Virus record (IMG/VR): IMGVR_UViG_3300023178_000074
Span: 1 to 48,453 of that record
Direction: 5' to 3' (one strand)
Length of the DNA stretch: 48,453 nucleotides
Source: a virus
Each line of letters begins with the position of its first letter. The first letter of the stretch is position 1. The position numbers and the translations under genes were made by a program. Below are positions 1 through 48,453 of the stretch, piece by piece. The notes beneath the pieces were generated by a model. That model saw nothing but the letters and a program-made list of their open reading frames with translations, did not search any database and was not told the origin of the DNA.

Positions 1-2
1 TT

Positions 3-779
3 GGATTAGATTTAGACGGACCTTCAACTTGTGACACTTGTGGAGGAATCCACGGTGACGAACCCTGCGGAGAAGCAGAAGGCGATGGTGACTGGGACAA
101 CTCCCCAGATGAGAAATATCAAGACGGTGACTTTTTGAGAAAGAATGTATCCGGTGGACCAAGCAACAAAAAATCAGACATTAGAGTAAAGGATCCTATG
201 GCAATGGAAAGTAAATTTAAGAAAGAACTTTGGAAAGCATTGAATGAAAAATACTTTACAGAAATTGATGGAAGAGATGAAGGTAGTAACAACTCTTATC
301 CAAAAGAAGGAAGTTGGTTAGACACTTTCTCAGGAAGAGATGATAGAACATACTTTATAGTTCCTAACGACGATGACTATATGGACATCCAAGATGATAG
401 TCGCTTTGCTGGTGATATTGAAGTTCCAAATGAGAACGAAGACATTATGGCTCTCCCAAACTCCAAATTCCGCAAACTCAAAAGAATGTACGGCAACAAA
501 GTATTGGATCTAGGCACCGACTATGACGAGGCTGTAGAACGAGAGAAACAAAAAGCACGTCGCAGACATTTAGCAGGCGTAAGCCGAACACGTGCAGGTG
601 GATCTGCAGGAAGAAGAACAGAAGGCGAGCAAGCAGCACGAGAAAAAGAACTCAAAGGTAAGCAGCACAATCTTCCTCCACATCTAAAGAAGAAGATTGA
701 GGACGCACCAGAGGATCAAATCAATAGTAGTCAATATGATGAAGAGATGGACGACATCCGCAAACTATCTGGGCTCTAA
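3..779 (+). CDS. Conserved phage protein, 5' partial
   Basis: The reading frame is open from the left edge, so the true start lies outside the window; the first in-window start-like codon is a TTG at 135, but coding clearly continues upstream of it with a CxxC element (CDTCGG) and a long acidic stretch. The product is hydrophilic, rich in Asp/Glu/Lys and without membrane segments. Its C-terminus reads DDIRKLSGL and is echoed by the end of the protein encoded after the terminase. It lies 12 bp before the large terminase, where T4-like phages can have the small terminase, but the size and composition give no positive support for that role. Function unknown; probably a virion or packaging-associated protein by position only. 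Confidence 0.75.
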   Translation, partial: GLDLDGPSTCDTCGGIHGDEPCGEAEGDGDWDNSPDEKYQDGDFLRKNVSGGPSNKKSDIRVKDPMAMESKFKKELWKALNEKYFTEIDGRDEGSNNSYPKEGSWLDTFSGRDDRTYFIVPNDDDYMDIQDDSRFAGDIEVPNENEDIMALPNSKFRKLKRMYGNKVLDLGTDYDEAVEREKQKARRRHLAGVSRTRAGGSAGRRTEGEQAAREKELKGKQHNLPPHLKKKIEDAPEDQINSSQYDEEMDDIRKLSGL

Positions 780-791
780 AAATATAGAACA

Positions 792-2372
792 ATGTCAAAA
801 TCTTTGGATGGGGTATTAACTAAAAAAGCTAACCAGCAAGAACAATACACCAATGAACAAATAGAAGAATTAATGAAGTGCATGGATCCTGAGGAAGGAT
901 ACTTGCACTTTTCCAAACACTACGCTTACATACAACATCCTGTCAAAGGTAAATTGTTATTTGATCCGTTTGACTATCAAGTCAGACTAATGGATACATA
1001 TCACAATCATCGCTTCAATGTGAATATGCTACCACGCCAGACAGGCAAAACAACCTGCGCGGCAATATATTTGATGTGGTACGCTATGTTTCATCCAGAT
1101 CAAACAATTCTAATCGCTGCTCACAAATACACAGGCGCTCAAGAGATTATGCAGAGAGTTCGCTATGTGTATGAATGTTGTCCAGATCATATTCGTGCAG
1201 GTGTAATCAGTTACAATAAAGGTAGCATTGAATTCGAAAACGGTAGCAGGATTGTAAGTGCAACCACTACAGGTAACACTGGTAGAGGTATGTCCATATC
1301 ACTGCTATACTGTGATGAGTTTGCGTTCGTTGCTCCAAACATAGCTGAAGAATTTTGGACTTCTATCTCTCCTACACTAGCAACTGGTGGGCGTGCCATT
1401 ATTACATCTACTCCAAACTCAGACGAAGATACATTTGCTACAATTTGGAAGCAAGCTGAACACAAGTTTGACGAGCACGGCAACGAACAAGATTTAGGTA
1501 TAAACGGATTTAAATCTTTTACCTGCCGCTGGGACGAGCATCCTGATAGAGATGAAAAATGGAAAGAGGCTGAACTAGGACGTATTGGTGAAGAGCGTTT
1601 TAGACGTGAATATGGCTGCGAGTTCTTAGTATATGATGAAACACTAATCAACTCTATACGTTTAGCTGAGATGGTAGGCAACAAAATTATAATGAACATG
1701 GGACAGATACGCTGGTATAGAAAAATAGATCCAGCGGCTACATATGTTGTAGCACTGGACCCGGCTATGGGAACTGGTGGTGACTATGCTGCTATACAAG
1801 TTGTAGAAGTTCCTACTTGGAAGCAGGTAGCAGAGTGGCGACATAACACTACTGCTATTCCTGGACAAATACGATTGCTAAAAGATTTGTGTATTCATAT
1901 TGCATCTAAATTAGACAATGTAAATTCATTATATTGGAGTGTAGAAAATAATTCCATTGGTGAGGCGGCACTTATTGTTATTAATGACTTAGGTGAAGAA
2001 CATATACCTGGATTATTTTTGAGCGAGCCTATCCGCAAAGGACATATGCGGAAGTATAGGAAAGGCTTCAACACTACACATAGCTCTAAACTCAATGCGT
2101 GTAGTAAAATGAAAACTATGATTGAGAACTACGAACTAGAAATAAATTCAGCAGCATTGATATCAGAACTGAAAAATTTTGTAGCTAACGGTGCATCTTA
2201 TAGTGCTAAGATGGAGGAAACAGATGACTTGGTTTCTGCCATGCTGCTGGCTATACGAATGATTGGCGTGTTACGAGATTGGGATCCTAGAATATATAAC
2301 TCTTTCAAGAGTTTGACGCAAGATGACGAATACGAACCACCAATGCCAATCTTTATATCTAATCATTATTGA
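792..2372 (+). CDS. terL: Terminase large subunit (gp17-like)
   Basis: DNA-packaging motor: an ATPase that translocates DNA into the prohead and a nuclease that cuts concatemers. Visible are Walker A PRQTGKTT (residues 81-88), Walker B LLYCDE (171-176) with the catalytic Glu, a coupling motif ITSTPN (205-210), and RNase-H-fold nuclease acidic residues D323 (ALDPAMGTGGD), E385 (SVENNS) and the DD pair at 478-479. The 526-residue length is a little below T4 gp17. It starts with ATG 12 bp after the previous gene and is followed almost directly by another conserved gene, so it sits in a late structural operon. Nothing looks broken. Confidence 0.97.
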   Translation: MSKSLDGVLTKKANQQEQYTNEQIEELMKCMDPEEGYLHFSKHYAYIQHPVKGKLLFDPFDYQVRLMDTYHNHRFNVNMLPRQTGKTTCAAIYLMWYAMFHPDQTILIAAHKYTGAQEIMQRVRYVYECCPDHIRAGVISYNKGSIEFENGSRIVSATTTGNTGRGMSISLLYCDEFAFVAPNIAEEFWTSISPTLATGGRAIITSTPNSDEDTFATIWKQAEHKFDEHGNEQDLGINGFKSFTCRWDEHPDRDEKWKEAELGRIGEERFRREYGCEFLVYDETLINSIRLAEMVGNKIIMNMGQIRWYRKIDPAATYVVALDPAMGTGGDYAAIQVVEVPTWKQVAEWRHNTTAIPGQIRLLKDLCIHIASKLDNVNSLYWSVENNSIGEAALIVINDLGEEHIPGLFLSEPIRKGHMRKYRKGFNTTHSSKLNACSKMKTMIENYELEINSAALISELKNFVANGASYSAKMEETDDLVSAMLLAIRMIGVLRDWDPRIYNSFKSLTQDDEYEPPMPIFISNHY

Positions 2373-2378
2373 TAAATA
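2371..2378 (+). promoter_or_regulatory. Late-type promoter box GATAAATA
   Basis: One mismatch from the T4 late consensus TATAAATA. Counting six bases beyond the box places transcription start on the A of ATG 2384, implying a leaderless mRNA. Confidence 0.45.
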
Positions 2379-2383
2379 AAATT

Positions 2384-3817
2384 ATGGATAAGAATATTGA
2401 CTTTATAGGCGAAGAGCTGTTTAATAAAATCCGCGGAAGATTTCCTGAGGTTACTATTGGTGACGAATCAGGAAATGTTACAAACAATCCTAAGGAAGGA
2501 CGCTACTTTGACTTTGAATTCAAACCAGGAACAGGATCAATAAATGTTGAACTGAGCCAAGAGGGTTTGAATGTAATGTACGCTGAAACTTTTCTAGAGG
2601 ACCAAACCTCTACTACAAAAAAAGGATGGTATTCTTTTCTAAAAGAATTACGACAGTTTGCTAGAAAAAGGCTAATGAACTTTGATGTGAGAAACATTAC
2701 AAAGAGCAACTTAGACAAACGCGATTATAAATTTATGTCATCACAACACTTTGGGGATCAAGCAATGACAGAATCAAAACTATACGGGACTGCTCGAGAT
2801 AGCTATCAAGATGTTGGAACATCACGTATCCACCTAGAGCACACCCGCAAGGTAAATCAAGATTTGATGAATTCAAGAACACAGAACATCAAAAACATTT
2901 ATATTGAAAATGCTGATGGAGAAAGATTTAAATATCCATATAAGCATTTGAACGGTGCACGAGCTATGGCACGGCATATGTCTGAAGGCGGGCATCCATT
3001 TGATGATTTTGGAAAACACATTACGGGACTATCTGAAGAGCTTGGTATTTTAGGTAAGTTTAAAACTTATGTAGGCAAATCTAAAGCAGTTACAGAGGGA
3101 ATGAAAAACTATCACGGACTTGTAAAAGAACGTATCCAGTCAATCAAACGAACACTAGAATCAATACAACGTGAGTATAGCTACAAGCACATTACATCAC
3201 AATTCGTAGCTGAGGAACTTACAGAAGTTCCTGAGGACATTTCTGTAAATTGGATTGATCAACTTACTGTAAAGCAATTTGATGAAGAGCTAAAAGAAGC
3301 ATTCCCTTACCTTTATCGTCTAGTAGCAGAGGCTCCTTTAGAGTCAATTGGTCCAGACGATTTAGTAAAAGAAGAACCAACAGAAAGAAATCGAGCAGCA
3401 AAAAAATCTTCATCCCCAGTAGAAAAATTTGAGGCTTGGGCACAACATAGAGTTGATAATGCAGTCCAACAAGAAAAATTACGAGATCTAAAAAAGCGTC
3501 ATCATCACAAAGGTAGCAAGTTCAATCCTATCGACGATGAGATAGTGGATCATAGAGAAGAAAAGAAAATCCCCGTAACCGAATTTATTTTAGGTTACTA
3601 TGATAAGGAAACAGGACAGTTTCCTAAAGGCGAAACAGCAGTATTGACAGCCGTAGAAAAAGACTATGGCCCAAAATACGTTGAAGGAGCTAATAAGTTT
3701 ATTAGAGCAATAAACGAAAAGTTCAAAGAATATCACACAAGATCACGTGGAGAGTTTGTACAAGATTCTGCAGGTGGATTGAATGATATTATTAGGTTGA
3801 GTGGAATAGGGGCTTGA
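2384..3817 (+). CDS. Conserved T4-like marine phage protein, probable virion-related
   Basis: A 477-residue protein read from ATG 2384; the frame is also open to a TTG at 2369, but the ATG sits exactly at the predicted start point of a late promoter (GATAAATA, 2371-2378), so I prefer it. It is hydrophilic, with a charged middle (long helices around residues 200-270) and no membrane segment. I recall similar proteins in T4-like cyanophages, always of unknown function. The last residues NDIIRLSGIGA resemble the end of the protein encoded before the terminase. Its position after terL suggests a late virion or assembly role; that is inference. Confidence 0.8.
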   Translation: MDKNIDFIGEELFNKIRGRFPEVTIGDESGNVTNNPKEGRYFDFEFKPGTGSINVELSQEGLNVMYAETFLEDQTSTTKKGWYSFLKELRQFARKRLMNFDVRNITKSNLDKRDYKFMSSQHFGDQAMTESKLYGTARDSYQDVGTSRIHLEHTRKVNQDLMNSRTQNIKNIYIENADGERFKYPYKHLNGARAMARHMSEGGHPFDDFGKHITGLSEELGILGKFKTYVGKSKAVTEGMKNYHGLVKERIQSIKRTLESIQREYSYKHITSQFVAEELTEVPEDISVNWIDQLTVKQFDEELKEAFPYLYRLVAEAPLESIGPDDLVKEEPTERNRAAKKSSSPVEKFEAWAQHRVDNAVQQEKLRDLKKRHHHKGSKFNPIDDEIVDHREEKKIPVTEFILGYYDKETGQFPKGETAVLTAVEKDYGPKYVEGANKFIRAINEKFKEYHTRSRGEFVQDSAGGLNDIIRLSGIGA

Positions 3818-3834
3818 AAGGGTTAGCTCAATTG

Positions 3835-4119
3835 ATGCGTGTCATCATTATAACGATTGTATTGATACTTTTATCTGCTTGTACCGAGGAAGCCAGAAAC
3901 AAACTCTTTCGTTCTGCTGATAATGTTATAGGGCAAGACTATCGTGTCTCATATATAGATGAGGGAAAGGTAGTTAAGACATGGACCATTAAAGATGGCA
4001 AAATAACATCAGGACAAAAAGAGAATGGAATACCAACAGGCTACTATTATTTTTGGAGTGAGGAAGTAGGTTATGTTCAGACTCCAGTTGATAGAACTAT
4101 AGTTGAGGAAATAAAGTAG
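3835..4119 (+). CDS. Small lipoprotein
   Basis: About 94 residues from ATG 3835; a TTG at 3814 in the same frame overlaps the previous gene, but the ATG gives a compact lipoprotein signal (MRVIIIT then a hydrophobic run) ending in the lipobox LLSAC. The mature part has a beta-rich pattern with a repeated 'KDGKI..GQKENGIPTGYYYF' flavour, like output/MORN-type strands. It leads a run of three exported products (3835-4889) between virion and replication genes. Function unknown; possibly a periplasmic moron acting on the infected cell surface. Confidence 0.75.
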   Translation: MRVIIITIVLILLSACTEEARNKLFRSADNVIGQDYRVSYIDEGKVVKTWTIKDGKITSGQKENGIPTGYYYFWSEEVGYVQTPVDRTIVEEIK

Positions 4120-4130
4120 AGGAGTACTGA

Positions 4131-4613
4131 ATGAAATACATTAGCGGGCTTTTAGTAGCACTGGTAATGTCTGTTATAATGACAAGCACAGCATCAGCTG
4201 AAATTCACGACAATGGCTATGTAGGTAATGGAAGAATCTTCCATGACATCAAAAGGCCTATTATGCGAGGTGGTGTAGAATATCCTGTTTTTTATACATC
4301 TCGAGATGACGTCTATGCATTCTCATTTGATTATGTCGTAGCTGAAATGAAAAATATTTACTACGATAGACAAATAGCACAACGGCATGGCGTTAGATTT
4401 ACAACCTATCCTGATCTTGATATTACTCTGTTCATTGCTGACAGTCCAATGGAAGTAATGGAGTTATACGAAAAGTTAAAGGATGAGCCAATGATATCTT
4501 ATCATGAATTGGCTTTGTTTGAGGCACACCCCGATATGAAAATGGGAGTGGTTGAACTTACTGACATGGAATCACCTATTGGCAACAATATGCTGTGGTT
4601 CACTGTTTGGTAA
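4131..4613 (+). CDS. Exported periplasmic protein of unknown function
   Basis: 160 residues with a clean Sec signal peptide: positive start, hydrophobic core, and an ASA|E cleavage site near residue 23. No lipobox Cys. GAGGAG precedes the ATG at normal spacing. The mature domain is mixed alpha/beta with no motif I recognise. It sits 11 bp after one lipoprotein gene and 27 bp before another, so the three are probably co-expressed and act outside the cytoplasm. Confidence 0.8.
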   Translation: MKYISGLLVALVMSVIMTSTASAEIHDNGYVGNGRIFHDIKRPIMRGGVEYPVFYTSRDDVYAFSFDYVVAEMKNIYYDRQIAQRHGVRFTTYPDLDITLFIADSPMEVMELYEKLKDEPMISYHELALFEAHPDMKMGVVELTDMESPIGNNMLWFTVW

Positions 4614-4619
4614 TAAATA
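4612..4619 (+). promoter_or_regulatory. Late-type promoter box AATAAATA
   Basis: One mismatch from TATAAATA, located between 4613 and the next gene; the predicted start would leave a leader of about 16 nt containing the AGGAG site of the His-rich lipoprotein gene. Confidence 0.4.
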
Positions 4620-4640
4620 AAATATAATTTAGGAGAAACA

Positions 4641-4889
4641 ATGAAATTATTTTTGGCATTGAGCGCAGTGGCACTCATCGCAGTAGGCTGTACAGCACCT
4701 CAACCTGCAGTTGAAGGACCTTACTTCATGCAGCACGACGATCACGATAAGATTTGCTACACCCGTGGCACAGATGTTATTTGTGACTACCACGAGCATA
4801 ACAAACCAGAGGCACCAGCACCTCATCATCACCAATCAGTGAAGAAGCACGATCAATACCATGATCACAATCATTCCCACGAAGGATGA
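4641..4889 (+). CDS. His-rich small lipoprotein
   Basis: 82 residues with AGGAG before the ATG, a short signal and a lipobox (AVGC, Cys at residue 17). The mature part contains a CYTRGTDVICDY segment with two Cys and a C-terminal tail crowded with His and Asp (HHHQ, HDQYHDHNHSHEG). Such a tail would bind divalent metal ions; whether it buffers metal, or is only a soluble linker, cannot be told. The gene end overlaps the next start by 29 bp. Confidence 0.8.
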   Translation: MKLFLALSAVALIAVGCTAPQPAVEGPYFMQHDDHDKICYTRGTDVICDYHEHNKPEAPAPHHHQSVKKHDQYHDHNHSHEG

Positions 4890-5673
4890 TACAAGGGAAA
4901 AAGTTTGGATCTTTGGAGATAGCTTTGGAGATCCATGCTTTTCCCACATACCATATACATATACCTACCAACTTAACCATCAGTATCAAGTAAGAAATTA
5001 CTGTCTTAGTGGATCATCACCCATAAGGATGCTGAATGAACTTTTTAAGAAAATTATAAAACATAAACGAAAACTTGAACAGCTAAAAGATATAAATTTA
5101 ATTTTTTTATTATCTTATGCTCATAGATTTGATTTTAAGCCATTTGAGGCTAGTGAAGCTAGTAATTTTGCACATATGTTTTATAGAACTAGAGAGGAAT
5201 CTATAATTGAAATTAAAGACGCAGAGAAATATTTACCTTGGTATAAATGGGCTAAGATATATGCTCGGCATCATCGAATTCCTTATAATGTTGATGAAAT
5301 AGATGAAATTCGAAACTTACAAACATTAATTGCTCAAGGAAAATTATTTAAAAAGGTTCTTGTTATACAAGTTCCACAACTGCCACTAAATGAGTCTTCT
5401 AGTTATACAGACATGTTTTTAAAAGCAAATAATGAACATATATTTGATAATGTGAGCGTCAATCAAGGACCTGGTCTGGAGACTTATATGAATATGCCAT
5501 ATACTGATTCACTCTTCGTCACTCATGAGATAAATCTCTCCCCCAATCATCTGTCAGAAACAAATCATCATCTTTTTTATAATGCGCTGTCATTATGGAT
5601 AAATAAAACTGAAGCTAGTTCATTTAGCACAACGGTTCTAAAGCAAGAAATATTTCCTCTTGACTTTAGATAA
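4861..5673 (+). CDS. SGNH/GDSL-like protein
   Basis: 270 residues. The N-terminus has VWIFGDSFGDP (GDS at residues 19-21), the nucleophile block of SGNH hydrolases, after a short beta strand. Near the C-terminus is SPNHLSETNHH, which resembles the final catalytic block but lacks the usual Asp at the DxxH position, so activity is uncertain. The base composition is more AT-rich than its neighbours, suggesting recent acquisition. A second SGNH-like protein is encoded at 31509. In glycan contexts such proteins de-acetylate or acetylate sugars; the substrate here is unknown. Confidence 0.65.
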   Translation: MITIIPTKDDTREKVWIFGDSFGDPCFSHIPYTYTYQLNHQYQVRNYCLSGSSPIRMLNELFKKIIKHKRKLEQLKDINLIFLLSYAHRFDFKPFEASEASNFAHMFYRTREESIIEIKDAEKYLPWYKWAKIYARHHRIPYNVDEIDEIRNLQTLIAQGKLFKKVLVIQVPQLPLNESSSYTDMFLKANNEHIFDNVSVNQGPGLETYMNMPYTDSLFVTHEINLSPNHLSETNHHLFYNALSLWINKTEASSFSTTVLKQEIFPLDFR

Positions 5674-5755
5674 AATATAGTATATACTAAGAAGTATATG
5701 CTACTTTTAACTCAACTTAGGCATATTTAACAGGCTATTATTATAGGAGAATATT

Positions 5756-6739
5756 ATGGCATCTTTAGCAGAAATCCGAGCAAAACTCAAAGAACAAGAA
5801 TCCAAATCAACAGGACAAGGTGGCGGCGATAACGCAATTTATCCCTTCTGGAATATTTCAGAAGGAACGACTGCGGTATTGAGATTTCTACCTGACGCAG
5901 ATACAAACAACACTTTCTTTTGGCGAGAACGTTTGATGATTAAACTACCTTTTGAAGGTGGCATCAAAGGACAAACGGACTCTAAGCCAGTACAGGTACA
6001 GATTCCTTGTATGGAAATGTACGGAGAGTCTTGCCCTATCTTGAACGAAGTTCGTGCTTGGTTCAAGTCTCCGGAGATGGAGTCAATGGGGCGTAAGTAT
6101 TGGAAGAAGCGTTCTTATTTGTTTCAAGGATTTGTAGTAGAAGATCCAATGAACGAAGAATCGAAACCTGAGAATCTTATTCGTCGTTTTATACTTGGTC
6201 CACAAATCTTTACCCTAGTCAAGGATGCTCTTATGGATCCAGACATGGAAGAGATGCCAACTGATTACACATCAGGCTTGGACTTTAGACTGAAGAAGAC
6301 TTCCAAAGGTGGATACGCTGATTACTCAACATCCAGCTGGGCACGACGAACACGCCCACTAGGCGATGCTGAAATGCAGGCTGTGAATAACAACGGCTTG
6401 TTCAATCTGAATGACTTCCTTCCAAAGAAGCCAACAGATGTAGAATTGAAGATTATGCAGGAAATGTTTGAGGCATCTGTCGATGGCGAGGCATATGACG
6501 AAGAGAAGTGGGGTAGCTACTTCCGCCCTGCTGGGTTGGCAGCTAAGACTGGTGATCCACAATCCGCTCCTGCTCCCGCACCTGCTCCAAAGGTAGAAGC
6601 TAAGGTAGAAAAGGTAGAAGACGACGATCTACCATTTGAGCCAGACGAGCCCAAAGCGGCAGCCGATGCTGCTAAAGGTGGAGCTGATGCTAATGACATT
6701 TTAGCAATGATCCGTAACAGACAAAAGTCTGAAGATTAA
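5756..6739 (+). CDS. gp32: Single-stranded DNA-binding protein (gp32-like)
   Basis: Coats ssDNA during replication, recombination and repair. The 327-residue protein has the T4 gp32 layout: a basic N-terminal self-association segment, an OB-fold core, and an acidic C-terminal tail (VEDDDLPFEPDE) after a Pro/Ala-rich linker. In the zinc region only two Cys are evident (C85 and C93, in IPCMEMYGESC), fewer than in T4 gp32, so zinc binding may be lost. GGAG sits before the ATG. The 80-bp AT-rich intergenic region upstream should carry its promoter and perhaps an autoregulatory site. A tRNA and uvsX follow. Confidence 0.95.
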   Translation: MASLAEIRAKLKEQESKSTGQGGGDNAIYPFWNISEGTTAVLRFLPDADTNNTFFWRERLMIKLPFEGGIKGQTDSKPVQVQIPCMEMYGESCPILNEVRAWFKSPEMESMGRKYWKKRSYLFQGFVVEDPMNEESKPENLIRRFILGPQIFTLVKDALMDPDMEEMPTDYTSGLDFRLKKTSKGGYADYSTSSWARRTRPLGDAEMQAVNNNGLFNLNDFLPKKPTDVELKIMQEMFEASVDGEAYDEEKWGSYFRPAGLAAKTGDPQSAPAPAPAPKVEAKVEKVEDDDLPFEPDEPKAAADAAKGGADANDILAMIRNRQKSED

Positions 6740-6748
6740 TATATTGGC

Positions 6749-6822
6749 GCCCCGTTAGTTAAATGGTATAACAGTAGATTTGTAATCTTCCGTTACTAGT
6801 TCGATTCTAGTACGGGGCTCCA
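6749..6822 (+). tRNA. tRNA-Thr (anticodon TGT), CCA encoded
   Basis: Acceptor arm GCCCCGT pairs with ACGGGGC, followed by discriminator T and encoded CCA. The anticodon loop is TTTGTAA, giving anticodon TGT (reads ACA). The anticodon stem has one T-T mismatch (4 of 5 pairs). The T-loop TTCGATT is canonical. It lies between gp32 and uvsX and presumably supplements host decoding of ACA codons in the AT-rich phage genome. Confidence 0.93.
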
Positions 6823-6843
6823 CCTCACCCTTTAAGGAATTTA

Positions 6844-7911
6844 ATGGCAAAGGCTTTTGACCCATCAAAGTTTCGCAAAGAACTGACTAAATCTATCTCA
6901 GGTATGAGTACAGGATTTAATGATCCTACTGATTGGGTTAGTACAGGAAACTACGCACTAAATTATTTGATATCCGGCGACTTCTATAAAGGAATACCTC
7001 TAGGTAAAGTGAGCGTATTTGCAGGAGAGTCAGGCGCTGGTAAAAGTTATATTTGTGCTGGCAATATTGTAAAAGCCGCACAGGAACAAGATATCTTCGT
7101 TGTGCTAGTAGATAGTGAGAACGCACTAGACGAAGAATGGCTACGCAATCTAAATGTAGATACATCCGAAAGCAAACTGCTAAAACTCAATATGAGTATG
7201 ATTGATGATGTAGCTAAAACAATCTCTGTCTTTATGGATGACTTCAAAAAGCTAGACGGAGAAGACAAACCCAAAGTATTATTTGTTATTGACTCACTAG
7301 GTATGTTGCTAACTCCAACAGATGTTGATCAGTTTGGCAAAGGCGATCTAAAAGGTGATATGGGTAGGAAACCTAAAGCACTAACAGCCCTAGTAAGAAA
7401 TTGTGTCAATATGTTTGGTAGCCATAACGTAGGACTTGTAGCAACTAATCATACATATGCATCTCAGGATATGTTTGATCCGGATGATAAAATTTCAGGC
7501 GGACAAGGATTTATTTACGCCTCTTCTATTGTAGTAGCGATGAAAAAGCTAAAGCTAAAAGAAGATGAGGATGGAAATAAAACCTCAAATGTAAATGGCA
7601 TTCGTGCTGCTTGTAAAGTTATGAAAACACGATATGCTAAACCGTTTGAAGGAGTACAAGTTAAGATTCCGTATGAGACAGGAATGGATCCGTATAGTGG
7701 ATTAGTGGATCTATTTGAGAAGAAAGGATTGCTTGTAAAGGATGGCAACAGACTACGTTACACAGACTCTGCAGGAGTAGAGCATAAAGAGTATCGCAAG
7801 GCATGGACTGGTGAGCGACTAGACATGATTATAAATGATCTACCCAATCGTCCTCTTGAGCTAAATATACCATATGTTGAAACTCAAGAGGAGATAACAC
7901 AAGATGAATGA
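6844..7911 (+). CDS. uvsX: RecA-like recombinase UvsX
   Basis: Strand-exchange ATPase of T4-type recombination-dependent replication. The 355-residue protein carries Walker A GESGAGKS (61-68), a Walker B-type strand LFVIDSLG (from 146), and a segment GLVATNHTYASQ typical of the RecA/UvsX L2 neighbourhood. AAGGA precedes the ATG. It overlaps the next small gene by 8 bp and is followed closely by UvsY, its loading factor; the two genes work together with gp32 upstream. Confidence 0.96.
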   Translation: MAKAFDPSKFRKELTKSISGMSTGFNDPTDWVSTGNYALNYLISGDFYKGIPLGKVSVFAGESGAGKSYICAGNIVKAAQEQDIFVVLVDSENALDEEWLRNLNVDTSESKLLKLNMSMIDDVAKTISVFMDDFKKLDGEDKPKVLFVIDSLGMLLTPTDVDQFGKGDLKGDMGRKPKALTALVRNCVNMFGSHNVGLVATNHTYASQDMFDPDDKISGGQGFIYASSIVVAMKKLKLKEDEDGNKTSNVNGIRAACKVMKTRYAKPFEGVQVKIPYETGMDPYSGLVDLFEKKGLLVKDGNRLRYTDSAGVEHKEYRKAWTGERLDMIINDLPNRPLELNIPYVETQEEITQDE

Positions 7912-8116
7912 ACAGCTCATTGTTGATACATGGACTTTATTCAAAGATCATTTAGATAAAAAGAATCTACCTGCTGTAGCAGAACAGTTTGTTGAACTAT
8001 GTGCTGACTACGGGGTAGATGATCCAACGTTAAAAACTGTATTAGGCAACTGTCCTTATTTGGATCACGCAATTGCTTACTACTTGGACGAACCTGACCT
8101 CGAATACGATGAGTAA
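7904..8116 (+). CDS. Small conserved protein between uvsX and uvsY
   Basis: 70 acidic residues, helical, no motif of known function. It overlaps the end of uvsX by 8 bp and precedes uvsY by 2 bp, so translation is coupled. I recall a similar small ORF (containing 'VDTWTLFK' and 'AIAYYLD') in T4-like cyanophages, function unknown. Confidence 0.8.
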   Translation: MNEQLIVDTWTLFKDHLDKKNLPAVAEQFVELCADYGVDDPTLKTVLGNCPYLDHAIAYYLDEPDLEYDE

Positions 8117-8118
8117 AT

Positions 8119-8577
8119 ATGGCAGGATGGTACTCTAGTGTTACTAGAGACGTAAACTCTATACCTAATGCTATTCAACACTTTGAATCAGAACTAGCAC
8201 AAGCTCGTATGGAGTGTAAGCTGAGAGGCTCACTTGAAAAAGCTAGTTCTGAACTTCCAGGTATAGTTGAGCATAGGTTCAATCAGTTACAAGAGATTGA
8301 GGCTATTCTCAACTACCTAAACATAGAACTTCGCAAACTAAGATCCTCATTCTTTAAAAAATATTTAGAAAATTATCAGCGAGCACTGTCTAGTAGAGAT
8401 GTAGAAAAATATGTAGATGGTGAACCTGATGTTGTTGATTTTGAACATATCATAAATGAGTTTGCACTGCTTCGTAATAAATGGCTAGGCGTTATGAAAG
8501 GCTTAGATCAGAAGCAATGGCAAATTACTAACATTACTAAACTAAGAGTAGCAGGTATGGAGGACGCAACATTATGA
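8119..8577 (+). CDS. uvsY: UvsY recombination mediator
   Basis: Helps UvsX displace gp32 from ssDNA. The 152-residue helical protein has the conserved central block of marine UvsY proteins (RSSFFKKYLENY, SSRDVEKYVDG) and the KGLDQKQWQI segment near the end. Length is close to T4 UvsY (137). It directly follows uvsX and the 70-residue protein and overlaps the next gene by the ATGA type. Confidence 0.85.
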   Translation: MAGWYSSVTRDVNSIPNAIQHFESELAQARMECKLRGSLEKASSELPGIVEHRFNQLQEIEAILNYLNIELRKLRSSFFKKYLENYQRALSSRDVEKYVDGEPDVVDFEHIINEFALLRNKWLGVMKGLDQKQWQITNITKLRVAGMEDATL

Positions 8578-9335
8578 TTTACGAATTTCATAGACAGCAT
8601 CGAGGCAACGCAGGAGACTTTTACTGTAACCCTAGCAGATACTTTGCAGATTTTTCTGCCAAGACTTGTCCTATTCAACTTCAAGATAATCCAAGATATC
8701 AAGTAACTGATGCCGAGGGTAAGATTGTTGTTATAGGAGGAGGTGGTTTGATACATCCAACGTTCACAGAGAATATTGAATTTATTGTAAAACAGCAACC
8801 CGCAAAACTCGTAGTCTGGGGTATTGGAACCAATTATGATGTAAATAAGGACAGAGGATATCCTGAATGGCTTGGCAATGCTGATATGATTGGTTTGCGA
8901 GATGCTAACAATATAGGCATTGGCGAATATGTTCCGTGTGTAACTTGTATGCATCCAGCATTTGATAATCCTTATGAAATAAAGCATGACAAAGTATATT
9001 ATCTACACGCAAGAAAAGAAAAGCCAGATGTAGATGCACCTGTACTAACTAACAAGGCAAAAGACATATATAATATTATTCGCTTTTTAGCTTCAGGCGA
9101 AACTGTAGTAACTACTAGCTATCACGGAGCCTATTGGGCTATGCTACTTGGCAGGAATGTTCAAGTAGTGCCGTGGAGCACAAAGTTCAAAACTTTTAAA
9201 TATACGCCTGTAATGTTAGAGTCAATCAATGATGTGTCCAATGACACTATGTATATCCATCCTACATACTTGGAAGAATGTAGAGATCTAAACAAACGGT
9301 TTTATGAGAGATTTAAAAATTTATGTGGGCTATGA
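8574..9335 (+). CDS. Polysaccharide pyruvyl transferase-like protein
   Basis: GT-B-like transferase family that attaches pyruvate to capsule or exopolysaccharide sugars. Visible are VIGGGGLIHP (from residue 53) and the diagnostic VTTSYHGAYWAMLLG near 179-193. Length of 253 residues is on the short side for the family but both signature halves are present. First gene of a glycan cassette; it begins in the stop of uvsY and overlaps the next glycosyltransferase by 32 bp. Confidence 0.8.
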   Translation: MIYEFHRQHRGNAGDFYCNPSRYFADFSAKTCPIQLQDNPRYQVTDAEGKIVVIGGGGLIHPTFTENIEFIVKQQPAKLVVWGIGTNYDVNKDRGYPEWLGNADMIGLRDANNIGIGEYVPCVTCMHPAFDNPYEIKHDKVYYLHARKEKPDVDAPVLTNKAKDIYNIIRFLASGETVVTTSYHGAYWAMLLGRNVQVVPWSTKFKTFKYTPVMLESINDVSNDTMYIHPTYLEECRDLNKRFYERFKNLCGL

Positions 9336-10020
9336 TCCAAGAGAGGACTTAGCATATGAAGTATGTCGCCATAGCATTCTAACACGAACACCTGGCGCTA
9401 CTGTATATCCAATTAAGAAAACAATGTTAGAGAAGTCAGGCTGGTACTGGCGTCCAATAGATAGATTATCATCTACTGAATTTACATTTACTAGATTTCT
9501 AGTACCTGCGCTAACACACTACAGAGGGTGGGCATTGTTTATTGATTGTGATACGCTATTACAAACTGACTTGAACGAACTGTTTGATTTAGCTGACGAC
9601 AAGTATGCTGTAATGGTAGTGAAGCACGACTACACACCACTCAGCCAAACTAAAATGGATGGCAGACTACAAACTGTATATCCACGCAAAAACTGGTCCT
9701 CGGTAATGTTGTTCAACTGTGAGCATCCTTCTAATAAAGTTTTGACTAAGGAACTTATTAGTGACCCATCTAAAGATGGTGGATACTTCCATCGTTTCAA
9801 TTGGCTGCAGGATGATGAGATAGGCGAACTGCATCACGAATGGAACTGGCTTGTAGGGCACTACTACAAACACGATGGATCACCAAAGCTAATACACTAT
9901 ACAGAAGGCGGGCCTTGGTTCAAAAACTATTTTATGCAGGACTTATCAGATGTTTGGAAGGATGAGTATCAACAACTAATGGAGAGAGAATTTACCATCA
10001 AGGACACTGTTGATAAATGA
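9304..10020 (+). CDS. GT-A glycosyltransferase
   Basis: 238 residues with a nucleotide-sugar binding fold: N-terminal strand KIYVGYDPRE, a middle ALFIDCDTLL containing the DxD metal motif (D81, D83), and a later WNWLVG and HYTEGGPW typical of GT8-like enzymes. No membrane segment, so cytoplasmic. It overlaps both neighbours. Likely acts on a host or phage glycan; the sugar is unknown. Confidence 0.75.
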   Translation: MRDLKIYVGYDPREDLAYEVCRHSILTRTPGATVYPIKKTMLEKSGWYWRPIDRLSSTEFTFTRFLVPALTHYRGWALFIDCDTLLQTDLNELFDLADDKYAVMVVKHDYTPLSQTKMDGRLQTVYPRKNWSSVMLFNCEHPSNKVLTKELISDPSKDGGYFHRFNWLQDDEIGELHHEWNWLVGHYYKHDGSPKLIHYTEGGPWFKNYFMQDLSDVWKDEYQQLMEREFTIKDTVDK

Positions 10021-10976
10021 AAACCACTGTTTGTGCCTTCATCAACTCAATACCTCCATCTGCCCGTAGAAGTCACAAAGCAGACTTACTCATAAATTTT
10101 ATCAAAGGAGTCAATGCTAATAAAGACTCTGGCAAAATTTATGACTCTAGATATAATCGCCCCGTCCCAGTTGATGTTGCTGTATTACAAGGCTGGGTGC
10201 ATGAGAATTCCTCAAGAACTCCTCATCTAAATTTTCGTCGTAGTATTATAAAACGACAACAAGACGATAATAAAAATCTTATTGTTATTGATAGTAACCT
10301 GTTTGGTTACAATGTAGATAAGTTACACCCTATGATGTATCATCGTTTTAGCATGGGCGGAGTATTTCCAACTACTGCTAACTATTTTGATACTATTGTA
10401 GATGAGACACGCTGGGATAAGATATCCACAGATTTAGATATAAAAGTAAAGCCATGGCGTAAGTTAGGAAGTTACATCTTACTATGTTGCCAACGCAACG
10501 AAGGTTGGAGTATGAAAGGACTGTCTGTTGTAGATTGGATTCATCAAACAGTTCAAGAGATCCGCAAGCATACAGACAGAGGCATACTTGTAAGAGCTCA
10601 TCCAGGAGACAAACACGCTCATAGATATTTGCGAGAGACAAAGCATAAAATATCTAACAACAAAAGTATCAAAAAGGATTTTGAAAAAGCATGGGCTACA
10701 ATAACATACAATTCTAGTCCAGGTGTAGCCAGTGCTATTGAAGGAGTACCTCTGTATGTTACAGATCCAATTCCACAGACTAGCCAAGCATTTGCTGTAG
10801 CCAATACAGATTTATCTACTATTGAGTCTCCACAAACATTTGATAGAACAGATTGGCTACAGCGATTAGCTATGTGTCATTGGAAAATGGAAGAGCTACG
10901 CAATGGCGATGCTTGGCGACATATGAAACAATTTATCTCCGATAAAGAGCCTTATGTAACCTTAGGGAAGAAGTAA
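10017..10976 (+). CDS. Capsule-biosynthesis-like glycosyltransferase (KpsC/KpsS-type)
   Basis: 319 residues. The second half has the pattern IRKHTDRGILVRAHP followed by ATITYNSSPGVASAIEGVPLYV, characteristic of the capsular Kdo-transferase/KpsS-like GT-B group. A paralog is encoded at 12542-13390 with the same IRKHTDR, NSSPG/NWSSNPG and C-terminal DxxxWL...W..EE/I blocks. The 3' end overlaps a convergent glycosyltransferase gene by 44 bp. Confidence 0.65.
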   Translation: MKTTVCAFINSIPPSARRSHKADLLINFIKGVNANKDSGKIYDSRYNRPVPVDVAVLQGWVHENSSRTPHLNFRRSIIKRQQDDNKNLIVIDSNLFGYNVDKLHPMMYHRFSMGGVFPTTANYFDTIVDETRWDKISTDLDIKVKPWRKLGSYILLCCQRNEGWSMKGLSVVDWIHQTVQEIRKHTDRGILVRAHPGDKHAHRYLRETKHKISNNKSIKKDFEKAWATITYNSSPGVASAIEGVPLYVTDPIPQTSQAFAVANTDLSTIESPQTFDRTDWLQRLAMCHWKMEELRNGDAWRHMKQFISDKEPYVTLGKK

Positions 10977-11682
10977 AGTCTTTATCTTTGTGCTTTGCTT
11001 TTAAATGCCATAGTTTTCCTTGCATTTGATTATTGAATGGGCTTAGTATCTTATCTGGCTTTGGAGATAATTCTCTATAGCTAAAGTCATCTACAAACTC
11101 TCTACACTCACGAATAACTCTACCAAACGAATCTCCATCAAAAGGCTTATACATATTTGAAAAGTCTCGACGATGATAGATGCTGCGATACTTTGCATAG
11201 AACATAGGCTTGTATCTATGCTCTCGATTGATTATAAAGAATCCTGTCTCTACAGAATAGTAACCTTGCTGGGGAACTCCAAAGTGAGCAGATATATTAT
11301 CTGAACTATCATCCCCTATCAAAGAGTGTAACCAAAGGGGTGTAATGTAACCTTCTGAGATTACATCAGCATCTACCCATACTAGATAACCAGTAGAAGG
11401 CTTGAGATGTTCTATAATAGGAAATGCCTTTTTAGAAAATATAGTAGCTCGGCTGTTAGTATGTGTTGCTTTTTGGAATTTATGAAAAGCAGATCCTAAA
11501 TTATTCACATCCTTGATTGTAATTCTAGGATCAGTTATAGGCAAAGTGTCTTCTGTATAAACAGTAAGAGTAAAGCCAGTCCAATACTTCAGCCAAGTTT
11601 GAATCATATAAGTCCCAACCTTGTTGTAATAGTCGAGACTCATACTTGTTACAACATCAAAACTTCCAGTATTTTTCTCCAC
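10933..11682 (-). CDS. GT-A glycosyltransferase-like protein
   Basis: 249 residues with LVWVDADVISEG (DxD at D104/D106) after about 100 residues of alternating beta/alpha, and a later VETGFFIINR acceptor-side segment. Transcribed opposite to the surrounding genes as the second of a two-gene minus operon; its start overlaps the end of the preceding gene by 26 bp. The strand switch inside the plus-strand replication operon marks it as an inserted moron. Confidence 0.7.
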   Translation of the reverse strand: MEKNTGSFDVVTSMSLDYYNKVGTYMIQTWLKYWTGFTLTVYTEDTLPITDPRITIKDVNNLGSAFHKFQKATHTNSRATIFSKKAFPIIEHLKPSTGYLVWVDADVISEGYITPLWLHSLIGDDSSDNISAHFGVPQQGYYSVETGFFIINREHRYKPMFYAKYRSIYHRRDFSNMYKPFDGDSFGRVIRECREFVDDFSYRELSPKPDKILSPFNNQMQGKLWHLKAKHKDKDFTSSLRLHKALYRR

Positions 11683-12502
11683 GCTTCACCATAAGATCTC
11701 TTTTATTGCTTTTACCTGTTTGTTTTCTGTCACCCTTTAGATGATCTAACCAAGTACCTAACACACCATTGATGAGAGGATGTCCTCCCCCACCAGTCTT
11801 TACAGCCACGCTATACATACCAGCACTGTAATCTAACACATCTGGATACATACGCATAAATTTTTCTAAGCAGGAGCCAAACACATAACTATCGTGCCAT
11901 TCATCTAATTTGAATATCCCGTCCTCAGCATTCTCATATTGATATTCAAGATTAGCTACAAACTGTCGTGCTTTAGCGGATTTGCAATCAATCCCATAAA
12001 AGCCACACTCAGGCCATGTCTGAGATCCTTTGCCTCTGCCTACATATGTTAGCCATACATCAGAAGGGAACAGAGATGCATATTGTTCATAGTTCCAGTG
12101 ACTATGCACAACCATGTCAGCATCAATCCATACAACCCAACCTTTGCCAGTATTTCTTTCACAAGCATCAAATACCGCATATACCTTGTTTGCAAATCGC
12201 ATCGCATCCCATTTGAATTTTTTATCATAGTCCCTAGGACGCTTGTGCGGGAAAGGACACTCGCCATTAGCCTTAGGAACCTTGCCCCATTTCTTTTTGA
12301 ACTTCATCAACTTTGGTAATGCTTCCCGTTGATTCAATATTAGAATCTTGCTAGGTGCGGGATTGATTGGATCACAATCCTCAGCATACACTAGCAACTT
12401 CATATTATCATCTGTATTTTGTGCCCATGTGTCTAAGAACTTTTGAGCATAGAGATCTAAACCCTCTTTGTTGAAAGTTGTTACCGCAAGAATGTCTGTC
12501 AT
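11657..12502 (-). CDS. GT-A glycosyltransferase-like protein
   Basis: 281 residues with VVWIDADMVVHSHW (DxD at D127/D129), a GFYGIDC segment, and a His-containing GGGGHPLINGVLGTWLDHLKG end that could be a GT-A C-terminal metal ligand region. First gene of the minus pair; divergent from the plus gene at 12542 across a 39-bp AT-rich gap rich in TATATA that must carry both promoters. GGAG lies before the start on the minus strand. Confidence 0.7.
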   Translation of the reverse strand: MTDILAVTTFNKEGLDLYAQKFLDTWAQNTDDNMKLLVYAEDCDPINPAPSKILILNQREALPKLMKFKKKWGKVPKANGECPFPHKRPRDYDKKFKWDAMRFANKVYAVFDACERNTGKGWVVWIDADMVVHSHWNYEQYASLFPSDVWLTYVGRGKGSQTWPECGFYGIDCKSAKARQFVANLEYQYENAEDGIFKLDEWHDSYVFGSCLEKFMRMYPDVLDYSAGMYSVAVKTGGGGHPLINGVLGTWLDHLKGDRKQTGKSNKRDLMVKRGEKYWKF

Positions 12503-12541
12503 CAGTTTCTCCTGTATATATAGTATATATAAGTATTTAAT

Positions 12542-13390
12542 ATGAAATCATTTAATTTGCACACAAATAATGGAGCACTCAACTCCAAATCTGTATTCGC
12601 TGCCTTCGAGGCTGGAGCTAAACGATTAGGCTACACTGTTTACCATAACTCCGACAAAGGAGATGTAGATGTCATATGGGGCGTCCTCTGGCATGGTAGA
12701 ATGTTGAAGAACAAAGAGATATGGCACAGAGCAGCTCGCAATCGTACACCTGTCATAGTATTAGAAGTAGGTGCTATAGAACGCAATGTCACATGGAAAA
12801 TGGGAGTAGGCGGAGTCAATAACTCAGCTTACTTTGGACCTCGAGCAAACGACAGCAAGCGAGCTGACAAGCTAGGACTAAAGCTAGATCCATGGAAACA
12901 AAACACAAATGGTTCTATACTCATAGCTTGTCAAAACAATAAGTCAGCACAATGGCACGACGAGCAACATCAAGAGCGATGGCTGATGGATACACTAGCT
13001 ACAATAAGAAAACATACTGATAGAAATATTATTGTAAGGCAGCATCCACGATGCCCAATGCGTCTGAGAAACCTACCTGCCAACACTATTCTACAAATAC
13101 CTAAAAAGATTCCTAACACATATGATGACTATGACTTTACTGTTGAGAAGGCATACGCCGTAGTCAATTGGAGTTCCAACCCAGGCATCATAGCAGCAAT
13201 GAAAGGAATACCACTCTTTACTTCCTTTTCGAGCCTAGCGTGGAGCGTGGGTAATCTGGATGTAAATAATATAAACAATCCAGACACACCTGACAGACGA
13301 CAATGGCTGAATGATTTTGCATATACCGAATGGACTACGAAAGAAATATCTACGGGTAAGCCACTAAAACGATTGACAAATATTTTATAA
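12542..13390 (+). CDS. Capsule-biosynthesis-like glycosyltransferase, paralog
   Basis: 282 residues, clearly related to the 10017-10976 product: shared IRKHTDRNIIVRQHP, VNWSSNPGIIAAMKGIPLF, and a C-terminal DRRQWLNDFAYTEW block. No membrane segment. It closes the glycan cassette. The duplicates have diverged well beyond recent duplication, so they probably add different sugars or are alternate versions from separate transfers. Confidence 0.65.
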   Translation: MKSFNLHTNNGALNSKSVFAAFEAGAKRLGYTVYHNSDKGDVDVIWGVLWHGRMLKNKEIWHRAARNRTPVIVLEVGAIERNVTWKMGVGGVNNSAYFGPRANDSKRADKLGLKLDPWKQNTNGSILIACQNNKSAQWHDEQHQERWLMDTLATIRKHTDRNIIVRQHPRCPMRLRNLPANTILQIPKKIPNTYDDYDFTVEKAYAVVNWSSNPGIIAAMKGIPLFTSFSSLAWSVGNLDVNNINNPDTPDRRQWLNDFAYTEWTTKEISTGKPLKRLTNIL

Positions 13391-13401
13391 CCTGTTATAA
13401 T
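13373..13401 (+). promoter_or_regulatory. Consensus sigma-70 promoter with extended -10
   Basis: TTGACA, 17 bp, TATAAT, with TG one base before the -10 (TGTTATAAT). It overlaps the end of the glycosyltransferase gene and would drive the gene at 13421 and uvsW with a leader of about 13 nt. Confidence 0.75.
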
Positions 13402-13420
13402 GAAAGTATAGGTAGAATTT

Positions 13421-14758
13421 ATGATGACATTTGGACTAGAGGATGTAGATTCTCACGAACCACAGGACCCAGTGACTATTGAAGATTATTTAGATATTAT
13501 ATCAGCTAATAAAAAAATTCTAACAGATCCTGATCAAAAGTTATTCTATAGCTTACACAGACAATCTATGAAGGGTATGGGTTTGACTGAACGGCAGCAC
13601 GAACTGCTAAAACTCAAACTACTTGAATACTCTGAGTGGCTCGAGGCACGCTATCCTGACTTTAGAGAAGACTTGGATCATCTGCGTCACCCATATCGTA
13701 TTATTGATAGAACAAGAACTATCAAAGTAATAGAGCGAGAAGTGCCAGTGTTTGGGGGACTCATCAAAGCTCAGATGATGGCTATACGCTTTCCATTTTC
13801 TAATAAAATGATAAAGCATATTGATTTTATCAAGTCTGTACAAGATAAAAAAATGTACGACAATAAAACAAAGACGCACTTCGTCAAACTAAACGAACGC
13901 AACGCATTAGATATTATCACACACTTCAAAGATTTAGAATTTGATATTGAGCCTCAGCTATTAGAGTATTATGATGAGGTATGTCAAATACAATCTAACA
14001 GTGATACTCATTGCCCTGGTGTATATGATTATCAGTTACGCAATGTTCATCCACGAGTGGTTGAATACGCACATGAAAAGTTTGGCGAACCAGGACCGCA
14101 CAACTTACATTTATATCGAGATGCTGCAGGTATATTAGGACTGTCTCATTTTGATTTGAAAGCTAGTAGAGAAAACGATGCGAAGCTAACACAAGTCAGC
14201 CAAAATATATTATTGAGAACTACTAATCTTTGCTTTGCTTCATCTAAAATATATGGACTAGATCAAATTTTTGAAAGCATACACGAGCTAGATAGATATC
14301 CATTACTCATATCTATGCCAGTATTATCTCGACACGAGTCTGTTTCATTCTATCAAGCTAATGGAATTGATCATGTCTTAGGTCCTGGCGAGTCAGTTCC
14401 TGATATTGTTATCCTAGCCAAGCTACATACATATTTAGAATCATATGTAAAAAATTCTGAGATGGCAGTTTTGTATCGCAAGGATAAGAGATCAATAGAT
14501 GATTGTGAATTTAATAACTATGTCACTAGACACGAACTAAATAATTTACCAACCAAGGACACTAAAGTTATCTTTTTACATCAGCAAAAGAGAATACCTA
14601 AGCCACTGCTTGAATCTAGTTGGAGGCCTAGAACTGTATTGATGCTACGAGCTTCTATCTCTACTAATAGAACTATTACTGTTTTTAGAGAATCAGCAGA
14701 CTTAAACTTAACGTACTCAGATGAATTTTTCACAGGACATCATTACTTTACAATATGA
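13421..14758 (+). CDS. Conserved protein paired with UvsW, possible HARP-like N-terminus
   Basis: 445 residues, hydrophilic, overlapping uvsW by 4 bp (ATGA), so the two are translated together. Around residues 118-175 the pattern MAIRFPFSNKMIKHIDFIK...KKMYDNKTKTHFVKL...NALDIITHF resembles the HARP/annealing-helicase substrate-recognition module (hydrophobic strand, 'YD..TK.W', helix). The second half contains KVIFLHQQKR and RPRTVLMLRAS, but I find no intact Walker motifs. It may be a DNA-structure-recognition partner for UvsW; this is inference. Confidence 0.7.
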   Translation: MMTFGLEDVDSHEPQDPVTIEDYLDIISANKKILTDPDQKLFYSLHRQSMKGMGLTERQHELLKLKLLEYSEWLEARYPDFREDLDHLRHPYRIIDRTRTIKVIEREVPVFGGLIKAQMMAIRFPFSNKMIKHIDFIKSVQDKKMYDNKTKTHFVKLNERNALDIITHFKDLEFDIEPQLLEYYDEVCQIQSNSDTHCPGVYDYQLRNVHPRVVEYAHEKFGEPGPHNLHLYRDAAGILGLSHFDLKASRENDAKLTQVSQNILLRTTNLCFASSKIYGLDQIFESIHELDRYPLLISMPVLSRHESVSFYQANGIDHVLGPGESVPDIVILAKLHTYLESYVKNSEMAVLYRKDKRSIDDCEFNNYVTRHELNNLPTKDTKVIFLHQQKRIPKPLLESSWRPRTVLMLRASISTNRTITVFRESADLNLTYSDEFFTGHHYFTI

Positions 14759-16218
14759 AACCATGTAAACTTGTAATACAAGACGAAGTCAATATCAAGT
14801 TAGAAGGCTTGCCAGTAGATGTAAGACGCAAAATAGCAAACGCTCTAAAGTTTGAAGTTCCATATGCTAGGCATACGCCACACTACAAGCTAGGGCGTTG
14901 GGATGGCAAAGTTCCTTTCTTCAACATAGGAGGAACAGGATATGTCAATCATCTAGGCACTGTGGTAGAGATCCTATCTAAACACAACTACACTATCTCA
15001 GATATTGATGATAGACGGCAGACAATAGACTTACAGTTTCCAACTATTACAGAGAACTATTGGGCGAACCAAGGAGTATGCTGGCCCAAAGGACATCCTG
15101 CTGAGGGTGAAAAAATACTACTACGTGACTACCAGGTAGAAGCGATAAATAATTTTTTAGCTAACCCGCAGTCACTGCAGGAAATAGCTACGGGCGCAGG
15201 TAAAACTATTACCACAGCCACACTCTCACACATAGCAGAACAACATGGACGAACACTTGTCATTGTACCAAACAAATCTCTTGTGCAGCAGACTGAAGAA
15301 GATTACAGAAACTGCGGGCTGGACGTCGGCGTATACTTTGGTGATCGAAAAGACCTTGCCAAAAAACATACCATATGCACTTGGCAGAGTCTTAACATCC
15401 TTGGAAAGAAAAGCAAAGACGCAGAAGTAGAAATAACTCTCGCAGAGTTTTTACAAGGTGTACAAACTATTATTGTAGACGAAGTGCACCAAGCAAAAGC
15501 TGATGTTCTAAAGGCACTACTAACACAAAGCCTAAAGAACGCTGCCATACGATGGGGACTAACTGGTACTATACCAAAAGAAAAATTTGAATTTGAAGCA
15601 CTCCACGCTGCCATAGGTCCTGTAATTGGATCTATTAGTGCTAAGGAGCTACAGGACAAAGGAGTGCTATCACAGTGTCACGTGAACATTCAACAACTAA
15701 TAGACATTGTTGAGCATCGTGACTATCAAAGCGAACTCAAATACCTTGTTACTAACGACAAGAGAGTTGAGTATCTGGCTAGCCAGATCATCAATATTAG
15801 ACAATCAGGTAACACACTCATTCTAGTGGATCGTGTATCCGCAGGTAAAAAGCTACAAGAGCTTGTGCCAGACTCAGTGTTTATCAGTGGCGAAGTAAAA
15901 GTAAAAGATCGAAAAGAGACATATGACGAAGTCCAGGATGCGAGCGACATGGTTATTATTGCTACATATGGTGTAGCAGCAGTAGGCATCAACATCCCAA
16001 GAATATTCAATCTGGTTCTTATAGAGCCAGGCAAATCATTTGTTCGTGTGATTCAGTCTATTGGTAGAGGAATCCGCAAAGCAAAGGACAAGGACTTTGT
16101 ACAAATATGGGACTTCACATCTACTTGTAAATTTGCCAAGCGTCATTTAACTGAACGTAAAAAGTTTTATAAACAAGCCCAATACCCATTTACACTACAA
16201 AAGGTTGACTGGACATGA
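14755..16218 (+). CDS. uvsW: UvsW-like DNA/RNA helicase
   Basis: SF2 helicase that unwinds branched DNA and R-loops and ends origin-dependent replication in T4. The 487-residue protein has an N-terminal DNA-binding domain (to about 120), a Q-motif-like LRDYQVEA, Walker A ATGAGKT (145-151), DEVH (242-245), motif III LTGT (269-272), and domain 2 motifs TLILVDR and VIQSIGRGIRK. Length matches the family. Co-translated with the 445-residue protein upstream and the small protein downstream. Confidence 0.95.
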   Translation: MKPCKLVIQDEVNIKLEGLPVDVRRKIANALKFEVPYARHTPHYKLGRWDGKVPFFNIGGTGYVNHLGTVVEILSKHNYTISDIDDRRQTIDLQFPTITENYWANQGVCWPKGHPAEGEKILLRDYQVEAINNFLANPQSLQEIATGAGKTITTATLSHIAEQHGRTLVIVPNKSLVQQTEEDYRNCGLDVGVYFGDRKDLAKKHTICTWQSLNILGKKSKDAEVEITLAEFLQGVQTIIVDEVHQAKADVLKALLTQSLKNAAIRWGLTGTIPKEKFEFEALHAAIGPVIGSISAKELQDKGVLSQCHVNIQQLIDIVEHRDYQSELKYLVTNDKRVEYLASQIINIRQSGNTLILVDRVSAGKKLQELVPDSVFISGEVKVKDRKETYDEVQDASDMVIIATYGVAAVGINIPRIFNLVLIEPGKSFVRVIQSIGRGIRKAKDKDFVQIWDFTSTCKFAKRHLTERKKFYKQAQYPFTLQKVDWT

Positions 16219-16721
16219 AAATTCTAACACTTGAAAATAAATCATTTGACTTGAACAACTTACCTGAGGAGATTGATGAGGACTTTAGGTTTTCTATTTT
16301 AGATAACTCAACTCCGTCAGATCCTGACTTTTATTTTGTGCCTCTTATCTTTTTAGAATCATTTAGCAACTCCGCTATCGTTCTAGAGATCAATGGACAC
16401 GAAGTAATGATGCCTATTGATTTCCATATTGCTGTAGGTGATAGCCGCACAGGCAAGGACTTAGAAGTCCTGCCACTTACAAGTTTGAATGATAGAGGCT
16501 TTGAGGCATTCTTATTCAATCCTCTAAAGAGCTACAAAGCAGACTATGGCGAAATCAAAGTAACTAACTTTTACAATGACATCAAATGGTACTTCCCTAA
16601 GATAAAGTCAGGGCAGTTACTATCGGTGCCACTAACAGACGATGAGAATCCATTGTGTGCTTTCTTCATCAAGGATGTAAATCGTCAAACAGAAATTATT
16701 GACTTCTGCAATCTTATATAG
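16215..16721 (+). CDS. Conserved T4-like phage protein after uvsW
   Basis: 168 residues, overlapping uvsW by the ATGA type. The central segment PIDFHIAVGDSRTGKDLEVLPLTS...RGFEAFLFNPL is, as I recall, well conserved in T4-like cyanophages near uvsW, with no known function. Soluble, mixed alpha/beta, no catalytic motif evident. Confidence 0.8.
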   Translation: MKILTLENKSFDLNNLPEEIDEDFRFSILDNSTPSDPDFYFVPLIFLESFSNSAIVLEINGHEVMMPIDFHIAVGDSRTGKDLEVLPLTSLNDRGFEAFLFNPLKSYKADYGEIKVTNFYNDIKWYFPKIKSGQLLSVPLTDDENPLCAFFIKDVNRQTEIIDFCNLI

Positions 16722-16725
16722 TATT

Positions 16726-17178
16726 ATGGCAAAGCTACCAGTTAAAGATGTTCTTGCTGCTGTAGATATAGGAGCAAAGAATGTATGGGACGAGCTGAGT
16801 GATGAGGAGAAAAAGTCTGTATCATTTTGGCTATTAAATAGATATGCTTCTAGTGTAAAAGGTTCAGACGCTGAGATAGCAGTATTGAAGACTAACGAGT
16901 TCTTCAATAAACATTATATGATTATGTCAAAGCATCCTAAACTACAATGGCAACTACTCTGTCTGTCAGCAGACTACGGAAAGATTAAATACCATGAGTG
17001 GATTGGATTGAAGTCTGGCAAGGATAAACTAGATGCACAAAACAGCAAGTTTCTATCTGTTCTTGAAAAGGCATACCCAAATCAAAAAATGGACGAGCTA
17101 CTCATATTAGCAAAAATGGCAACTAAAGAAGATATACAGGAACTAGCAGACAATCATGGCATCGACATCAAACTCTAG
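16726..17178 (+). CDS. Putative clamp-loader subunit (gp62-like)
   Basis: 150 residues from ATG 16726, four bases after the previous stop; an upstream in-frame start at 16699 would overlap that gene and is less likely. The order of elements (a helix DVLAAVDIG, an EEKK segment, FWLLNRYAS, a TNEFFNKH block, KHPKLQWQLL, then basic residues and W) follows the pattern of T4 clamp-loader subunit gp62 (NR.LS ... ANEMN ... KLQYDFL). That similarity is weak and the length is shorter than T4's 187. The gp44 ATPase is not in the window. Confidence 0.6.
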   Translation: MAKLPVKDVLAAVDIGAKNVWDELSDEEKKSVSFWLLNRYASSVKGSDAEIAVLKTNEFFNKHYMIMSKHPKLQWQLLCLSADYGKIKYHEWIGLKSGKDKLDAQNSKFLSVLEKAYPNQKMDELLILAKMATKEDIQELADNHGIDIKL

Positions 17179-17851
17179 ATTCAAATGCGAATACTGTAAG
17201 AAAAGTTTTTCTAAAGAGAGTACAATACTCGTTCACGTTTGCGAAAAGAAACGACGAGCGCAGCAACGTGACGAGAAAAGAGTACAAACAGGATTTTACG
17301 CATTCAATTTATTCTATAGGAAAGGCACAGGCTTCAAACGTGACAAGACGTATGAGGAGTTCTGTAACTCTCCTTACTACAATGCCTTTGTAAAGTTTGG
17401 TTCATTCGTTACTAACGTCCGCCCTCTGTATCCAGAGAAATATATTGAATACATCGTAATGAGCGGAGTAAAGATTGACAAATGGTGTGATGAGGCATTA
17501 TACGAAAAATATGCTGTGGATCTTATAAAGAAGGAAGATGTACATACAGCATTAGAGCGTAGCATACAAACAATGACAGAGTGGGCAACTGAGAATCCAC
17601 CAGCACAATGGAATCATTATTTTAGATTAGTAAATCTAAACAGAGCAGTATATCATATCAAAGATGGAAAGCTATCACCATGGCTACTACTAAACTCTGT
17701 ACAGGCACAGGATATGATGGGACGATTCAACGAGGAGCAACTTGGACTGATCTATCATATATTAGATCCAGATCATTGGGGTAAAAAGTTTTCACAATCA
17801 TCTAGGGATGTTATTTTAGCAAAAGAGGTGATAAAGGAAAGCAAATTATGA
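17156..17851 (+). CDS. Zinc-finger conserved phage protein
   Basis: 231 residues with an N-terminal finger CEYCKKSF...HVC (C11, C14, H27, C29; CxxC-x12-HxC), then a basic stretch and an alpha-helical body with KFGSFVTNVRPLYPEKYI. It overlaps both neighbours (23 bp and 4 bp). Zinc finger plus basic region suggests nucleic-acid binding; a late-transcription or recombination accessory role would fit the location but is not shown by sequence. Confidence 0.75.
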   Translation: MASTSNSRFKCEYCKKSFSKESTILVHVCEKKRRAQQRDEKRVQTGFYAFNLFYRKGTGFKRDKTYEEFCNSPYYNAFVKFGSFVTNVRPLYPEKYIEYIVMSGVKIDKWCDEALYEKYAVDLIKKEDVHTALERSIQTMTEWATENPPAQWNHYFRLVNLNRAVYHIKDGKLSPWLLLNSVQAQDMMGRFNEEQLGLIYHILDPDHWGKKFSQSSRDVILAKEVIKESKL

Positions 17852-18840
17852 GAAAAGGATATCGTACTACACATCTACATTTTCCAGCAGGAGGTGGTGG
17901 TAGGATGCTCCTATCTTTAATATCAAGTATGTATTATAAACATCCTTTATATAAGATAGGTATGGCTGGCGAGGCACATGATATGCATCACAGTACCAAT
18001 CTTGACTTTCGTAAAACTGATAATACGATACCAAAAAAGCCAGAAGATGATTTCTATTGGTGGCATCATATAGATTGGGCTGTCGATCACGAACTTATTA
18101 AGAACTGTAATTACGTTAGGATGGTAGTGACTGACAAAGACACTGAGCAGATAGCTTACCTAAGAATAATAAAAAATTTTATAGGAGATTCTTTAACTTA
18201 CTATCATGAACAACAAGAACCAATTAGTTTAACACTTCGAGAGAAAACAGTTTTCTTATCTTCAGACCCAACAGATATATTACATTGGTATGACGTAGAT
18301 GAGATTTACAAATCGTTTATCAAGATTGGTAGAAAAGTCAGCAAACATCTATCGGGGCATTCGCCAAAGATAAGAACTATGAGTAGGCAAGATGTATGGG
18401 ATTTATCTCACAGTTACAAAGAACCTTTGCCGCTAAATATCTGGCGACTTGAAAAATACTGGCATCAGTATCGAGCTTGGAGAATTATATTAGCACATAG
18501 TAAAAATATTCCTTTAGGAATAAAAGAGATGATAAAGGATCACTTAGTTCATACAAATGAAGATTTAAAATCAACTAAAGATGGAATGCTAAAATATTTT
18601 TCTGAAACTACTTTTGATCCTGTATTGCATTCTACTAACAATACATTGCCTATACATTTTAGAAACATAATGACTAAACCACATTATACTATTAAAACTT
18701 TGGAGAATTTTTATAACAAAAAATTACCTCCTGCATCTAAAAATTTTTACCTTCATTATCTTAAATATAATGAAGAGTTTGCAAAATTATTTTTCCCATC
18801 ATTAAATTGGGGGACAGGTTACATAGATGACGCCGTATAA
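17848..18840 (+). CDS. Sulfotransferase-like protein (copy 1)
   Basis: 330 residues. The N-terminus HFPAGGGGRMLLSLISSMY (12-30) sits where sulfotransferases have their PAPS-binding loop, and the C-terminus LPIHFRNIMTKPHYTIKTLENFY matches the family's 'YEDL..DP..T...L..FLG' ending. Between them is a helix-rich acceptor region with an HWYDVDEIYKSF block. Tandem with a paralog (18827-19834) sharing all three blocks. Composition is more AT-rich than neighbours. Could sulfate a glycan made by the 8.5-13.4 kb cassette; the family call is by pattern only. Confidence 0.6.
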   Translation: MRKGYRTTHLHFPAGGGGRMLLSLISSMYYKHPLYKIGMAGEAHDMHHSTNLDFRKTDNTIPKKPEDDFYWWHHIDWAVDHELIKNCNYVRMVVTDKDTEQIAYLRIIKNFIGDSLTYYHEQQEPISLTLREKTVFLSSDPTDILHWYDVDEIYKSFIKIGRKVSKHLSGHSPKIRTMSRQDVWDLSHSYKEPLPLNIWRLEKYWHQYRAWRIILAHSKNIPLGIKEMIKDHLVHTNEDLKSTKDGMLKYFSETTFDPVLHSTNNTLPIHFRNIMTKPHYTIKTLENFYNKKLPPASKNFYLHYLKYNEEFAKLFFPSLNWGTGYIDDAV

Positions 18841-19834
18841 AACTACACATTTAGATTTTCCCGGAGGGGGTGGTGGTAGAATGCTCTTATTTTTAATATC
18901 AAGCATGTACCAAGAAAGTCCAGAATATACCATTGGTTATCTAGGCGATGCTCATCAAATGGATCATTATAATATACATTATTGTTTTGATCCAGAAGAT
19001 CCTTTCCAGCCAATAAATCAAGTTGAGTGGAGATCTCAAATTGATAAATCGCCTGACTATAAATTTTATTATTGGCATAATATTGGACAACAGTCCAAAC
19101 TTTATTTCCAAAATCAAACTGAAGGGAAATATCTTCAAAACTGTAACTACATTAAGATGCTCGTTACTGAGGATGATTTTGCTCAAATAAATTTCTTACG
19201 AATTATAAAAAATGAATTGGGTGATGGAATGGATTATGTTCGAAAAAGATCTAAGGCGTCACTCAAAATACCATATGAGATTATTCAACTAGGCGATAAA
19301 CCTAATGAGATTATGAGATATTATGATATCAAAAAAATGTATAAAACATTTATTAAGATAGGTAAAAGAGTATGTAACTACCTTGAAAGAAGATATCCTA
19401 TTTTAAAATATATAGATAGGCAAGATATTTTAGATCAATATTCTTCAACCTTACCAAAAAATGATGTATATAGATTTAAGAGACGATACACAACATATCG
19501 TGCTTGGCGTATGATATTATCAGAAGAAACTCTTGAGTTAGGATTGCTGAAACTTTTAAAAGAAAGAATAGATCTTTTTTCTATAGAATATTATACTACA
19601 AAAGATGATCCTGGAAAACTATTTACTGATACTACTAATATATTATTTGTAGACTATCGATCTATAATAACTAACCCAGAAGAGACAATTCAAAAACTAG
19701 AAGAGTTTTATGGTAGATCAATGCCAAGCCCATCTATAAACTTTTATAAAACTTATCTTAGATATAATGAAGATTTAGCAAGTGTGTTTATTCCTTCACT
19801 AAACTGGAAAACAGGAGACTTTAAATGGACATAG
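18827..19834 (+). CDS. Sulfotransferase-like protein (copy 2)
   Basis: 335 residues, paralog of the preceding gene: DFPGGGGGRMLLFLISSMY at the N-terminus, MRYYDIKKMYKTFIKIGKRV in the middle, and FVDYRSIITNPEETIQKLEEFYG at the end, the last being the clearest sulfotransferase-like signature in the pair. It begins 14 bp inside copy 1 and overlaps the deformylase gene by 10 bp. The paralogs are moderately diverged, so the duplication is not recent. Confidence 0.62.
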   Translation: MTPYKTTHLDFPGGGGGRMLLFLISSMYQESPEYTIGYLGDAHQMDHYNIHYCFDPEDPFQPINQVEWRSQIDKSPDYKFYYWHNIGQQSKLYFQNQTEGKYLQNCNYIKMLVTEDDFAQINFLRIIKNELGDGMDYVRKRSKASLKIPYEIIQLGDKPNEIMRYYDIKKMYKTFIKIGKRVCNYLERRYPILKYIDRQDILDQYSSTLPKNDVYRFKRRYTTYRAWRMILSEETLELGLLKLLKERIDLFSIEYYTTKDDPGKLFTDTTNILFVDYRSIITNPEETIQKLEEFYGRSMPSPSINFYKTYLRYNEDLASVFIPSLNWKTGDFKWT

Positions 19835-20316
19835 TATATTACCCAAATGAGATCCTCACTACAAAAGTTGCTGAGGTAGATATCACTAATCCTGGATTTG
19901 ATCCTAAAGAGATCAAAGCTATAATGATTGATACAATGCTGAGTAACAACGGGATTGGACTTAGCGCCAACCAAGTTGATTTGAATCATCAACTATTTGT
20001 TATGGGAGCAGATCCAAAGAACGCAGAGCTTTGTATCAACCCTACAGTATTACAACACACTGAGGATACTGTATTAGAAGACGAAGGATGCTTGAGCTTC
20101 CCTGGCATATTTGTTCAAGTCAAACGCCCTAGAGAAATCCTAGTAGAATATACAGATGAGAATATGGAGCAACGACGACAACACCTAACAGGATATGCTG
20201 TCAAAGTATTCTTACACGAGTGGGATCACCTACAAGGAGTATGCTTCAAGGATCGTGTGTCACCACTAAAATGGAAAATGGCTTCCAAAAAAGCGAGTAA
20301 GAGAAATGGAAAGTAA
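19825..20316 (+). CDS. def: Peptide deformylase
   Basis: Removes the N-formyl group from nascent proteins using a metal ion. All three motifs are intact: GIGLSANQ (43-50), EGCLS (87-91, metal-ligand Cys) and HEWDH (131-135, His ligands and catalytic Glu). At 163 residues it is near full bacterial length at the N-terminus, with a short basic tail. Phage deformylases are known from marine phages, where they are thought to speed maturation of highly made proteins. A homing endonuclease gene begins inside its 3' end. Confidence 0.96.
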   Translation: MDIVYYPNEILTTKVAEVDITNPGFDPKEIKAIMIDTMLSNNGIGLSANQVDLNHQLFVMGADPKNAELCINPTVLQHTEDTVLEDEGCLSFPGIFVQVKRPREILVEYTDENMEQRRQHLTGYAVKVFLHEWDHLQGVCFKDRVSPLKWKMASKKASKRNGK

Positions 20317-20803
20317 ATATTCTAAATGGTATTTTGAGTTGATGACATCACGTCCAGTTCGAGAAGATACTTATTTAGAAAAGCATCATATAATTCCCAA
20401 ATGTGTAGGAGGTTCTGATGATGAAGAAAATCTTATTCTTTTAACACCTAGAGAACATTTTATTGCACACTTATTGCTAACTAAAATGTATGAAGGAGAA
20501 GCAAGGCACAAACTGCTATACGCATTCAATATGATGTTTGTTAGAAGTAGCAAGAATAGATTGCGTGGCAACTTCAATTCAAAGTTATATGAATCTATTC
20601 GTAAAGAAGCACATCAACATTTTGGAAAGCACGGGAGAAAAGGTAGGCCCGCTTGGAATAGAGGAATGACTCGATCTCAAGCGGTAAAGGATGCTGTGAG
20701 TAAAGCCAATAAAGGCAGGACTGCTTGGAATAAAGGAGTGCCTCGAACTGAAGAGGACAAGGCTAAGATGCGAGCCGGTTGGGCTAAAAAATTGGGGAAG
20801 TAA
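20306..20803 (+). CDS. HNH homing endonuclease with NUMOD-type DNA-binding tail
   Basis: 165 residues: HNH nuclease fold HHIIPKCVGGSDDEENLILLT (27-47) with downstream His in REHFIAHLL, then two basic repeats (KGRPAWNRGM... and KGRTAWNKGV...) of the NUMOD3-like kind that grip DNA. Free-standing, inserted between def and the DnaE-like gene, overlapping def by 11 bp and leaving one base before the next start. GGAAAGTAA at the def stop and GGGAAGTAA at its own stop may be a trace of insertion. Confidence 0.9.
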   Translation: MESKYSKWYFELMTSRPVREDTYLEKHHIIPKCVGGSDDEENLILLTPREHFIAHLLLTKMYEGEARHKLLYAFNMMFVRSSKNRLRGNFNSKLYESIRKEAHQHFGKHGRKGRPAWNRGMTRSQAVKDAVSKANKGRTAWNKGVPRTEEDKAKMRAGWAKKLGK

Positions 20804-20804
20804 C

Positions 20805-21392
20805 GTGGATGTGGATATAGATTTTGCTGATAGAAATTTATTATTAGATATAATTCCTCACCGTGCAGCAACACTAGAGAACGGAGCTAAACACAATACA
20901 GGAATATATGGAACTGCTATCCCGTGGAATCCGTTAACTGGACAAGCTACGATAAACTATAAGCAGGCAGAAGAGAGAGGCTATTTCAAAATAGACTTTC
21001 TGAATGTCAATATATACAAAGGTGTTAGAGATGAAGGACATCTAGATGAGTTGATGAATACAGAGCCAGAGTGGGAGTTGCTACAGCACGACGAATTTGT
21101 AAATCAAGTATTTCACTTGAGCGGGCACGGACCGTTATGTCGTAAGCTACAACCTACTAGCGTCGAAGAACTCGCAATGGTCCTAGCTATCATACGTCCA
21201 TCCAAAAGGTATCTAGCGGATCAAGGCTGGGACGCTATACGCCGAGAAGTATGGAAGCCTCCATACAATGGAGACTATTACTTCAAGAAAGCTCATGCCT
21301 TTTCTTACGCAATTGCTACAGTCGTTCATATGAATTTACTCTGTGAGCAAATTATTTCGGACGACGAACTAACTGCACATTCTTCCTCTTGA
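20805..21392 (+). CDS. Mini protein resembling C-terminal DnaE palm
   Basis: 195 residues from GTG 20805. Three blocks recall bacterial DNA polymerase III alpha: VDIDFADR (3-10) like the catalytic-Asp DFDIDF block, GYFKIDFLNV (59-68) like 'GL.K.DFLGL', and YFKKAHAFSYAI (159-170) like the 'FNKSHA.AYA' block. The earlier palm block carrying the other two catalytic Asp residues, the PHP, fingers and beta-binding parts are all absent. It is therefore unlikely to polymerise alone. The first residues may have been altered by the homing-endonuclease insertion just upstream. Confidence 0.75.
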   Translation: MDVDIDFADRNLLLDIIPHRAATLENGAKHNTGIYGTAIPWNPLTGQATINYKQAEERGYFKIDFLNVNIYKGVRDEGHLDELMNTEPEWELLQHDEFVNQVFHLSGHGPLCRKLQPTSVEELAMVLAIIRPSKRYLADQGWDAIRREVWKPPYNGDYYFKKAHAFSYAIATVVHMNLLCEQIISDDELTAHSSS

Positions 21393-21720
21393 CTCTCTTT
21401 AGTGTTAGGTTGTGCAGATTAACTGTTGGGCCTAGCACTATATTGACATCTTTGCTGTTCATATTTCTCAAACAGTATCTAATAGGCTCAACATCTTTGC
21501 TTAGGAATATTGTAATAGGTATTAACCTATTTGATTCCATCCACCATGTTTGTCCTATCTCTAGTAGATATTGTTTGTCCTCAGTAGTCTTAAGCATAGA
21601 GTAATCTAATATTGTTGTAATATTATTATCTTGATTTACAACAATACCAACGTATTCTTTTCCGCCGTATGTGATTACACTGATAAATGGGTAGTTTTCT
21701 TCTATTTGGTTTCGTAACAT
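21352..21720 (-). CDS. Conserved small marine phage protein
   Basis: 122 residues on the minus strand, 3' end overlapping the DnaE-like gene by 41 bp. Contains FISVITYGGKEYVGIVVNQD, ETWWMESNR-like GQTWWMESNR and a basic tail KRVKRKNVQLVR. I recall conserved homologs in T4-like cyanophages with unknown function. The basic tail and small beta core suggest RNA or DNA binding; not provable here. Confidence 0.75.
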   Translation of the reverse strand: MLRNQIEENYPFISVITYGGKEYVGIVVNQDNNITTILDYSMLKTTEDKQYLLEIGQTWWMESNRLIPITIFLSKDVEPIRYCLRNMNSKDVNIVLGPTVNLHNLTLKRVKRKNVQLVRRPK

Positions 21721-21738
21721 TAATCTATTTTTATTCCA

Positions 21739-21746
21739 TATAAATA
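21739..21746 (+). promoter_or_regulatory. Exact T4-type late promoter TATAAATA
   Basis: Perfect match to the T4 late consensus. Predicted start six bases beyond the box is the A of ATG 21752, so the message would be leaderless. Confidence 0.7.
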
Positions 21747-21751
21747 ATATT

Positions 21752-22528
21752 ATGCAGTTAATACCACGTTATTTAGTAGATAATATTATTACGATAGTAG
21801 GTAGTGAGCAAGGCCTTTCTACGGAGATGATGCCAGTGTATACACGACAGATCAAAGTCTATAAAGGAATAGACAATACAATACAATTTAGATTATTGAA
21901 CGCCGATCACAAACCCATAAACATTGATTTATATAAAATAATGTTTGTAGCATTTGATGACAATGGTAGAAAAGTAATTGAAAGAGAGTGCCATCCATAC
22001 GCACCAACAGATAGTACAGTTCATCGAGGCAAGTTTCAAACAACAATTACAGAAAATGATTTATACAACTTGCCAAAGCAAATGATGAGATATAACATTT
22101 ATCTAATAGATGAGGAGAACCGTCGTCACATAACTTATGTAGATAGTCACTTTGACAATAATGCTACAATAGTTGTTGATGACTATGCCTTTCCTCCAGC
22201 CAAGCCTGCCGGAGTGGCGACGGTATTTACTCCAGATAATAATTTCTGGTACAGTGAATATCTATCTGCTCAACCAGCCCTAAATGGATCTGAGGCGTTA
22301 CACACTGTGGCAGTATATACCACAGGATACGCAGGCACTGTAACTGTGCAGGCTACACTTGAGAACACACTGTCCTCACCAACATGGGGAGACTTGTTTG
22401 ACATAACACTGGACGGAACAGAAACAGAACCAGTAGCAAAGAACTTCAACGGAGTATTTTCATTCTTGCGTGTGAAGTTTGATAATGACCCAGTAGATAA
22501 GATAAAAAAGATTCTCATCCGAGATTGA
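21752..22528 (+). CDS. Virion structural protein (tail/fiber-associated type)
   Basis: 258 residues, beta-rich. The N-terminal LIPRYLVDN...VYTRQIKVYKGIDNTIQFRLLNADHKP is, as I recall, typical of structural proteins found in T4-like marine phage particles; the C-terminal half (residues 150-258) reads as a beta-sandwich like a carbohydrate-binding or discoidin-type domain. Directly behind an exact late promoter, consistent with a virion protein. No chaperone or tail-fiber gene is adjacent, so it is a stand-alone late gene in the middle of replication genes. Confidence 0.75.
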   Translation: MQLIPRYLVDNIITIVGSEQGLSTEMMPVYTRQIKVYKGIDNTIQFRLLNADHKPINIDLYKIMFVAFDDNGRKVIERECHPYAPTDSTVHRGKFQTTITENDLYNLPKQMMRYNIYLIDEENRRHITYVDSHFDNNATIVVDDYAFPPAKPAGVATVFTPDNNFWYSEYLSAQPALNGSEALHTVAVYTTGYAGTVTVQATLENTLSSPTWGDLFDITLDGTETEPVAKNFNGVFSFLRVKFDNDPVDKIKKILIRD

Positions 22529-22553
22529 CTTTTGTAAATAATCATGCTATAAT
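22525..22553 (+). promoter_or_regulatory. Sigma-70 promoter, extended -10
   Basis: TTGACT, 17 bp, TGCTATAAT. The downstream bases ATGAAAGTAT match those of the promoter at 13396. The predicted start falls at or within a base or two of ATG 22560, so the primase message would be leaderless. Confidence 0.7.
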
Positions 22554-22559
22554 GAAAGT

Positions 22560-23537
22560 ATGAGCCTATTATCTGATACTGTATGGGCACACCTTCCATA
22601 CAAGAGAAAACAAACGCCTAGTGGCTGGACCGCATTCAACTCTGTATGTTGTCATCATCGAGGACACAAAGCAGATAACAGAGGGCGCTCTGGCATCATT
22701 ATATCCAACGAAGTAATCAGCTACTCTTGCTTTAACTGTGGCTACAAGGCATCTTGGCAGCCTGGACGCAACCTCACGGCTAAAATGAAGCAGTTACTAG
22801 AGTGGTTATCAGTTCCTTCTGATTTGATTACACGGATCTCATTTGACATAATGCGTGTCAATCAAGACATAGAGCACATACAATATGTCTCACATCGTCC
22901 TCAGTTTGATCCTGTTAGACTTCCTGTTGGTTCTCAACTAATGACTGAGACACAAAACGAAGCAGTTGTTCCTGTATTAGAATATATGGCTAGTAGAAAC
23001 TTGCTTATGTCTGATACAAACTTCTACTGGAGTCCTGAGCTAGGTATGAAGAATAGATTTATTATTCCCTTCTACTATGGCGGAGAATGTGTTGGCTATA
23101 CAGCTCGTACCTACAAGACTGAAGGGAGCATAGCAAAGTATCTAACATACTCGCAGCCAGGATTCGTATATGGTATGGATGCTCAACCATATGATAGGCC
23201 TTACGCTATCGTGTGTGAGGGCCCGCTAGACGCTCTTCTCATCAATGGGTTAGCAGTATTAGGTAGTGACATAAACCCGCAGCAGGCGCTTCTTATAAAC
23301 TCTCTGAATAAGAATATCATCGTAGTACCTGACAGAGATAAAGCAGGAGCAAAGATGATTGAGGCAGCATTGGAGAATGAATGGATGGTAAGTATGCCTC
23401 CTTGGCGTAATGAAATAAATGACATAAGCGATGCAGTAGCTAAATACGGTAGAACACTAACTCTTTACAGTATAATGAAATACAAAGAGAGGACCAGTCT
23501 AAAAATAAAATTGAGAATGAAAAGATGGATAAAATAA
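22560..23537 (+). CDS. gp61: DNA primase (gp61-like)
   Basis: Makes RNA primers for lagging-strand synthesis with the gp41 helicase. The 325-residue protein begins with a zinc-binding domain (C30, C31, H32, H33 region and SCFNCGY with C57/C60), then a TOPRIM catalytic domain: CEGPLDALL with E220, and VVPDRDKAG with D258 and D260. Length is near T4 gp61 (342). The helicase gene lies 1.6 kb downstream, separated by a carbamoyltransferase insert. Confidence 0.93.
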   Translation: MSLLSDTVWAHLPYKRKQTPSGWTAFNSVCCHHRGHKADNRGRSGIIISNEVISYSCFNCGYKASWQPGRNLTAKMKQLLEWLSVPSDLITRISFDIMRVNQDIEHIQYVSHRPQFDPVRLPVGSQLMTETQNEAVVPVLEYMASRNLLMSDTNFYWSPELGMKNRFIIPFYYGGECVGYTARTYKTEGSIAKYLTYSQPGFVYGMDAQPYDRPYAIVCEGPLDALLINGLAVLGSDINPQQALLINSLNKNIIVVPDRDKAGAKMIEAALENEWMVSMPPWRNEINDISDAVAKYGRTLTLYSIMKYKERTSLKIKLRMKRWIK

Positions 23538-23659
23538 AAGATGCTTTCCGTAAGCTCTGGGAAATTATTTCTTTTCCATTTGTATGGGTAAAAGAAGAAA
23601 TTGAATTTAGAAAACGATTAAAGAAATTGAGAGAACAAGACCCTTTTATTTATGAGTAA
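23525..23659 (+). CDS. Small conserved protein, 44 residues
   Basis: Starts 13 bp before the primase stop and ends two bases before the next gene. A helical amphipathic peptide with hydrophobic IISFPFVW followed by a charged EEIEFRKRLKKLREQ and ending DPFIYE. I recall similar short ORFs in T4-like cyanophages. Could be a membrane-surface or helicase-loader accessory peptide; function unknown. Confidence 0.65.
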   Translation: MDKIKDAFRKLWEIISFPFVWVKEEIEFRKRLKKLREQDPFIYE

Positions 23660-23661
23660 GT

Positions 23662-25164
23662 ATGATTACTTGGGGCGTCAGCGCAAACAGTCATAACGCA
23701 TCGCTAACAGCATTCGATGGAGATAAAATTGTATTCTCTAGTCACTCAGAACGATTTAGTAGAATAAAAAACGATCCACATCTAAACAGTAAAATTATAA
23801 ACTATGCTCTACAATGGGGCTACCCTTCTGAAGTAATATGGTATGAAGATCCAATTCTAAAAAGTGTCAGGCAGCTAAAAGCGGGTCAAGGTTGGAAGTT
23901 TGGCGAGAACAATGTTGAAAAGTATATGGCAAAGTATGGCATACACTCTCCCGTGAATACAATGAGCCATCATCAGTCACATGCCGCTGCAGGATACTAC
24001 ACCTCAGGATTTTCAAATGCTACAGTTATAGTAATAGATTCTATTGGAGAATTTGAGACTCTAACTGTATGGGAAGGCACTGGACAGAACCTACATCAAA
24101 TATTCTCACAAGGATATCCACACTCAATTGGTTTATGGTATAGTGCTATGACGCAACGACTAGGACTAAAGCCAAATGAGGAAGAATATATACTGATGGG
24201 AATGGCAGCATTTGGTGATAGCAATAAATATTTTGACGAGATACTAGATACATTTTTTGACTTGACGCCATCTGCTATAGATAATATATTTGGCAAGATA
24301 CCAACTATAAAGCTAAAGCATAATCTACATCGAGGATGCTTATGGTGGAAGCCAGATATGATAGCACACGAATTTGGTGGTCCAACTTTTTGGGCATATG
24401 ATGTGGCAGCAGCAACACAACGAGTCTATGAGATGTTACTTGAGACAATCTCTAGAGAAGTAAAGAGTCGAACTACTAGCAATAACCTAGTCCTTATGGG
24501 CGGGTGTGCTTTGAATTGTAGTGCTAATACTAATATATACAGTATGTGGGATAATGTATGGATTATGCCTGATCCAGGTGACTCCGGTTCATCAATTGGA
24601 TCTGTATTAGCATATAGGGGCAGACATATAGACTGGCCCGGTCCATACTTAGGATATGAAATAGAAGGAACACTAAATTATGACAGAATCATCTCAGAAC
24701 TTGAATCCATCGGACTCTGCGGAATTGCAAGAGGACATGCAGAGATTGGTCCTCGTGCCCTCGGCAATCGCTCTCTTATTGCTGATCCTCGGGATCCAAA
24801 TTGCAAGCGTAGGGTTAACCATATTAAACAGCGGCAAGAGTTCAGACCCTTCGCCCCCGCAATCCTCGCTGAATATGCCGATGAATATTTCGACGGCCCA
24901 ACAGGACCATATATGCAATACACTCCGAAGTGTCGAGAGCCAGAACGTTTCCCAGGCATTGTACACACTGATGGAACCTCAAGAGTCCAAACAGTTACAA
25001 GAGAGGATAACCCTAGCTTTAGAGAATTGTTAGAACTATGGTATGACAAGACAGGCTGTCCTATGTTGCTAAACACTAGCCTAAATATAAAAGGACAGCC
25101 TATGGTAAATGACTTAGGAGACGCACGTGACTTTGAAAAGAAATACGGAGCAAAAGTATTCTAA
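23662..25164 (+). CDS. NodU/CmcH-type carbamoyltransferase
   Basis: Transfers carbamoyl from carbamoyl phosphate to a sugar or small-molecule hydroxyl through a carbamoyl-adenylate. 500 residues with the Kae1-like N-terminal domain (GVSANSHNAS, HHQSHA 103-108, GGCALNC 280-286) and the C-terminal domain signature EIGPRALGNRSLIADPR (361-377) and FRPFAPAIL. All core blocks are present. It separates primase from helicase, ends in the helicase start (TAATG), and likely modifies a glycan or a modified nucleotide; the acceptor cannot be read from sequence. Confidence 0.92.
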   Translation: MITWGVSANSHNASLTAFDGDKIVFSSHSERFSRIKNDPHLNSKIINYALQWGYPSEVIWYEDPILKSVRQLKAGQGWKFGENNVEKYMAKYGIHSPVNTMSHHQSHAAAGYYTSGFSNATVIVIDSIGEFETLTVWEGTGQNLHQIFSQGYPHSIGLWYSAMTQRLGLKPNEEEYILMGMAAFGDSNKYFDEILDTFFDLTPSAIDNIFGKIPTIKLKHNLHRGCLWWKPDMIAHEFGGPTFWAYDVAAATQRVYEMLLETISREVKSRTTSNNLVLMGGCALNCSANTNIYSMWDNVWIMPDPGDSGSSIGSVLAYRGRHIDWPGPYLGYEIEGTLNYDRIISELESIGLCGIARGHAEIGPRALGNRSLIADPRDPNCKRRVNHIKQRQEFRPFAPAILAEYADEYFDGPTGPYMQYTPKCREPERFPGIVHTDGTSRVQTVTREDNPSFRELLELWYDKTGCPMLLNTSLNIKGQPMVNDLGDARDFEKKYGAKVF

Positions 25165-26588
25165 TGAGCAGACAGAACACAGACTATGGATATGATATAC
25201 AACGTGTATATCTTGAGATGTTTCTAACAGATGCTGAATCGTTTATTAGGTGTCAAGGTGTATTTGAGCCAAAGACATTTGATAAGAGATTACAATCAGC
25301 AGCAAAGTTTCTAGCAGACTATGTAGCAGAGCATAACGCAATACCTACACGGGATATGGTGAATGGTGCGTGTGGTACAGAGCTACGAGATCCTGGCCCA
25401 ATGAAGACAGAGCATTATGATTGGCTACTAGCAGAGTTTGAAACTTTCAGCAGACACAAAGCACTTGAGGAAGCTATTCTCAAGTCAGCAGACTTACTAG
25501 AGAAAGGCGAGTATGGCCCAGTAGAGGATCTAGTAAAGAACGCAGTGCAGATAGGATTACAAAAAGATTTAGGAACTAACTACTGGGCAGATCCTAGAGG
25601 CAGACTAGAGTGGATCAAAAGTAGGAACGGACAAGTAAGCACAGGCTGGACAACACTGGATCAGAAACTATTTGGTGGATTCAACAGAGGAGAACTGAAT
25701 ATATTTGCTGGAGGCTCTGGCGCAGGTAAAAGTTTATTCCTGGCTAACTTAGGAGTCAATTGGGCAAAGGAAGGATTGAATGTAGTTTATCTAACATTTG
25801 AGCTTTCAGAACAGATTGTTAGTATGAGACTTGACTCTATGGTTACAGAGATACCTTCTCGAGAAATATTTAAGAGTATAGATGATGTAGAGATGAAGGT
25901 AAAGATTATAGGAAAAAAGTCTGGCGCATTCCAAGTAAAGTATATGCCATCAGGTAAAACAGCAAACGATATTAGAGCATACATAAAAGAATTAGAAATC
26001 AAAACAGATAGAAAAATAGATGTATTGCTTGTAGATTATTTAGATTTGATGATGCCTATTGGCAAACGCATCTCGGCTGAGAACTTATTTGTAAAAGACA
26101 AATATGTATCTGAAGAGTTGCGTAATTTAGCTATGGAAACAAACACACTATTTGTAACAGCATCTCAGTTGAATAGAGCCTCTGTAGAAGAGATAGAATT
26201 CGATCATAGTCATATCTCAGGAGGATTATCTAAAATACAAACAGCAGATAATGTAATAGGTATCTTTACTTCTAGAGCTATGCGGGAACGAGGACGATAT
26301 CAAATCCAGCTAATGAAAACTAGAAACTCCTCAGGAGTAAATGCTAAAATAGATTTAGATTTTAATATTGATACACTACGCATAACAGACTCAGAGGATG
26401 AGGAAGGTGTAACTGTTACATCTAACACAAGTGCTCAGTCTATATTGAGCAAGGTAAAGAGAAACGGATCAGCACCTACAAGTCCAGATGAAGTACCCGA
26501 CGAACCTAAAATGAAAATCACAGCTAAAACAGATAGCACTAAACTTCGAGATTTTCTAAACAACCTTAAAACGTCTGAGGAAGACTAG
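25164..26588 (+). CDS. gp41: Replicative DNA helicase (gp41/DnaB-like)
   Basis: Hexameric 5'-3' helicase of the replisome, partner of the primase. The 474-residue protein has an N-terminal helical domain, Walker A GGSGAGKS (183-190), Walker B VLLVDYLDLM (287-296), a QLNRASVEE segment, a GGLSKIQTAD sensor region and the C-terminal arginine-bearing QLMKTRNSSG. A charged, low-complexity tail follows residue 410. Start overlaps the carbamoyltransferase stop by one base. Confidence 0.95.
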   Translation: MSRQNTDYGYDIQRVYLEMFLTDAESFIRCQGVFEPKTFDKRLQSAAKFLADYVAEHNAIPTRDMVNGACGTELRDPGPMKTEHYDWLLAEFETFSRHKALEEAILKSADLLEKGEYGPVEDLVKNAVQIGLQKDLGTNYWADPRGRLEWIKSRNGQVSTGWTTLDQKLFGGFNRGELNIFAGGSGAGKSLFLANLGVNWAKEGLNVVYLTFELSEQIVSMRLDSMVTEIPSREIFKSIDDVEMKVKIIGKKSGAFQVKYMPSGKTANDIRAYIKELEIKTDRKIDVLLVDYLDLMMPIGKRISAENLFVKDKYVSEELRNLAMETNTLFVTASQLNRASVEEIEFDHSHISGGLSKIQTADNVIGIFTSRAMRERGRYQIQLMKTRNSSGVNAKIDLDFNIDTLRITDSEDEEGVTVTSNTSAQSILSKVKRNGSAPTSPDEVPDEPKMKITAKTDSTKLRDFLNNLKTSEED

Positions 26589-26617
26589 CAACTAATAAGT
26601 AAAATAAAAGGAGAACT

Positions 26618-27481
26618 ATGTCATGTGGATGCGGGCGCTCGCCAGACTTTTGTAGAGGATGGCACGCTCTTACAGAAGAAGAATGGCAAGAAGAACTTGC
26701 TAAGTTTCGTATTGAGGAACAACAGGAAGCAAAATCAAACACAAAGTATCACGAAGTCACTGTACTAGAAGTACATCATACAACACCATCACTATTTAAG
26801 ATTAGAACAACAAAGCCAGAAGGTTACGCATTCAAGCCAGGTGAGTTTACAATGATTGGGCTACCTGACAGTATAAAGCGAGCTTATTCTTTTACATCAG
26901 CACCTAGTGATGACTACCTAGAGTTTTATTCTATCAAAGCACCTAACGGAGAACTTACATCATTATTGAAGTATGTTTTACCTGGCGACACAATGCATGT
27001 TGGTAAAAAAGCCAAAGGCACTTTGCTTGCAGAAAACTTTACACCTAAAGAATCTGAACGAGTATGGCTACTAGCTACAGGAACAGGTATTGCTCCATTT
27101 ATGTCTATACTTAGAAGTAGGCAACTTAAAACTATGTTTGAAAGAAAAACATATGTAATGTGGAGTGTTCGTAAAAAAGAAGACTTACTAGCATATGACG
27201 AGGAGCTAACTAGAAATTCGTTTATTCATTATATGCCAATCGTTACACAAGATGCTGAACACTTTGGCTGGACTAAGCGCATTCAAGAATATTTGTTAGA
27301 TCCTGCTACACACGGACTGACTATGATTCCAGAACTAGATCCTATAAAGGACAGAGTTATGTTATGCGGCTCTATGGAGTTCAACGAAGACTTGCGTGAG
27401 ATACTAGAAGAGCGTGGGTTTGTAGAAGGAAGTAATCAACAACAAGGAACCTACGTTCTAGAGAAAGCATTCGTAGGATAA
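26618..27481 (+). CDS. Ferredoxin-NADP reductase-like protein with Cys-rich N-terminal extension
   Basis: Flavin/NAD(P) oxidoreductase. FAD-binding RAYSFTSAP (88-96), nucleotide-binding LATGTGIAPFMSILR (152-166) and LCGSMEF (249-255) are intact; the C-terminal residues end VLEKAFVG, close to the YVEKAFV/YVEEW ends of bacterial FNRs. The first ~35 residues, MSCGCGRSPDFCRGWHALTEEEW, form a separate unit with C3, C5, C12 and H16 that could hold a metal or cluster. AGGAG precedes the ATG. Possible roles: supplying electrons to a phage reductase or host ferredoxin pathway; no ferredoxin gene is in the window. Confidence 0.88.
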   Translation: MSCGCGRSPDFCRGWHALTEEEWQEELAKFRIEEQQEAKSNTKYHEVTVLEVHHTTPSLFKIRTTKPEGYAFKPGEFTMIGLPDSIKRAYSFTSAPSDDYLEFYSIKAPNGELTSLLKYVLPGDTMHVGKKAKGTLLAENFTPKESERVWLLATGTGIAPFMSILRSRQLKTMFERKTYVMWSVRKKEDLLAYDEELTRNSFIHYMPIVTQDAEHFGWTKRIQEYLLDPATHGLTMIPELDPIKDRVMLCGSMEFNEDLREILEERGFVEGSNQQQGTYVLEKAFVG

Positions 27482-27484
27482 ATA
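27477..27484 (+). promoter_or_regulatory. Late-type promoter box GATAAATA
   Basis: One mismatch from TATAAATA, spanning the stop of the FNR-like gene. Predicted start near 27490 gives an 11-nt leader with AGGA ahead of ATG 27501, placing the membrane cassette under late control. Confidence 0.5.
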
Positions 27485-27500
27485 ATTGATAGGATTTTTT

Positions 27501-27965
27501 ATGGAAACAAGATTGAAATGGTGGGCAATGTTTTGCTCGTCGATAGTAATGTTATTTTTATGTTGGCAGTTTGGATTTCTTACAACACTTTATAATACAG
27601 ATGTAACATATATTAGTTGGTTGATTATTGGACTATACATCGTATTGAGTTTGAGAGCTGGTTGGAAGATCCATATGTTCGACATTACAAACGATAAGCA
27701 ATCTAGCTCACGCCCAGAATGGTATATGAGTGAAATGCTGCTAAGCCTAGGAATGGTAGGAACTGTTATAGGCTTTATCTATATGCTCAGCACAATGTTC
27801 ACAGACATTAATGTTCAAGACATTAATAGCGTTCAATATGCATTGGGACAAATGGCAACTGGTATGGGGACGGCATTATGGACAACACTAACGGGCCTTA
27901 TCTGTAGCATCTTGCTAAAGTTGCAATTAGTGTATATGGACGAGTTTGTGAAATATGAAAAATAA
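27501..27965 (+). CDS. MotA/TolQ/ExbB-like four-TM channel protein
   Basis: 154 residues from ATG 27501; a TTG at 27486 in frame is less likely because AGGA precedes the ATG. Hydrophobic segments at about 9-29, 37-56, 79-100 and 122-144. The last two carry the family pattern: LGMVGTVIGFIYMLS (compare LGLLGTVWGI) and GMGTALWTTLTGLICSILL (compare AL.TTA.GL..AI), with the Thr residues that line the proton path in ExbB/TolQ. The cytoplasmic loop is very short, so a MotA-like torque domain is missing. Overlaps the MotB/ExbD-like gene by 11 bp. Likely the pentameric half of an ion-driven stator. Confidence 0.78.
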   Translation: METRLKWWAMFCSSIVMLFLCWQFGFLTTLYNTDVTYISWLIIGLYIVLSLRAGWKIHMFDITNDKQSSSRPEWYMSEMLLSLGMVGTVIGFIYMLSTMFTDINVQDINSVQYALGQMATGMGTALWTTLTGLICSILLKLQLVYMDEFVKYEK

Positions 27966-28731
27966 GTATATAAGCACTCTCGCCCTTACGGATTTATTAT
28001 TCAATCTAATTTTAGGATTTGTATTCCTTTTCCTTATTAGCTTTTTATTGATTAACAAACCAGAGAAGACTGCTGACGTAGAAAAGAAAGCAGAGATGAT
28101 AGTCATAATGCATTGGGAAGACATGCATGAAGCTGACATTGATCTCTGGGTACAAACGCCTCATGGAACGGTGAACTTTGTTCAACCAACTAGAGGCAAT
28201 GTGTTCTTAGACAAAGATGATTTAGGAACACGAAATGATTGGTATTGGAAACCAAACGGTGAATTGGAAGTTGTTCGTATCAACCGAGAAGTTGTTACCT
28301 TTAGAGCATTAGAAGTAGGAGACTACACAATCAATGCTCATTATTATTCTTCAGCTCCAGCAGTATTTCCAAAGCAGTTAGTAGAAGAAGGTTGGCTCAA
28401 AGAGAATCCATCTATGCGAGGTCCTGCCAATGTTACTGTTGAGGTTATAAGGTTGAATCCTTTCTATATTGTGCATACAAGCTCGCATATTTTAGAAGAA
28501 AAAGGAGCCCAAAAAACTTTTATCAATTTTGAACTTGATGATCTAGGAGTAGTTAGAAACATTAACTATCTACCAAAGAATTTGATTCGGGGTAAAGTAC
28601 CTGGACAAGAATATCATCTATCAGATGTACCTGATGAAGTTGATGAAGGATTACAACGAGCATTGAGGCAACAGACAGCACCGGGCCCAAGCCCAACAAC
28701 ACCAAGTCCATCACCACCATCATCAAACTGA
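27955..28731 (+). CDS. MotB/ExbD-like protein with DUF2135-like periplasmic domain
   Basis: 258 residues. A short N-terminus leads into one TM (about 10-34, LTDLLFNLILGFVFLFLISF) with an Asp (D13) at its start, as in MotB/ExbD/TolR. No OmpA-type peptidoglycan domain follows. Instead the periplasmic part has EADIDLWVQTPHG, FLDKDDLG and LEVGDYTINAHYY, a layout like YfaP/DUF2135 beta-sandwiches (DLDLHV.DP.G ... D....G ... PG.Y.V.V.Y). A Pro/Ser/Thr-rich tail closes it. Co-translated with the channel gene; probably its plug/stalk partner. Confidence 0.75.
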   Translation: MKNKYISTLALTDLLFNLILGFVFLFLISFLLINKPEKTADVEKKAEMIVIMHWEDMHEADIDLWVQTPHGTVNFVQPTRGNVFLDKDDLGTRNDWYWKPNGELEVVRINREVVTFRALEVGDYTINAHYYSSAPAVFPKQLVEEGWLKENPSMRGPANVTVEVIRLNPFYIVHTSSHILEEKGAQKTFINFELDDLGVVRNINYLPKNLIRGKVPGQEYHLSDVPDEVDEGLQRALRQQTAPGPSPTTPSPSPPSSN

Positions 28732-28743
28732 CCGGAGAGATAC

Positions 28744-29304
28744 ATGACACTTTTAATGATATTTGGCTTCTTAGCCGCAGCTTTGTTTGTATATGCTATT
28801 ATCCAAAGTAGAGCAACACTACATCAATATTATATTATTCCTACAGCACTAGCTACAGTAATTGGTATTGTATTCTTTTATAATACTGTATTAGGATATC
28901 CAACTACTGCACTGAATAGTAAAGAGTTTGAATATCTCTCATATCATACTGATGGTGAAACTATTTGGATTTGGGTAAAGCACGATGACGAGGATGAACC
29001 ACGCTCATATGCTAAACCCTATACAGAGCAAACTCAAGCTGAACTTGAAGCAGGAGACGCTTCTAGAGAGCAAGGAAAAACTGTTAGAGGTGAGTTTATG
29101 GAAGAAGAGGCTCTTGAGGAGAACGATGGATCATTTGTTTTAGGTTCTTCTAAGTCTGCTGGCGGAGCATTGGAACTATATGATTTAGATCCTGCTAAGT
29201 ATTTGCCGCAAAAAAATCCACAAGCAAATAATCCTCCAGCAGTAGTTATGGAAGCTATGAGACAAGGTGTTACACCAACTACAACATCTATGGGCGGACC
29301 TTAG
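28744..29304 (+). CDS. Two-TM membrane protein, third member of stator-like cassette
   Basis: 186 residues, GGAGAG before the ATG, 12 bp after the MotB/ExbD-like gene. Two hydrophobic segments (about 2-20 and 28-48) are followed by a soluble region with WIWVKHDDEDEPRSY and an acidic, Glu-rich, then Pro/Thr-rich C-terminus. No family recognised. Position and lack of its own promoter suggest it works with the two preceding proteins. Its 3' end overlaps a convergent minus gene by 17 bp. Confidence 0.75.
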   Translation: MTLLMIFGFLAAALFVYAIIQSRATLHQYYIIPTALATVIGIVFFYNTVLGYPTTALNSKEFEYLSYHTDGETIWIWVKHDDEDEPRSYAKPYTEQTQAELEAGDASREQGKTVRGEFMEEEALEENDGSFVLGSSKSAGGALELYDLDPAKYLPQKNPQANNPPAVVMEAMRQGVTPTTTSMGGP

Positions 29305-29788
29305 CCATAGCACTATAGGATAGTAATCTACGATCTCTATTAGTAGATACTATTCTATATATTGTTTCCGGTGGAATAGCAATAGCATAACCTAGCTTTA
29401 ATCTAACTGACATTAAATCTTTTATTTCAAATACAGTAGTAGCAGATATTGACACCCATATATTATATTGAACTTTACTTTGTCGATCTACATGGATTTT
29501 ATGATTATGAAAATTTGTTCCAGTATTTTTATAATATAAAAGTTGCCTAATAGGAGTTGTCCATTCTACTACTTTTTTAGGATATGATGTTGGCTTTCTA
29601 AACAACCCCCAGTTATAATAATTTAGAAGAGATTGTGTATTGAGACATGATTGAGTTACTAGATAGCCTTCGTCAAACCAATTACACCCTGACATCCATA
29701 TACAAGGGGTAAGGACATCATTTGGGTAATTATGTTTGCGTAACCAAGTTTTATTTTTGTCTTTAAATACTCGATAAATTTGTATCAT
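29288..29788 (-). CDS. Unknown protein, possibly cupin-like
   Basis: 166 residues on the minus strand. The C-terminal half alternates strands (IHVDRQSKVQYNIWVSI, VFEIKDLMSVRLKLGYAIAIPPETIYRIVS, RRLLSYSA) in a way reminiscent of a double-stranded beta-helix, but no complete metal-binding triad is evident. AT-rich, convergent with the membrane cassette; an AT-rich divergent region lies on its 5' side. Function not recognised. Confidence 0.6.
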   Translation of the reverse strand: MIQIYRVFKDKNKTWLRKHNYPNDVLTPCIWMSGCNWFDEGYLVTQSCLNTQSLLNYYNWGLFRKPTSYPKKVVEWTTPIRQLLYYKNTGTNFHNHKIHVDRQSKVQYNIWVSISATTVFEIKDLMSVRLKLGYAIAIPPETIYRIVSTNRDRRLLSYSAMAKVRP

Positions 29789-29841
29789 ATAACTTACTAC
29801 ACGAACATTATATAAGTTTAGTTTTTATACAACCAGCATTT

Positions 29842-29997
29842 ATGACACCAAACAACGCTACGGAATACACCGTAAATAACGATTCTTTTTTTAACAGTCG
29901 TTTAGACATAGATAAATATCTAAAAAGGAATAGGATGGAACCAATTGGAATTGCGATGCTATTGATAGCATTTTTTGTGCTAGGCACATCAATATAA
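29842..29997 (+). CDS. Small tail-anchored membrane peptide, 51 residues
   Basis: ATG 29842 opens a frame: hydrophilic MTPNNATEYTVNNDSF and DIDKYLKRNRM segments followed by a C-terminal TM (IGIAMLLIAFFVLGTSI). An internal ATG at 29935, preceded by AGGAATAGG and 11 bases past a GATAAATA-based start, could make a 20-residue TM-only form. Heads a run of four small membrane or exported products (29842-30577). Confidence 0.55.
   Translation: MTPNNATEYTVNNDSFFNSRLDIDKYLKRNRMEPIGIAMLLIAFFVLGTSI
29911..29918 (+). promoter_or_regulatory. Late-type promoter box GATAAATA (internal)
   Basis: One mismatch from TATAAATA inside the 51-residue ORF; start near 29924 would feed the internal ATG 29935 and the lipoprotein genes after it. 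Confidence 0.35.
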
Positions 29998-30012
29998 CAC
30001 ATAAGGAAACAC

Positions 30013-30138
30013 ATGGTAAGAGTTATAATAATTTCATTATTGTTAACTTCTTGCTATACAATAACAGCAAGTGAATGCAATGCTCGTCATTTCTTTGACG
30101 AAAAGGCTAGAAGCCAATGTATGGCATTTGTTCAATAA
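30013..30138 (+). CDS. Mini lipoprotein, 41 residues
   Basis: AAGGAAAC precedes ATG 30013. A 13-residue hydrophobic signal ends in lipobox LLTSC; the mature part is only about 28 residues and holds ECNARHFFDEKARSQC, a Cys pair around a charged helix. The next gene encodes a longer relative (NCEARHFWDRK...NKC). Probably a small outer-membrane or inner-membrane lipoprotein affecting the infected cell envelope; role unknown. Confidence 0.7.
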   Translation: MVRVIIISLLLTSCYTITASECNARHFFDEKARSQCMAFVQ

Positions 30139-30320
30139 AAAAATATTTTATACTAGTATTATTTATAAGTATAATACAATCATCTTGTAGTGCATTTATA
30201 AATTGCGAAGCTAGGCATTTCTGGGATAGAAAATACAACGACGGAATTGCCTATAATAAATGCGTTGCATATAGGAGTAAGGAGAAGGATAGATGGTACG
30301 ATCGTATATTTGGATTTTAG
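30117..30320 (+). CDS. Small lipoprotein, paralog of preceding
   Basis: 67 residues, starting 22 bp inside the preceding gene. Signal YFILVLFISIIQ leads to lipobox QSSC; the mature part has NCEARHFWDRKYNDGIAYNKC, matching the (E/N)C.ARHF.D.K...C motif of the 41-residue lipoprotein. Ends in a basic-aromatic DRWYDRIFGF. Overlaps the next gene by 28 bp. Confidence 0.72.
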   Translation: MYGICSIKKYFILVLFISIIQSSCSAFINCEARHFWDRKYNDGIAYNKCVAYRSKEKDRWYDRIFGF

Positions 30321-30577
30321 CGGCATTTGTATTAATGGGAATGTCTGACGGGGAAAGACGAGCAGAGCAAGTTCGCATTAAAGAAATGATGGCACTGTCA
30401 CAAGTATATAATAAACAACCTAGTCCAGTTGGAAATCGTAGAGCATTGAGGATTCAGCGTAATAGGTATAGAAACAATCTGCCTCCTATCTTTCCCAAAA
30501 CAATTTACAGAGAACCACAGCGTCCTCCACAACCTAATTCATATGTCAGGTTCTATGGCGGCATCCCCCGCGGCTAA
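30293..30577 (+). CDS. Small exported or membrane-anchored basic protein
   Basis: 94 residues: a short hydrophobic N-terminus (YIWILAAFVLMGM) acting as signal or anchor, then a very basic, Pro/Arg/Asn-rich mature part (RRALRIQRNRYRNN, PQRPPQPNSY) ending GGIPRG. No lipobox. Start overlaps the lipoprotein gene. The basic Pro-rich mature region could bind anionic cell-wall or LPS material; this is guesswork. Confidence 0.65.
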   Translation: MVRSYIWILAAFVLMGMSDGERRAEQVRIKEMMALSQVYNKQPSPVGNRRALRIQRNRYRNNLPPIFPKTIYREPQRPPQPNSYVRFYGGIPRG

Positions 30578-30591
30578 CTAATAAAGGATTT

Positions 30592-31512
30592 ATGGCAAAA
30601 CCTTGCCCACTATGTGCAAGTACAAATACTGAAGAAATTGACTTTGTATCTCGCAAGAGATTGAACGATGCTTATATAGCAGAGTATGGTATAGACATTA
30701 TGGATGATGTCAAAACAGATATGCCACTAGCTAGATGTAACGATTGTGATTTACGCTACTTCTATCCGGCATACCCCGGTGGGCAATCCTTCTATGACAA
30801 GCTACAGCAGTTTGAATGGTATTACAAAGAAGAGAAGTATGAATATCACTATGTAAGCAAAATGTTCAAGGGCACAGGTTCTGTGCTTGAGATTGGTTGT
30901 GGCACAGGTGAATTCAGCTCTCACATTCCTATGCAATTATATAGAGGATTAGAGTTCTCTGAGGTAGCAGTACAAAAAGGAATTGCTAAAGGTAGGAACA
31001 TCTCATCAGAAACTATTGAGGTACACGCTCAGCAGAATCGTGAGAAATATGATGTAGTTTGTTCGTTTCAAGTATTAGAGCATGTTGTAGATCCACAGTC
31101 GTTTATTGCAGCATGCCTAGCTTGTCTAAAGCCTCACGGAGTGCTTATACTAACAACACCTTCAGAAGACTCTTGGTTACAATACAAGCAGGATTTTTGC
31201 CTCAATCTGCCTCCACATCACATTACACGATGGACTGACAGATGCTTCAATAATGTAGCTAAACAATTTAATTTACGACTAGAAGACATACATCACGAAC
31301 CATTGGACGACTTTCATCATCCTTGGTATCTGAATGCGTTTTTTGTGTATATGATAAACAAAAAGCTAGGCATCAAACATTCTGTATTGCGGCAGCCCAA
31401 GCATTGGATATCACATAAAATAAGTGATTGGATTGTAAAGACTATAGGAAAAGATATACCCAATGCCTTCCAAGGTTATGGGCATACAGCGGTAGCAGTA
31501 TTTAGGAAATGA
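30592..31512 (+). CDS. SAM-dependent methyltransferase with N-terminal zinc module
   Basis: 306 residues. N-terminal CPLC (C5, C8) and CNDC (C49, C52) form a zinc knuckle of the kind found in sugar C-methyltransferases; SAM motif I VLEIGCGTGEF at 98-108; FQVLEHVVDPQSF follows as the post-I region. This architecture is usual in deoxysugar or polyketide O/C-methylation. TAAAGGA-type site before the ATG. Overlaps the SGNH-like gene by 4 bp; the two may decorate a glycan. Confidence 0.85.
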   Translation: MAKPCPLCASTNTEEIDFVSRKRLNDAYIAEYGIDIMDDVKTDMPLARCNDCDLRYFYPAYPGGQSFYDKLQQFEWYYKEEKYEYHYVSKMFKGTGSVLEIGCGTGEFSSHIPMQLYRGLEFSEVAVQKGIAKGRNISSETIEVHAQQNREKYDVVCSFQVLEHVVDPQSFIAACLACLKPHGVLILTTPSEDSWLQYKQDFCLNLPPHHITRWTDRCFNNVAKQFNLRLEDIHHEPLDDFHHPWYLNAFFVYMINKKLGIKHSVLRQPKHWISHKISDWIVKTIGKDIPNAFQGYGHTAVAVFRK

Positions 31513-32201
31513 GAATAGTCACGTTTGGGTGTTCCCATACAGCAGGACAAGGTTTAGAAGATGTATATCCAAATACTATGGGTATATCTAAACGTGGCTG
31601 GCCCTCTAAACTAGCCGAACTAAATAATTGTGATATTCTAAATTTAGGCTTTGGCGGAGGATCTAATCTTCGTATATTTCTAGCTTATTCTTATTACGCA
31701 AAACATTTAAGAAAAGATAGAGACATAGTTCTAATACTATGGACATATCCACATCGTTGGACTTTTTTCAATACAGATAAAAATGTTTGGATTGATGCTT
31801 TACCACCAGATAATTTATCAAACATACATCCTAGTCGCCAAGCTGAACATAGGTATTATTATAAGAGATTATATACATCTGAAAATCAAGAAGAACGTTT
31901 ATCAGATTTAGTGTCAGCAGTTAATTCAATACAAAGTATTTGGAAAACACCGTTAGCACATATAGCAGTTAAACAAGAGACATATAATTTATTCCAACTG
32001 CAAAAAATGAAAAATACTGATAGCTGGATTAAATACAACCCTATTGGTTATTGGTATGATTCCATTGGAAATTTTGATTTGAATATGCCTATTAGAGGCT
32101 TAGACAATTTACATTTATCAGAAGAGAGACAACATTATTTTGCGGAGCAAATACAACAACAATGGCTTTGGACAGTAAAACAAGAATTAGGTTGGCAATA
32201 A
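31509..32201 (+). CDS. SGNH hydrolase-like protein
   Basis: 230 residues. N-terminal VTFGCSHTAGQG gives the block I nucleophile (Ser at residue 9), NLGFGGGSN gives the oxyanion-type Gly/Asn block, and the C-terminal DNLHLSEERQHYFAEQI supplies the D..H pair, so all catalytic blocks seem present. Probably an esterase or acyltransferase acting on sugars; co-translated with the methyltransferase upstream. Distinct from the 4861 product, which lacks the late Asp. Confidence 0.72.
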   Translation: MRIVTFGCSHTAGQGLEDVYPNTMGISKRGWPSKLAELNNCDILNLGFGGGSNLRIFLAYSYYAKHLRKDRDIVLILWTYPHRWTFFNTDKNVWIDALPPDNLSNIHPSRQAEHRYYYKRLYTSENQEERLSDLVSAVNSIQSIWKTPLAHIAVKQETYNLFQLQKMKNTDSWIKYNPIGYWYDSIGNFDLNMPIRGLDNLHLSEERQHYFAEQIQQQWLWTVKQELGWQ

Positions 32202-32485
32202 AGCCTACAGACGAATATACATATGTATGGGACGCCAATACGGCTGACGAAACTATATTAGAGAACGGAAGATATACACGAGTTACTACAAAAAAATATG
32301 GGAAGAAGTTATTCTCAAATGAACAAAGAATTTTAAATATGAGTATATCTACTATACTATTAGCTAAACACTATCAAGAGAATAACCAAAAATTTAATTT
32401 TAAATGTTCAGATAAAGATTATGAGTTAGCTTGCTTATATAATCCATCTATAGAATTTTACAAACAATATAGACTAACTGGCTAA
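32162..32485 (+). CDS. Small protein of unknown function
   Basis: 107 residues starting 40 bp inside the SGNH-like gene; ends overlap the convergent methyltransferase gene by 12 bp. Soluble, with YTYVWDANTADETILENGRYTRV and a helical second half. The long start overlap leaves the first 13 residues uncertain. Not recognised. Confidence 0.55.
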   Translation: MALDSKTRIRLAIKPTDEYTYVWDANTADETILENGRYTRVTTKKYGKKLFSNEQRILNMSISTILLAKHYQENNQKFNFKCSDKDYELACLYNPSIEFYKQYRLTG

Positions 32486-33313
32486 ACCATTTGCTATGTC
32501 TTTGCGTGAGATAGAATACGCTCCCATTGTATCCCTACCATATTGTGTCCAGTCAACTTTTTGCCAAGGCTCTACTGGTCCACGAACATATATAAATGAA
32601 TTAGGATTAGTTACTGCTATCTCTTGAGGATCTGTAATAATCTGTCCAGCACGTCTGCCTTTACGCCTAAACGCAAAATCAGCTTCTTGAGGATTTCTTG
32701 TAAATGAATACTCTTTAGGTATTTCGTTTTGAACCTCTGCTTCTCGCTCGCCTCTAGTCCATAGTTGAGCAACTGCAGGTACGGAGTATCCTTTTGCTCC
32801 TTCTGAGCCATCACCTTCGGAAGGCAAGTAAAACGCATTCTTTGGTAAGTTGTATTGATCTACCAAACGAAACTCTTTGCTCATACGATTCTGTACAGAT
32901 GGACGACGAAAAGTTATTGGAACTATTTGTGCGATATGATCTGCAAATGTAGCTGCCTTATTAAAGAAAGCTACTGCTAAATTAGAGTTAACACCAAACG
33001 GAGGATTCATAATAACAGTCTTACCAGGCTCGTAATTGTGATTAGACTTAAGGAAGTCTGCTTGTTGTATGTCATCACGCTGAGGATCTAAATCATACAT
33101 CTGTATGCCTGGAAAATGTTTGGCTAAATCACCATTACCAGCAGATGGTTCTATCATAGTAGATGGCTTTGGGTCTAACCCAGACAATGTCTTTTTTACA
33201 AAGGCAGCAAAGTTTTGTGCTACAGCAGGACGAGTAAAAAACTGATCTTTCTCTGTCCCTGCAATCTCTTTACGCTGTCGTTGTGACAGCTCTGTTAATT
33301 CATAATATCTCAT
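32474..33313 (-). CDS. DNA adenine methyltransferase-like protein with capsid-targeting-like N-terminus
   Basis: 279 residues. FFTRPAVAQNF (25-35) and MIEPSAGNGDL (53-63) are the X and I motifs of N6-adenine methyltransferases and MNPPFGVN (102-109) is catalytic motif IV. The C-terminal ~100 residues are basic and may bind DNA. The first residues MRYYELTE match the start of the upstream neighbour (MRYYEISE) and resemble the T4 capsid-targeting sequence, ending in an LxE site where the prohead protease could cut. AGAGGA lies about 13 nt before the ATG. It may be packaged and injected to methylate phage or host DNA early. Confidence 0.82.
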   Translation of the reverse strand: MRYYELTELSQRQRKEIAGTEKDQFFTRPAVAQNFAAFVKKTLSGLDPKPSTMIEPSAGNGDLAKHFPGIQMYDLDPQRDDIQQADFLKSNHNYEPGKTVIMNPPFGVNSNLAVAFFNKAATFADHIAQIVPITFRRPSVQNRMSKEFRLVDQYNLPKNAFYLPSEGDGSEGAKGYSVPAVAQLWTRGEREAEVQNEIPKEYSFTRNPQEADFAFRRKGRRAGQIITDPQEIAVTNPNSFIYVRGPVEPWQKVDWTQYGRDTMGAYSISRKDIANGLAS

Positions 33314-33347
33314 TTATTTTTTTCATCCTCTAAGTCTCATAGTTTAG

Positions 33348-34748
33348 TTATTCCCAATCATCATCCGGGAAGTTTATCTTGATAGAATGATTATCTGGAT
33401 CACTTCCTGCCATAACTGCTTGAGCATGGAAGGCTAACGCATCTCCCCATTCCTGCCAGTTACCTGGATCGAATTGCTTTAGCTTGAATGTTCTAATAGT
33501 TTTAGCTTTGCCGTATTTTTTCATATGAGGTTTAGATACTTTCTCAGGACCTAATACAGTAATTTTTTTAGTATCTATTTTTATAAACCCGCCATCAGAC
33601 GTAGTCATTGAGATTTCGTCTGGTAGCTTTTTAGCGTTCTTTTCAGCATCTAAATTTACTTTGAGTTTGTCCAATGCCATAGACAGAGCTGTATCCATTT
33701 TGACATTTAGCTTGTCCGAGTATTCTGATTCATATGACTGTACCATATGGCGAACTGCTTGTGCCATTTTGAATGCTTCTGACTTCATAGTAATGCCAGC
33801 TTTGTGCTTTAGCCACTCACGAACCATGATAGACACCTTAGCATCATTTGCCTCCAGTGAAGCGTTTAAACGCTCGTAGCCCTTGTTATCGTGTGAGTCA
33901 ATTACTTTGTAGCCCGTAGGATCTAATGCTACTGCTTGCATGGGTTCTGATGGATGTATAATAGATTGTCCTGCTCTGTCAATAATAGTTGAATAACCTA
34001 GCTCAATAAGAATTAGTGTCCAACGATTAGTAGGCGCATCAGCTTTGATATTATCTTTAATATCAAATCTTACAGTATGATCCGTGCGGTTTGCTCGAGC
34101 AGTTTTATCCTGCATCATCTTTATCAGCTCTTCTTCGTATTCTGGTTTGAATGATGTAGCTAACTGGGACGTGAGACAGAAGTAAGTATATCGAGACATA
34201 TTCCAAAAACGCCCGCCTGGAGTCTTTACTCTTGCTCCATCATTTGCTGCAGCTAATATAGACTTGGCTGCCTCCCAGCCTACTGCTTCTGACATACGAT
34301 TTTTCTGAACGAAAAAGTCTTCAATCATTCGTGCTAGTTTATCATAATCCTGATCCCACATCCTAGAGTTATATGTCTTCAAATCCATAGCACGATTCAT
34401 ATCAACCTGTAATATACCAACCTGTGGTTGCTCACCAGCAAACGGTACATCTAAGATGCGTTTCCTAGGATTATAATAAGACTTCCACGCTTCTTTTAGT
34501 GGATACAAATAAATGCCATTTGGAGTATTGTAGCGTGACTTTGGATTGATGCCAACCTTAAAACCAGATATGTTCTTTCCGCCTTTAGGTTGTAAGTCGC
34601 CCATATCCATTACATATGAAATGAATATGTCTTCTCGATCCTTATACTGTTCTAGTTTATCAGTAAGAGGCACTCGAGGATTTAGTTCTTTACCTGTTTT
34701 ATCCGAAATAGGATTTCTTCTCGCTTCTGATATTTCGTAGTATCTCAT
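33348..34748 (-). CDS. Large unknown protein with capsid-targeting-like N-terminus
   Basis: 466 residues, first gene of a minus operon with the methyltransferase (34 bp gap). Begins MRYYEISE|A, a close match to T4 internal-protein leaders with an IxE|A prohead-protease site. Segments FKVGINPKSRYNTPNGIYLYPL (about 64-85) and LGYSTIIDRAGQSIIHPSEP...VALDP (about 252-285) recall ADP-ribosyltransferase-like toxin folds, but I cannot find a convincing catalytic Glu pair. No signal or TM. Likely a packaged internal protein by its leader and late promoter; function unknown. Confidence 0.75.
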   Translation of the reverse strand: MRYYEISEARRNPISDKTGKELNPRVPLTDKLEQYKDREDIFISYVMDMGDLQPKGGKNISGFKVGINPKSRYNTPNGIYLYPLKEAWKSYYNPRKRILDVPFAGEQPQVGILQVDMNRAMDLKTYNSRMWDQDYDKLARMIEDFFVQKNRMSEAVGWEAAKSILAAANDGARVKTPGGRFWNMSRYTYFCLTSQLATSFKPEYEEELIKMMQDKTARANRTDHTVRFDIKDNIKADAPTNRWTLILIELGYSTIIDRAGQSIIHPSEPMQAVALDPTGYKVIDSHDNKGYERLNASLEANDAKVSIMVREWLKHKAGITMKSEAFKMAQAVRHMVQSYESEYSDKLNVKMDTALSMALDKLKVNLDAEKNAKKLPDEISMTTSDGGFIKIDTKKITVLGPEKVSKPHMKKYGKAKTIRTFKLKQFDPGNWQEWGDALAFHAQAVMAGSDPDNHSIKINFPDDDWE

Positions 34749-34755
34749 AATGTAT

Positions 34756-34769
34756 TATTTATATAAATA
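34756..34769. promoter_or_regulatory. Bidirectional late promoter palindrome
   Basis: TATTTATATAAATA is a perfect 14-bp palindrome holding TATAAATA on both strands (plus box 34762-34769, minus box 34756-34763). The plus start would be near 34775 with AAAGGA ahead of ATG 34785; the minus start would be about 34750, two bases before ATG 34748. Confidence 0.65.
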
Positions 34770-34784
34770 GCATAAAGGATAGAC

Positions 34785-34934
34785 ATGAATAAAGTATGTA
34801 TATTATTATTTATTGTCGTAGTATTGGCGGGATGTTCCAGTAAAACTGCAGACTGTGGATTTTTTGTATTAGAGAAGGACCTTGCTAACTGCGAGCGAGT
34901 AAAGTCAAATCCTGGATCAGGAATGAGGTTCTAA
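34785..34934 (+). CDS. Mini lipoprotein, 49 residues
   Basis: ATG 34785 after AAAGGAT. A Lys-start signal with hydrophobic ILLFIVVVLA ends in lipobox LAGC. The mature part has DCGFFVLEKDLANCERV, again a Cys pair spaced by a charged helix as in the lipoproteins at 30013 and 30117. Directly abuts the next lipoprotein gene (TAA then ATG), and is read from the late palindrome opposite to the packaged-protein operon. Confidence 0.7.
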   Translation: MNKVCILLFIVVVLAGCSSKTADCGFFVLEKDLANCERVKSNPGSGMRF

Positions 34935-35150
34935 ATGATGTTACCTAGAATAATCGCGTTTTTATGTTATGCAGCTATCATAACAGCAATACTCATATTA
35001 GTAACAGCTTGCTCACCATCAGGACATTCTAACTCAGCTCGTCCCAATTGGCAGCAGTCTTCCGTTACTAATAAATCGTGTAACTCTAACCCAAGAGGTG
35101 ACGGCGGCGCTACATATGGATTTCCACAACGATGGTTTGGTGGTTGCTAA
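34935..35150 (+). CDS. Small lipoprotein, 71 residues
   Basis: Begins at the base after the previous stop. Long hydrophobic signal (IIAFLCYAAIITAILILV) and lipobox VTAC. The mature part is Ser/Asn/Gly-rich, with KSCNSNPRGDGG and a terminal GGC, giving three Cys in total. Ends overlap the convergent gene by 4 bp. Unknown role in the envelope. Confidence 0.7.
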   Translation: MMLPRIIAFLCYAAIITAILILVTACSPSGHSNSARPNWQQSSVTNKSCNSNPRGDGGATYGFPQRWFGGC

Positions 35151-35449
35151 TCAACCGGACAATCCTGCATACCAATATCTTCGAATGCCAAGCAGTTGAT
35201 TTGATGACGAATCTCCGCGCCATATGCATCAGCTATTCCAATCAAATCTTCTAACCATATATAACCAGCCATGAACCAAATCATGAATATACTCCATAAC
35301 AGTATTCGTCTCCAACGACGATAGTTTGGTGGTGTCACAACTCCCTCCCTCTTATAGTGTGGTGATAATTCAGGCAACCAATCAGTACCCCCATTTCTCA
35401 CATGCCAATGCTCTCCGGGTAGATGTGGATTACGATCTGGATCTGACAT
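35147..35449 (-). CDS. Single-TM membrane protein
   Basis: 100 residues from ATG 35449, which is preceded by GGGGAGG; the frame extends to a TTG at 35479. A soluble, His/Pro-rich N-terminal half (EHWHVRNGGTDWLPEL) precedes one TM (ILLWSIFMIWFMAGYIWL), leaving a C-terminal part INCLAFEDIGMQDCPVD with two Cys that echoes the lipoprotein Cys-pair pattern. Type N-in topology is likely from the RRWRR before the TM. Confidence 0.6.
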   Translation of the reverse strand: MSDPDRNPHLPGEHWHVRNGGTDWLPELSPHYKREGVVTPPNYRRWRRILLWSIFMIWFMAGYIWLEDLIGIADAYGAEIRHQINCLAFEDIGMQDCPVD

Positions 35450-35479
35450 ATCCTCCCCCGAACGAGTGTAGCGAGCCAA

Positions 35480-35497
35480 CGGCTGAAAGCCGGTTTT
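35480..35497 (+). terminator. Possible hairpin terminator
   Basis: CGGCT-GAA-AGCCG followed by GTTTT on the plus strand. It could stop transcripts running rightward from the lipoprotein pair, although it lies 330 bp past them. Confidence 0.3.
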
Positions 35498-35519
35498 GCG
35501 GTGATAGCATTATCCTACT

Positions 35520-35684
35520 TCAAAATGGATTCCAATATTCGTCCCATTTATCCTCATTGTAATCACGACACCGTTCTCGCCCCTCCTCAGTAAAATACAT
35601 AGATGGACAACGCCAAGCCTGTAACCCCCATATACATGATGATAATAAAATAGATATCAAACCAACAATGATAAATAGTCGCAT
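35520..35684 (-). CDS. Small lipoprotein, 54 residues
   Basis: From ATG 35684: MRLFIIVGLISI with lipobox LLSSC, then WRCPSMYFTEEGRERCRDYNE, a further case of the Cys...E/D-rich helix...Cys motif, and an acidic-aromatic end DEYWNPF. A longer frame to 35717 would put extra residues before the signal and is rejected. Divergent from the methyltransferase gene at 35701 across an AT-rich 16-bp gap. Confidence 0.68.
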   Translation of the reverse strand: MRLFIIVGLISILLSSCIWGLQAWRCPSMYFTEEGRERCRDYNEDKWDEYWNPF

Positions 35685-35700
35685 ATAAAATATATATCTT

Positions 35701-36312
35701 ATGACATCTACAATCATCCAACTTCACGATATCCTTAGAAACGATCCTGTAACCCTTATGCGGGATAAGCTCAACTATTTTTTAGCACGATGTGATAAGA
35801 AAAAAATAAAATTTAAGCACATCTCAGAGATAGGAACTTTCTGTGGGGGAACCGCGCATCTACTAGCACAACACTATCCCCGTGCAATCATAAATACTGT
35901 AGACGTAAATCTATGGGATCAGTATTTCCTTCCCAATCGTAATAATGAACATATCCGACAAATGGTGCAACAACACTATCAAGAACTATACGATATCGAA
36001 TTACGACTCCCAGAACAAATTGGTGAGATACAATCGTTCTATGAATCCATAAATCCTAACCTAACACTGCATCAAAATCATTTAGACTTAACAGGTTCTG
36101 ATCTCATCATCATTGACGGTGATCATAGTCCTGAGGGTATAAAACGAGACTTTGAACAGATTGTTGAACAGGCTCCCGGGGCAACCCTATTTTGCGATGA
36201 TACTCATATCTCATACATATTTAAAATTGTACAAAGGATGGCTAAAAAATATAACTATCGTCTATCCGGACCGCATTGGAATCGTCACTACACCGTACTA
36301 ACACCGTGTTGA
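35701..36312 (+). CDS. Class I SAM methyltransferase-like protein
   Basis: 203 residues. SEIGTFCGGTAHLLA (about 42-56) is motif I, INTVDVNLW is motif II, and DLIIIDGDHSPEGIKRDFE (about 133-151) is the Methyltransf_24-type block seen in sugar and cephalosporin hydroxylase-like enzymes. The upstream box TATAAAAT (35685-35692) would start a message within three bases of the ATG. Substrate unknown, probably a glycan or small molecule. Confidence 0.8.
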   Translation: MTSTIIQLHDILRNDPVTLMRDKLNYFLARCDKKKIKFKHISEIGTFCGGTAHLLAQHYPRAIINTVDVNLWDQYFLPNRNNEHIRQMVQQHYQELYDIELRLPEQIGEIQSFYESINPNLTLHQNHLDLTGSDLIIIDGDHSPEGIKRDFEQIVEQAPGATLFCDDTHISYIFKIVQRMAKKYNYRLSGPHWNRHYTVLTPC

Positions 36313-36640
36313 GGGAGCATGAGCTAACCTGTCTATTGGCTCGGAGACGCTGTCCATACAAAGACTATCCCGAGGAGCGTAGAAAAGCCTGTTACAGGTT
36401 ATAAGAAAATTCTGTGCAAAAAATTTTTGAATTGAGGTTTTGTGATTGGGAGGAGCTTTTGTTGTGCGGAGAATTCGTCTAGGGTGAGATGCGGATTTTT
36501 AGCTACGGATTTTTAATATAGAGTACTTTTCGTTTCTGGGTACCACTTTCCGTGATACTGGGTATCGCATAGGGCTGGGGTGTGCGCTTGCAATAAGTGT
36601 GCATTAAGCCACCTCCAAAAAAATTTTCTTTCTTTTTTTC
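36313..36640. other. Non-coding stretch between convergent genes
   Basis: No convincing gene. The start holds a short open stretch (TTG at 36309, 31 codons) encoding RRCPYKDYPEERRKAC, which looks like the Cys-pair tail of the nearby lipoproteins without a signal peptide. The rest is mixed sequence with T-rich runs near 36610-36640 at the end of the minus gene. Confidence 0.5.
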
Positions 36641-36874
36641 TTAACCGACTATCGTTATCTTATCAAATAATTTTACATCCGTTATCTTATGTTCCAGATA
36701 GTTACACTCGGATAGATATTGTTGTATGATGCTAATAGCATTCTTACTAGAATAGCCAATTACGTCTTCAGTTACGCTATGCTGCTCCCCAGTGCTAGAT
36801 ACATAGCTATATGATACTCTAAATACGCCCGCTGGAGTCTGCTTGGTTGGTGTTGTTGCTTGTTGTAGTGCCAT
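36641..36874 (-). CDS. Small unknown protein, 77 residues
   Basis: ATG 36874 is preferred over a GTG at 36901. Thr/Gln-rich N-terminus, then a beta-alpha pattern FRVSYSYVSSTGEQHSV and an ISIIQQYLSECN helix, ending KLFDKITIVG. No Shine-Dalgarno is visible. It is the last minus gene before the AAA+ ATPase. Not recognised. Confidence 0.5.
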   Translation of the reverse strand: MALQQATTPTKQTPAGVFRVSYSYVSSTGEQHSVTEDVIGYSSKNAISIIQQYLSECNYLEHKITDVKLFDKITIVG

Positions 36875-36927
36875 ATAGTATTTAGCATACGGTGGGGACA
36901 CGGAAGGGCAGCCATGTCCCCATACGC

Positions 36928-37011
36928 TAGTCCCAGGAGTACATACTCTACTGTAGGACTAACAGCAATTCCATAGCGCCCGCTTGGTGGGGCGCAGACA
37001 CTCTACGAGTG
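36928..37011. other. Cluster of three hairpins downstream of the AAA+ gene
   Basis: TAGTCC/GGACTA (36928-36961) encloses GAGTA-CA-TACTC; GCGCCC/GGGCGC spans 36976-36995; CACTC-TAC-GAGTG spans 36999-37011. No T-run follows any of them in either direction, so they may be structured RNA or transcript-end protection, not classical terminators. Confidence 0.4.
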
Positions 37012-37052
37012 CTGTTTGGCGGCGTTAGGTTTATAAGCTCGCCGCAGCTCTG

Positions 37053-38090
37053 TTACTTCAGCAATGAGACGGCAGCGTACTTCTGCCAGCTATCACCGAA
37101 AGCACTCTTCAACTCGGCAGCCTTGACTACCGTGCGTAATGATTGCTCCCGTAACTTATCAAAGTTATCAGTAACAAAGTCTAACACATTGTTCTGTTCT
37201 GCGTCAGTCATGTCAAAGTCTTTGAGCAGTCCATCCTGTGCTACTTGCTTGATGCGTAACAGTCGCTCTCTGTCTGTACTAATGTCACAGCTCATATAGT
37301 GTGAGCGTGATGTGAGAGCATCTAGGTGTGGCTTCAGTTTGTTTGACTTGACTGTCTCAAAGTCAATGTTAGTAAGGAAGATAGCCGATGCTTGGAAGTC
37401 AAAGCGATCTGGAATACCTTCTCTATCTAATACACGTGACTCAGTGTTCCAACAAATAGTTCGTCGTGCTTTAGAATCTAATGCTGCCTTTAGTATGTTC
37501 AACATCAGTGTGTCTTCAAAGATCGTATCACAATCATCGAAGACGACCACTTTGCCAGCATCACGGAACTTATACAGTGCTTTGTATAATCCGATTGGAC
37601 TCATAGCACCTTTGATAATAGTGTATGGAACTTCCTTCTCGGATAGTGTTGAGAGGATGTTGTGCTTGGATAGCTTGCGCTCTACTCCGTGTGACTTACC
37701 TACACCAGCAGGGCCACTAATAATGAGTGACTTGATCTTGCCTTTCTTTGCTGCGCCTGTCAGTGCTTCTAGCATCTCAAAACGCTCGCGCATTCGTACA
37801 ATAATCTCCTCGTCTGTCTCAGTAGTCAGTGCCATAGCCGGGGTGAGTGCTCTGCTTATTTCTTGCATGCCGCCTTCTATCATATAGTTGTTGTCTGTTA
37901 CTCTTACACGAATGTTCTTGTTGGGAAAGCCTGTTACGGCTGTAGCATCTACATATACCTCATCGTATCCGCGAGGCATAGTTTTGATGTTCTTTACTAT
38001 TGGGAAAGTCTTACCAGCGACTGAGATAGCCTTGTTGCCTGGTGCGTTGTGGAATGAACTTGAATTAGGATGGAATGTAATATTTGCCAT
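37053..38090 (-). CDS. AAA+ ATPase
   Basis: 345 residues. An N-terminal beta-rich domain (1-85) is followed by Walker A GPAGVGKS (126-133), Walker B VVVFDD (181-186), a sensor-1-like AIFLTNIDF and an arginine-rich SRSHYMSCD region that could hold sensor 2/arginine finger. GCAGGAGAC precedes the ATG. This kind of AAA+ protein is common in marine T4-like phages but its target is unknown; a remodeller of host or phage protein complexes is plausible. Served by the first promoter of the early series. Confidence 0.88.
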   Translation of the reverse strand: MANITFHPNSSSFHNAPGNKAISVAGKTFPIVKNIKTMPRGYDEVYVDATAVTGFPNKNIRVRVTDNNYMIEGGMQEISRALTPAMALTTETDEEIIVRMRERFEMLEALTGAAKKGKIKSLIISGPAGVGKSHGVERKLSKHNILSTLSEKEVPYTIIKGAMSPIGLYKALYKFRDAGKVVVFDDCDTIFEDTLMLNILKAALDSKARRTICWNTESRVLDREGIPDRFDFQASAIFLTNIDFETVKSNKLKPHLDALTSRSHYMSCDISTDRERLLRIKQVAQDGLLKDFDMTDAEQNNVLDFVTDNFDKLREQSLRTVVKAAELKSAFGDSWQKYAAVSLLK

Positions 38091-38137
38091 TATGTCTCCT
38101 GCCTTGTTATTGCCTAATGTTTCACCCTATATAACTT

Positions 38138-38166
38138 ATTATATAGGGGTTTGTGCCTAATGTCAA
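38138..38166 (-). promoter_or_regulatory. Early sigma-70 promoter 1
   Basis: TTGACA-17 bp-TATAAT for the AAA+ gene. The transcribed start region has CCTATATA...TATATAGG, a potential 5' hairpin. Confidence 0.8.
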
Positions 38167-38177
38167 GTTATTTATTT

Positions 38178-38417
38178 CTATAATTTTACAGCAGCTCCTT
38201 CTGGTAATGCAAGTTTGACTTCTTCGTAACCTCTAAAACTAACAATGTCTTCATCATCTTCTACAGGGTTGGTCGCCAGGTGCTCGTCAATAACTCGTTC
38301 AGCAATGTTGAGCGCATCCTTCAAACTTACTGGAGGAAGAGCTTCTGGCAATACTGTGATCTCTCCGCCTTTGCTTGTGTATGCTGCTACTGCCCGGTCT
38401 AGTTGCTCTCTAGTCAT
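38178..38417 (-). CDS. Small acidic early protein, 79 residues
   Basis: Soluble, acidic and helical (LKDALNIAERVIDEHLA) with an EEVKLALPEGAAVKL end. Own promoter upstream; SD GGAG lies within a CTCC-TGT-GGAG hairpin (see leader entries). Function not recognised; a host-takeover role is typical for such early genes. Confidence 0.7.
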   Translation of the reverse strand: MTREQLDRAVAAYTSKGGEITVLPEALPPVSLKDALNIAERVIDEHLATNPVEDDEDIVSFRGYEEVKLALPEGAAVKL

Positions 38418-38423
38418 TGTCGT

Positions 38424-38434
38424 CTCCTGTGGAG
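38424..38434 (-). promoter_or_regulatory. SD-covering leader hairpin
   Basis: CTCC-ACA-GGAG on the minus strand; the GGAG half is the ribosome binding site of the 79-residue gene. Confidence 0.45.
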
Positions 38435-38476
38435 TGTTTGTATTGTGTAAGCTCTTGTGTCTTACTGTATGTATAT

Positions 38477-38505
38477 ATTATAGCGTAGTGCTTGACAAAA
38501 GTCAA
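38477..38505 (-). promoter_or_regulatory. Early sigma-70 promoter 2
   Basis: TTGACT-17 bp-TATAAT, A-tract upstream of the -35; drives the gene starting at 38417. Confidence 0.85.
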
Positions 38506-38521
38506 GCACTTTTTTGCCTAA

Positions 38522-38875
38522 TTATCGACCAGCAACATGATTTACTTGTGGTCCAAGTCCGCCAACAATCTCCTCAGCAAATGGATCGTTGTTGGTGTTA
38601 GCTGGTCCCAATCCACCTACGATCTCTTCAGCAAATGGATCAATGTTGGTGTTAGCTGGACCAAGTCCGCCTACGATCTCTTCAGCAAATGGATCAATGT
38701 TGGTGTTAGCTGGACCAAGTCCGCCTACGATCTCTTCAGCAAATGGATCTACGCTAACTGCTACTGGACCCAATCCACCTACAATCTCTTCTGCGAATTT
38801 GTCAGCACCTGTGAAGGCCATTGCGGCGTTACTCATTACCAATGCTGCTACTGTTGCTGTGATAAACTTTTTCAT
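38522..38875 (-). CDS. Exported protein of five tandem 18-residue repeats
   Basis: 117 residues from ATG 38875 (GGAG 8 bases upstream); the frame extends to 39043 but the extension runs through the promoter and leader and is not real. Signal peptide MKKFITATVAALVMSNAAMA, then five copies of a unit with an invariant 11-residue core FAEEIVGGLGP and variable linkers (VAVSVD, ANTNID, ANTNID, ANTNND, QVNHV). Repeats differ mostly at synonymous positions, so the core peptide is under selection. No Cys, no TM in the mature part. It could be a multivalent binding protein or a precursor cut into peptides. Confidence 0.85.
   Translation of the reverse strand: MKKFITATVAALVMSNAAMAFTGADKFAEEIVGGLGPVAVSVDPFAEEIVGGLGPANTNIDPFAEEIVGGLGPANTNIDPFAEEIVGGLGPANTNNDPFAEEIVGGLGPQVNHVAGR
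38549..38797. repeat. Tandem 54-bp coding repeat, five cores
   Basis: Cores begin at 38549, 38603, 38657, 38711 and 38765, exactly 54 bp apart. The outer copies carry several silent changes relative to the inner three. Confidence 0.95.
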
Positions 38876-38882
38876 CGTCGTG

Positions 38883-38895
38883 CTCCGTATTGGAG
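38883..38895 (-). promoter_or_regulatory. SD-covering leader hairpin
   Basis: CTCC-AATAC-GGAG on the minus strand in front of the repeat-protein start. Confidence 0.45.
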
Positions 38896-38965
38896 TTAGT
38901 AAAAATTGTAAGCTAAATTGCCTACAGTGTGTCAGCAAAGCTAAATGCCTTACTGTATAAAAACT

Positions 38966-38994
38966 ATTATAACGTAGTGCCCGACAAATGTCAA
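38966..38994 (-). promoter_or_regulatory. Early sigma-70 promoter 3
   Basis: TTGACA-17 bp-TATAAT, full consensus. Leader of about 85 nt to ATG 38875 contains a GTAAGGCATTTAGC...-type start and the SD hairpin. Confidence 0.88.
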
Positions 38995-39011
38995 GCACTT
39001 TTTTTATCTTT

Positions 39012-39221
39012 TTACCTAATAACTTTAAATTTCTTTCCACCAATTACTTCGTAGCGTACAACCTTCAAGCTACTAGCAGTTTCTACCTTTTGTGCTCCAC
39101 CATTCTCAAACGCCCTTACCTGTGCTGTTTTTACATCAGCGTCCAGTCTAGCACTCTTCATCATGCCCTTGTTGCTGTATGTGCCAATTGCTCTGCTGTA
39201 AAATGTTTCTTGCTTTTTCAT
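39012..39221 (-). CDS. Small basic early protein, 69 residues
   Basis: AGGATA before the ATG. Lys/Arg-rich, soluble, with a C-terminal LKVVRYEVIGGKKFKVIR strand pair. Could bind nucleic acid; not recognised. Own promoter at 39281. Confidence 0.68.
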   Translation of the reverse strand: MKKQETFYSRAIGTYSNKGMMKSARLDADVKTAQVRAFENGGAQKVETASSLKVVRYEVIGGKKFKVIR

Positions 39222-39280
39222 AGTATATCCTATGTGTGTGTTGCGTTTGTTAGTAAGTTTTATTACTTACTATACTTCTA

Positions 39281-39309
39281 ATTATAACAGCCTATCTGCC
39301 GTTTGTCAA
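39281..39309 (-). promoter_or_regulatory. Early sigma-70 promoter 4
   Basis: TTGACA-17 bp-TATAAT for the gene starting at 39221; leader begins with a GTAAG...CTTAC-type inverted repeat. Confidence 0.85.
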
Positions 39310-39328
39310 GCACTTTTTTTATCTTTTT

Positions 39329-39580
39329 TTAGATACTCAATTGTGCCATCAACTTGCCACCTACGCCAATGCTCATGTCGCCTTCACTGTGCTTTACGAG
39401 CGCAAACTCCTGCCATACCTTCTCTACCTTGAGGCTTAGCATTCCAGTCACCTCATCACCGTTGCTGGGCTTGCCAAACTTGGAGAACGCCTTCGCCTTT
39501 GCTAACGGGCTGAGATCCAAATGCTGTCCTCGTCCGCCTAACCTAATTGCTGGAAGTGTCATTCTTTCTTTCTTTGTCAT
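39329..39580 (-). CDS. Small early protein, 83 residues
   Basis: GGAGCAGGCA before ATG 39580. N-terminal KKERMTLPAIRLGGRGQ is basic; the body carries AFSKFGKPSNGDEVTGMLSLKVEKVWQEFALV, a beta-rich pattern. Not recognised. Confidence 0.68.
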   Translation of the reverse strand: MTKKERMTLPAIRLGGRGQHLDLSPLAKAKAFSKFGKPSNGDEVTGMLSLKVEKVWQEFALVKHSEGDMSIGVGGKLMAQLSI

Positions 39581-39622
39581 TGCCTGCTCCGTGTGTTGTT
39601 ACTGTTTCAACGTTATGTATAT

Positions 39623-39650
39623 ATTATACAGTCTTTTAGGAAATAGTCAA
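39623..39650 (-). promoter_or_regulatory. Early sigma-70 promoter 5
   Basis: TTGACT-16 bp-TATAAT with A-tracts upstream; drives the gene starting at 39580. Confidence 0.8.
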
Positions 39651-39670
39651 GCCTTTTTTTTATCTTTTTT

Positions 39671-39856
39671 TTATTTTTTTCTGATGCTCCAGTAGTTGTC
39701 GCCATCAAAGTCTCGGTGTGGAGTGGCAGTATATCCGCCTACGTTCAGTGTCGCCTCCATTGCGTTTCTATCGTATGTAAAAGTATAGCCGTTGTTGGAG
39801 TTAGCAATTCTTTTGATGATCGCTGCCGTTGTGTCGTTTGCTGCTGGAATGCTCAT
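39671..39856 (-). CDS. Small early protein, 61 residues
   Basis: AGGAGACGAT precedes ATG 39856. Helix then beta hairpins (YTFTYDRNAMEATLNVGGYTATP, DFDGDNYWSIRKK). Soluble. Not recognised. Confidence 0.66.
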   Translation of the reverse strand: MSIPAANDTTAAIIKRIANSNNGYTFTYDRNAMEATLNVGGYTATPHRDFDGDNYWSIRKK

Positions 39857-39897
39857 ATCGTCTCCTGTGTTAGTTACTGTTTCAACGTTATGTATAT

Positions 39898-39925
39898 ATT
39901 ATAGCACAGGTATGAAATAAGTCAA
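39898..39925 (-). promoter_or_regulatory. Early sigma-70 promoter 6
   Basis: TTGACT-16 bp-TATAAT for the gene starting at 39856. Confidence 0.82.
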
Positions 39926-39982
39926 GCCTTTTTTTTATCTTTTTTTATTTTTTTCTATCCTGGCGGGATAGGATCGGAGACA

Positions 39983-39998
39983 TCCGATGATCATCGGA
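39983..39998. promoter_or_regulatory. 16-bp perfect palindrome TCCGATGATCATCGGA
   Basis: Sits just past the stop of the Zn-finger gene; the half-site CCGATG/CATCGG recurs seven or more times from 39984 to 40249. Could be an operator or a transcript-end hairpin. Confidence 0.45.
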
Positions 39999-40014
39999 CA
40001 TCACCGATGTCTGC

Positions 40015-40203
40015 CTATCTGAAGAAAAAGTCGCTCACGGACGGAACACGGTCCGCCATCCTCTTCCAATCAACATCGGACTTCACCGATCCTTTGTTCA
40101 TATTCATTGTGCATCGGCGAGTTCCGATGTGGCTCTTGAGCTTATATTCCGCAACATCCGCTCCGCATAATGGACAAATAATTCTGGTACTAATCTTTGA
40201 CAT
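40015..40203 (-). CDS. Zinc-finger mini-protein, 62 residues
   Basis: From ATG 40203 (AGGAGAAT upstream); a longer frame to 40266 runs through the promoter. Holds one finger: CPLCGADVAEYKLKSHIGTRRC (CxxC, then H and C), followed by a basic helix. A small DNA- or RNA-binding regulator is the obvious reading. Its own coding and flanking DNA is rich in CCGATG/CATCGG sites, which might be its targets. Confidence 0.72.
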   Translation of the reverse strand: MSKISTRIICPLCGADVAEYKLKSHIGTRRCTMNMNKGSVKSDVDWKRMADRVPSVSDFFFR

Positions 40204-40224
40204 AATATTCTCCTTATTACTTTC

Positions 40225-40253
40225 ATTATAACATAGGAGACAGCCGATGTCAA
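40225..40253 (-). promoter_or_regulatory. Early sigma-70 promoter 7
   Basis: TTGACA-17 bp-TATAAT; a CCGATG half-site (40244-40249) overlaps the -35 side, so the zinc-finger product could autoregulate here. Confidence 0.82.
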
Positions 40254-40302
40254 GAAAAAAACCCACAAAAAAATGCCGCCCATTGCTGAGCGGCTATTGT
40301 TA

Positions 40303-40974
40303 TTACTCGCAGTTGGCTGGCTTCAAGAATTCGGTAGCCTCAGTCTCAATGGTAGTTCCATCAAACATATTAGCAATGAGTTTGAATGAATGTGCCGAGC
40401 AGGAGAAGGAAGCGTATGTCCAGCTATTGCCAGTTGGATAGGTATCGTTGGAGTAGGAGTTGCCTTCTCGTGTTCGCTCAATCCTTACTGAGCTAACAGC
40501 ATCGTTTGTCATCCAAGTAGCTACCAATGTATACTTACCTGGTGTTACTGTAAATGCGAGTGGGTCAATGATGTCGTTGTATTCGTTCTCATCCTCATCA
40601 CCTGCCAGCGGAATGGTTGGCTCTACACAAACACCATTCTCCTCAACCATACCAAAAGCCTCACAACCATCTTCAATAAGCTCTGGCTCAGTTGGCTCTT
40701 CTACTGGTGGATTGATGATGTTGATCTCAAGCTCGTCATCTACACAAGTGTTGTTGGCGGCGTCATATACTAAGCCAAATGCCTCACAACCATCTTCAAC
40801 CAACTCGCCCTCGTCCTCGCCTTCGTCAGTCACAGTTGGCTCAACTGGTGCTGTTGGAGCTGGTGCGTCATATGAATTGTCATATGCTACTGTGCCTTCA
40901 TCTGGCGTTACACCACAACCAATTGCTGCTACTGCGATAATTGCTGCTACCATTGCGTTTTTGAACTTTGTCAT
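40303..40974 (-). CDS. Cys-repeat lipoprotein, 223 residues
   Basis: Signal MTKFKNAMVAAIIAVAAIG with the lipobox Cys at residue 20. A Pro/Glu/Asp-rich stalk carries two copies of a small Cys module: EL(V/I)EDGCEAFG(L/M)V...CV (near 58-84 and 96-121). A C-terminal beta-sandwich-like domain (about 138-223, with FSCSAHSFKLIANMF and a final NCE) follows. Surface-exposed lipoproteins on stalks can block receptors; superinfection exclusion is a reasonable guess only. Confidence 0.8.
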   Translation of the reverse strand: MTKFKNAMVAAIIAVAAIGCGVTPDEGTVAYDNSYDAPAPTAPVEPTVTDEGEDEGELVEDGCEAFGLVYDAANNTCVDDELEINIINPPVEEPTEPELIEDGCEAFGMVEENGVCVEPTIPLAGDEDENEYNDIIDPLAFTVTPGKYTLVATWMTNDAVSSVRIERTREGNSYSNDTYPTGNSWTYASFSCSAHSFKLIANMFDGTTIETEATEFLKPANCE

Positions 40975-41033
40975 TGTGTGTCTCTCTTTGGAGTTGCGTA
41001 TTGTGTAAGCTAATTACTTACTGTATAAAAACT

Positions 41034-41061
41034 ATTATAACACAGATGAGGATAAAGTCAA
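41034..41061 (-). promoter_or_regulatory. Early sigma-70 promoter 8
   Basis: TTGACT-16 bp-TATAAT for the Cys-repeat lipoprotein; the -35 overlaps the TGA stop of the upstream 36-residue gene. Confidence 0.83.
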
Positions 41062-41168
41062 CCTTTTTTCTCATCTTTTTTGGAACTTTTTTTCAGCTCA
41101 TCTAGCTCCAGTTCCAACGCCCTCAAGTTAGCTGCCATCATTTCGTATGCGTTGTTCATATCTGCCAT
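41058..41168 (-). CDS. Coiled-coil mini-protein, 36 residues
   Basis: MADMNNAYEMMAANLR then a heptad-like LELELDELKK and a Lys-rich end. AGAGAG site in a leader like that of the lipoprotein gene. Too short to assign; its own promoter and leader argue it is real. Confidence 0.6.
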   Translation of the reverse strand: MADMNNAYEMMAANLRALELELDELKKSSKKDEKKG

Positions 41169-41228
41169 TGTCTATCTCTCTTTGGAGTTGCGTGTTGTGT
41201 AAGCTCTTATGTCTTACTGTATAAAACT

Positions 41229-41256
41229 ATTATAACATACTTTTGAATAAAGTCAA
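41229..41256 (-). promoter_or_regulatory. Early sigma-70 promoter 9
   Basis: TTGACT-16 bp-TATAAT for the 36-residue gene. Confidence 0.83.
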
Positions 41257-41266
41257 GCCTTTTTTT

Positions 41267-41419
41267 TTAGGAAAAATCAACTTTTTTTCCTGCTCGCCTG
41301 TTATAGGCTTTCTTGGACTTGTGAGCGCCTTTGCCAGTCATTCCCTTCATTTGGAGGAAGACATAGTTGCGTGGAGCGTCTGCTGTTACAGTGGTGTTGT
41401 TCTTGTTGCGCTTCTTCAT
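41267..41419 (-). CDS. Basic mini-protein, 50 residues
   Basis: AGGAGATGAT precedes ATG 41419. Very Lys/Arg/Asn-rich (MKKRNKNNTT, KGAHKSKKAYNRRAGKK) with a short hydrophobic NYVFLQMKGM. Looks like an RNA- or DNA-associated peptide; not recognised. Confidence 0.62.
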   Translation of the reverse strand: MKKRNKNNTTVTADAPRNYVFLQMKGMTGKGAHKSKKAYNRRAGKKVDFS

Positions 41420-41460
41420 ATCATCTCCTGTGTGTGGAATAATTACTTACTATACTTCTA

Positions 41461-41489
41461 ATTATATAGGAGGAGAGCTCAAATGTCAA
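41461..41489 (-). promoter_or_regulatory. Early sigma-70 promoter 10
   Basis: TTGACA-17 bp-TATAAT for the 50-residue basic protein. Confidence 0.83.
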
Positions 41490-41527
41490 GCCTTTTTTTT
41501 ACCTTTTTCTAATCTTTTTTTTGGGCG

Positions 41528-41572
41528 TGTAATGTAACCGTGTATGTTACAATGTAATCTGTAACCTTACAT
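41528..41572. repeat. TGTAAC/GTTACA repeat cluster
   Basis: ATGTAACC, ATGTTACAATGTAA and CTGTAACC occur within 45 bp of a non-coding gap; arrangement is like clustered operator half-sites. Confidence 0.35.
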
Positions 41573-41627
41573 CGCGACAGGCTATACTGTAATCAACCTC
41601 CTCCTATTCTGAGGATTCTAAGATTTC

Positions 41628-41804
41628 TCATAACAGTATCACTTCCGCTAACAGTACAAGTACCGCTAGTATTCCCACTACAGAGACTCCCATCAGTCCC
41701 AAAAAGAAAGCTGCGACGATATACAACGAAGTTGTATATCTCGCGGGCTTATATTCCTCACGACTCTGTCGTGGGGAATCTATGGCTCCTATTATACGGC
41801 TCAT
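41628..41804 (-). CDS. Small membrane protein, 58 residues
   Basis: From ATG 41804, overlapping the preceding stop by 4 bp. A charged N-terminus (PRQSREEYKPARY) leads to about 31 hydrophobic residues (YIVAAFFLGLMGVSVV, GILAVLVLLAEVILL), one long or two short TM segments. The gene holds two strong hairpins (41718-41740 and around 41754-41776). Last gene of a four-gene minus operon. Confidence 0.65.
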   Translation of the reverse strand: MSRIIGAIDSPRQSREEYKPARYTTSLYIVAAFFLGLMGVSVVGILAVLVLLAEVILL

Positions 41805-41959
41805 CGTTCTATTACCCTATGCTTACGGAGTATTCTTCCTAGCTCAATATACTCTGCTCTCTGTTCATTAGACTTTTGGTATTTGTCTCTAAGCTCATTA
41901 TATCGTTTGAGGATACATAGTAGTGAGACTGTGGATTGTGTTGAGTTGATATCTATCAT
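41801..41959 (-). CDS. Small helical protein, 52 residues
   Basis: ATGA overlaps on both sides couple it to its neighbours. Short N-terminus then a charged helix (LKRYNELRDKYQKSNEQRAEYIELGRIL). Resembles phage lysis-accessory or regulatory coiled coils, but no family is recognised. Confidence 0.62.
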   Translation of the reverse strand: MIDINSTQSTVSLLCILKRYNELRDKYQKSNEQRAEYIELGRILRKHRVIER

Positions 41960-42189
41960 CGTTTTCGTCTCCTTTCTAATCCAGCTAGTTCGGATGCTCG
42001 TTGTCGTCTTTGTTGTAATAACGCTCGTTGCTCATTACGCTCAGCACATTCCCTTACGAGTTGGCGGATGTCTGAGTTCATTCCATATGGTTTGTGTTCT
42101 ATAGATAAACTGAGCTCGTCACGTCCTGTTGGGAGGGCGGTGCCACTCATGTCAGCTTCTGTAGTAGTATGGATTCTTCTAATAGCCAT
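41956..42189 (-). CDS. Small basic helical protein, 77 residues
   Basis: Helical, Arg/Gln/Glu-rich (LVRECAERNEQRALLQQRRQRASELAGLERRRKR). Start follows the upstream gene by 4 bp. Soluble; may be a coiled-coil partner of the preceding 54-residue membrane peptide. Not recognised. Confidence 0.65.
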   Translation of the reverse strand: MAIRRIHTTTEADMSGTALPTGRDELSLSIEHKPYGMNSDIRQLVRECAERNEQRALLQQRRQRASELAGLERRRKR

Positions 42190-42193
42190 AGTA

Positions 42194-42358
42194 TTATCCT
42201 TCGTTGTTATGAGATTTTACGTCTTCTAGTAGAGCTGAGATCTTTGCCATGCTCCAGTCATTGAAGGTGAGGAATGCTGTCTTATATGTATCGTTTGGAA
42301 GAATGACGTTGTAGGTTAGCAGTGAACCAACTACCATTCCTAGTGCTAGCTTGAACAT
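42194..42358 (-). CDS. Small membrane-anchored protein, 54 residues
   Basis: N-terminal hydrophobic MFKLALGMVVGSLLTYNVIL as anchor or signal, then a soluble helix (MAKISALLEDVKSHNN). First gene of the 42358-41628 operon; one promoter (42421) serves all four. The TM peptide, coiled coil and TM peptide order resembles holin/spanin-type sets, but I see no endolysin or diagnostic motif. Confidence 0.65.
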   Translation of the reverse strand: MFKLALGMVVGSLLTYNVILPNDTYKTAFLTFNDWSMAKISALLEDVKSHNNEG

Positions 42359-42364
42359 TTGTGT

Positions 42365-42378
42365 CTCCGTATTTGGAG
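42365..42378 (-). promoter_or_regulatory. SD-covering leader hairpin
   Basis: CTCC-AAATAC-GGAG ahead of ATG 42358; same element as at 43111 and 43454. Confidence 0.48.
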
Positions 42379-42420
42379 TTGTTGGAATATGTAAGCTCTT
42401 ATGTCTTACTGTATGTATAT

Positions 42421-42448
42421 ATTATAACATCTTTATACGAGATGTCAA
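42421..42448 (-). promoter_or_regulatory. Early sigma-70 promoter 11
   Basis: TTGACA-16 bp-TATAAT for the four-gene operon. Confidence 0.83.
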
Positions 42449-42456
42449 GCACTTTT

Positions 42457-42627
42457 TTATCCTTCTAGAATAAAATTAAGAGCAGCGACGAGATAAACAT
42501 AACCAGCTATCGCAATGAGTGGAAGAGCATACACTACCGTTGTGGCAATAACTGTCAGTGGCAGTGGAAGTATAAATGGTGCTACTACCATCGCTGTTCC
42601 TAATACTCTTTTGGCTAAACTTTTCAT
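42457..42627 (-). CDS. Small two-TM membrane protein, 56 residues
   Basis: Basic start MKSLAKR, then two hydrophobic runs (TAMVVAPFILPLPLTVIATTV and YALPLIAIAGYVYLVAAL) with prolines between. Could be a holin-like or host-membrane-modifying peptide; not assignable. Own promoter and hairpin leader. Confidence 0.66.
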   Translation of the reverse strand: MKSLAKRVLGTAMVVAPFILPLPLTVIATTVVYALPLIAIAGYVYLVAALNFILEG

Positions 42628-42635
42628 TGTCGGGT

Positions 42636-42649
42636 CTCCGTTGTTGGAG
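42636..42649 (-). promoter_or_regulatory. SD-covering leader hairpin
   Basis: CTCC-AACAAC-GGAG ahead of ATG 42627. Confidence 0.45.
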
Positions 42650-42693
42650 TTGTTGGAAGTAGTAAGCTAAATTGCTTACTGTTTATAAATTAT

Positions 42694-42721
42694 ATTATAG
42701 CACGGTTGAGGACGAAGTCAA
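42694..42721 (-). promoter_or_regulatory. Early sigma-70 promoter 12
   Basis: TTGACT-16 bp-TATAAT for the two-TM protein; leader opens with GTAAGC...GCTTAC hairpin. Confidence 0.83.
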
Positions 42722-42767
42722 GTCTTTTTTTATCTTTTTTTGGGGCGTCGCCGCCCCAATGTTTATA

Positions 42768-43103
42768 TTACCACAAATCAGTAGCAAGCTCTTCGTCGCT
42801 CATAGCAGCCAAATCTTTAGCCATCTGTCGCGCCTCAGCCTCTTCTTCTTGATGCCACCCAAACATCGCAACCATATCAGCCATTGTCTCTGGATCGCCC
42901 CAAAGGCGTGTCTTGGATTTGTTATAGGTAGCTCGTCCGCCAAATAAATTTACCAGTGTTGTTTCTAGATTATCTGAAACATCATCAATACCAATCTCAG
43001 TATAAAATTTTCTTGTATCAATACCAGCGCGGATAAACTTGCGGAAGGCTGGAGTCATCTTTACGCCTGTCTCGTTGTGCTTGCGGATAATATCTAATGT
43101 CAT
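42768..43103 (-). CDS. Early protein, 111 residues
   Basis: Soluble, with an N-terminal RKHNETGVKMTPAFRKFIRAGID, a middle FGGRATYNKSKTRLWGDP and an acidic helical end (MAKDLAAMSDEELATDLW). The 'AAMSDEEL' ending recurs as 'AAMSEEDA' in the next early gene, hinting at a shared module. Function not recognised. Confidence 0.7.
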   Translation of the reverse strand: MTLDIIRKHNETGVKMTPAFRKFIRAGIDTRKFYTEIGIDDVSDNLETTLVNLFGGRATYNKSKTRLWGDPETMADMVAMFGWHQEEEAEARQMAKDLAAMSDEELATDLW

Positions 43104-43110
43104 TGTCGTT

Positions 43111-43124
43111 CTCCGTATTTGGAG
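43111..43124 (-). promoter_or_regulatory. SD-covering leader hairpin
   Basis: CTCC-AAATAC-GGAG ahead of ATG 43103. Confidence 0.48.
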
Positions 43125-43166
43125 TTGTTGGAAGTAGTAAGCTCATTGCTTACTGTTTATAATGTT

Positions 43167-43195
43167 ATTATAGCAAGTGCTTGAGCAAATGTCAA
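43167..43195 (-). promoter_or_regulatory. Early sigma-70 promoter 13
   Basis: TTGACA-17 bp-TATAAT with TG before the -10; GTGCTTGA...TCAAGCAC inverted repeat overlaps the -35. Confidence 0.88.
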
Positions 43196-43212
43196 GCACT
43201 TTTTTATCTTTT

Positions 43213-43446
43213 TTACAACCGCATTTCCCGCTCAAAATTCATTGCAAATGCATCTTCCTCACTCATAGCAGCAATCTCAGCATCAATAGCAGCCATCATT
43301 GCTATCCCCTCTGGAGTTGCGTAGTATGCCTCTTTCTCTTTACGATCTCGCTCAAGCAAAGGTTTGAGCAGGGCAAACTTTTCTGCTGTTGGAATATTTA
43401 GGCTTTTGATTCTGTTGCGCTCTTTGCGATTTGCTTCACTAAACAT
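43213..43446 (-). CDS. Early protein, 77 residues
   Basis: Helical: basic first half (NRKERNRIKSL, LLERDRKEKEAYY), acidic second half (AAIDAEIAAMSEEDAFAMNFE). No TM. Not recognised; shares the AAMS(D/E)E(E/D) element with the 111-residue neighbour. Confidence 0.68.
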   Translation of the reverse strand: MFSEANRKERNRIKSLNIPTAEKFALLKPLLERDRKEKEAYYATPEGIAMMAAIDAEIAAMSEEDAFAMNFEREMRL

Positions 43447-43453
43447 TGTCGTT

Positions 43454-43467
43454 CTCCGTATTTGGAG
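43454..43467 (-). promoter_or_regulatory. SD-covering leader hairpin
   Basis: CTCC-AAATAC-GGAG ahead of ATG 43446. Confidence 0.48.
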
Positions 43468-43510
43468 TTAGTAAAATGCGTAAGCTAAATTGCTTACTGT
43501 TTATAATGTT

Positions 43511-43539
43511 ATTATAACAAAGCCTTGTCCAAATGTCAA
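43511..43539 (-). promoter_or_regulatory. Early sigma-70 promoter 14
   Basis: TTGACA-17 bp-TATAAT for the gene starting at 43446. Confidence 0.85.
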
Positions 43540-43558
43540 GCACTTTTTTTATCTTTTT

Positions 43559-43834
43559 TTATCTTTTTGCGTATGCTGTCACTGTTGTGCCATTCACTGT
43601 ATAATCAACAACTTCCAGCCGCTCCTCAGCCAGCATCCGAACCATACCGTTCAAGTCAGCTAATGCTCGGCTCTCGCTTACTCCGTCCATCGTCTCATCA
43701 GTGTATTCATCATATACTGTAAGCTCAACAACCACTCCGTTCAGTGTCCACTCATCTTCAATCAGTGTAGCCGTTTCAATCATCCAATCCTTGTACATAC
43801 CGCCGTCTAAGTCTTTGTGTGCTGCTACTGTCAT
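43559..43834 (-). CDS. Acidic early protein, 91 residues
   Basis: Alternating strands and helices (WTLNGVVVELTVYDEYTDE, LNGMVRMLAEERLEVVDYTVNGTTVTAYAKR), acidic overall. Own promoter; GGAGCAGAC site. Possibly a DNA mimic or host inhibitor by composition only. Not recognised. Confidence 0.68.
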   Translation of the reverse strand: MTVAAHKDLDGGMYKDWMIETATLIEDEWTLNGVVVELTVYDEYTDETMDGVSESRALADLNGMVRMLAEERLEVVDYTVNGTTVTAYAKR

Positions 43835-43880
43835 TGTCTGCTCCGTTGCGTGTTGTTGTTATTCCTAACTGTATGTATAT

Positions 43881-43908
43881 ATTATAGCACAACTTTGATA
43901 AATGTCAA
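43881..43908 (-). promoter_or_regulatory. Early sigma-70 promoter 15
   Basis: TTGACA-16 bp-TATAAT for the gene starting at 43834. Confidence 0.85.
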
Positions 43909-43927
43909 GCCTTTTTTTTTATCTTTT

Positions 43928-44167
43928 TTATTTCTTTTCTGAAATAAATTCTACCACACTTGGGAAGCTCCGAGCCAGCGCCAGCTCGTCTTCGTCCATC
44001 ATAGTCTCGAGGTGATCCTGAAAATAATCAGCAAATGTAGCAAACTCAGCTCTGTCGTCCTCGTCTTCCATATCCCAAATGTTCCGTGCGTCTGTATAAC
44101 AGTCGCTCACATACTTCAGTGCCGTTGCTTCGTCTGTTATTTCTGGTAAGTAACCTAGCTCTGCCAT
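43928..44167 (-). CDS. Highly acidic early protein, 79 residues
   Basis: Strongly Asp/Glu-rich and helical (NIWDMEDEDDRAEFATFADYFQDHLETMMDEDELALARSF). Such composition is typical of DNA-mimic or anti-host peptides, but the sequence alone does not show a target. Own promoter at 44212. Confidence 0.68.
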   Translation of the reverse strand: MAELGYLPEITDEATALKYVSDCYTDARNIWDMEDEDDRAEFATFADYFQDHLETMMDEDELALARSFPSVVEFISEKK

Positions 44168-44211
44168 TTGTCGTCCTGTGTGTGTTGTTAGTGTTTCAAC
44201 GTTATGTATAT

Positions 44212-44239
44212 ATTATAGCACAGGTATGGAAAATGTCAA
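44212..44239 (-). promoter_or_regulatory. Early sigma-70 promoter 16
   Basis: TTGACA-16 bp-TATAAT; its -35 overlaps the stop of the upstream 96-residue gene. Confidence 0.85.
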
Positions 44240-44526
44240 GCCTTTTCTTGAAGAAATTTTGAATTTTTTTCTGGGGAGGTATCATTCATAATGTCCAGCG
44301 CCGACTCTACCCAATTAGGCTTATCCGCTGACAGCGTAATATCGTCCTCACGAGCTTGAGTGGAGAAGTAGGTCCATACACCGTGTATATTTCTAATGAA
44401 GCGAACACGACGAATGTCGCCTTTCGCTCGCACTAGGATGTCATCAAACCTGTCTTCACGGTATCCTATGTATTGGGTTTGGAATACTTTTCTATCGTGG
44501 AAGATTTCAAATAGTATAGCTGTCAT
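44236..44526 (-). CDS. Early protein, 96 residues
   Basis: Beta-rich and basic in the middle (VFQTQYIGYREDRFDDILVRAKGDIRRVRFIRNIHGVWTYF), C-terminal acidic-to-basic tail. Starts 11 bp after the next gene in the operon ends, with AGGAGACACAC before its ATG; transcribed from the promoter at 45242. Not recognised. Confidence 0.68.
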   Translation of the reverse strand: MTAILFEIFHDRKVFQTQYIGYREDRFDDILVRAKGDIRRVRFIRNIHGVWTYFSTQAREDDITLSADKPNWVESALDIMNDTSPEKNSKFLQEKA

Positions 44527-44537
44527 TGTGTGTCTCC

Positions 44538-45197
44538 TTAGAATGTAATACCGTTATTCTTTGAGAACCAGTCCTCATTGATATAAGCAATCTCATAGTT
44601 GTCTTTGTCACGCTCCAAATGTACCTGTACAGTATTACAGTTTGTTGTAATCTTCCTGCCAGTTGTTCTGCGTAGCTCCTCCTTTTCGTTGAGGATATTG
44701 CGTAGCTCATTAGCCACATAAGTTGTATCCACTTTTACAATGAGGACACAAAGCTCTTCGTGGAAGATGCCAAAGTAGTGATCCACCCCAGCATAAGCAT
44801 CAATAGCCTCATGGGTATAAGCTCCGTTATACACACCTTTCGCCGTGTAGAGGGCAAATCGTGTGCCGTTAGGGCGTAGTTCCTGTCGTAAGTTGCGAGC
44901 TTCTTTGTCCCCAATAGCGTTGGACTTGTATTCTGCCATGCGTCCTGTTGAGGGGTCATAAGCATCGCTGCCGTATGCCTCAGAGTCTTTACCAGCTGAG
45001 ATCTTTTCGTGTGCTACATGGCCCAGCTTCTCCGCCATAACAGGCTCACGCCACTTGGACTTGTCAGTCACCTTTGGGTAACCTTCTTGCTTACCCTTCA
45101 CATATAAAATATTAGCTACCTGCTCAAAGTCCATAATCTTTGCCAACTCTTCGTTGCTCGCACCTGCTAATAATTCTTTTAGTTGCTCAGCGTTCAT
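44538..45197 (-). CDS. Early protein, 219 residues, possible nuclease-like fold
   Basis: An N-terminal helix (NAEQLKELLAGASNEELAKIM) precedes a core with MAEYKSN (E-x-K near residue 90), NGTRFALYTAKGVYNGAY, and FGIFHEELCVLIVKVDTTYV. The E-x-K after an upstream Asp (DAYDPSTGR) and the beta-alpha-beta order would suit a PD-(D/E)xK-type nuclease or its degenerate relative, but the fit is unproven. Heads a two-gene operon with the 96-residue gene. Confidence 0.7.
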   Translation of the reverse strand: MNAEQLKELLAGASNEELAKIMDFEQVANILYVKGKQEGYPKVTDKSKWREPVMAEKLGHVAHEKISAGKDSEAYGSDAYDPSTGRMAEYKSNAIGDKEARNLRQELRPNGTRFALYTAKGVYNGAYTHEAIDAYAGVDHYFGIFHEELCVLIVKVDTTYVANELRNILNEKEELRRTTGRKITTNCNTVQVHLERDKDNYEIAYINEDWFSKNNGITF

Positions 45198-45241
45198 ATC
45201 ATCTCCTGTGTGTAAAAGTATTCCTAACTGTCTATAATGTT

Positions 45242-45270
45242 ATTGTATATCCAATCCACAGAAAAGTCAA
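45242..45270 (-). promoter_or_regulatory. Early sigma-70 promoter 17
   Basis: TTGACT-17 bp-TACAAT, the weakest -10 of the series; drives the 45197 and 44526 genes. Confidence 0.65.
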
Positions 45271-45278
45271 GCCTTTTT

Positions 45279-45461
45279 TTACTCAGGATGATTAAATCTT
45301 TTAGTTGAGTTATCATATTGTAGTTCCATCTTTACTTGGATCCGCTCTGTGCCATCGCCCTCTTTTGGTATATCACCACAAGCGAGCAGGATGGCACCTA
45401 TGATATAAAACATTACAATTTTGGCTCCTGTTGTGGGAGCGAGTCTGTTGATGAAGTTCAT
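45279..45461 (-). CDS. Small lipoprotein paired with outer-membrane protein
   Basis: 60 residues. Hydrophobic MFYIIGAILLAC gives a lipobox (LLAC), preceded by a 16-residue start that may be translated or skipped. The mature part is polar (IPKEGDGTERIQVKMELQYDN). Its ATG shares a base with the stop of the outer-membrane protein gene, so the two are co-translated and likely work in the same envelope compartment. Confidence 0.72.
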   Translation of the reverse strand: MNFINRLAPTTGAKIVMFYIIGAILLACGDIPKEGDGTERIQVKMELQYDNSTKRFNHPE

Positions 45462-46864
45462 TAGTATAAGTATCCTATGACAAAGCTACCAGAGCCAAAG
45501 TTGGCACTCATCTGAGCGTCATTGTATTTGGCTCGGGAGGTGGTTGAATAGGCGTGTAAGCCTACTGTGACATTGTTTTCAAAACGATAATCAAATCCAA
45601 AATTGACGGTGAGTCCTGAGGTTTGCCAGTTGTAATCCTCACCATCGAGAGCAACGGATGTGTTACCCATAGCAAGCCCTAGCCCAATATAGATAGTCCA
45701 CCAGCGCCCCAGCCAACTATCCACAGAGTTTCCAAAGTTGTAGTTAGACCCTAGCACTACGGAACGAGCATCTCCTGAGGCAGGCATCACTCGCTTATAT
45801 CTATAGTTATCTTCATACTTCTCAATATTTGCTAGGGTCAGCTGGGCTGAGATATCTACAGAGGGCACAAAGAAGAATCTATATACACCTGTAAAGCCAC
45901 CCCCTGAGAATGTAGCCGTATCATCCTCTTCTCTGTTGGGGTCTGATGATGCTTTTGTTAGGGTAGCCGTATAGGAAGTAACACCCGCTGATGCTTTAGC
46001 AAACCCTGGGATATCCACAGGTTTGTTAGCTTTCATATGAGGTATAATCTCCTCTAGGCGCTCTACTTCTTCCTTCAACTCTTGGATCTCAGCTTCACGC
46101 TCAGCCTCTATCCGTTCAATAGTCTTCTGAACCCGCTCGTTCTTTCGTTTTGATATGGCAAGCTCCTCGTTGATCTGTTCAATGCGTTTGTCCTTTTCAT
46201 CTGCGGATGATGCTAGGTTACGCCGCTCACGCTCTAGCTCATATATAAGCTCTTGGCGAGCTGTCTTTTCTTTCCTCAGAGCGATAACTTCTTTATCCTT
46301 CTCCTCAATCTTTATCTCAGCCTCACGCTCTATTTGGTTTTTGAACTCTAGCCGTTCTCTGTAGCCAAGCTCAAGAGCCTCACGCAAAATCCTATTATCT
46401 TCTTCAAAACGATTGGATACTATATCCCGTTTGTCTATTTTGATTAGGACTGATGTCTTGTATTGACTGTTAGAGAACAGCCCTGTCTTTTTGTGTGGAT
46501 ATTGTGAGACAATATCTCTCTTTAGGATGCGTGACACGATGCGTGAGTTGGCTCGCTGTTTTGTAGAATCTGAATATTCCTCATCACCATCATCAAATAA
46601 TGTAATAGAGGATTTCTCATTATCTATCTGTATCTCTACCTCACCAAATGCGTACAGCGCCTCCGCCGAAGCTCGCTCAACAGCCTGTGCTCGTGCTGCG
46701 TCTTCATCAGGAATCCATTCAGAAGTTCCATTAGCATAATAAAATCCATCTCTCTCATAGGGTTGTTCGCCTACCCATGGAGGTGTATCTTCCGCTCGTG
46801 CCACGCCTATCGCCATCAAGCCAGATAGGACAATGGCAGCCAAGCCGCCTATTGTCTTGTTCAT
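45461..46864 (-). CDS. Phage-encoded outer-membrane protein with periplasmic coiled coil
   Basis: 467 residues. Signal peptide (1-24, ends ARA). Residues 29-150 include WVGEQPYERDGFYYANGTSEW and an Ala-rich helix as in LPP20-type domains. A long coiled coil (about 155-275) could span the periplasm. From about 294 the sequence alternates amphipathic strands (TFSGGGFTGVYRFFF, WWTIYIGLGLAMG, GLTVNFGFDYRF, NNVTVGLHAYST) and ends SFVIGYLY with a terminal aromatic residue, the usual Bam signature of an eight-strand-type barrel. Likely modifies the host surface. Second gene of an operon from 47166. Confidence 0.87.
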   Translation of the reverse strand: MNKTIGGLAAIVLSGLMAIGVARAEDTPPWVGEQPYERDGFYYANGTSEWIPDEDAARAQAVERASAEALYAFGEVEIQIDNEKSSITLFDDGDEEYSDSTKQRANSRIVSRILKRDIVSQYPHKKTGLFSNSQYKTSVLIKIDKRDIVSNRFEEDNRILREALELGYRERLEFKNQIEREAEIKIEEKDKEVIALRKEKTARQELIYELERERRNLASSADEKDKRIEQINEELAISKRKNERVQKTIERIEAEREAEIQELKEEVERLEEIIPHMKANKPVDIPGFAKASAGVTSYTATLTKASSDPNREEDDTATFSGGGFTGVYRFFFVPSVDISAQLTLANIEKYEDNYRYKRVMPASGDARSVVLGSNYNFGNSVDSWLGRWWTIYIGLGLAMGNTSVALDGEDYNWQTSGLTVNFGFDYRFENNVTVGLHAYSTTSRAKYNDAQMSANFGSGSFVIGYLY

Positions 46865-46866
46865 AG

Positions 46867-47106
46867 TTATGCTACCAGTGCTAGTTCGTTAGTCAGTTCA
46901 GCCATGTCAATGCCGTGGTTGTTGTCCTCAGCAATGTCATAGGCAAGTTCGCAAGTGTAGTTGAAATCAGGGGAGTCATGGATGGCTTGGACAGCCTCAA
47001 AGTCACGCTCGTTGTTCAGCATCACCATAGCCAAATACGCAGGGTCATTGACGTTACCTGCCATACCTACACGGAATGCTCTGTCGAGGATTTCTTGTTC
47101 AGTCAT
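46867..47106 (-). CDS. Acidic early protein, 79 residues
   Basis: Helical and acidic (DFEAVQAIHDSPDFNYTCELAYDIAEDNNHGIDMAELTNELALVA), no signal. It precedes the outer-membrane protein gene by 2 bp and shares its promoter. Could be a cytoplasmic companion; not recognised. Confidence 0.68.
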   Translation of the reverse strand: MTEQEILDRAFRVGMAGNVNDPAYLAMVMLNNERDFEAVQAIHDSPDFNYTCELAYDIAEDNNHGIDMAELTNELALVA

Positions 47107-47112
47107 TGGGAT

Positions 47113-47123
47113 CTCCTACGGAG
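47113..47123 (-). promoter_or_regulatory. SD-covering leader hairpin
   Basis: CTCC-GTA-GGAG ahead of ATG 47106, controlling the outer-membrane protein operon. Confidence 0.45.
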
Positions 47124-47165
47124 AGTTGAAAAATATGTGAGCTCAACGCTCACTGTATATTTCTA

Positions 47166-47194
47166 ATTATAGCAAGTGCTTGAGCAAATGTCAA
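47166..47194 (-). promoter_or_regulatory. Early sigma-70 promoter 18
   Basis: TTGACA-17 bp-TATAAT with TG before the -10 for the three-gene outer-membrane operon; inverted repeat GTGCTTGA/TCAAGCAC over the -35, as at promoter 13. Confidence 0.88.
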
Positions 47195-47210
47195 GCACTT
47201 TTTTATTTTA

Positions 47211-47903
47211 TTATGCCGCTATACGAAAGAGCTCCTCAAAATCCAATTCCAAAGCAGCCACCTCAGCCTTTACTGCGTCTAGGCGTCGCTCCTCATACTC
47301 TGCTTCCACAAGCTCAAGCTCAGCGTCTGTCAGCGTGTCGTCATCTGCCTCAAATCGTGTAACAAGCTCGCTCATAGCAGCTCGTCGCTCAGCCTCAGCA
47401 GCAGCCTCAGCAGCCTTACGCTCAGCTTCCTCAGCCTTTGTTTTAGCAGGATCTACATCAATAACATATACGTCCTCAGCGTAAAATGTAACACCGTTGT
47501 ATCTGTCGGTGAAGTCCAAGTTTGTAGTATCGATGCCAAAATAATCACCTACAGTTTTGCGGACCTCGTCGAAGGAAGTGTATGAGTCATTTGACTCTGG
47601 ATCAAGGTGACTAAGCTCCATATCCTCAATATCATACTCGTCTAAGTTACGGAGCCAAAATACAATGTATCTTACATCACCGTCAGCATCTACACTCAGT
47701 GTTGGGAAATCAACAATGGTTAGTGAGTCGTCAAATCTAATGGTGTCTTCCGACACAAGCTCATCATTGATGACAACTTCCTCATTTTTTTTGCCGCACA
47801 TATTGACAAAAAAGTTCCGCATTGTGTTTGGAAAGTCACCCTCACCGTTACCTGGGGCGCTTACTAAAAAGTCTGTGTTTTTGGTGATGTTACTTAGTCT
47901 CAT
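47211..47903 (-). CDS. Acidic early protein with Ala/Glu coiled coil, 230 residues
   Basis: N-terminal 130 residues are acidic, mixed alpha/beta (FPTLSVDADGDVRYIVFWLRNLDEYDIEDME). Residues 150-225 form a long helix rich in Ala, Glu and Arg. No signal, no TM, so cytoplasmic. Large for this region. Function not recognised; own promoter at 47960. Confidence 0.7.
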   Translation of the reverse strand: MRLSNITKNTDFLVSAPGNGEGDFPNTMRNFFVNMCGKKNEEVVINDELVSEDTIRFDDSLTIVDFPTLSVDADGDVRYIVFWLRNLDEYDIEDMELSHLDPESNDSYTSFDEVRKTVGDYFGIDTTNLDFTDRYNGVTFYAEDVYVIDVDPAKTKAEEAERKAAEAAAEAERRAAMSELVTRFEADDDTLTDAELELVEAEYEERRLDAVKAEVAALELDFEELFRIAA

Positions 47904-47959
47904 TGTCAGCTCCTGTGTGCTGTTATAAAAAATGTTAGTTTCCTAACTGCTTAAATACT

Positions 47960-47987
47960 ATTATAACACACCTATGGAAAAAGTCAA
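47960..47987 (-). promoter_or_regulatory. Early sigma-70 promoter 19
   Basis: TTGACT-16 bp-TATAAT for the 230-residue protein. A degenerate copy at 48015-48038 has only a 12-bp spacer. Confidence 0.82.
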
Positions 47988-48054
47988 GCCTTTTTCTTAT
48001 CTTTTTTTAAGAAAATTATAGGACTCAACCAAAGTCAAGCCCTGTCTTATACTT

Positions 48055-48453
48055 TTATTGATCTTTTGGTACACGGAGTTGTGCTAGGTGCCAAGTCTCA
48101 ATTTTATCTTTTGATCCTTTTAGGTTGGTTAAAAACTCTACAGTTTTTGGATCGTTGAGGAAGCGACTCAATCCTTCAGGAGAAACTGAGTCAAATGGGT
48201 GAACAGATATTTTCGCCCATTCATTGTGAGCTTGCATAATCTCTTCAAATGATGCTGGTTTGACTTCTGCTGGCTTATTAGGATTAGTCAAATCAGGCTT
48301 GGCTATCAAATAGCCTTTTCCAATTCGTTCTATTCCATTCTTACCTTTAATAATTTTTGCTCCGTTAGCAGGACCAAAGGTTTCTCTATCACTACCCATT
48401 ACTTGGAAAACATCTTCACGTCCTGTGCTTCCAGTAATACCAACAACAATCAA
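48055..48453 (-). CDS. Unknown protein, 5' partial at right edge
   Basis: 132 residues visible; the frame is open to the window edge, where the first codon is only TTG, so the true start is outside. Soluble, with GKGYLIAKPDLTNPNKPAEVKPASFEEIMQAHNEW and a C-terminal LAQLRVPKDQ. No motif recognised. Confidence 0.6.
   Translation of the reverse strand: MIVVGITGSTGREDVFQVMGSDRETFGPANGAKIIKGKNGIERIGKGYLIAKPDLTNPNKPAEVKPASFEEIMQAHNEWAKISVHPFDSVSPEGLSRFLNDPKTVEFLTNLKGSKDKIETWHLAQLRVPKDQ

Follow-up and report, generated by a model that had tools for sequence, protein, structure and literature searches.

A glycan gene island between uvsY and uvsW of marine T4-superfamily phages and its possible role in decorating virions

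Introduction

Why should genes of glycan assembly lie between two recombination genes of a phage, and on what would their products act? The window analyzed here (48,453 nucleotides, positions 1 to 48,453 of IMG/VR record IMGVR_UViG_3300023178_000074) is a fragment of the genome of an uncultured phage of the T4 superfamily. The phages with the island are described as marine, their relatives are uncultured, and a search of phage isolates at the DNA level returned no near relative. Hypervariable glycosyltransferase islands of phages have been published, whereas the uvsY-uvsW address and the enzymes described below were not found in the literature.

Organization of the island

The uvsY-uvsW gap of the window contains six glycan genes, at 8574-13390 in the list of open reading frames (Table 1). 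All six were found where the original prediction had placed them, including the two, GTm1 and GTm2, on the opposite strand. The prediction was complete for the glycan genes and incomplete for the gap, which also holds a seventh gene, g445. KpsA and GTm1 are convergent and overlap by 44 bp. The GC and GC3 values of the six genes lie inside the range of the 23 tabulated genes, so that composition shows no sign of recent acquisition, and recent foreign DNA was ruled out on this measure.

Table 1. Features of the uvsY-uvsW region and its flanks in the window
Feature	Position	Strand	Evidence
uvsX recombinase (flank)	6844..7911	+	phrog_97, E 5.5e-68
g70, small conserved ORF in the uvsX-uvsY gap (flank)	7904..8116	+	homologs likewise placed in most loci holding both neighbors
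uvsY recombination mediator (left edge)	8119..8577	+	phrog_231, E 2.3e-16
PyT, polysaccharide pyruvyl transferase-like, variable cargo	8574..9335	+	PF04230, 31.9 bits
GT8, GT-A glycosyltransferase, core	9304..10020	+	PF01501, 33.5 bits
KpsA, Kdo-transferase-like paralog, core	10017..10976	+	same family as KpsB by profile
GTm1, variable GT-A-like protein, remote paralog of GTm2	10933..11682	-	ORF; falls in the GTm2 cluster
GTm2, GT-A-like glycosyltransferase, core	11657..12502	-	invariant D127/D129
Divergent promoter region, GTm2/KpsB	12503..12541	.	sequence
KpsB, Kdo-transferase-fold protein, core	12542..13390	+	model pLDDT 94.6; KpsC Z 13.8
g445, non-glycan flank gene	13421..14758	+	model pLDDT 90.5; 1rif Z 8.8
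uvsW helicase (right edge)	14755..16218	+	phrog_16, E 2e-75

Residues 233-443 of the g445 model (445 amino acids) match T4 UvsW (1rif) in a structure comparison, and the C-terminal half of the modeled protein resembles a lobe of an SF2 helicase. The gene also occurs in six intervals that lack the full island. It was ruled out as a glycan gene. g445 is fast-evolving.

Conservation and exchange among relatives

Of 70 distinct intervals, a set gathered partly by searching with GT8 itself, 61 carry an island of the same families at the uvsY-uvsW address and nine have none. In Pseudomonas phage Paride the interval measures only 22 bp and contains no island. The glycan island predicted within the recombination cluster is thus a recurrent one, and relatives that have uvsY and uvsW and lack the island do exist, so that it is partly conserved and not strictly so in the manner of core replication genes.

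Of the 61 islands, 60-61 retain GT8, KpsA, KpsB and GTm2, mostly in one order, and in most relatives the core includes a cytidylyltransferase-cupin fusion. The remaining cargo, consisting of methyltransferases, sulfotransferases, further transferases and nucleotide-sugar enzymes, changes almost with every phage. There are 52 distinct cargo sets in the 61 islands, and a set is shared by 4 of the 215 pairs with UvsW at least 90% identical; the underlying gene clusters were made by MCL on blastp from greedy ORF calls, so that the counts err for some genes that are fused or frameshifted. The exchange of cargo is read solely from these sets and from the correlations of pairwise identity with that of UvsW, which KpsA and the cytidylyltransferase (nucleotidyltransferase) c3 barely track (Spearman 0.09 and 0.18), whereas KpsB follows it (0.78).

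The many cargo sets and the weak correlations of KpsA and c3 would be expected of a recombination hot spot that gathers glycan genes as they come, without one conserved function common to them. Against this stand the nearly universal core in its mostly constant order, the DxD motifs, which are invariant in the aligned samples, and the coupling of KpsB to UvsW; a mere hot spot is therefore very improbable.

Glycosyltransferases and pyruvyl transferase

Among the six products only PyT and GT8 pass a Pfam cut-off, and KpsA, GTm1, GTm2 and KpsB have no Pfam match above it. PyT exceeds the curated cut-off of its family (25.3 bits), which bears out the earlier name of pyruvyl transferase-like, pyruvyl transfer itself being a prediction. 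The PyT cluster is present in 7 of 61 islands, and no homolog was matched among 50,697 phage records.

GT8 belongs to glycosyltransferase family 8 by its profile (cut-off 24.3 bits) and its DxD motif; residues D81, D83 and H198 are invariant in all 28 aligned sequences. The search of the PDB with the GT8 profile gave weak matches only (E 0.011 and 0.016). As a separate gene or joined to a Kps domain, GT8 is found in 60 of 61 islands. The GTm2 cluster is likewise present in 60 of 61, its D127 and D129 are retained in 19 of 19 aligned sequences, and its profile has no match in the PDB. Its orientation varies among relatives, the last copy lying on the minus strand in 32 and on the plus strand in 26 (n=58).

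GT8 and a Kps-family domain are fused in 12 ORFs, and homologs of GT8, GTm2 and Kps accompany one another in Pelagibacter phage Mosig and in a second, pelagimyophage-like viral group, which points to a functional linkage. The 80 loci of the second group include GTm2 in 67, KpsA-type genes in 51 and KpsX-type genes in 32, and in two annotated contigs the module adjoins nrdAB. The neighbors of the module differ elsewhere: it adjoins tail genes in Caulobacter jumbo phages and terminase or major capsid genes in two podovirus records, whereas no structural gene is adjacent in Mosig, DLP6 and S-SCSM2R. Cultured Caulobacter phage CcrColossus has homologs of GT8 and Kps. Gp23 was found in 0 of 10 second-group contigs by a search in which no control gave a signal, and the tail sheath family PF04984 in 0 of 6 large relatives.

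Two Kdo-transferase relatives with a replaced nucleophile

The original prediction had called KpsA and KpsB KpsS-like. No Pfam family above cut-off and no credible PDB sequence match was found for KpsB, and naming it by sequence was dropped. The fold is another matter: structure comparison of the model gave KpsC at Z 13.8 (232 residues aligned, rmsd 3.7), WbbB at Z 12.7 and KrkA at Z 10.9, the last not distinctive alone because the best other GT-B-type entry, 4nes, also reaches Z 10.9. KpsB is thus predicted to have the modified GT-B fold of KpsC, WbbB and KrkA, and by profile KpsA is of the same family in 61 of 61 islands. The name holds for KpsB as a description of fold; sequence gave no support for it, and it fails on the catalytic nucleophile.

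In the available parts of the sources, the retaining β-Kdo transferases of families GT99, GT107 and GT140 are described as having an invariant QXXXD motif, whose Asp is the catalytic nucleophile, and a (K/R)XHP motif (PMC10148158, PMC12887879), which binds CMP. KpsB is like KpsC (GT107), WbbB (GT99) and KrkA (GT140), as described there, in its fold and its RxHP (PMC10148158, PMC12887879): Arg and His of the motif are present in 61 of 61 KpsB and 61 of 61 KpsA sequences, and KpsA also retains the Gln of QXXXD. Unlike in those enzymes, the nucleophile position is Ser in KpsB (QxxxS, 61/61; Asp in 0/61) and Gly in KpsA (QxxxG, 60/61; Asp in 1/61), so that neither has the QXXXD signature of β-Kdo transferases, while some other phage paralogs retain the Asp (5 of 57 KpsX and 15 of the 31 remaining family members). 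In the KpsX slot Lys replaces the His of (K/R)XHP in 51 of 57. These counts refer to slots numbered from the right edge of the island, in which a few genes are mis-slotted (L021, for example). The consistent loss of the QXXXD nucleophile from two conserved paralogs is a natural test of how enzymes with a Kdo-transferase fold can act in its absence.

Late-type promoters

The T4-type late motif TAAATA is found before the minus-strand GTm2 in 32 of 39 cases, before KpsB in 41 of 80 distinct upstream regions and before c3 in 45 of 54. At replication genes it is rare (gp32 0/42, uvsX 1/64, uvsW 2/92, primase 2/35, dnaB 0/19). As far as a sequence motif can tell, these core genes conform to the T4 pattern, in which TAAATA lies upstream of late genes and seldom at early ones; the shuffled controls were of the mononucleotide kind only. 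At least one late-type site precedes some gene in 59 of 61 islands, but an island has about ten genes and chance would place such a site in roughly half of the islands, so that this figure is weak by itself and the argument depends on the counts gene by gene. A gp55-type late sigma gene (phrog_234, phrog_12791) is present in 5 of 6 large relatives, the search having detected the T4 control.

In the window, TAAATA is located on the minus strand at 12539-12534, within the GTm2/KpsB divergent region; on the KpsB side TATATATA is present and TAAATA absent. No late-type site accompanies PyT-GT8-KpsA, which would be transcribed from uvsX-uvsY, perhaps earlier. Gp23 has no TAAATA within 60 bases upstream in 5 of 5 relatives, and the motif therefore marks operon heads at best. 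For the second viral group a late-promoter reading is unsupported (GTm2 0/33, GT8 2/47).

Possible targets of the glycan

The reading preferred here, late glycosylation of virion proteins, has about an even chance of being right. It is favored over a change of the host surface and over modification of DNA by the late-type promoters, the near absence of membrane proteins and the structural-gene neighbors of the module in some unrelated phages. Counted against it were the lack of TAAATA at GTm2 and its rarity at GT8 of the second group, the missing late-type site of PyT-GT8-KpsA in the window, the nrdAB neighbors, the gene context in Mosig, DLP6 and S-SCSM2R, and gp23 without the motif.

The main competitor, unlikely but deserving serious attention, is that the O-chain or capsule of the host is remodeled during infection, which would block co-infection by rivals or re-adsorption of progeny to debris. 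Loci for LPS and capsule typically contain Kdo-transferase folds, GT25, pyruvyltransferases and sulfotransferases, and matches to all of these were found among the islands. Bacteria, chiefly Alphaproteobacteria, often have close homologs of GT8 (46-59% identity), and the high turnover of cargo would suit diverse hosts. Superinfection exclusion is usually early, however, and the core genes are preceded by late-type promoters. Furthermore, of 588 ORFs in the islands only 2 contain a strongly hydrophobic stretch, and no flippase, polymerase or export match was found in the Pfam-scanned cargo clusters, an argument tempered by the fact that LPS core transferases are likewise soluble. A host-surface role is also the published reading of the GT8-rich hypervariable islands of pelagimyophages, in the available part of that paper (PMC7029224).

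The location of the island among genes of DNA metabolism, and next to nrdAB in the two second-group contigs, would agree with hypermodification of phage DNA, in which sugars are added to a modified base as by the T4 α- and β-glucosyltransferases; Pyle in 2024 reportedly described virus glycosyltransferases that place diverse glycans on DNA. The thymidylate synthase family PF00303, however, is present in just 2 of 6 large relatives, both with the ordinary PFNIA motif, at which a hydroxymethylase would presumably differ. The T4 α-glucosyltransferase family phrog_2888 was found in 0 of 6 relatives, whose records may be incomplete, by a search that detected the T4 control, and a Tet_JBP dioxygenase in 0 of 6 by a search without a positive control. 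Sulfation and late expression would also fit poorly with protection of DNA, and this alternative is improbable.

The island is best read as a phage glycan-assembly locus with a fixed uvsY-uvsW address and exchangeable cargo, probably decorating the phage's own virions, a reading that we consider as apt to hold as to fail. The conserved soluble core (GT8, GTm2, the Kdo-fold proteins and usually the cytidylyltransferase-cupin fusion) would build a short oligosaccharide in the cytoplasm, probably an acidic one as far as its sugars can be inferred. The variable methyl-, sulfo- and pyruvyl-transferases and other glycosyltransferases would then finish it in a phage-specific manner. The acceptor may be a soluble virion protein that is synthesized in the same late phase, in which case related phages would wear different sugar coats, as bacteria do different O-antigens. 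The selective reason might be to evade recognition, whether by hosts or by predators.

Relation to known systems

Bacterial O-antigen and capsule loci have conserved edges and a conserved core, and their cargo of transferases and tailoring enzymes is swapped. With its own conserved edge and core genes and swapped cargo, the island resembles, by analogy, a phage-borne counterpart of the O-antigen locus; it differs in being carried by a phage, and its scanned clusters matched no flippase, polymerase or export family.

The pelagimyophage host-recognition cluster, as described in the available text, is a hypervariable region with GT8 glycosyltransferases and tail fibers, flanked by VrlC and gp14 within the structural region (PMC7029224). 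Both are hypervariable islands of the T4 superfamily with many GT8 and LPS-type genes, and homologs of GT8, GTm2 and Kps are also found in Pelagibacter isolate Mosig. Unlike that cluster, as far as it is described there (PMC7029224), the island lies at uvsY-uvsW, with no tail fiber gene observed among its genes and with late-type promoters.

Moraphages are large aquatic phages in which four core orthologous groups are putative glycosyltransferases; they can be likened to the island-bearing phages by description only, and the word uvsX is absent from the available part of the text (PMC12619734). The same source cites Freeman 2023 for glycans on the capsid and tail tube subunits of a mycobacteriophage, again likened to the island by description (PMC12619734). 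The island differs from that system in its Kdo-fold, sulfotransferase and pyruvyltransferase parts and its high turnover of cargo.

Implications

A more specific proposal can be put forward tentatively, and we would sooner doubt than accept it: that large marine phages maintain beside their recombination genes a fixed late slot, a "serotype locus", whose swapped glycan cassettes give the virion its own acidic, methylated or sulfated coat, and whose two most conserved transferases are relatives of Kdo transferases in which the nucleophile of double displacement has been replaced, so that they would use a different chemistry or a different CMP-sugar. If the virion glycan does vary at a dedicated locus, the surfaces of the particles would be under serotype-like diversifying selection. 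This would bear on which agents in the sea recognize free phage particles, and on why phages can coexist when their recombination genes are 90% identical.

The glycan island and its address

The original prediction described six glycan genes between uvsY and uvsW, here called PyT, GT8, KpsA, GTm1, GTm2 and KpsB; the coordinates and strands of all six open reading frames (ORFs) are confirmed. The first encodes a pyruvyl transferase-like protein (PF04230) and the second a glycosyltransferase (PF01501), both as proposed. A seventh gene, g445, named for its 445-residue product, likewise separates uvsY from uvsW.

Loci came from two viral-contig scans, with UvsW and GT8 as queries, and from named phages. 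Because the scans gave only the nearest 80 of 599 (UvsW) and 80 of 440 (GT8) confirmed stretches, the figures below describe this phage group and not all phages. In 95 loci, 70 of them distinct, uvsY and uvsW lie in order, and the island occupies 61 of the 70 distinct intervals (interval size 6.2-12.5 kb). In the UvsW scan alone (best 80 of 599), where the island was not selected for, it is found in 31 of 37 distinct intervals; uvsX, uvsY, uvsW or gp32 is also present in 78 of the 80 GT8 loci (best 80 of 440). The island is absent from nine distinct intervals. In Pseudomonas phage Paride 22 bp separate the uvsY and uvsW matches, five contigs (L077, L078, L085, L087, L088) have a g445 homolog alone, and L081 has a g445 homolog and c3, a gene cluster described below. 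The interval ORFs of phages Phosso and Atu_ph07 fell outside the island clusters.

As it occurs in six intervals without the full island, g445 is treated as a recombination-side gene. The C-terminal half of its structure model (pLDDT 90.5) resembles an SF2 helicase lobe, with TFIIH XPB and T4 UvsW among the matches at Z 8.4-10.5, values that may reflect a common arrangement. The gene is fast-evolving (median pairwise identity 0.34) and is retained even where the island is missing.

The window, a single virus record (G000), has no near relative among phage isolates in a DNA search. It contains terL, uvsX, uvsY, uvsW, primase, a DnaB-type helicase and a gp32-type single-strand binding protein. 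Its UvsW is closest to those of Sinorhizobium phage Phosso (57% identity) and Agrobacterium phage Atu_ph07 (54%), followed by Pseudomonas PA5oct-type phages (51%). Genome-wide questions were put to six large relatives of 168-358 kb. Since gp23 and a gp55-type late sigma factor occur in the same five of these, we place the group in the T4 superfamily.

Positions of features in the window and, where named, in other contigs
Feature	Position	Match	Setting
Candidate tailoring gene, SGNH-like in appearance	4861-5673	no Pfam match	outside island
tRNA-Thr (tgt)	6749-6822		between gp32 and uvsX
Glycan island	8574-13390		between uvsY and uvsW
TAAATA motif	12539-12534		GTm2 side of GTm2/KpsB gap only
g445	13421-14758		beside uvsW
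Candidate tailoring gene	18827-19834		outside island
NodU/Nol-like carbamoyltransferase	23662-25164	phrog_1601, PF02543/PF16861	between primase and dnaB
Candidate tailoring gene	31509-32201		outside island
Weak outer-membrane beta-barrel match	45461-46864	PF13505, E 4e-4, under cut-off	
Late sigma gene (L186)	G001 125412-126230		
Tryptophan-halogenase-like ORF	L211:2378-3949	phrog_2928, E 1e-133	between nrdB and ruvC, pelagimyophage-like contig

The carbamoyltransferase, present in 14 of the 21 loci that hold both primase and dnaB, could be a further glycan-tailoring enzyme. Two matches among the candidate tailoring genes, one to a sulfotransferase family (PF00685, E 2e-4) and one to a GDSL family (PF00657, E 4e-4), stay below the cut-off.

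Constant core and changing cargo

The last two slots of the Kps family, KpsA and KpsB, are filled in all 61 islands, and GTm2 and GT8 (alone or fused) in 60 each. In 12 loci (L010, L014, L024 and nine others) GT8 and a Kps-family domain share one ORF of 533-587 residues. PyT occurs in seven islands and c3, which the window does not have, in 53. In the c3 protein a cytidylyltransferase-like domain is joined to a cupin of the mannose-6-phosphate-isomerase type; among the solved structures nearest to it are ethanolamine-phosphate and glycerol-3-phosphate cytidylyltransferases. A Pfam scan of 30 cargo proteins, nearly all one per cluster and some without a match, gave methyltransferases (FkbM, TylF and others), sulfotransferase, GT25, GSCFA, a second pyruvyl transferase, epimerase, UDP-sugar dehydrogenase, a cytidylyltransferase-RraA fusion and redoxin.

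The non-core cargo forms 52 sets across the 61 islands, and only 4 of 215 pairs with UvsW at least 90% identical have the same set. The strand of GTm2 also varies (32 minus, 26 plus, n=58). Between pairs of islands, KpsB identity tracks UvsW identity (Spearman 0.78), but KpsA and c3 identities show almost no such correlation (0.09 and 0.18), which suggests exchange within the island.

A Kdo-transferase fold without its nucleophile

The DxD motif is invariant in GT8 (28/28 aligned sequences, as is the C-terminal His) and in GTm2 (19/19). The original prediction called KpsA and KpsB KpsS-like. The fold, shown for KpsB, bears this out in part: it resembles that of the retaining beta-Kdo transferases KpsC (Z 13.8), WbbB (Z 12.7; Foldseek E 1.7e-7) and KrkA (Z 10.9). 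Published accounts describe two motifs that these families have in common: QXXXD, which is invariant and supplies the nucleophilic Asp, and an HP motif that binds CMP, extended to (K/R)XHP in two of the families (PMC10148158, PMC12887879). Phage KpsA and KpsB likewise retain RxHP, but the nucleophile is replaced by Ser in KpsB (61/61) and by Gly in KpsA (60/61). As both genes of the window lack this defining feature, they are not called Kdo transferases here. In a further slot, KpsX, 51 of 57 sequences differ from both motifs; the Asp is kept in 20 of 88 KpsX and other family ORFs.

Late-type promoter motifs

TAAATA, the gp55-type late-promoter motif, is depleted in the 357-kb relative (269 against about 598 in shuffles), where its extended form precedes 58 of 433 ORFs, including terL, a portal-like gene and several very long ORFs. 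Across the group it lies upstream of KpsB (41/80), minus-strand GTm2 (32/39) and c3 (45/54). It is rare before the replication genes gp32 (0/42), uvsX (1/64), uvsW (2/92), primase (2/35) and dnaB (0/19), and before GT8 (1/89) and KpsA (0/79), which would be read from upstream. Because it precedes KpsB and reversed, not plus-strand (0/43), GTm2, the gap between these genes is a predicted divergent late-type promoter in many islands with reversed GTm2. Two results count against this reading: none of the five gp23 genes has the motif within 60 bases upstream, and in a second, pelagimyophage-like group with the same module it precedes GTm2 in 0/33 and GT8 in 2/47 cases. Upstream of the late sigma gene of L186 lies a sigma-70-like TTGACA...TATAAT, as expected for an early gene.

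The module in other genomes and its possible acceptor

Pelagibacter phage Mosig carries GT8, GTm2 and Kps homologs and a sulfotransferase. Module homologs lie between tail and lysis genes in Caulobacter jumbo phages; in two podovirus records from spring water they adjoin genes for terminase or the major capsid protein. Of the slots, only GT8 is present in Stenotrophomonas phage DLP6 and in cyanophage S-SCSM2R. The second, marine group (80 loci, podovirus GT8 query) contains GTm2 in 67, KpsA-type in 51, KpsX-type in 32 and FkbM in 22; in two annotated contigs the module lies by nrdAB, in one also by ruvC, as in Mosig. Bacterial GT8 homologs (best 80 of 565) are mostly alphaproteobacterial, with Kps or GTm2 rarely nearby. 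The 335-kb contig L289, assigned to a Neomarinimicrobiota MAG, has c5 (another gene cluster), GTm2, c3, GT8, KpsX, KpsA and KpsB in island order; it probably derives from a phage and was binned with bacterial sequence.

Hypervariable glycosyltransferase islands and phage virion glycosylation are already known. In a search of open-licence papers we found no report of a glycan island at uvsY/uvsW, nor any of phage enzymes that have the Kdo-transferase fold but lack the nucleophile. The moraphage authors consider DNA, the host and the virion as possible targets (PMC12619734). DNA modification is the least likely: the T4 alpha-GT family occurs in none of the six large relatives (T4 served as control), thymidylate synthase in only two, both ordinary-looking, and Tet_JBP in none, in a search without a positive control. 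For comparable pelagimyophage islands, the published interpretation is a change of the host O-chain against co-infection (PMC7029224). Membrane-type segments occur in only 2 of 588 island ORFs. Together with the late-type core promoters and the structural-gene neighbors in several unrelated phages, this points to a virion protein as acceptor. The soluble core enzymes would build an oligosaccharide in the cytoplasm, which the cargo enzymes would tailor and which may be carried by a protein of the virion.
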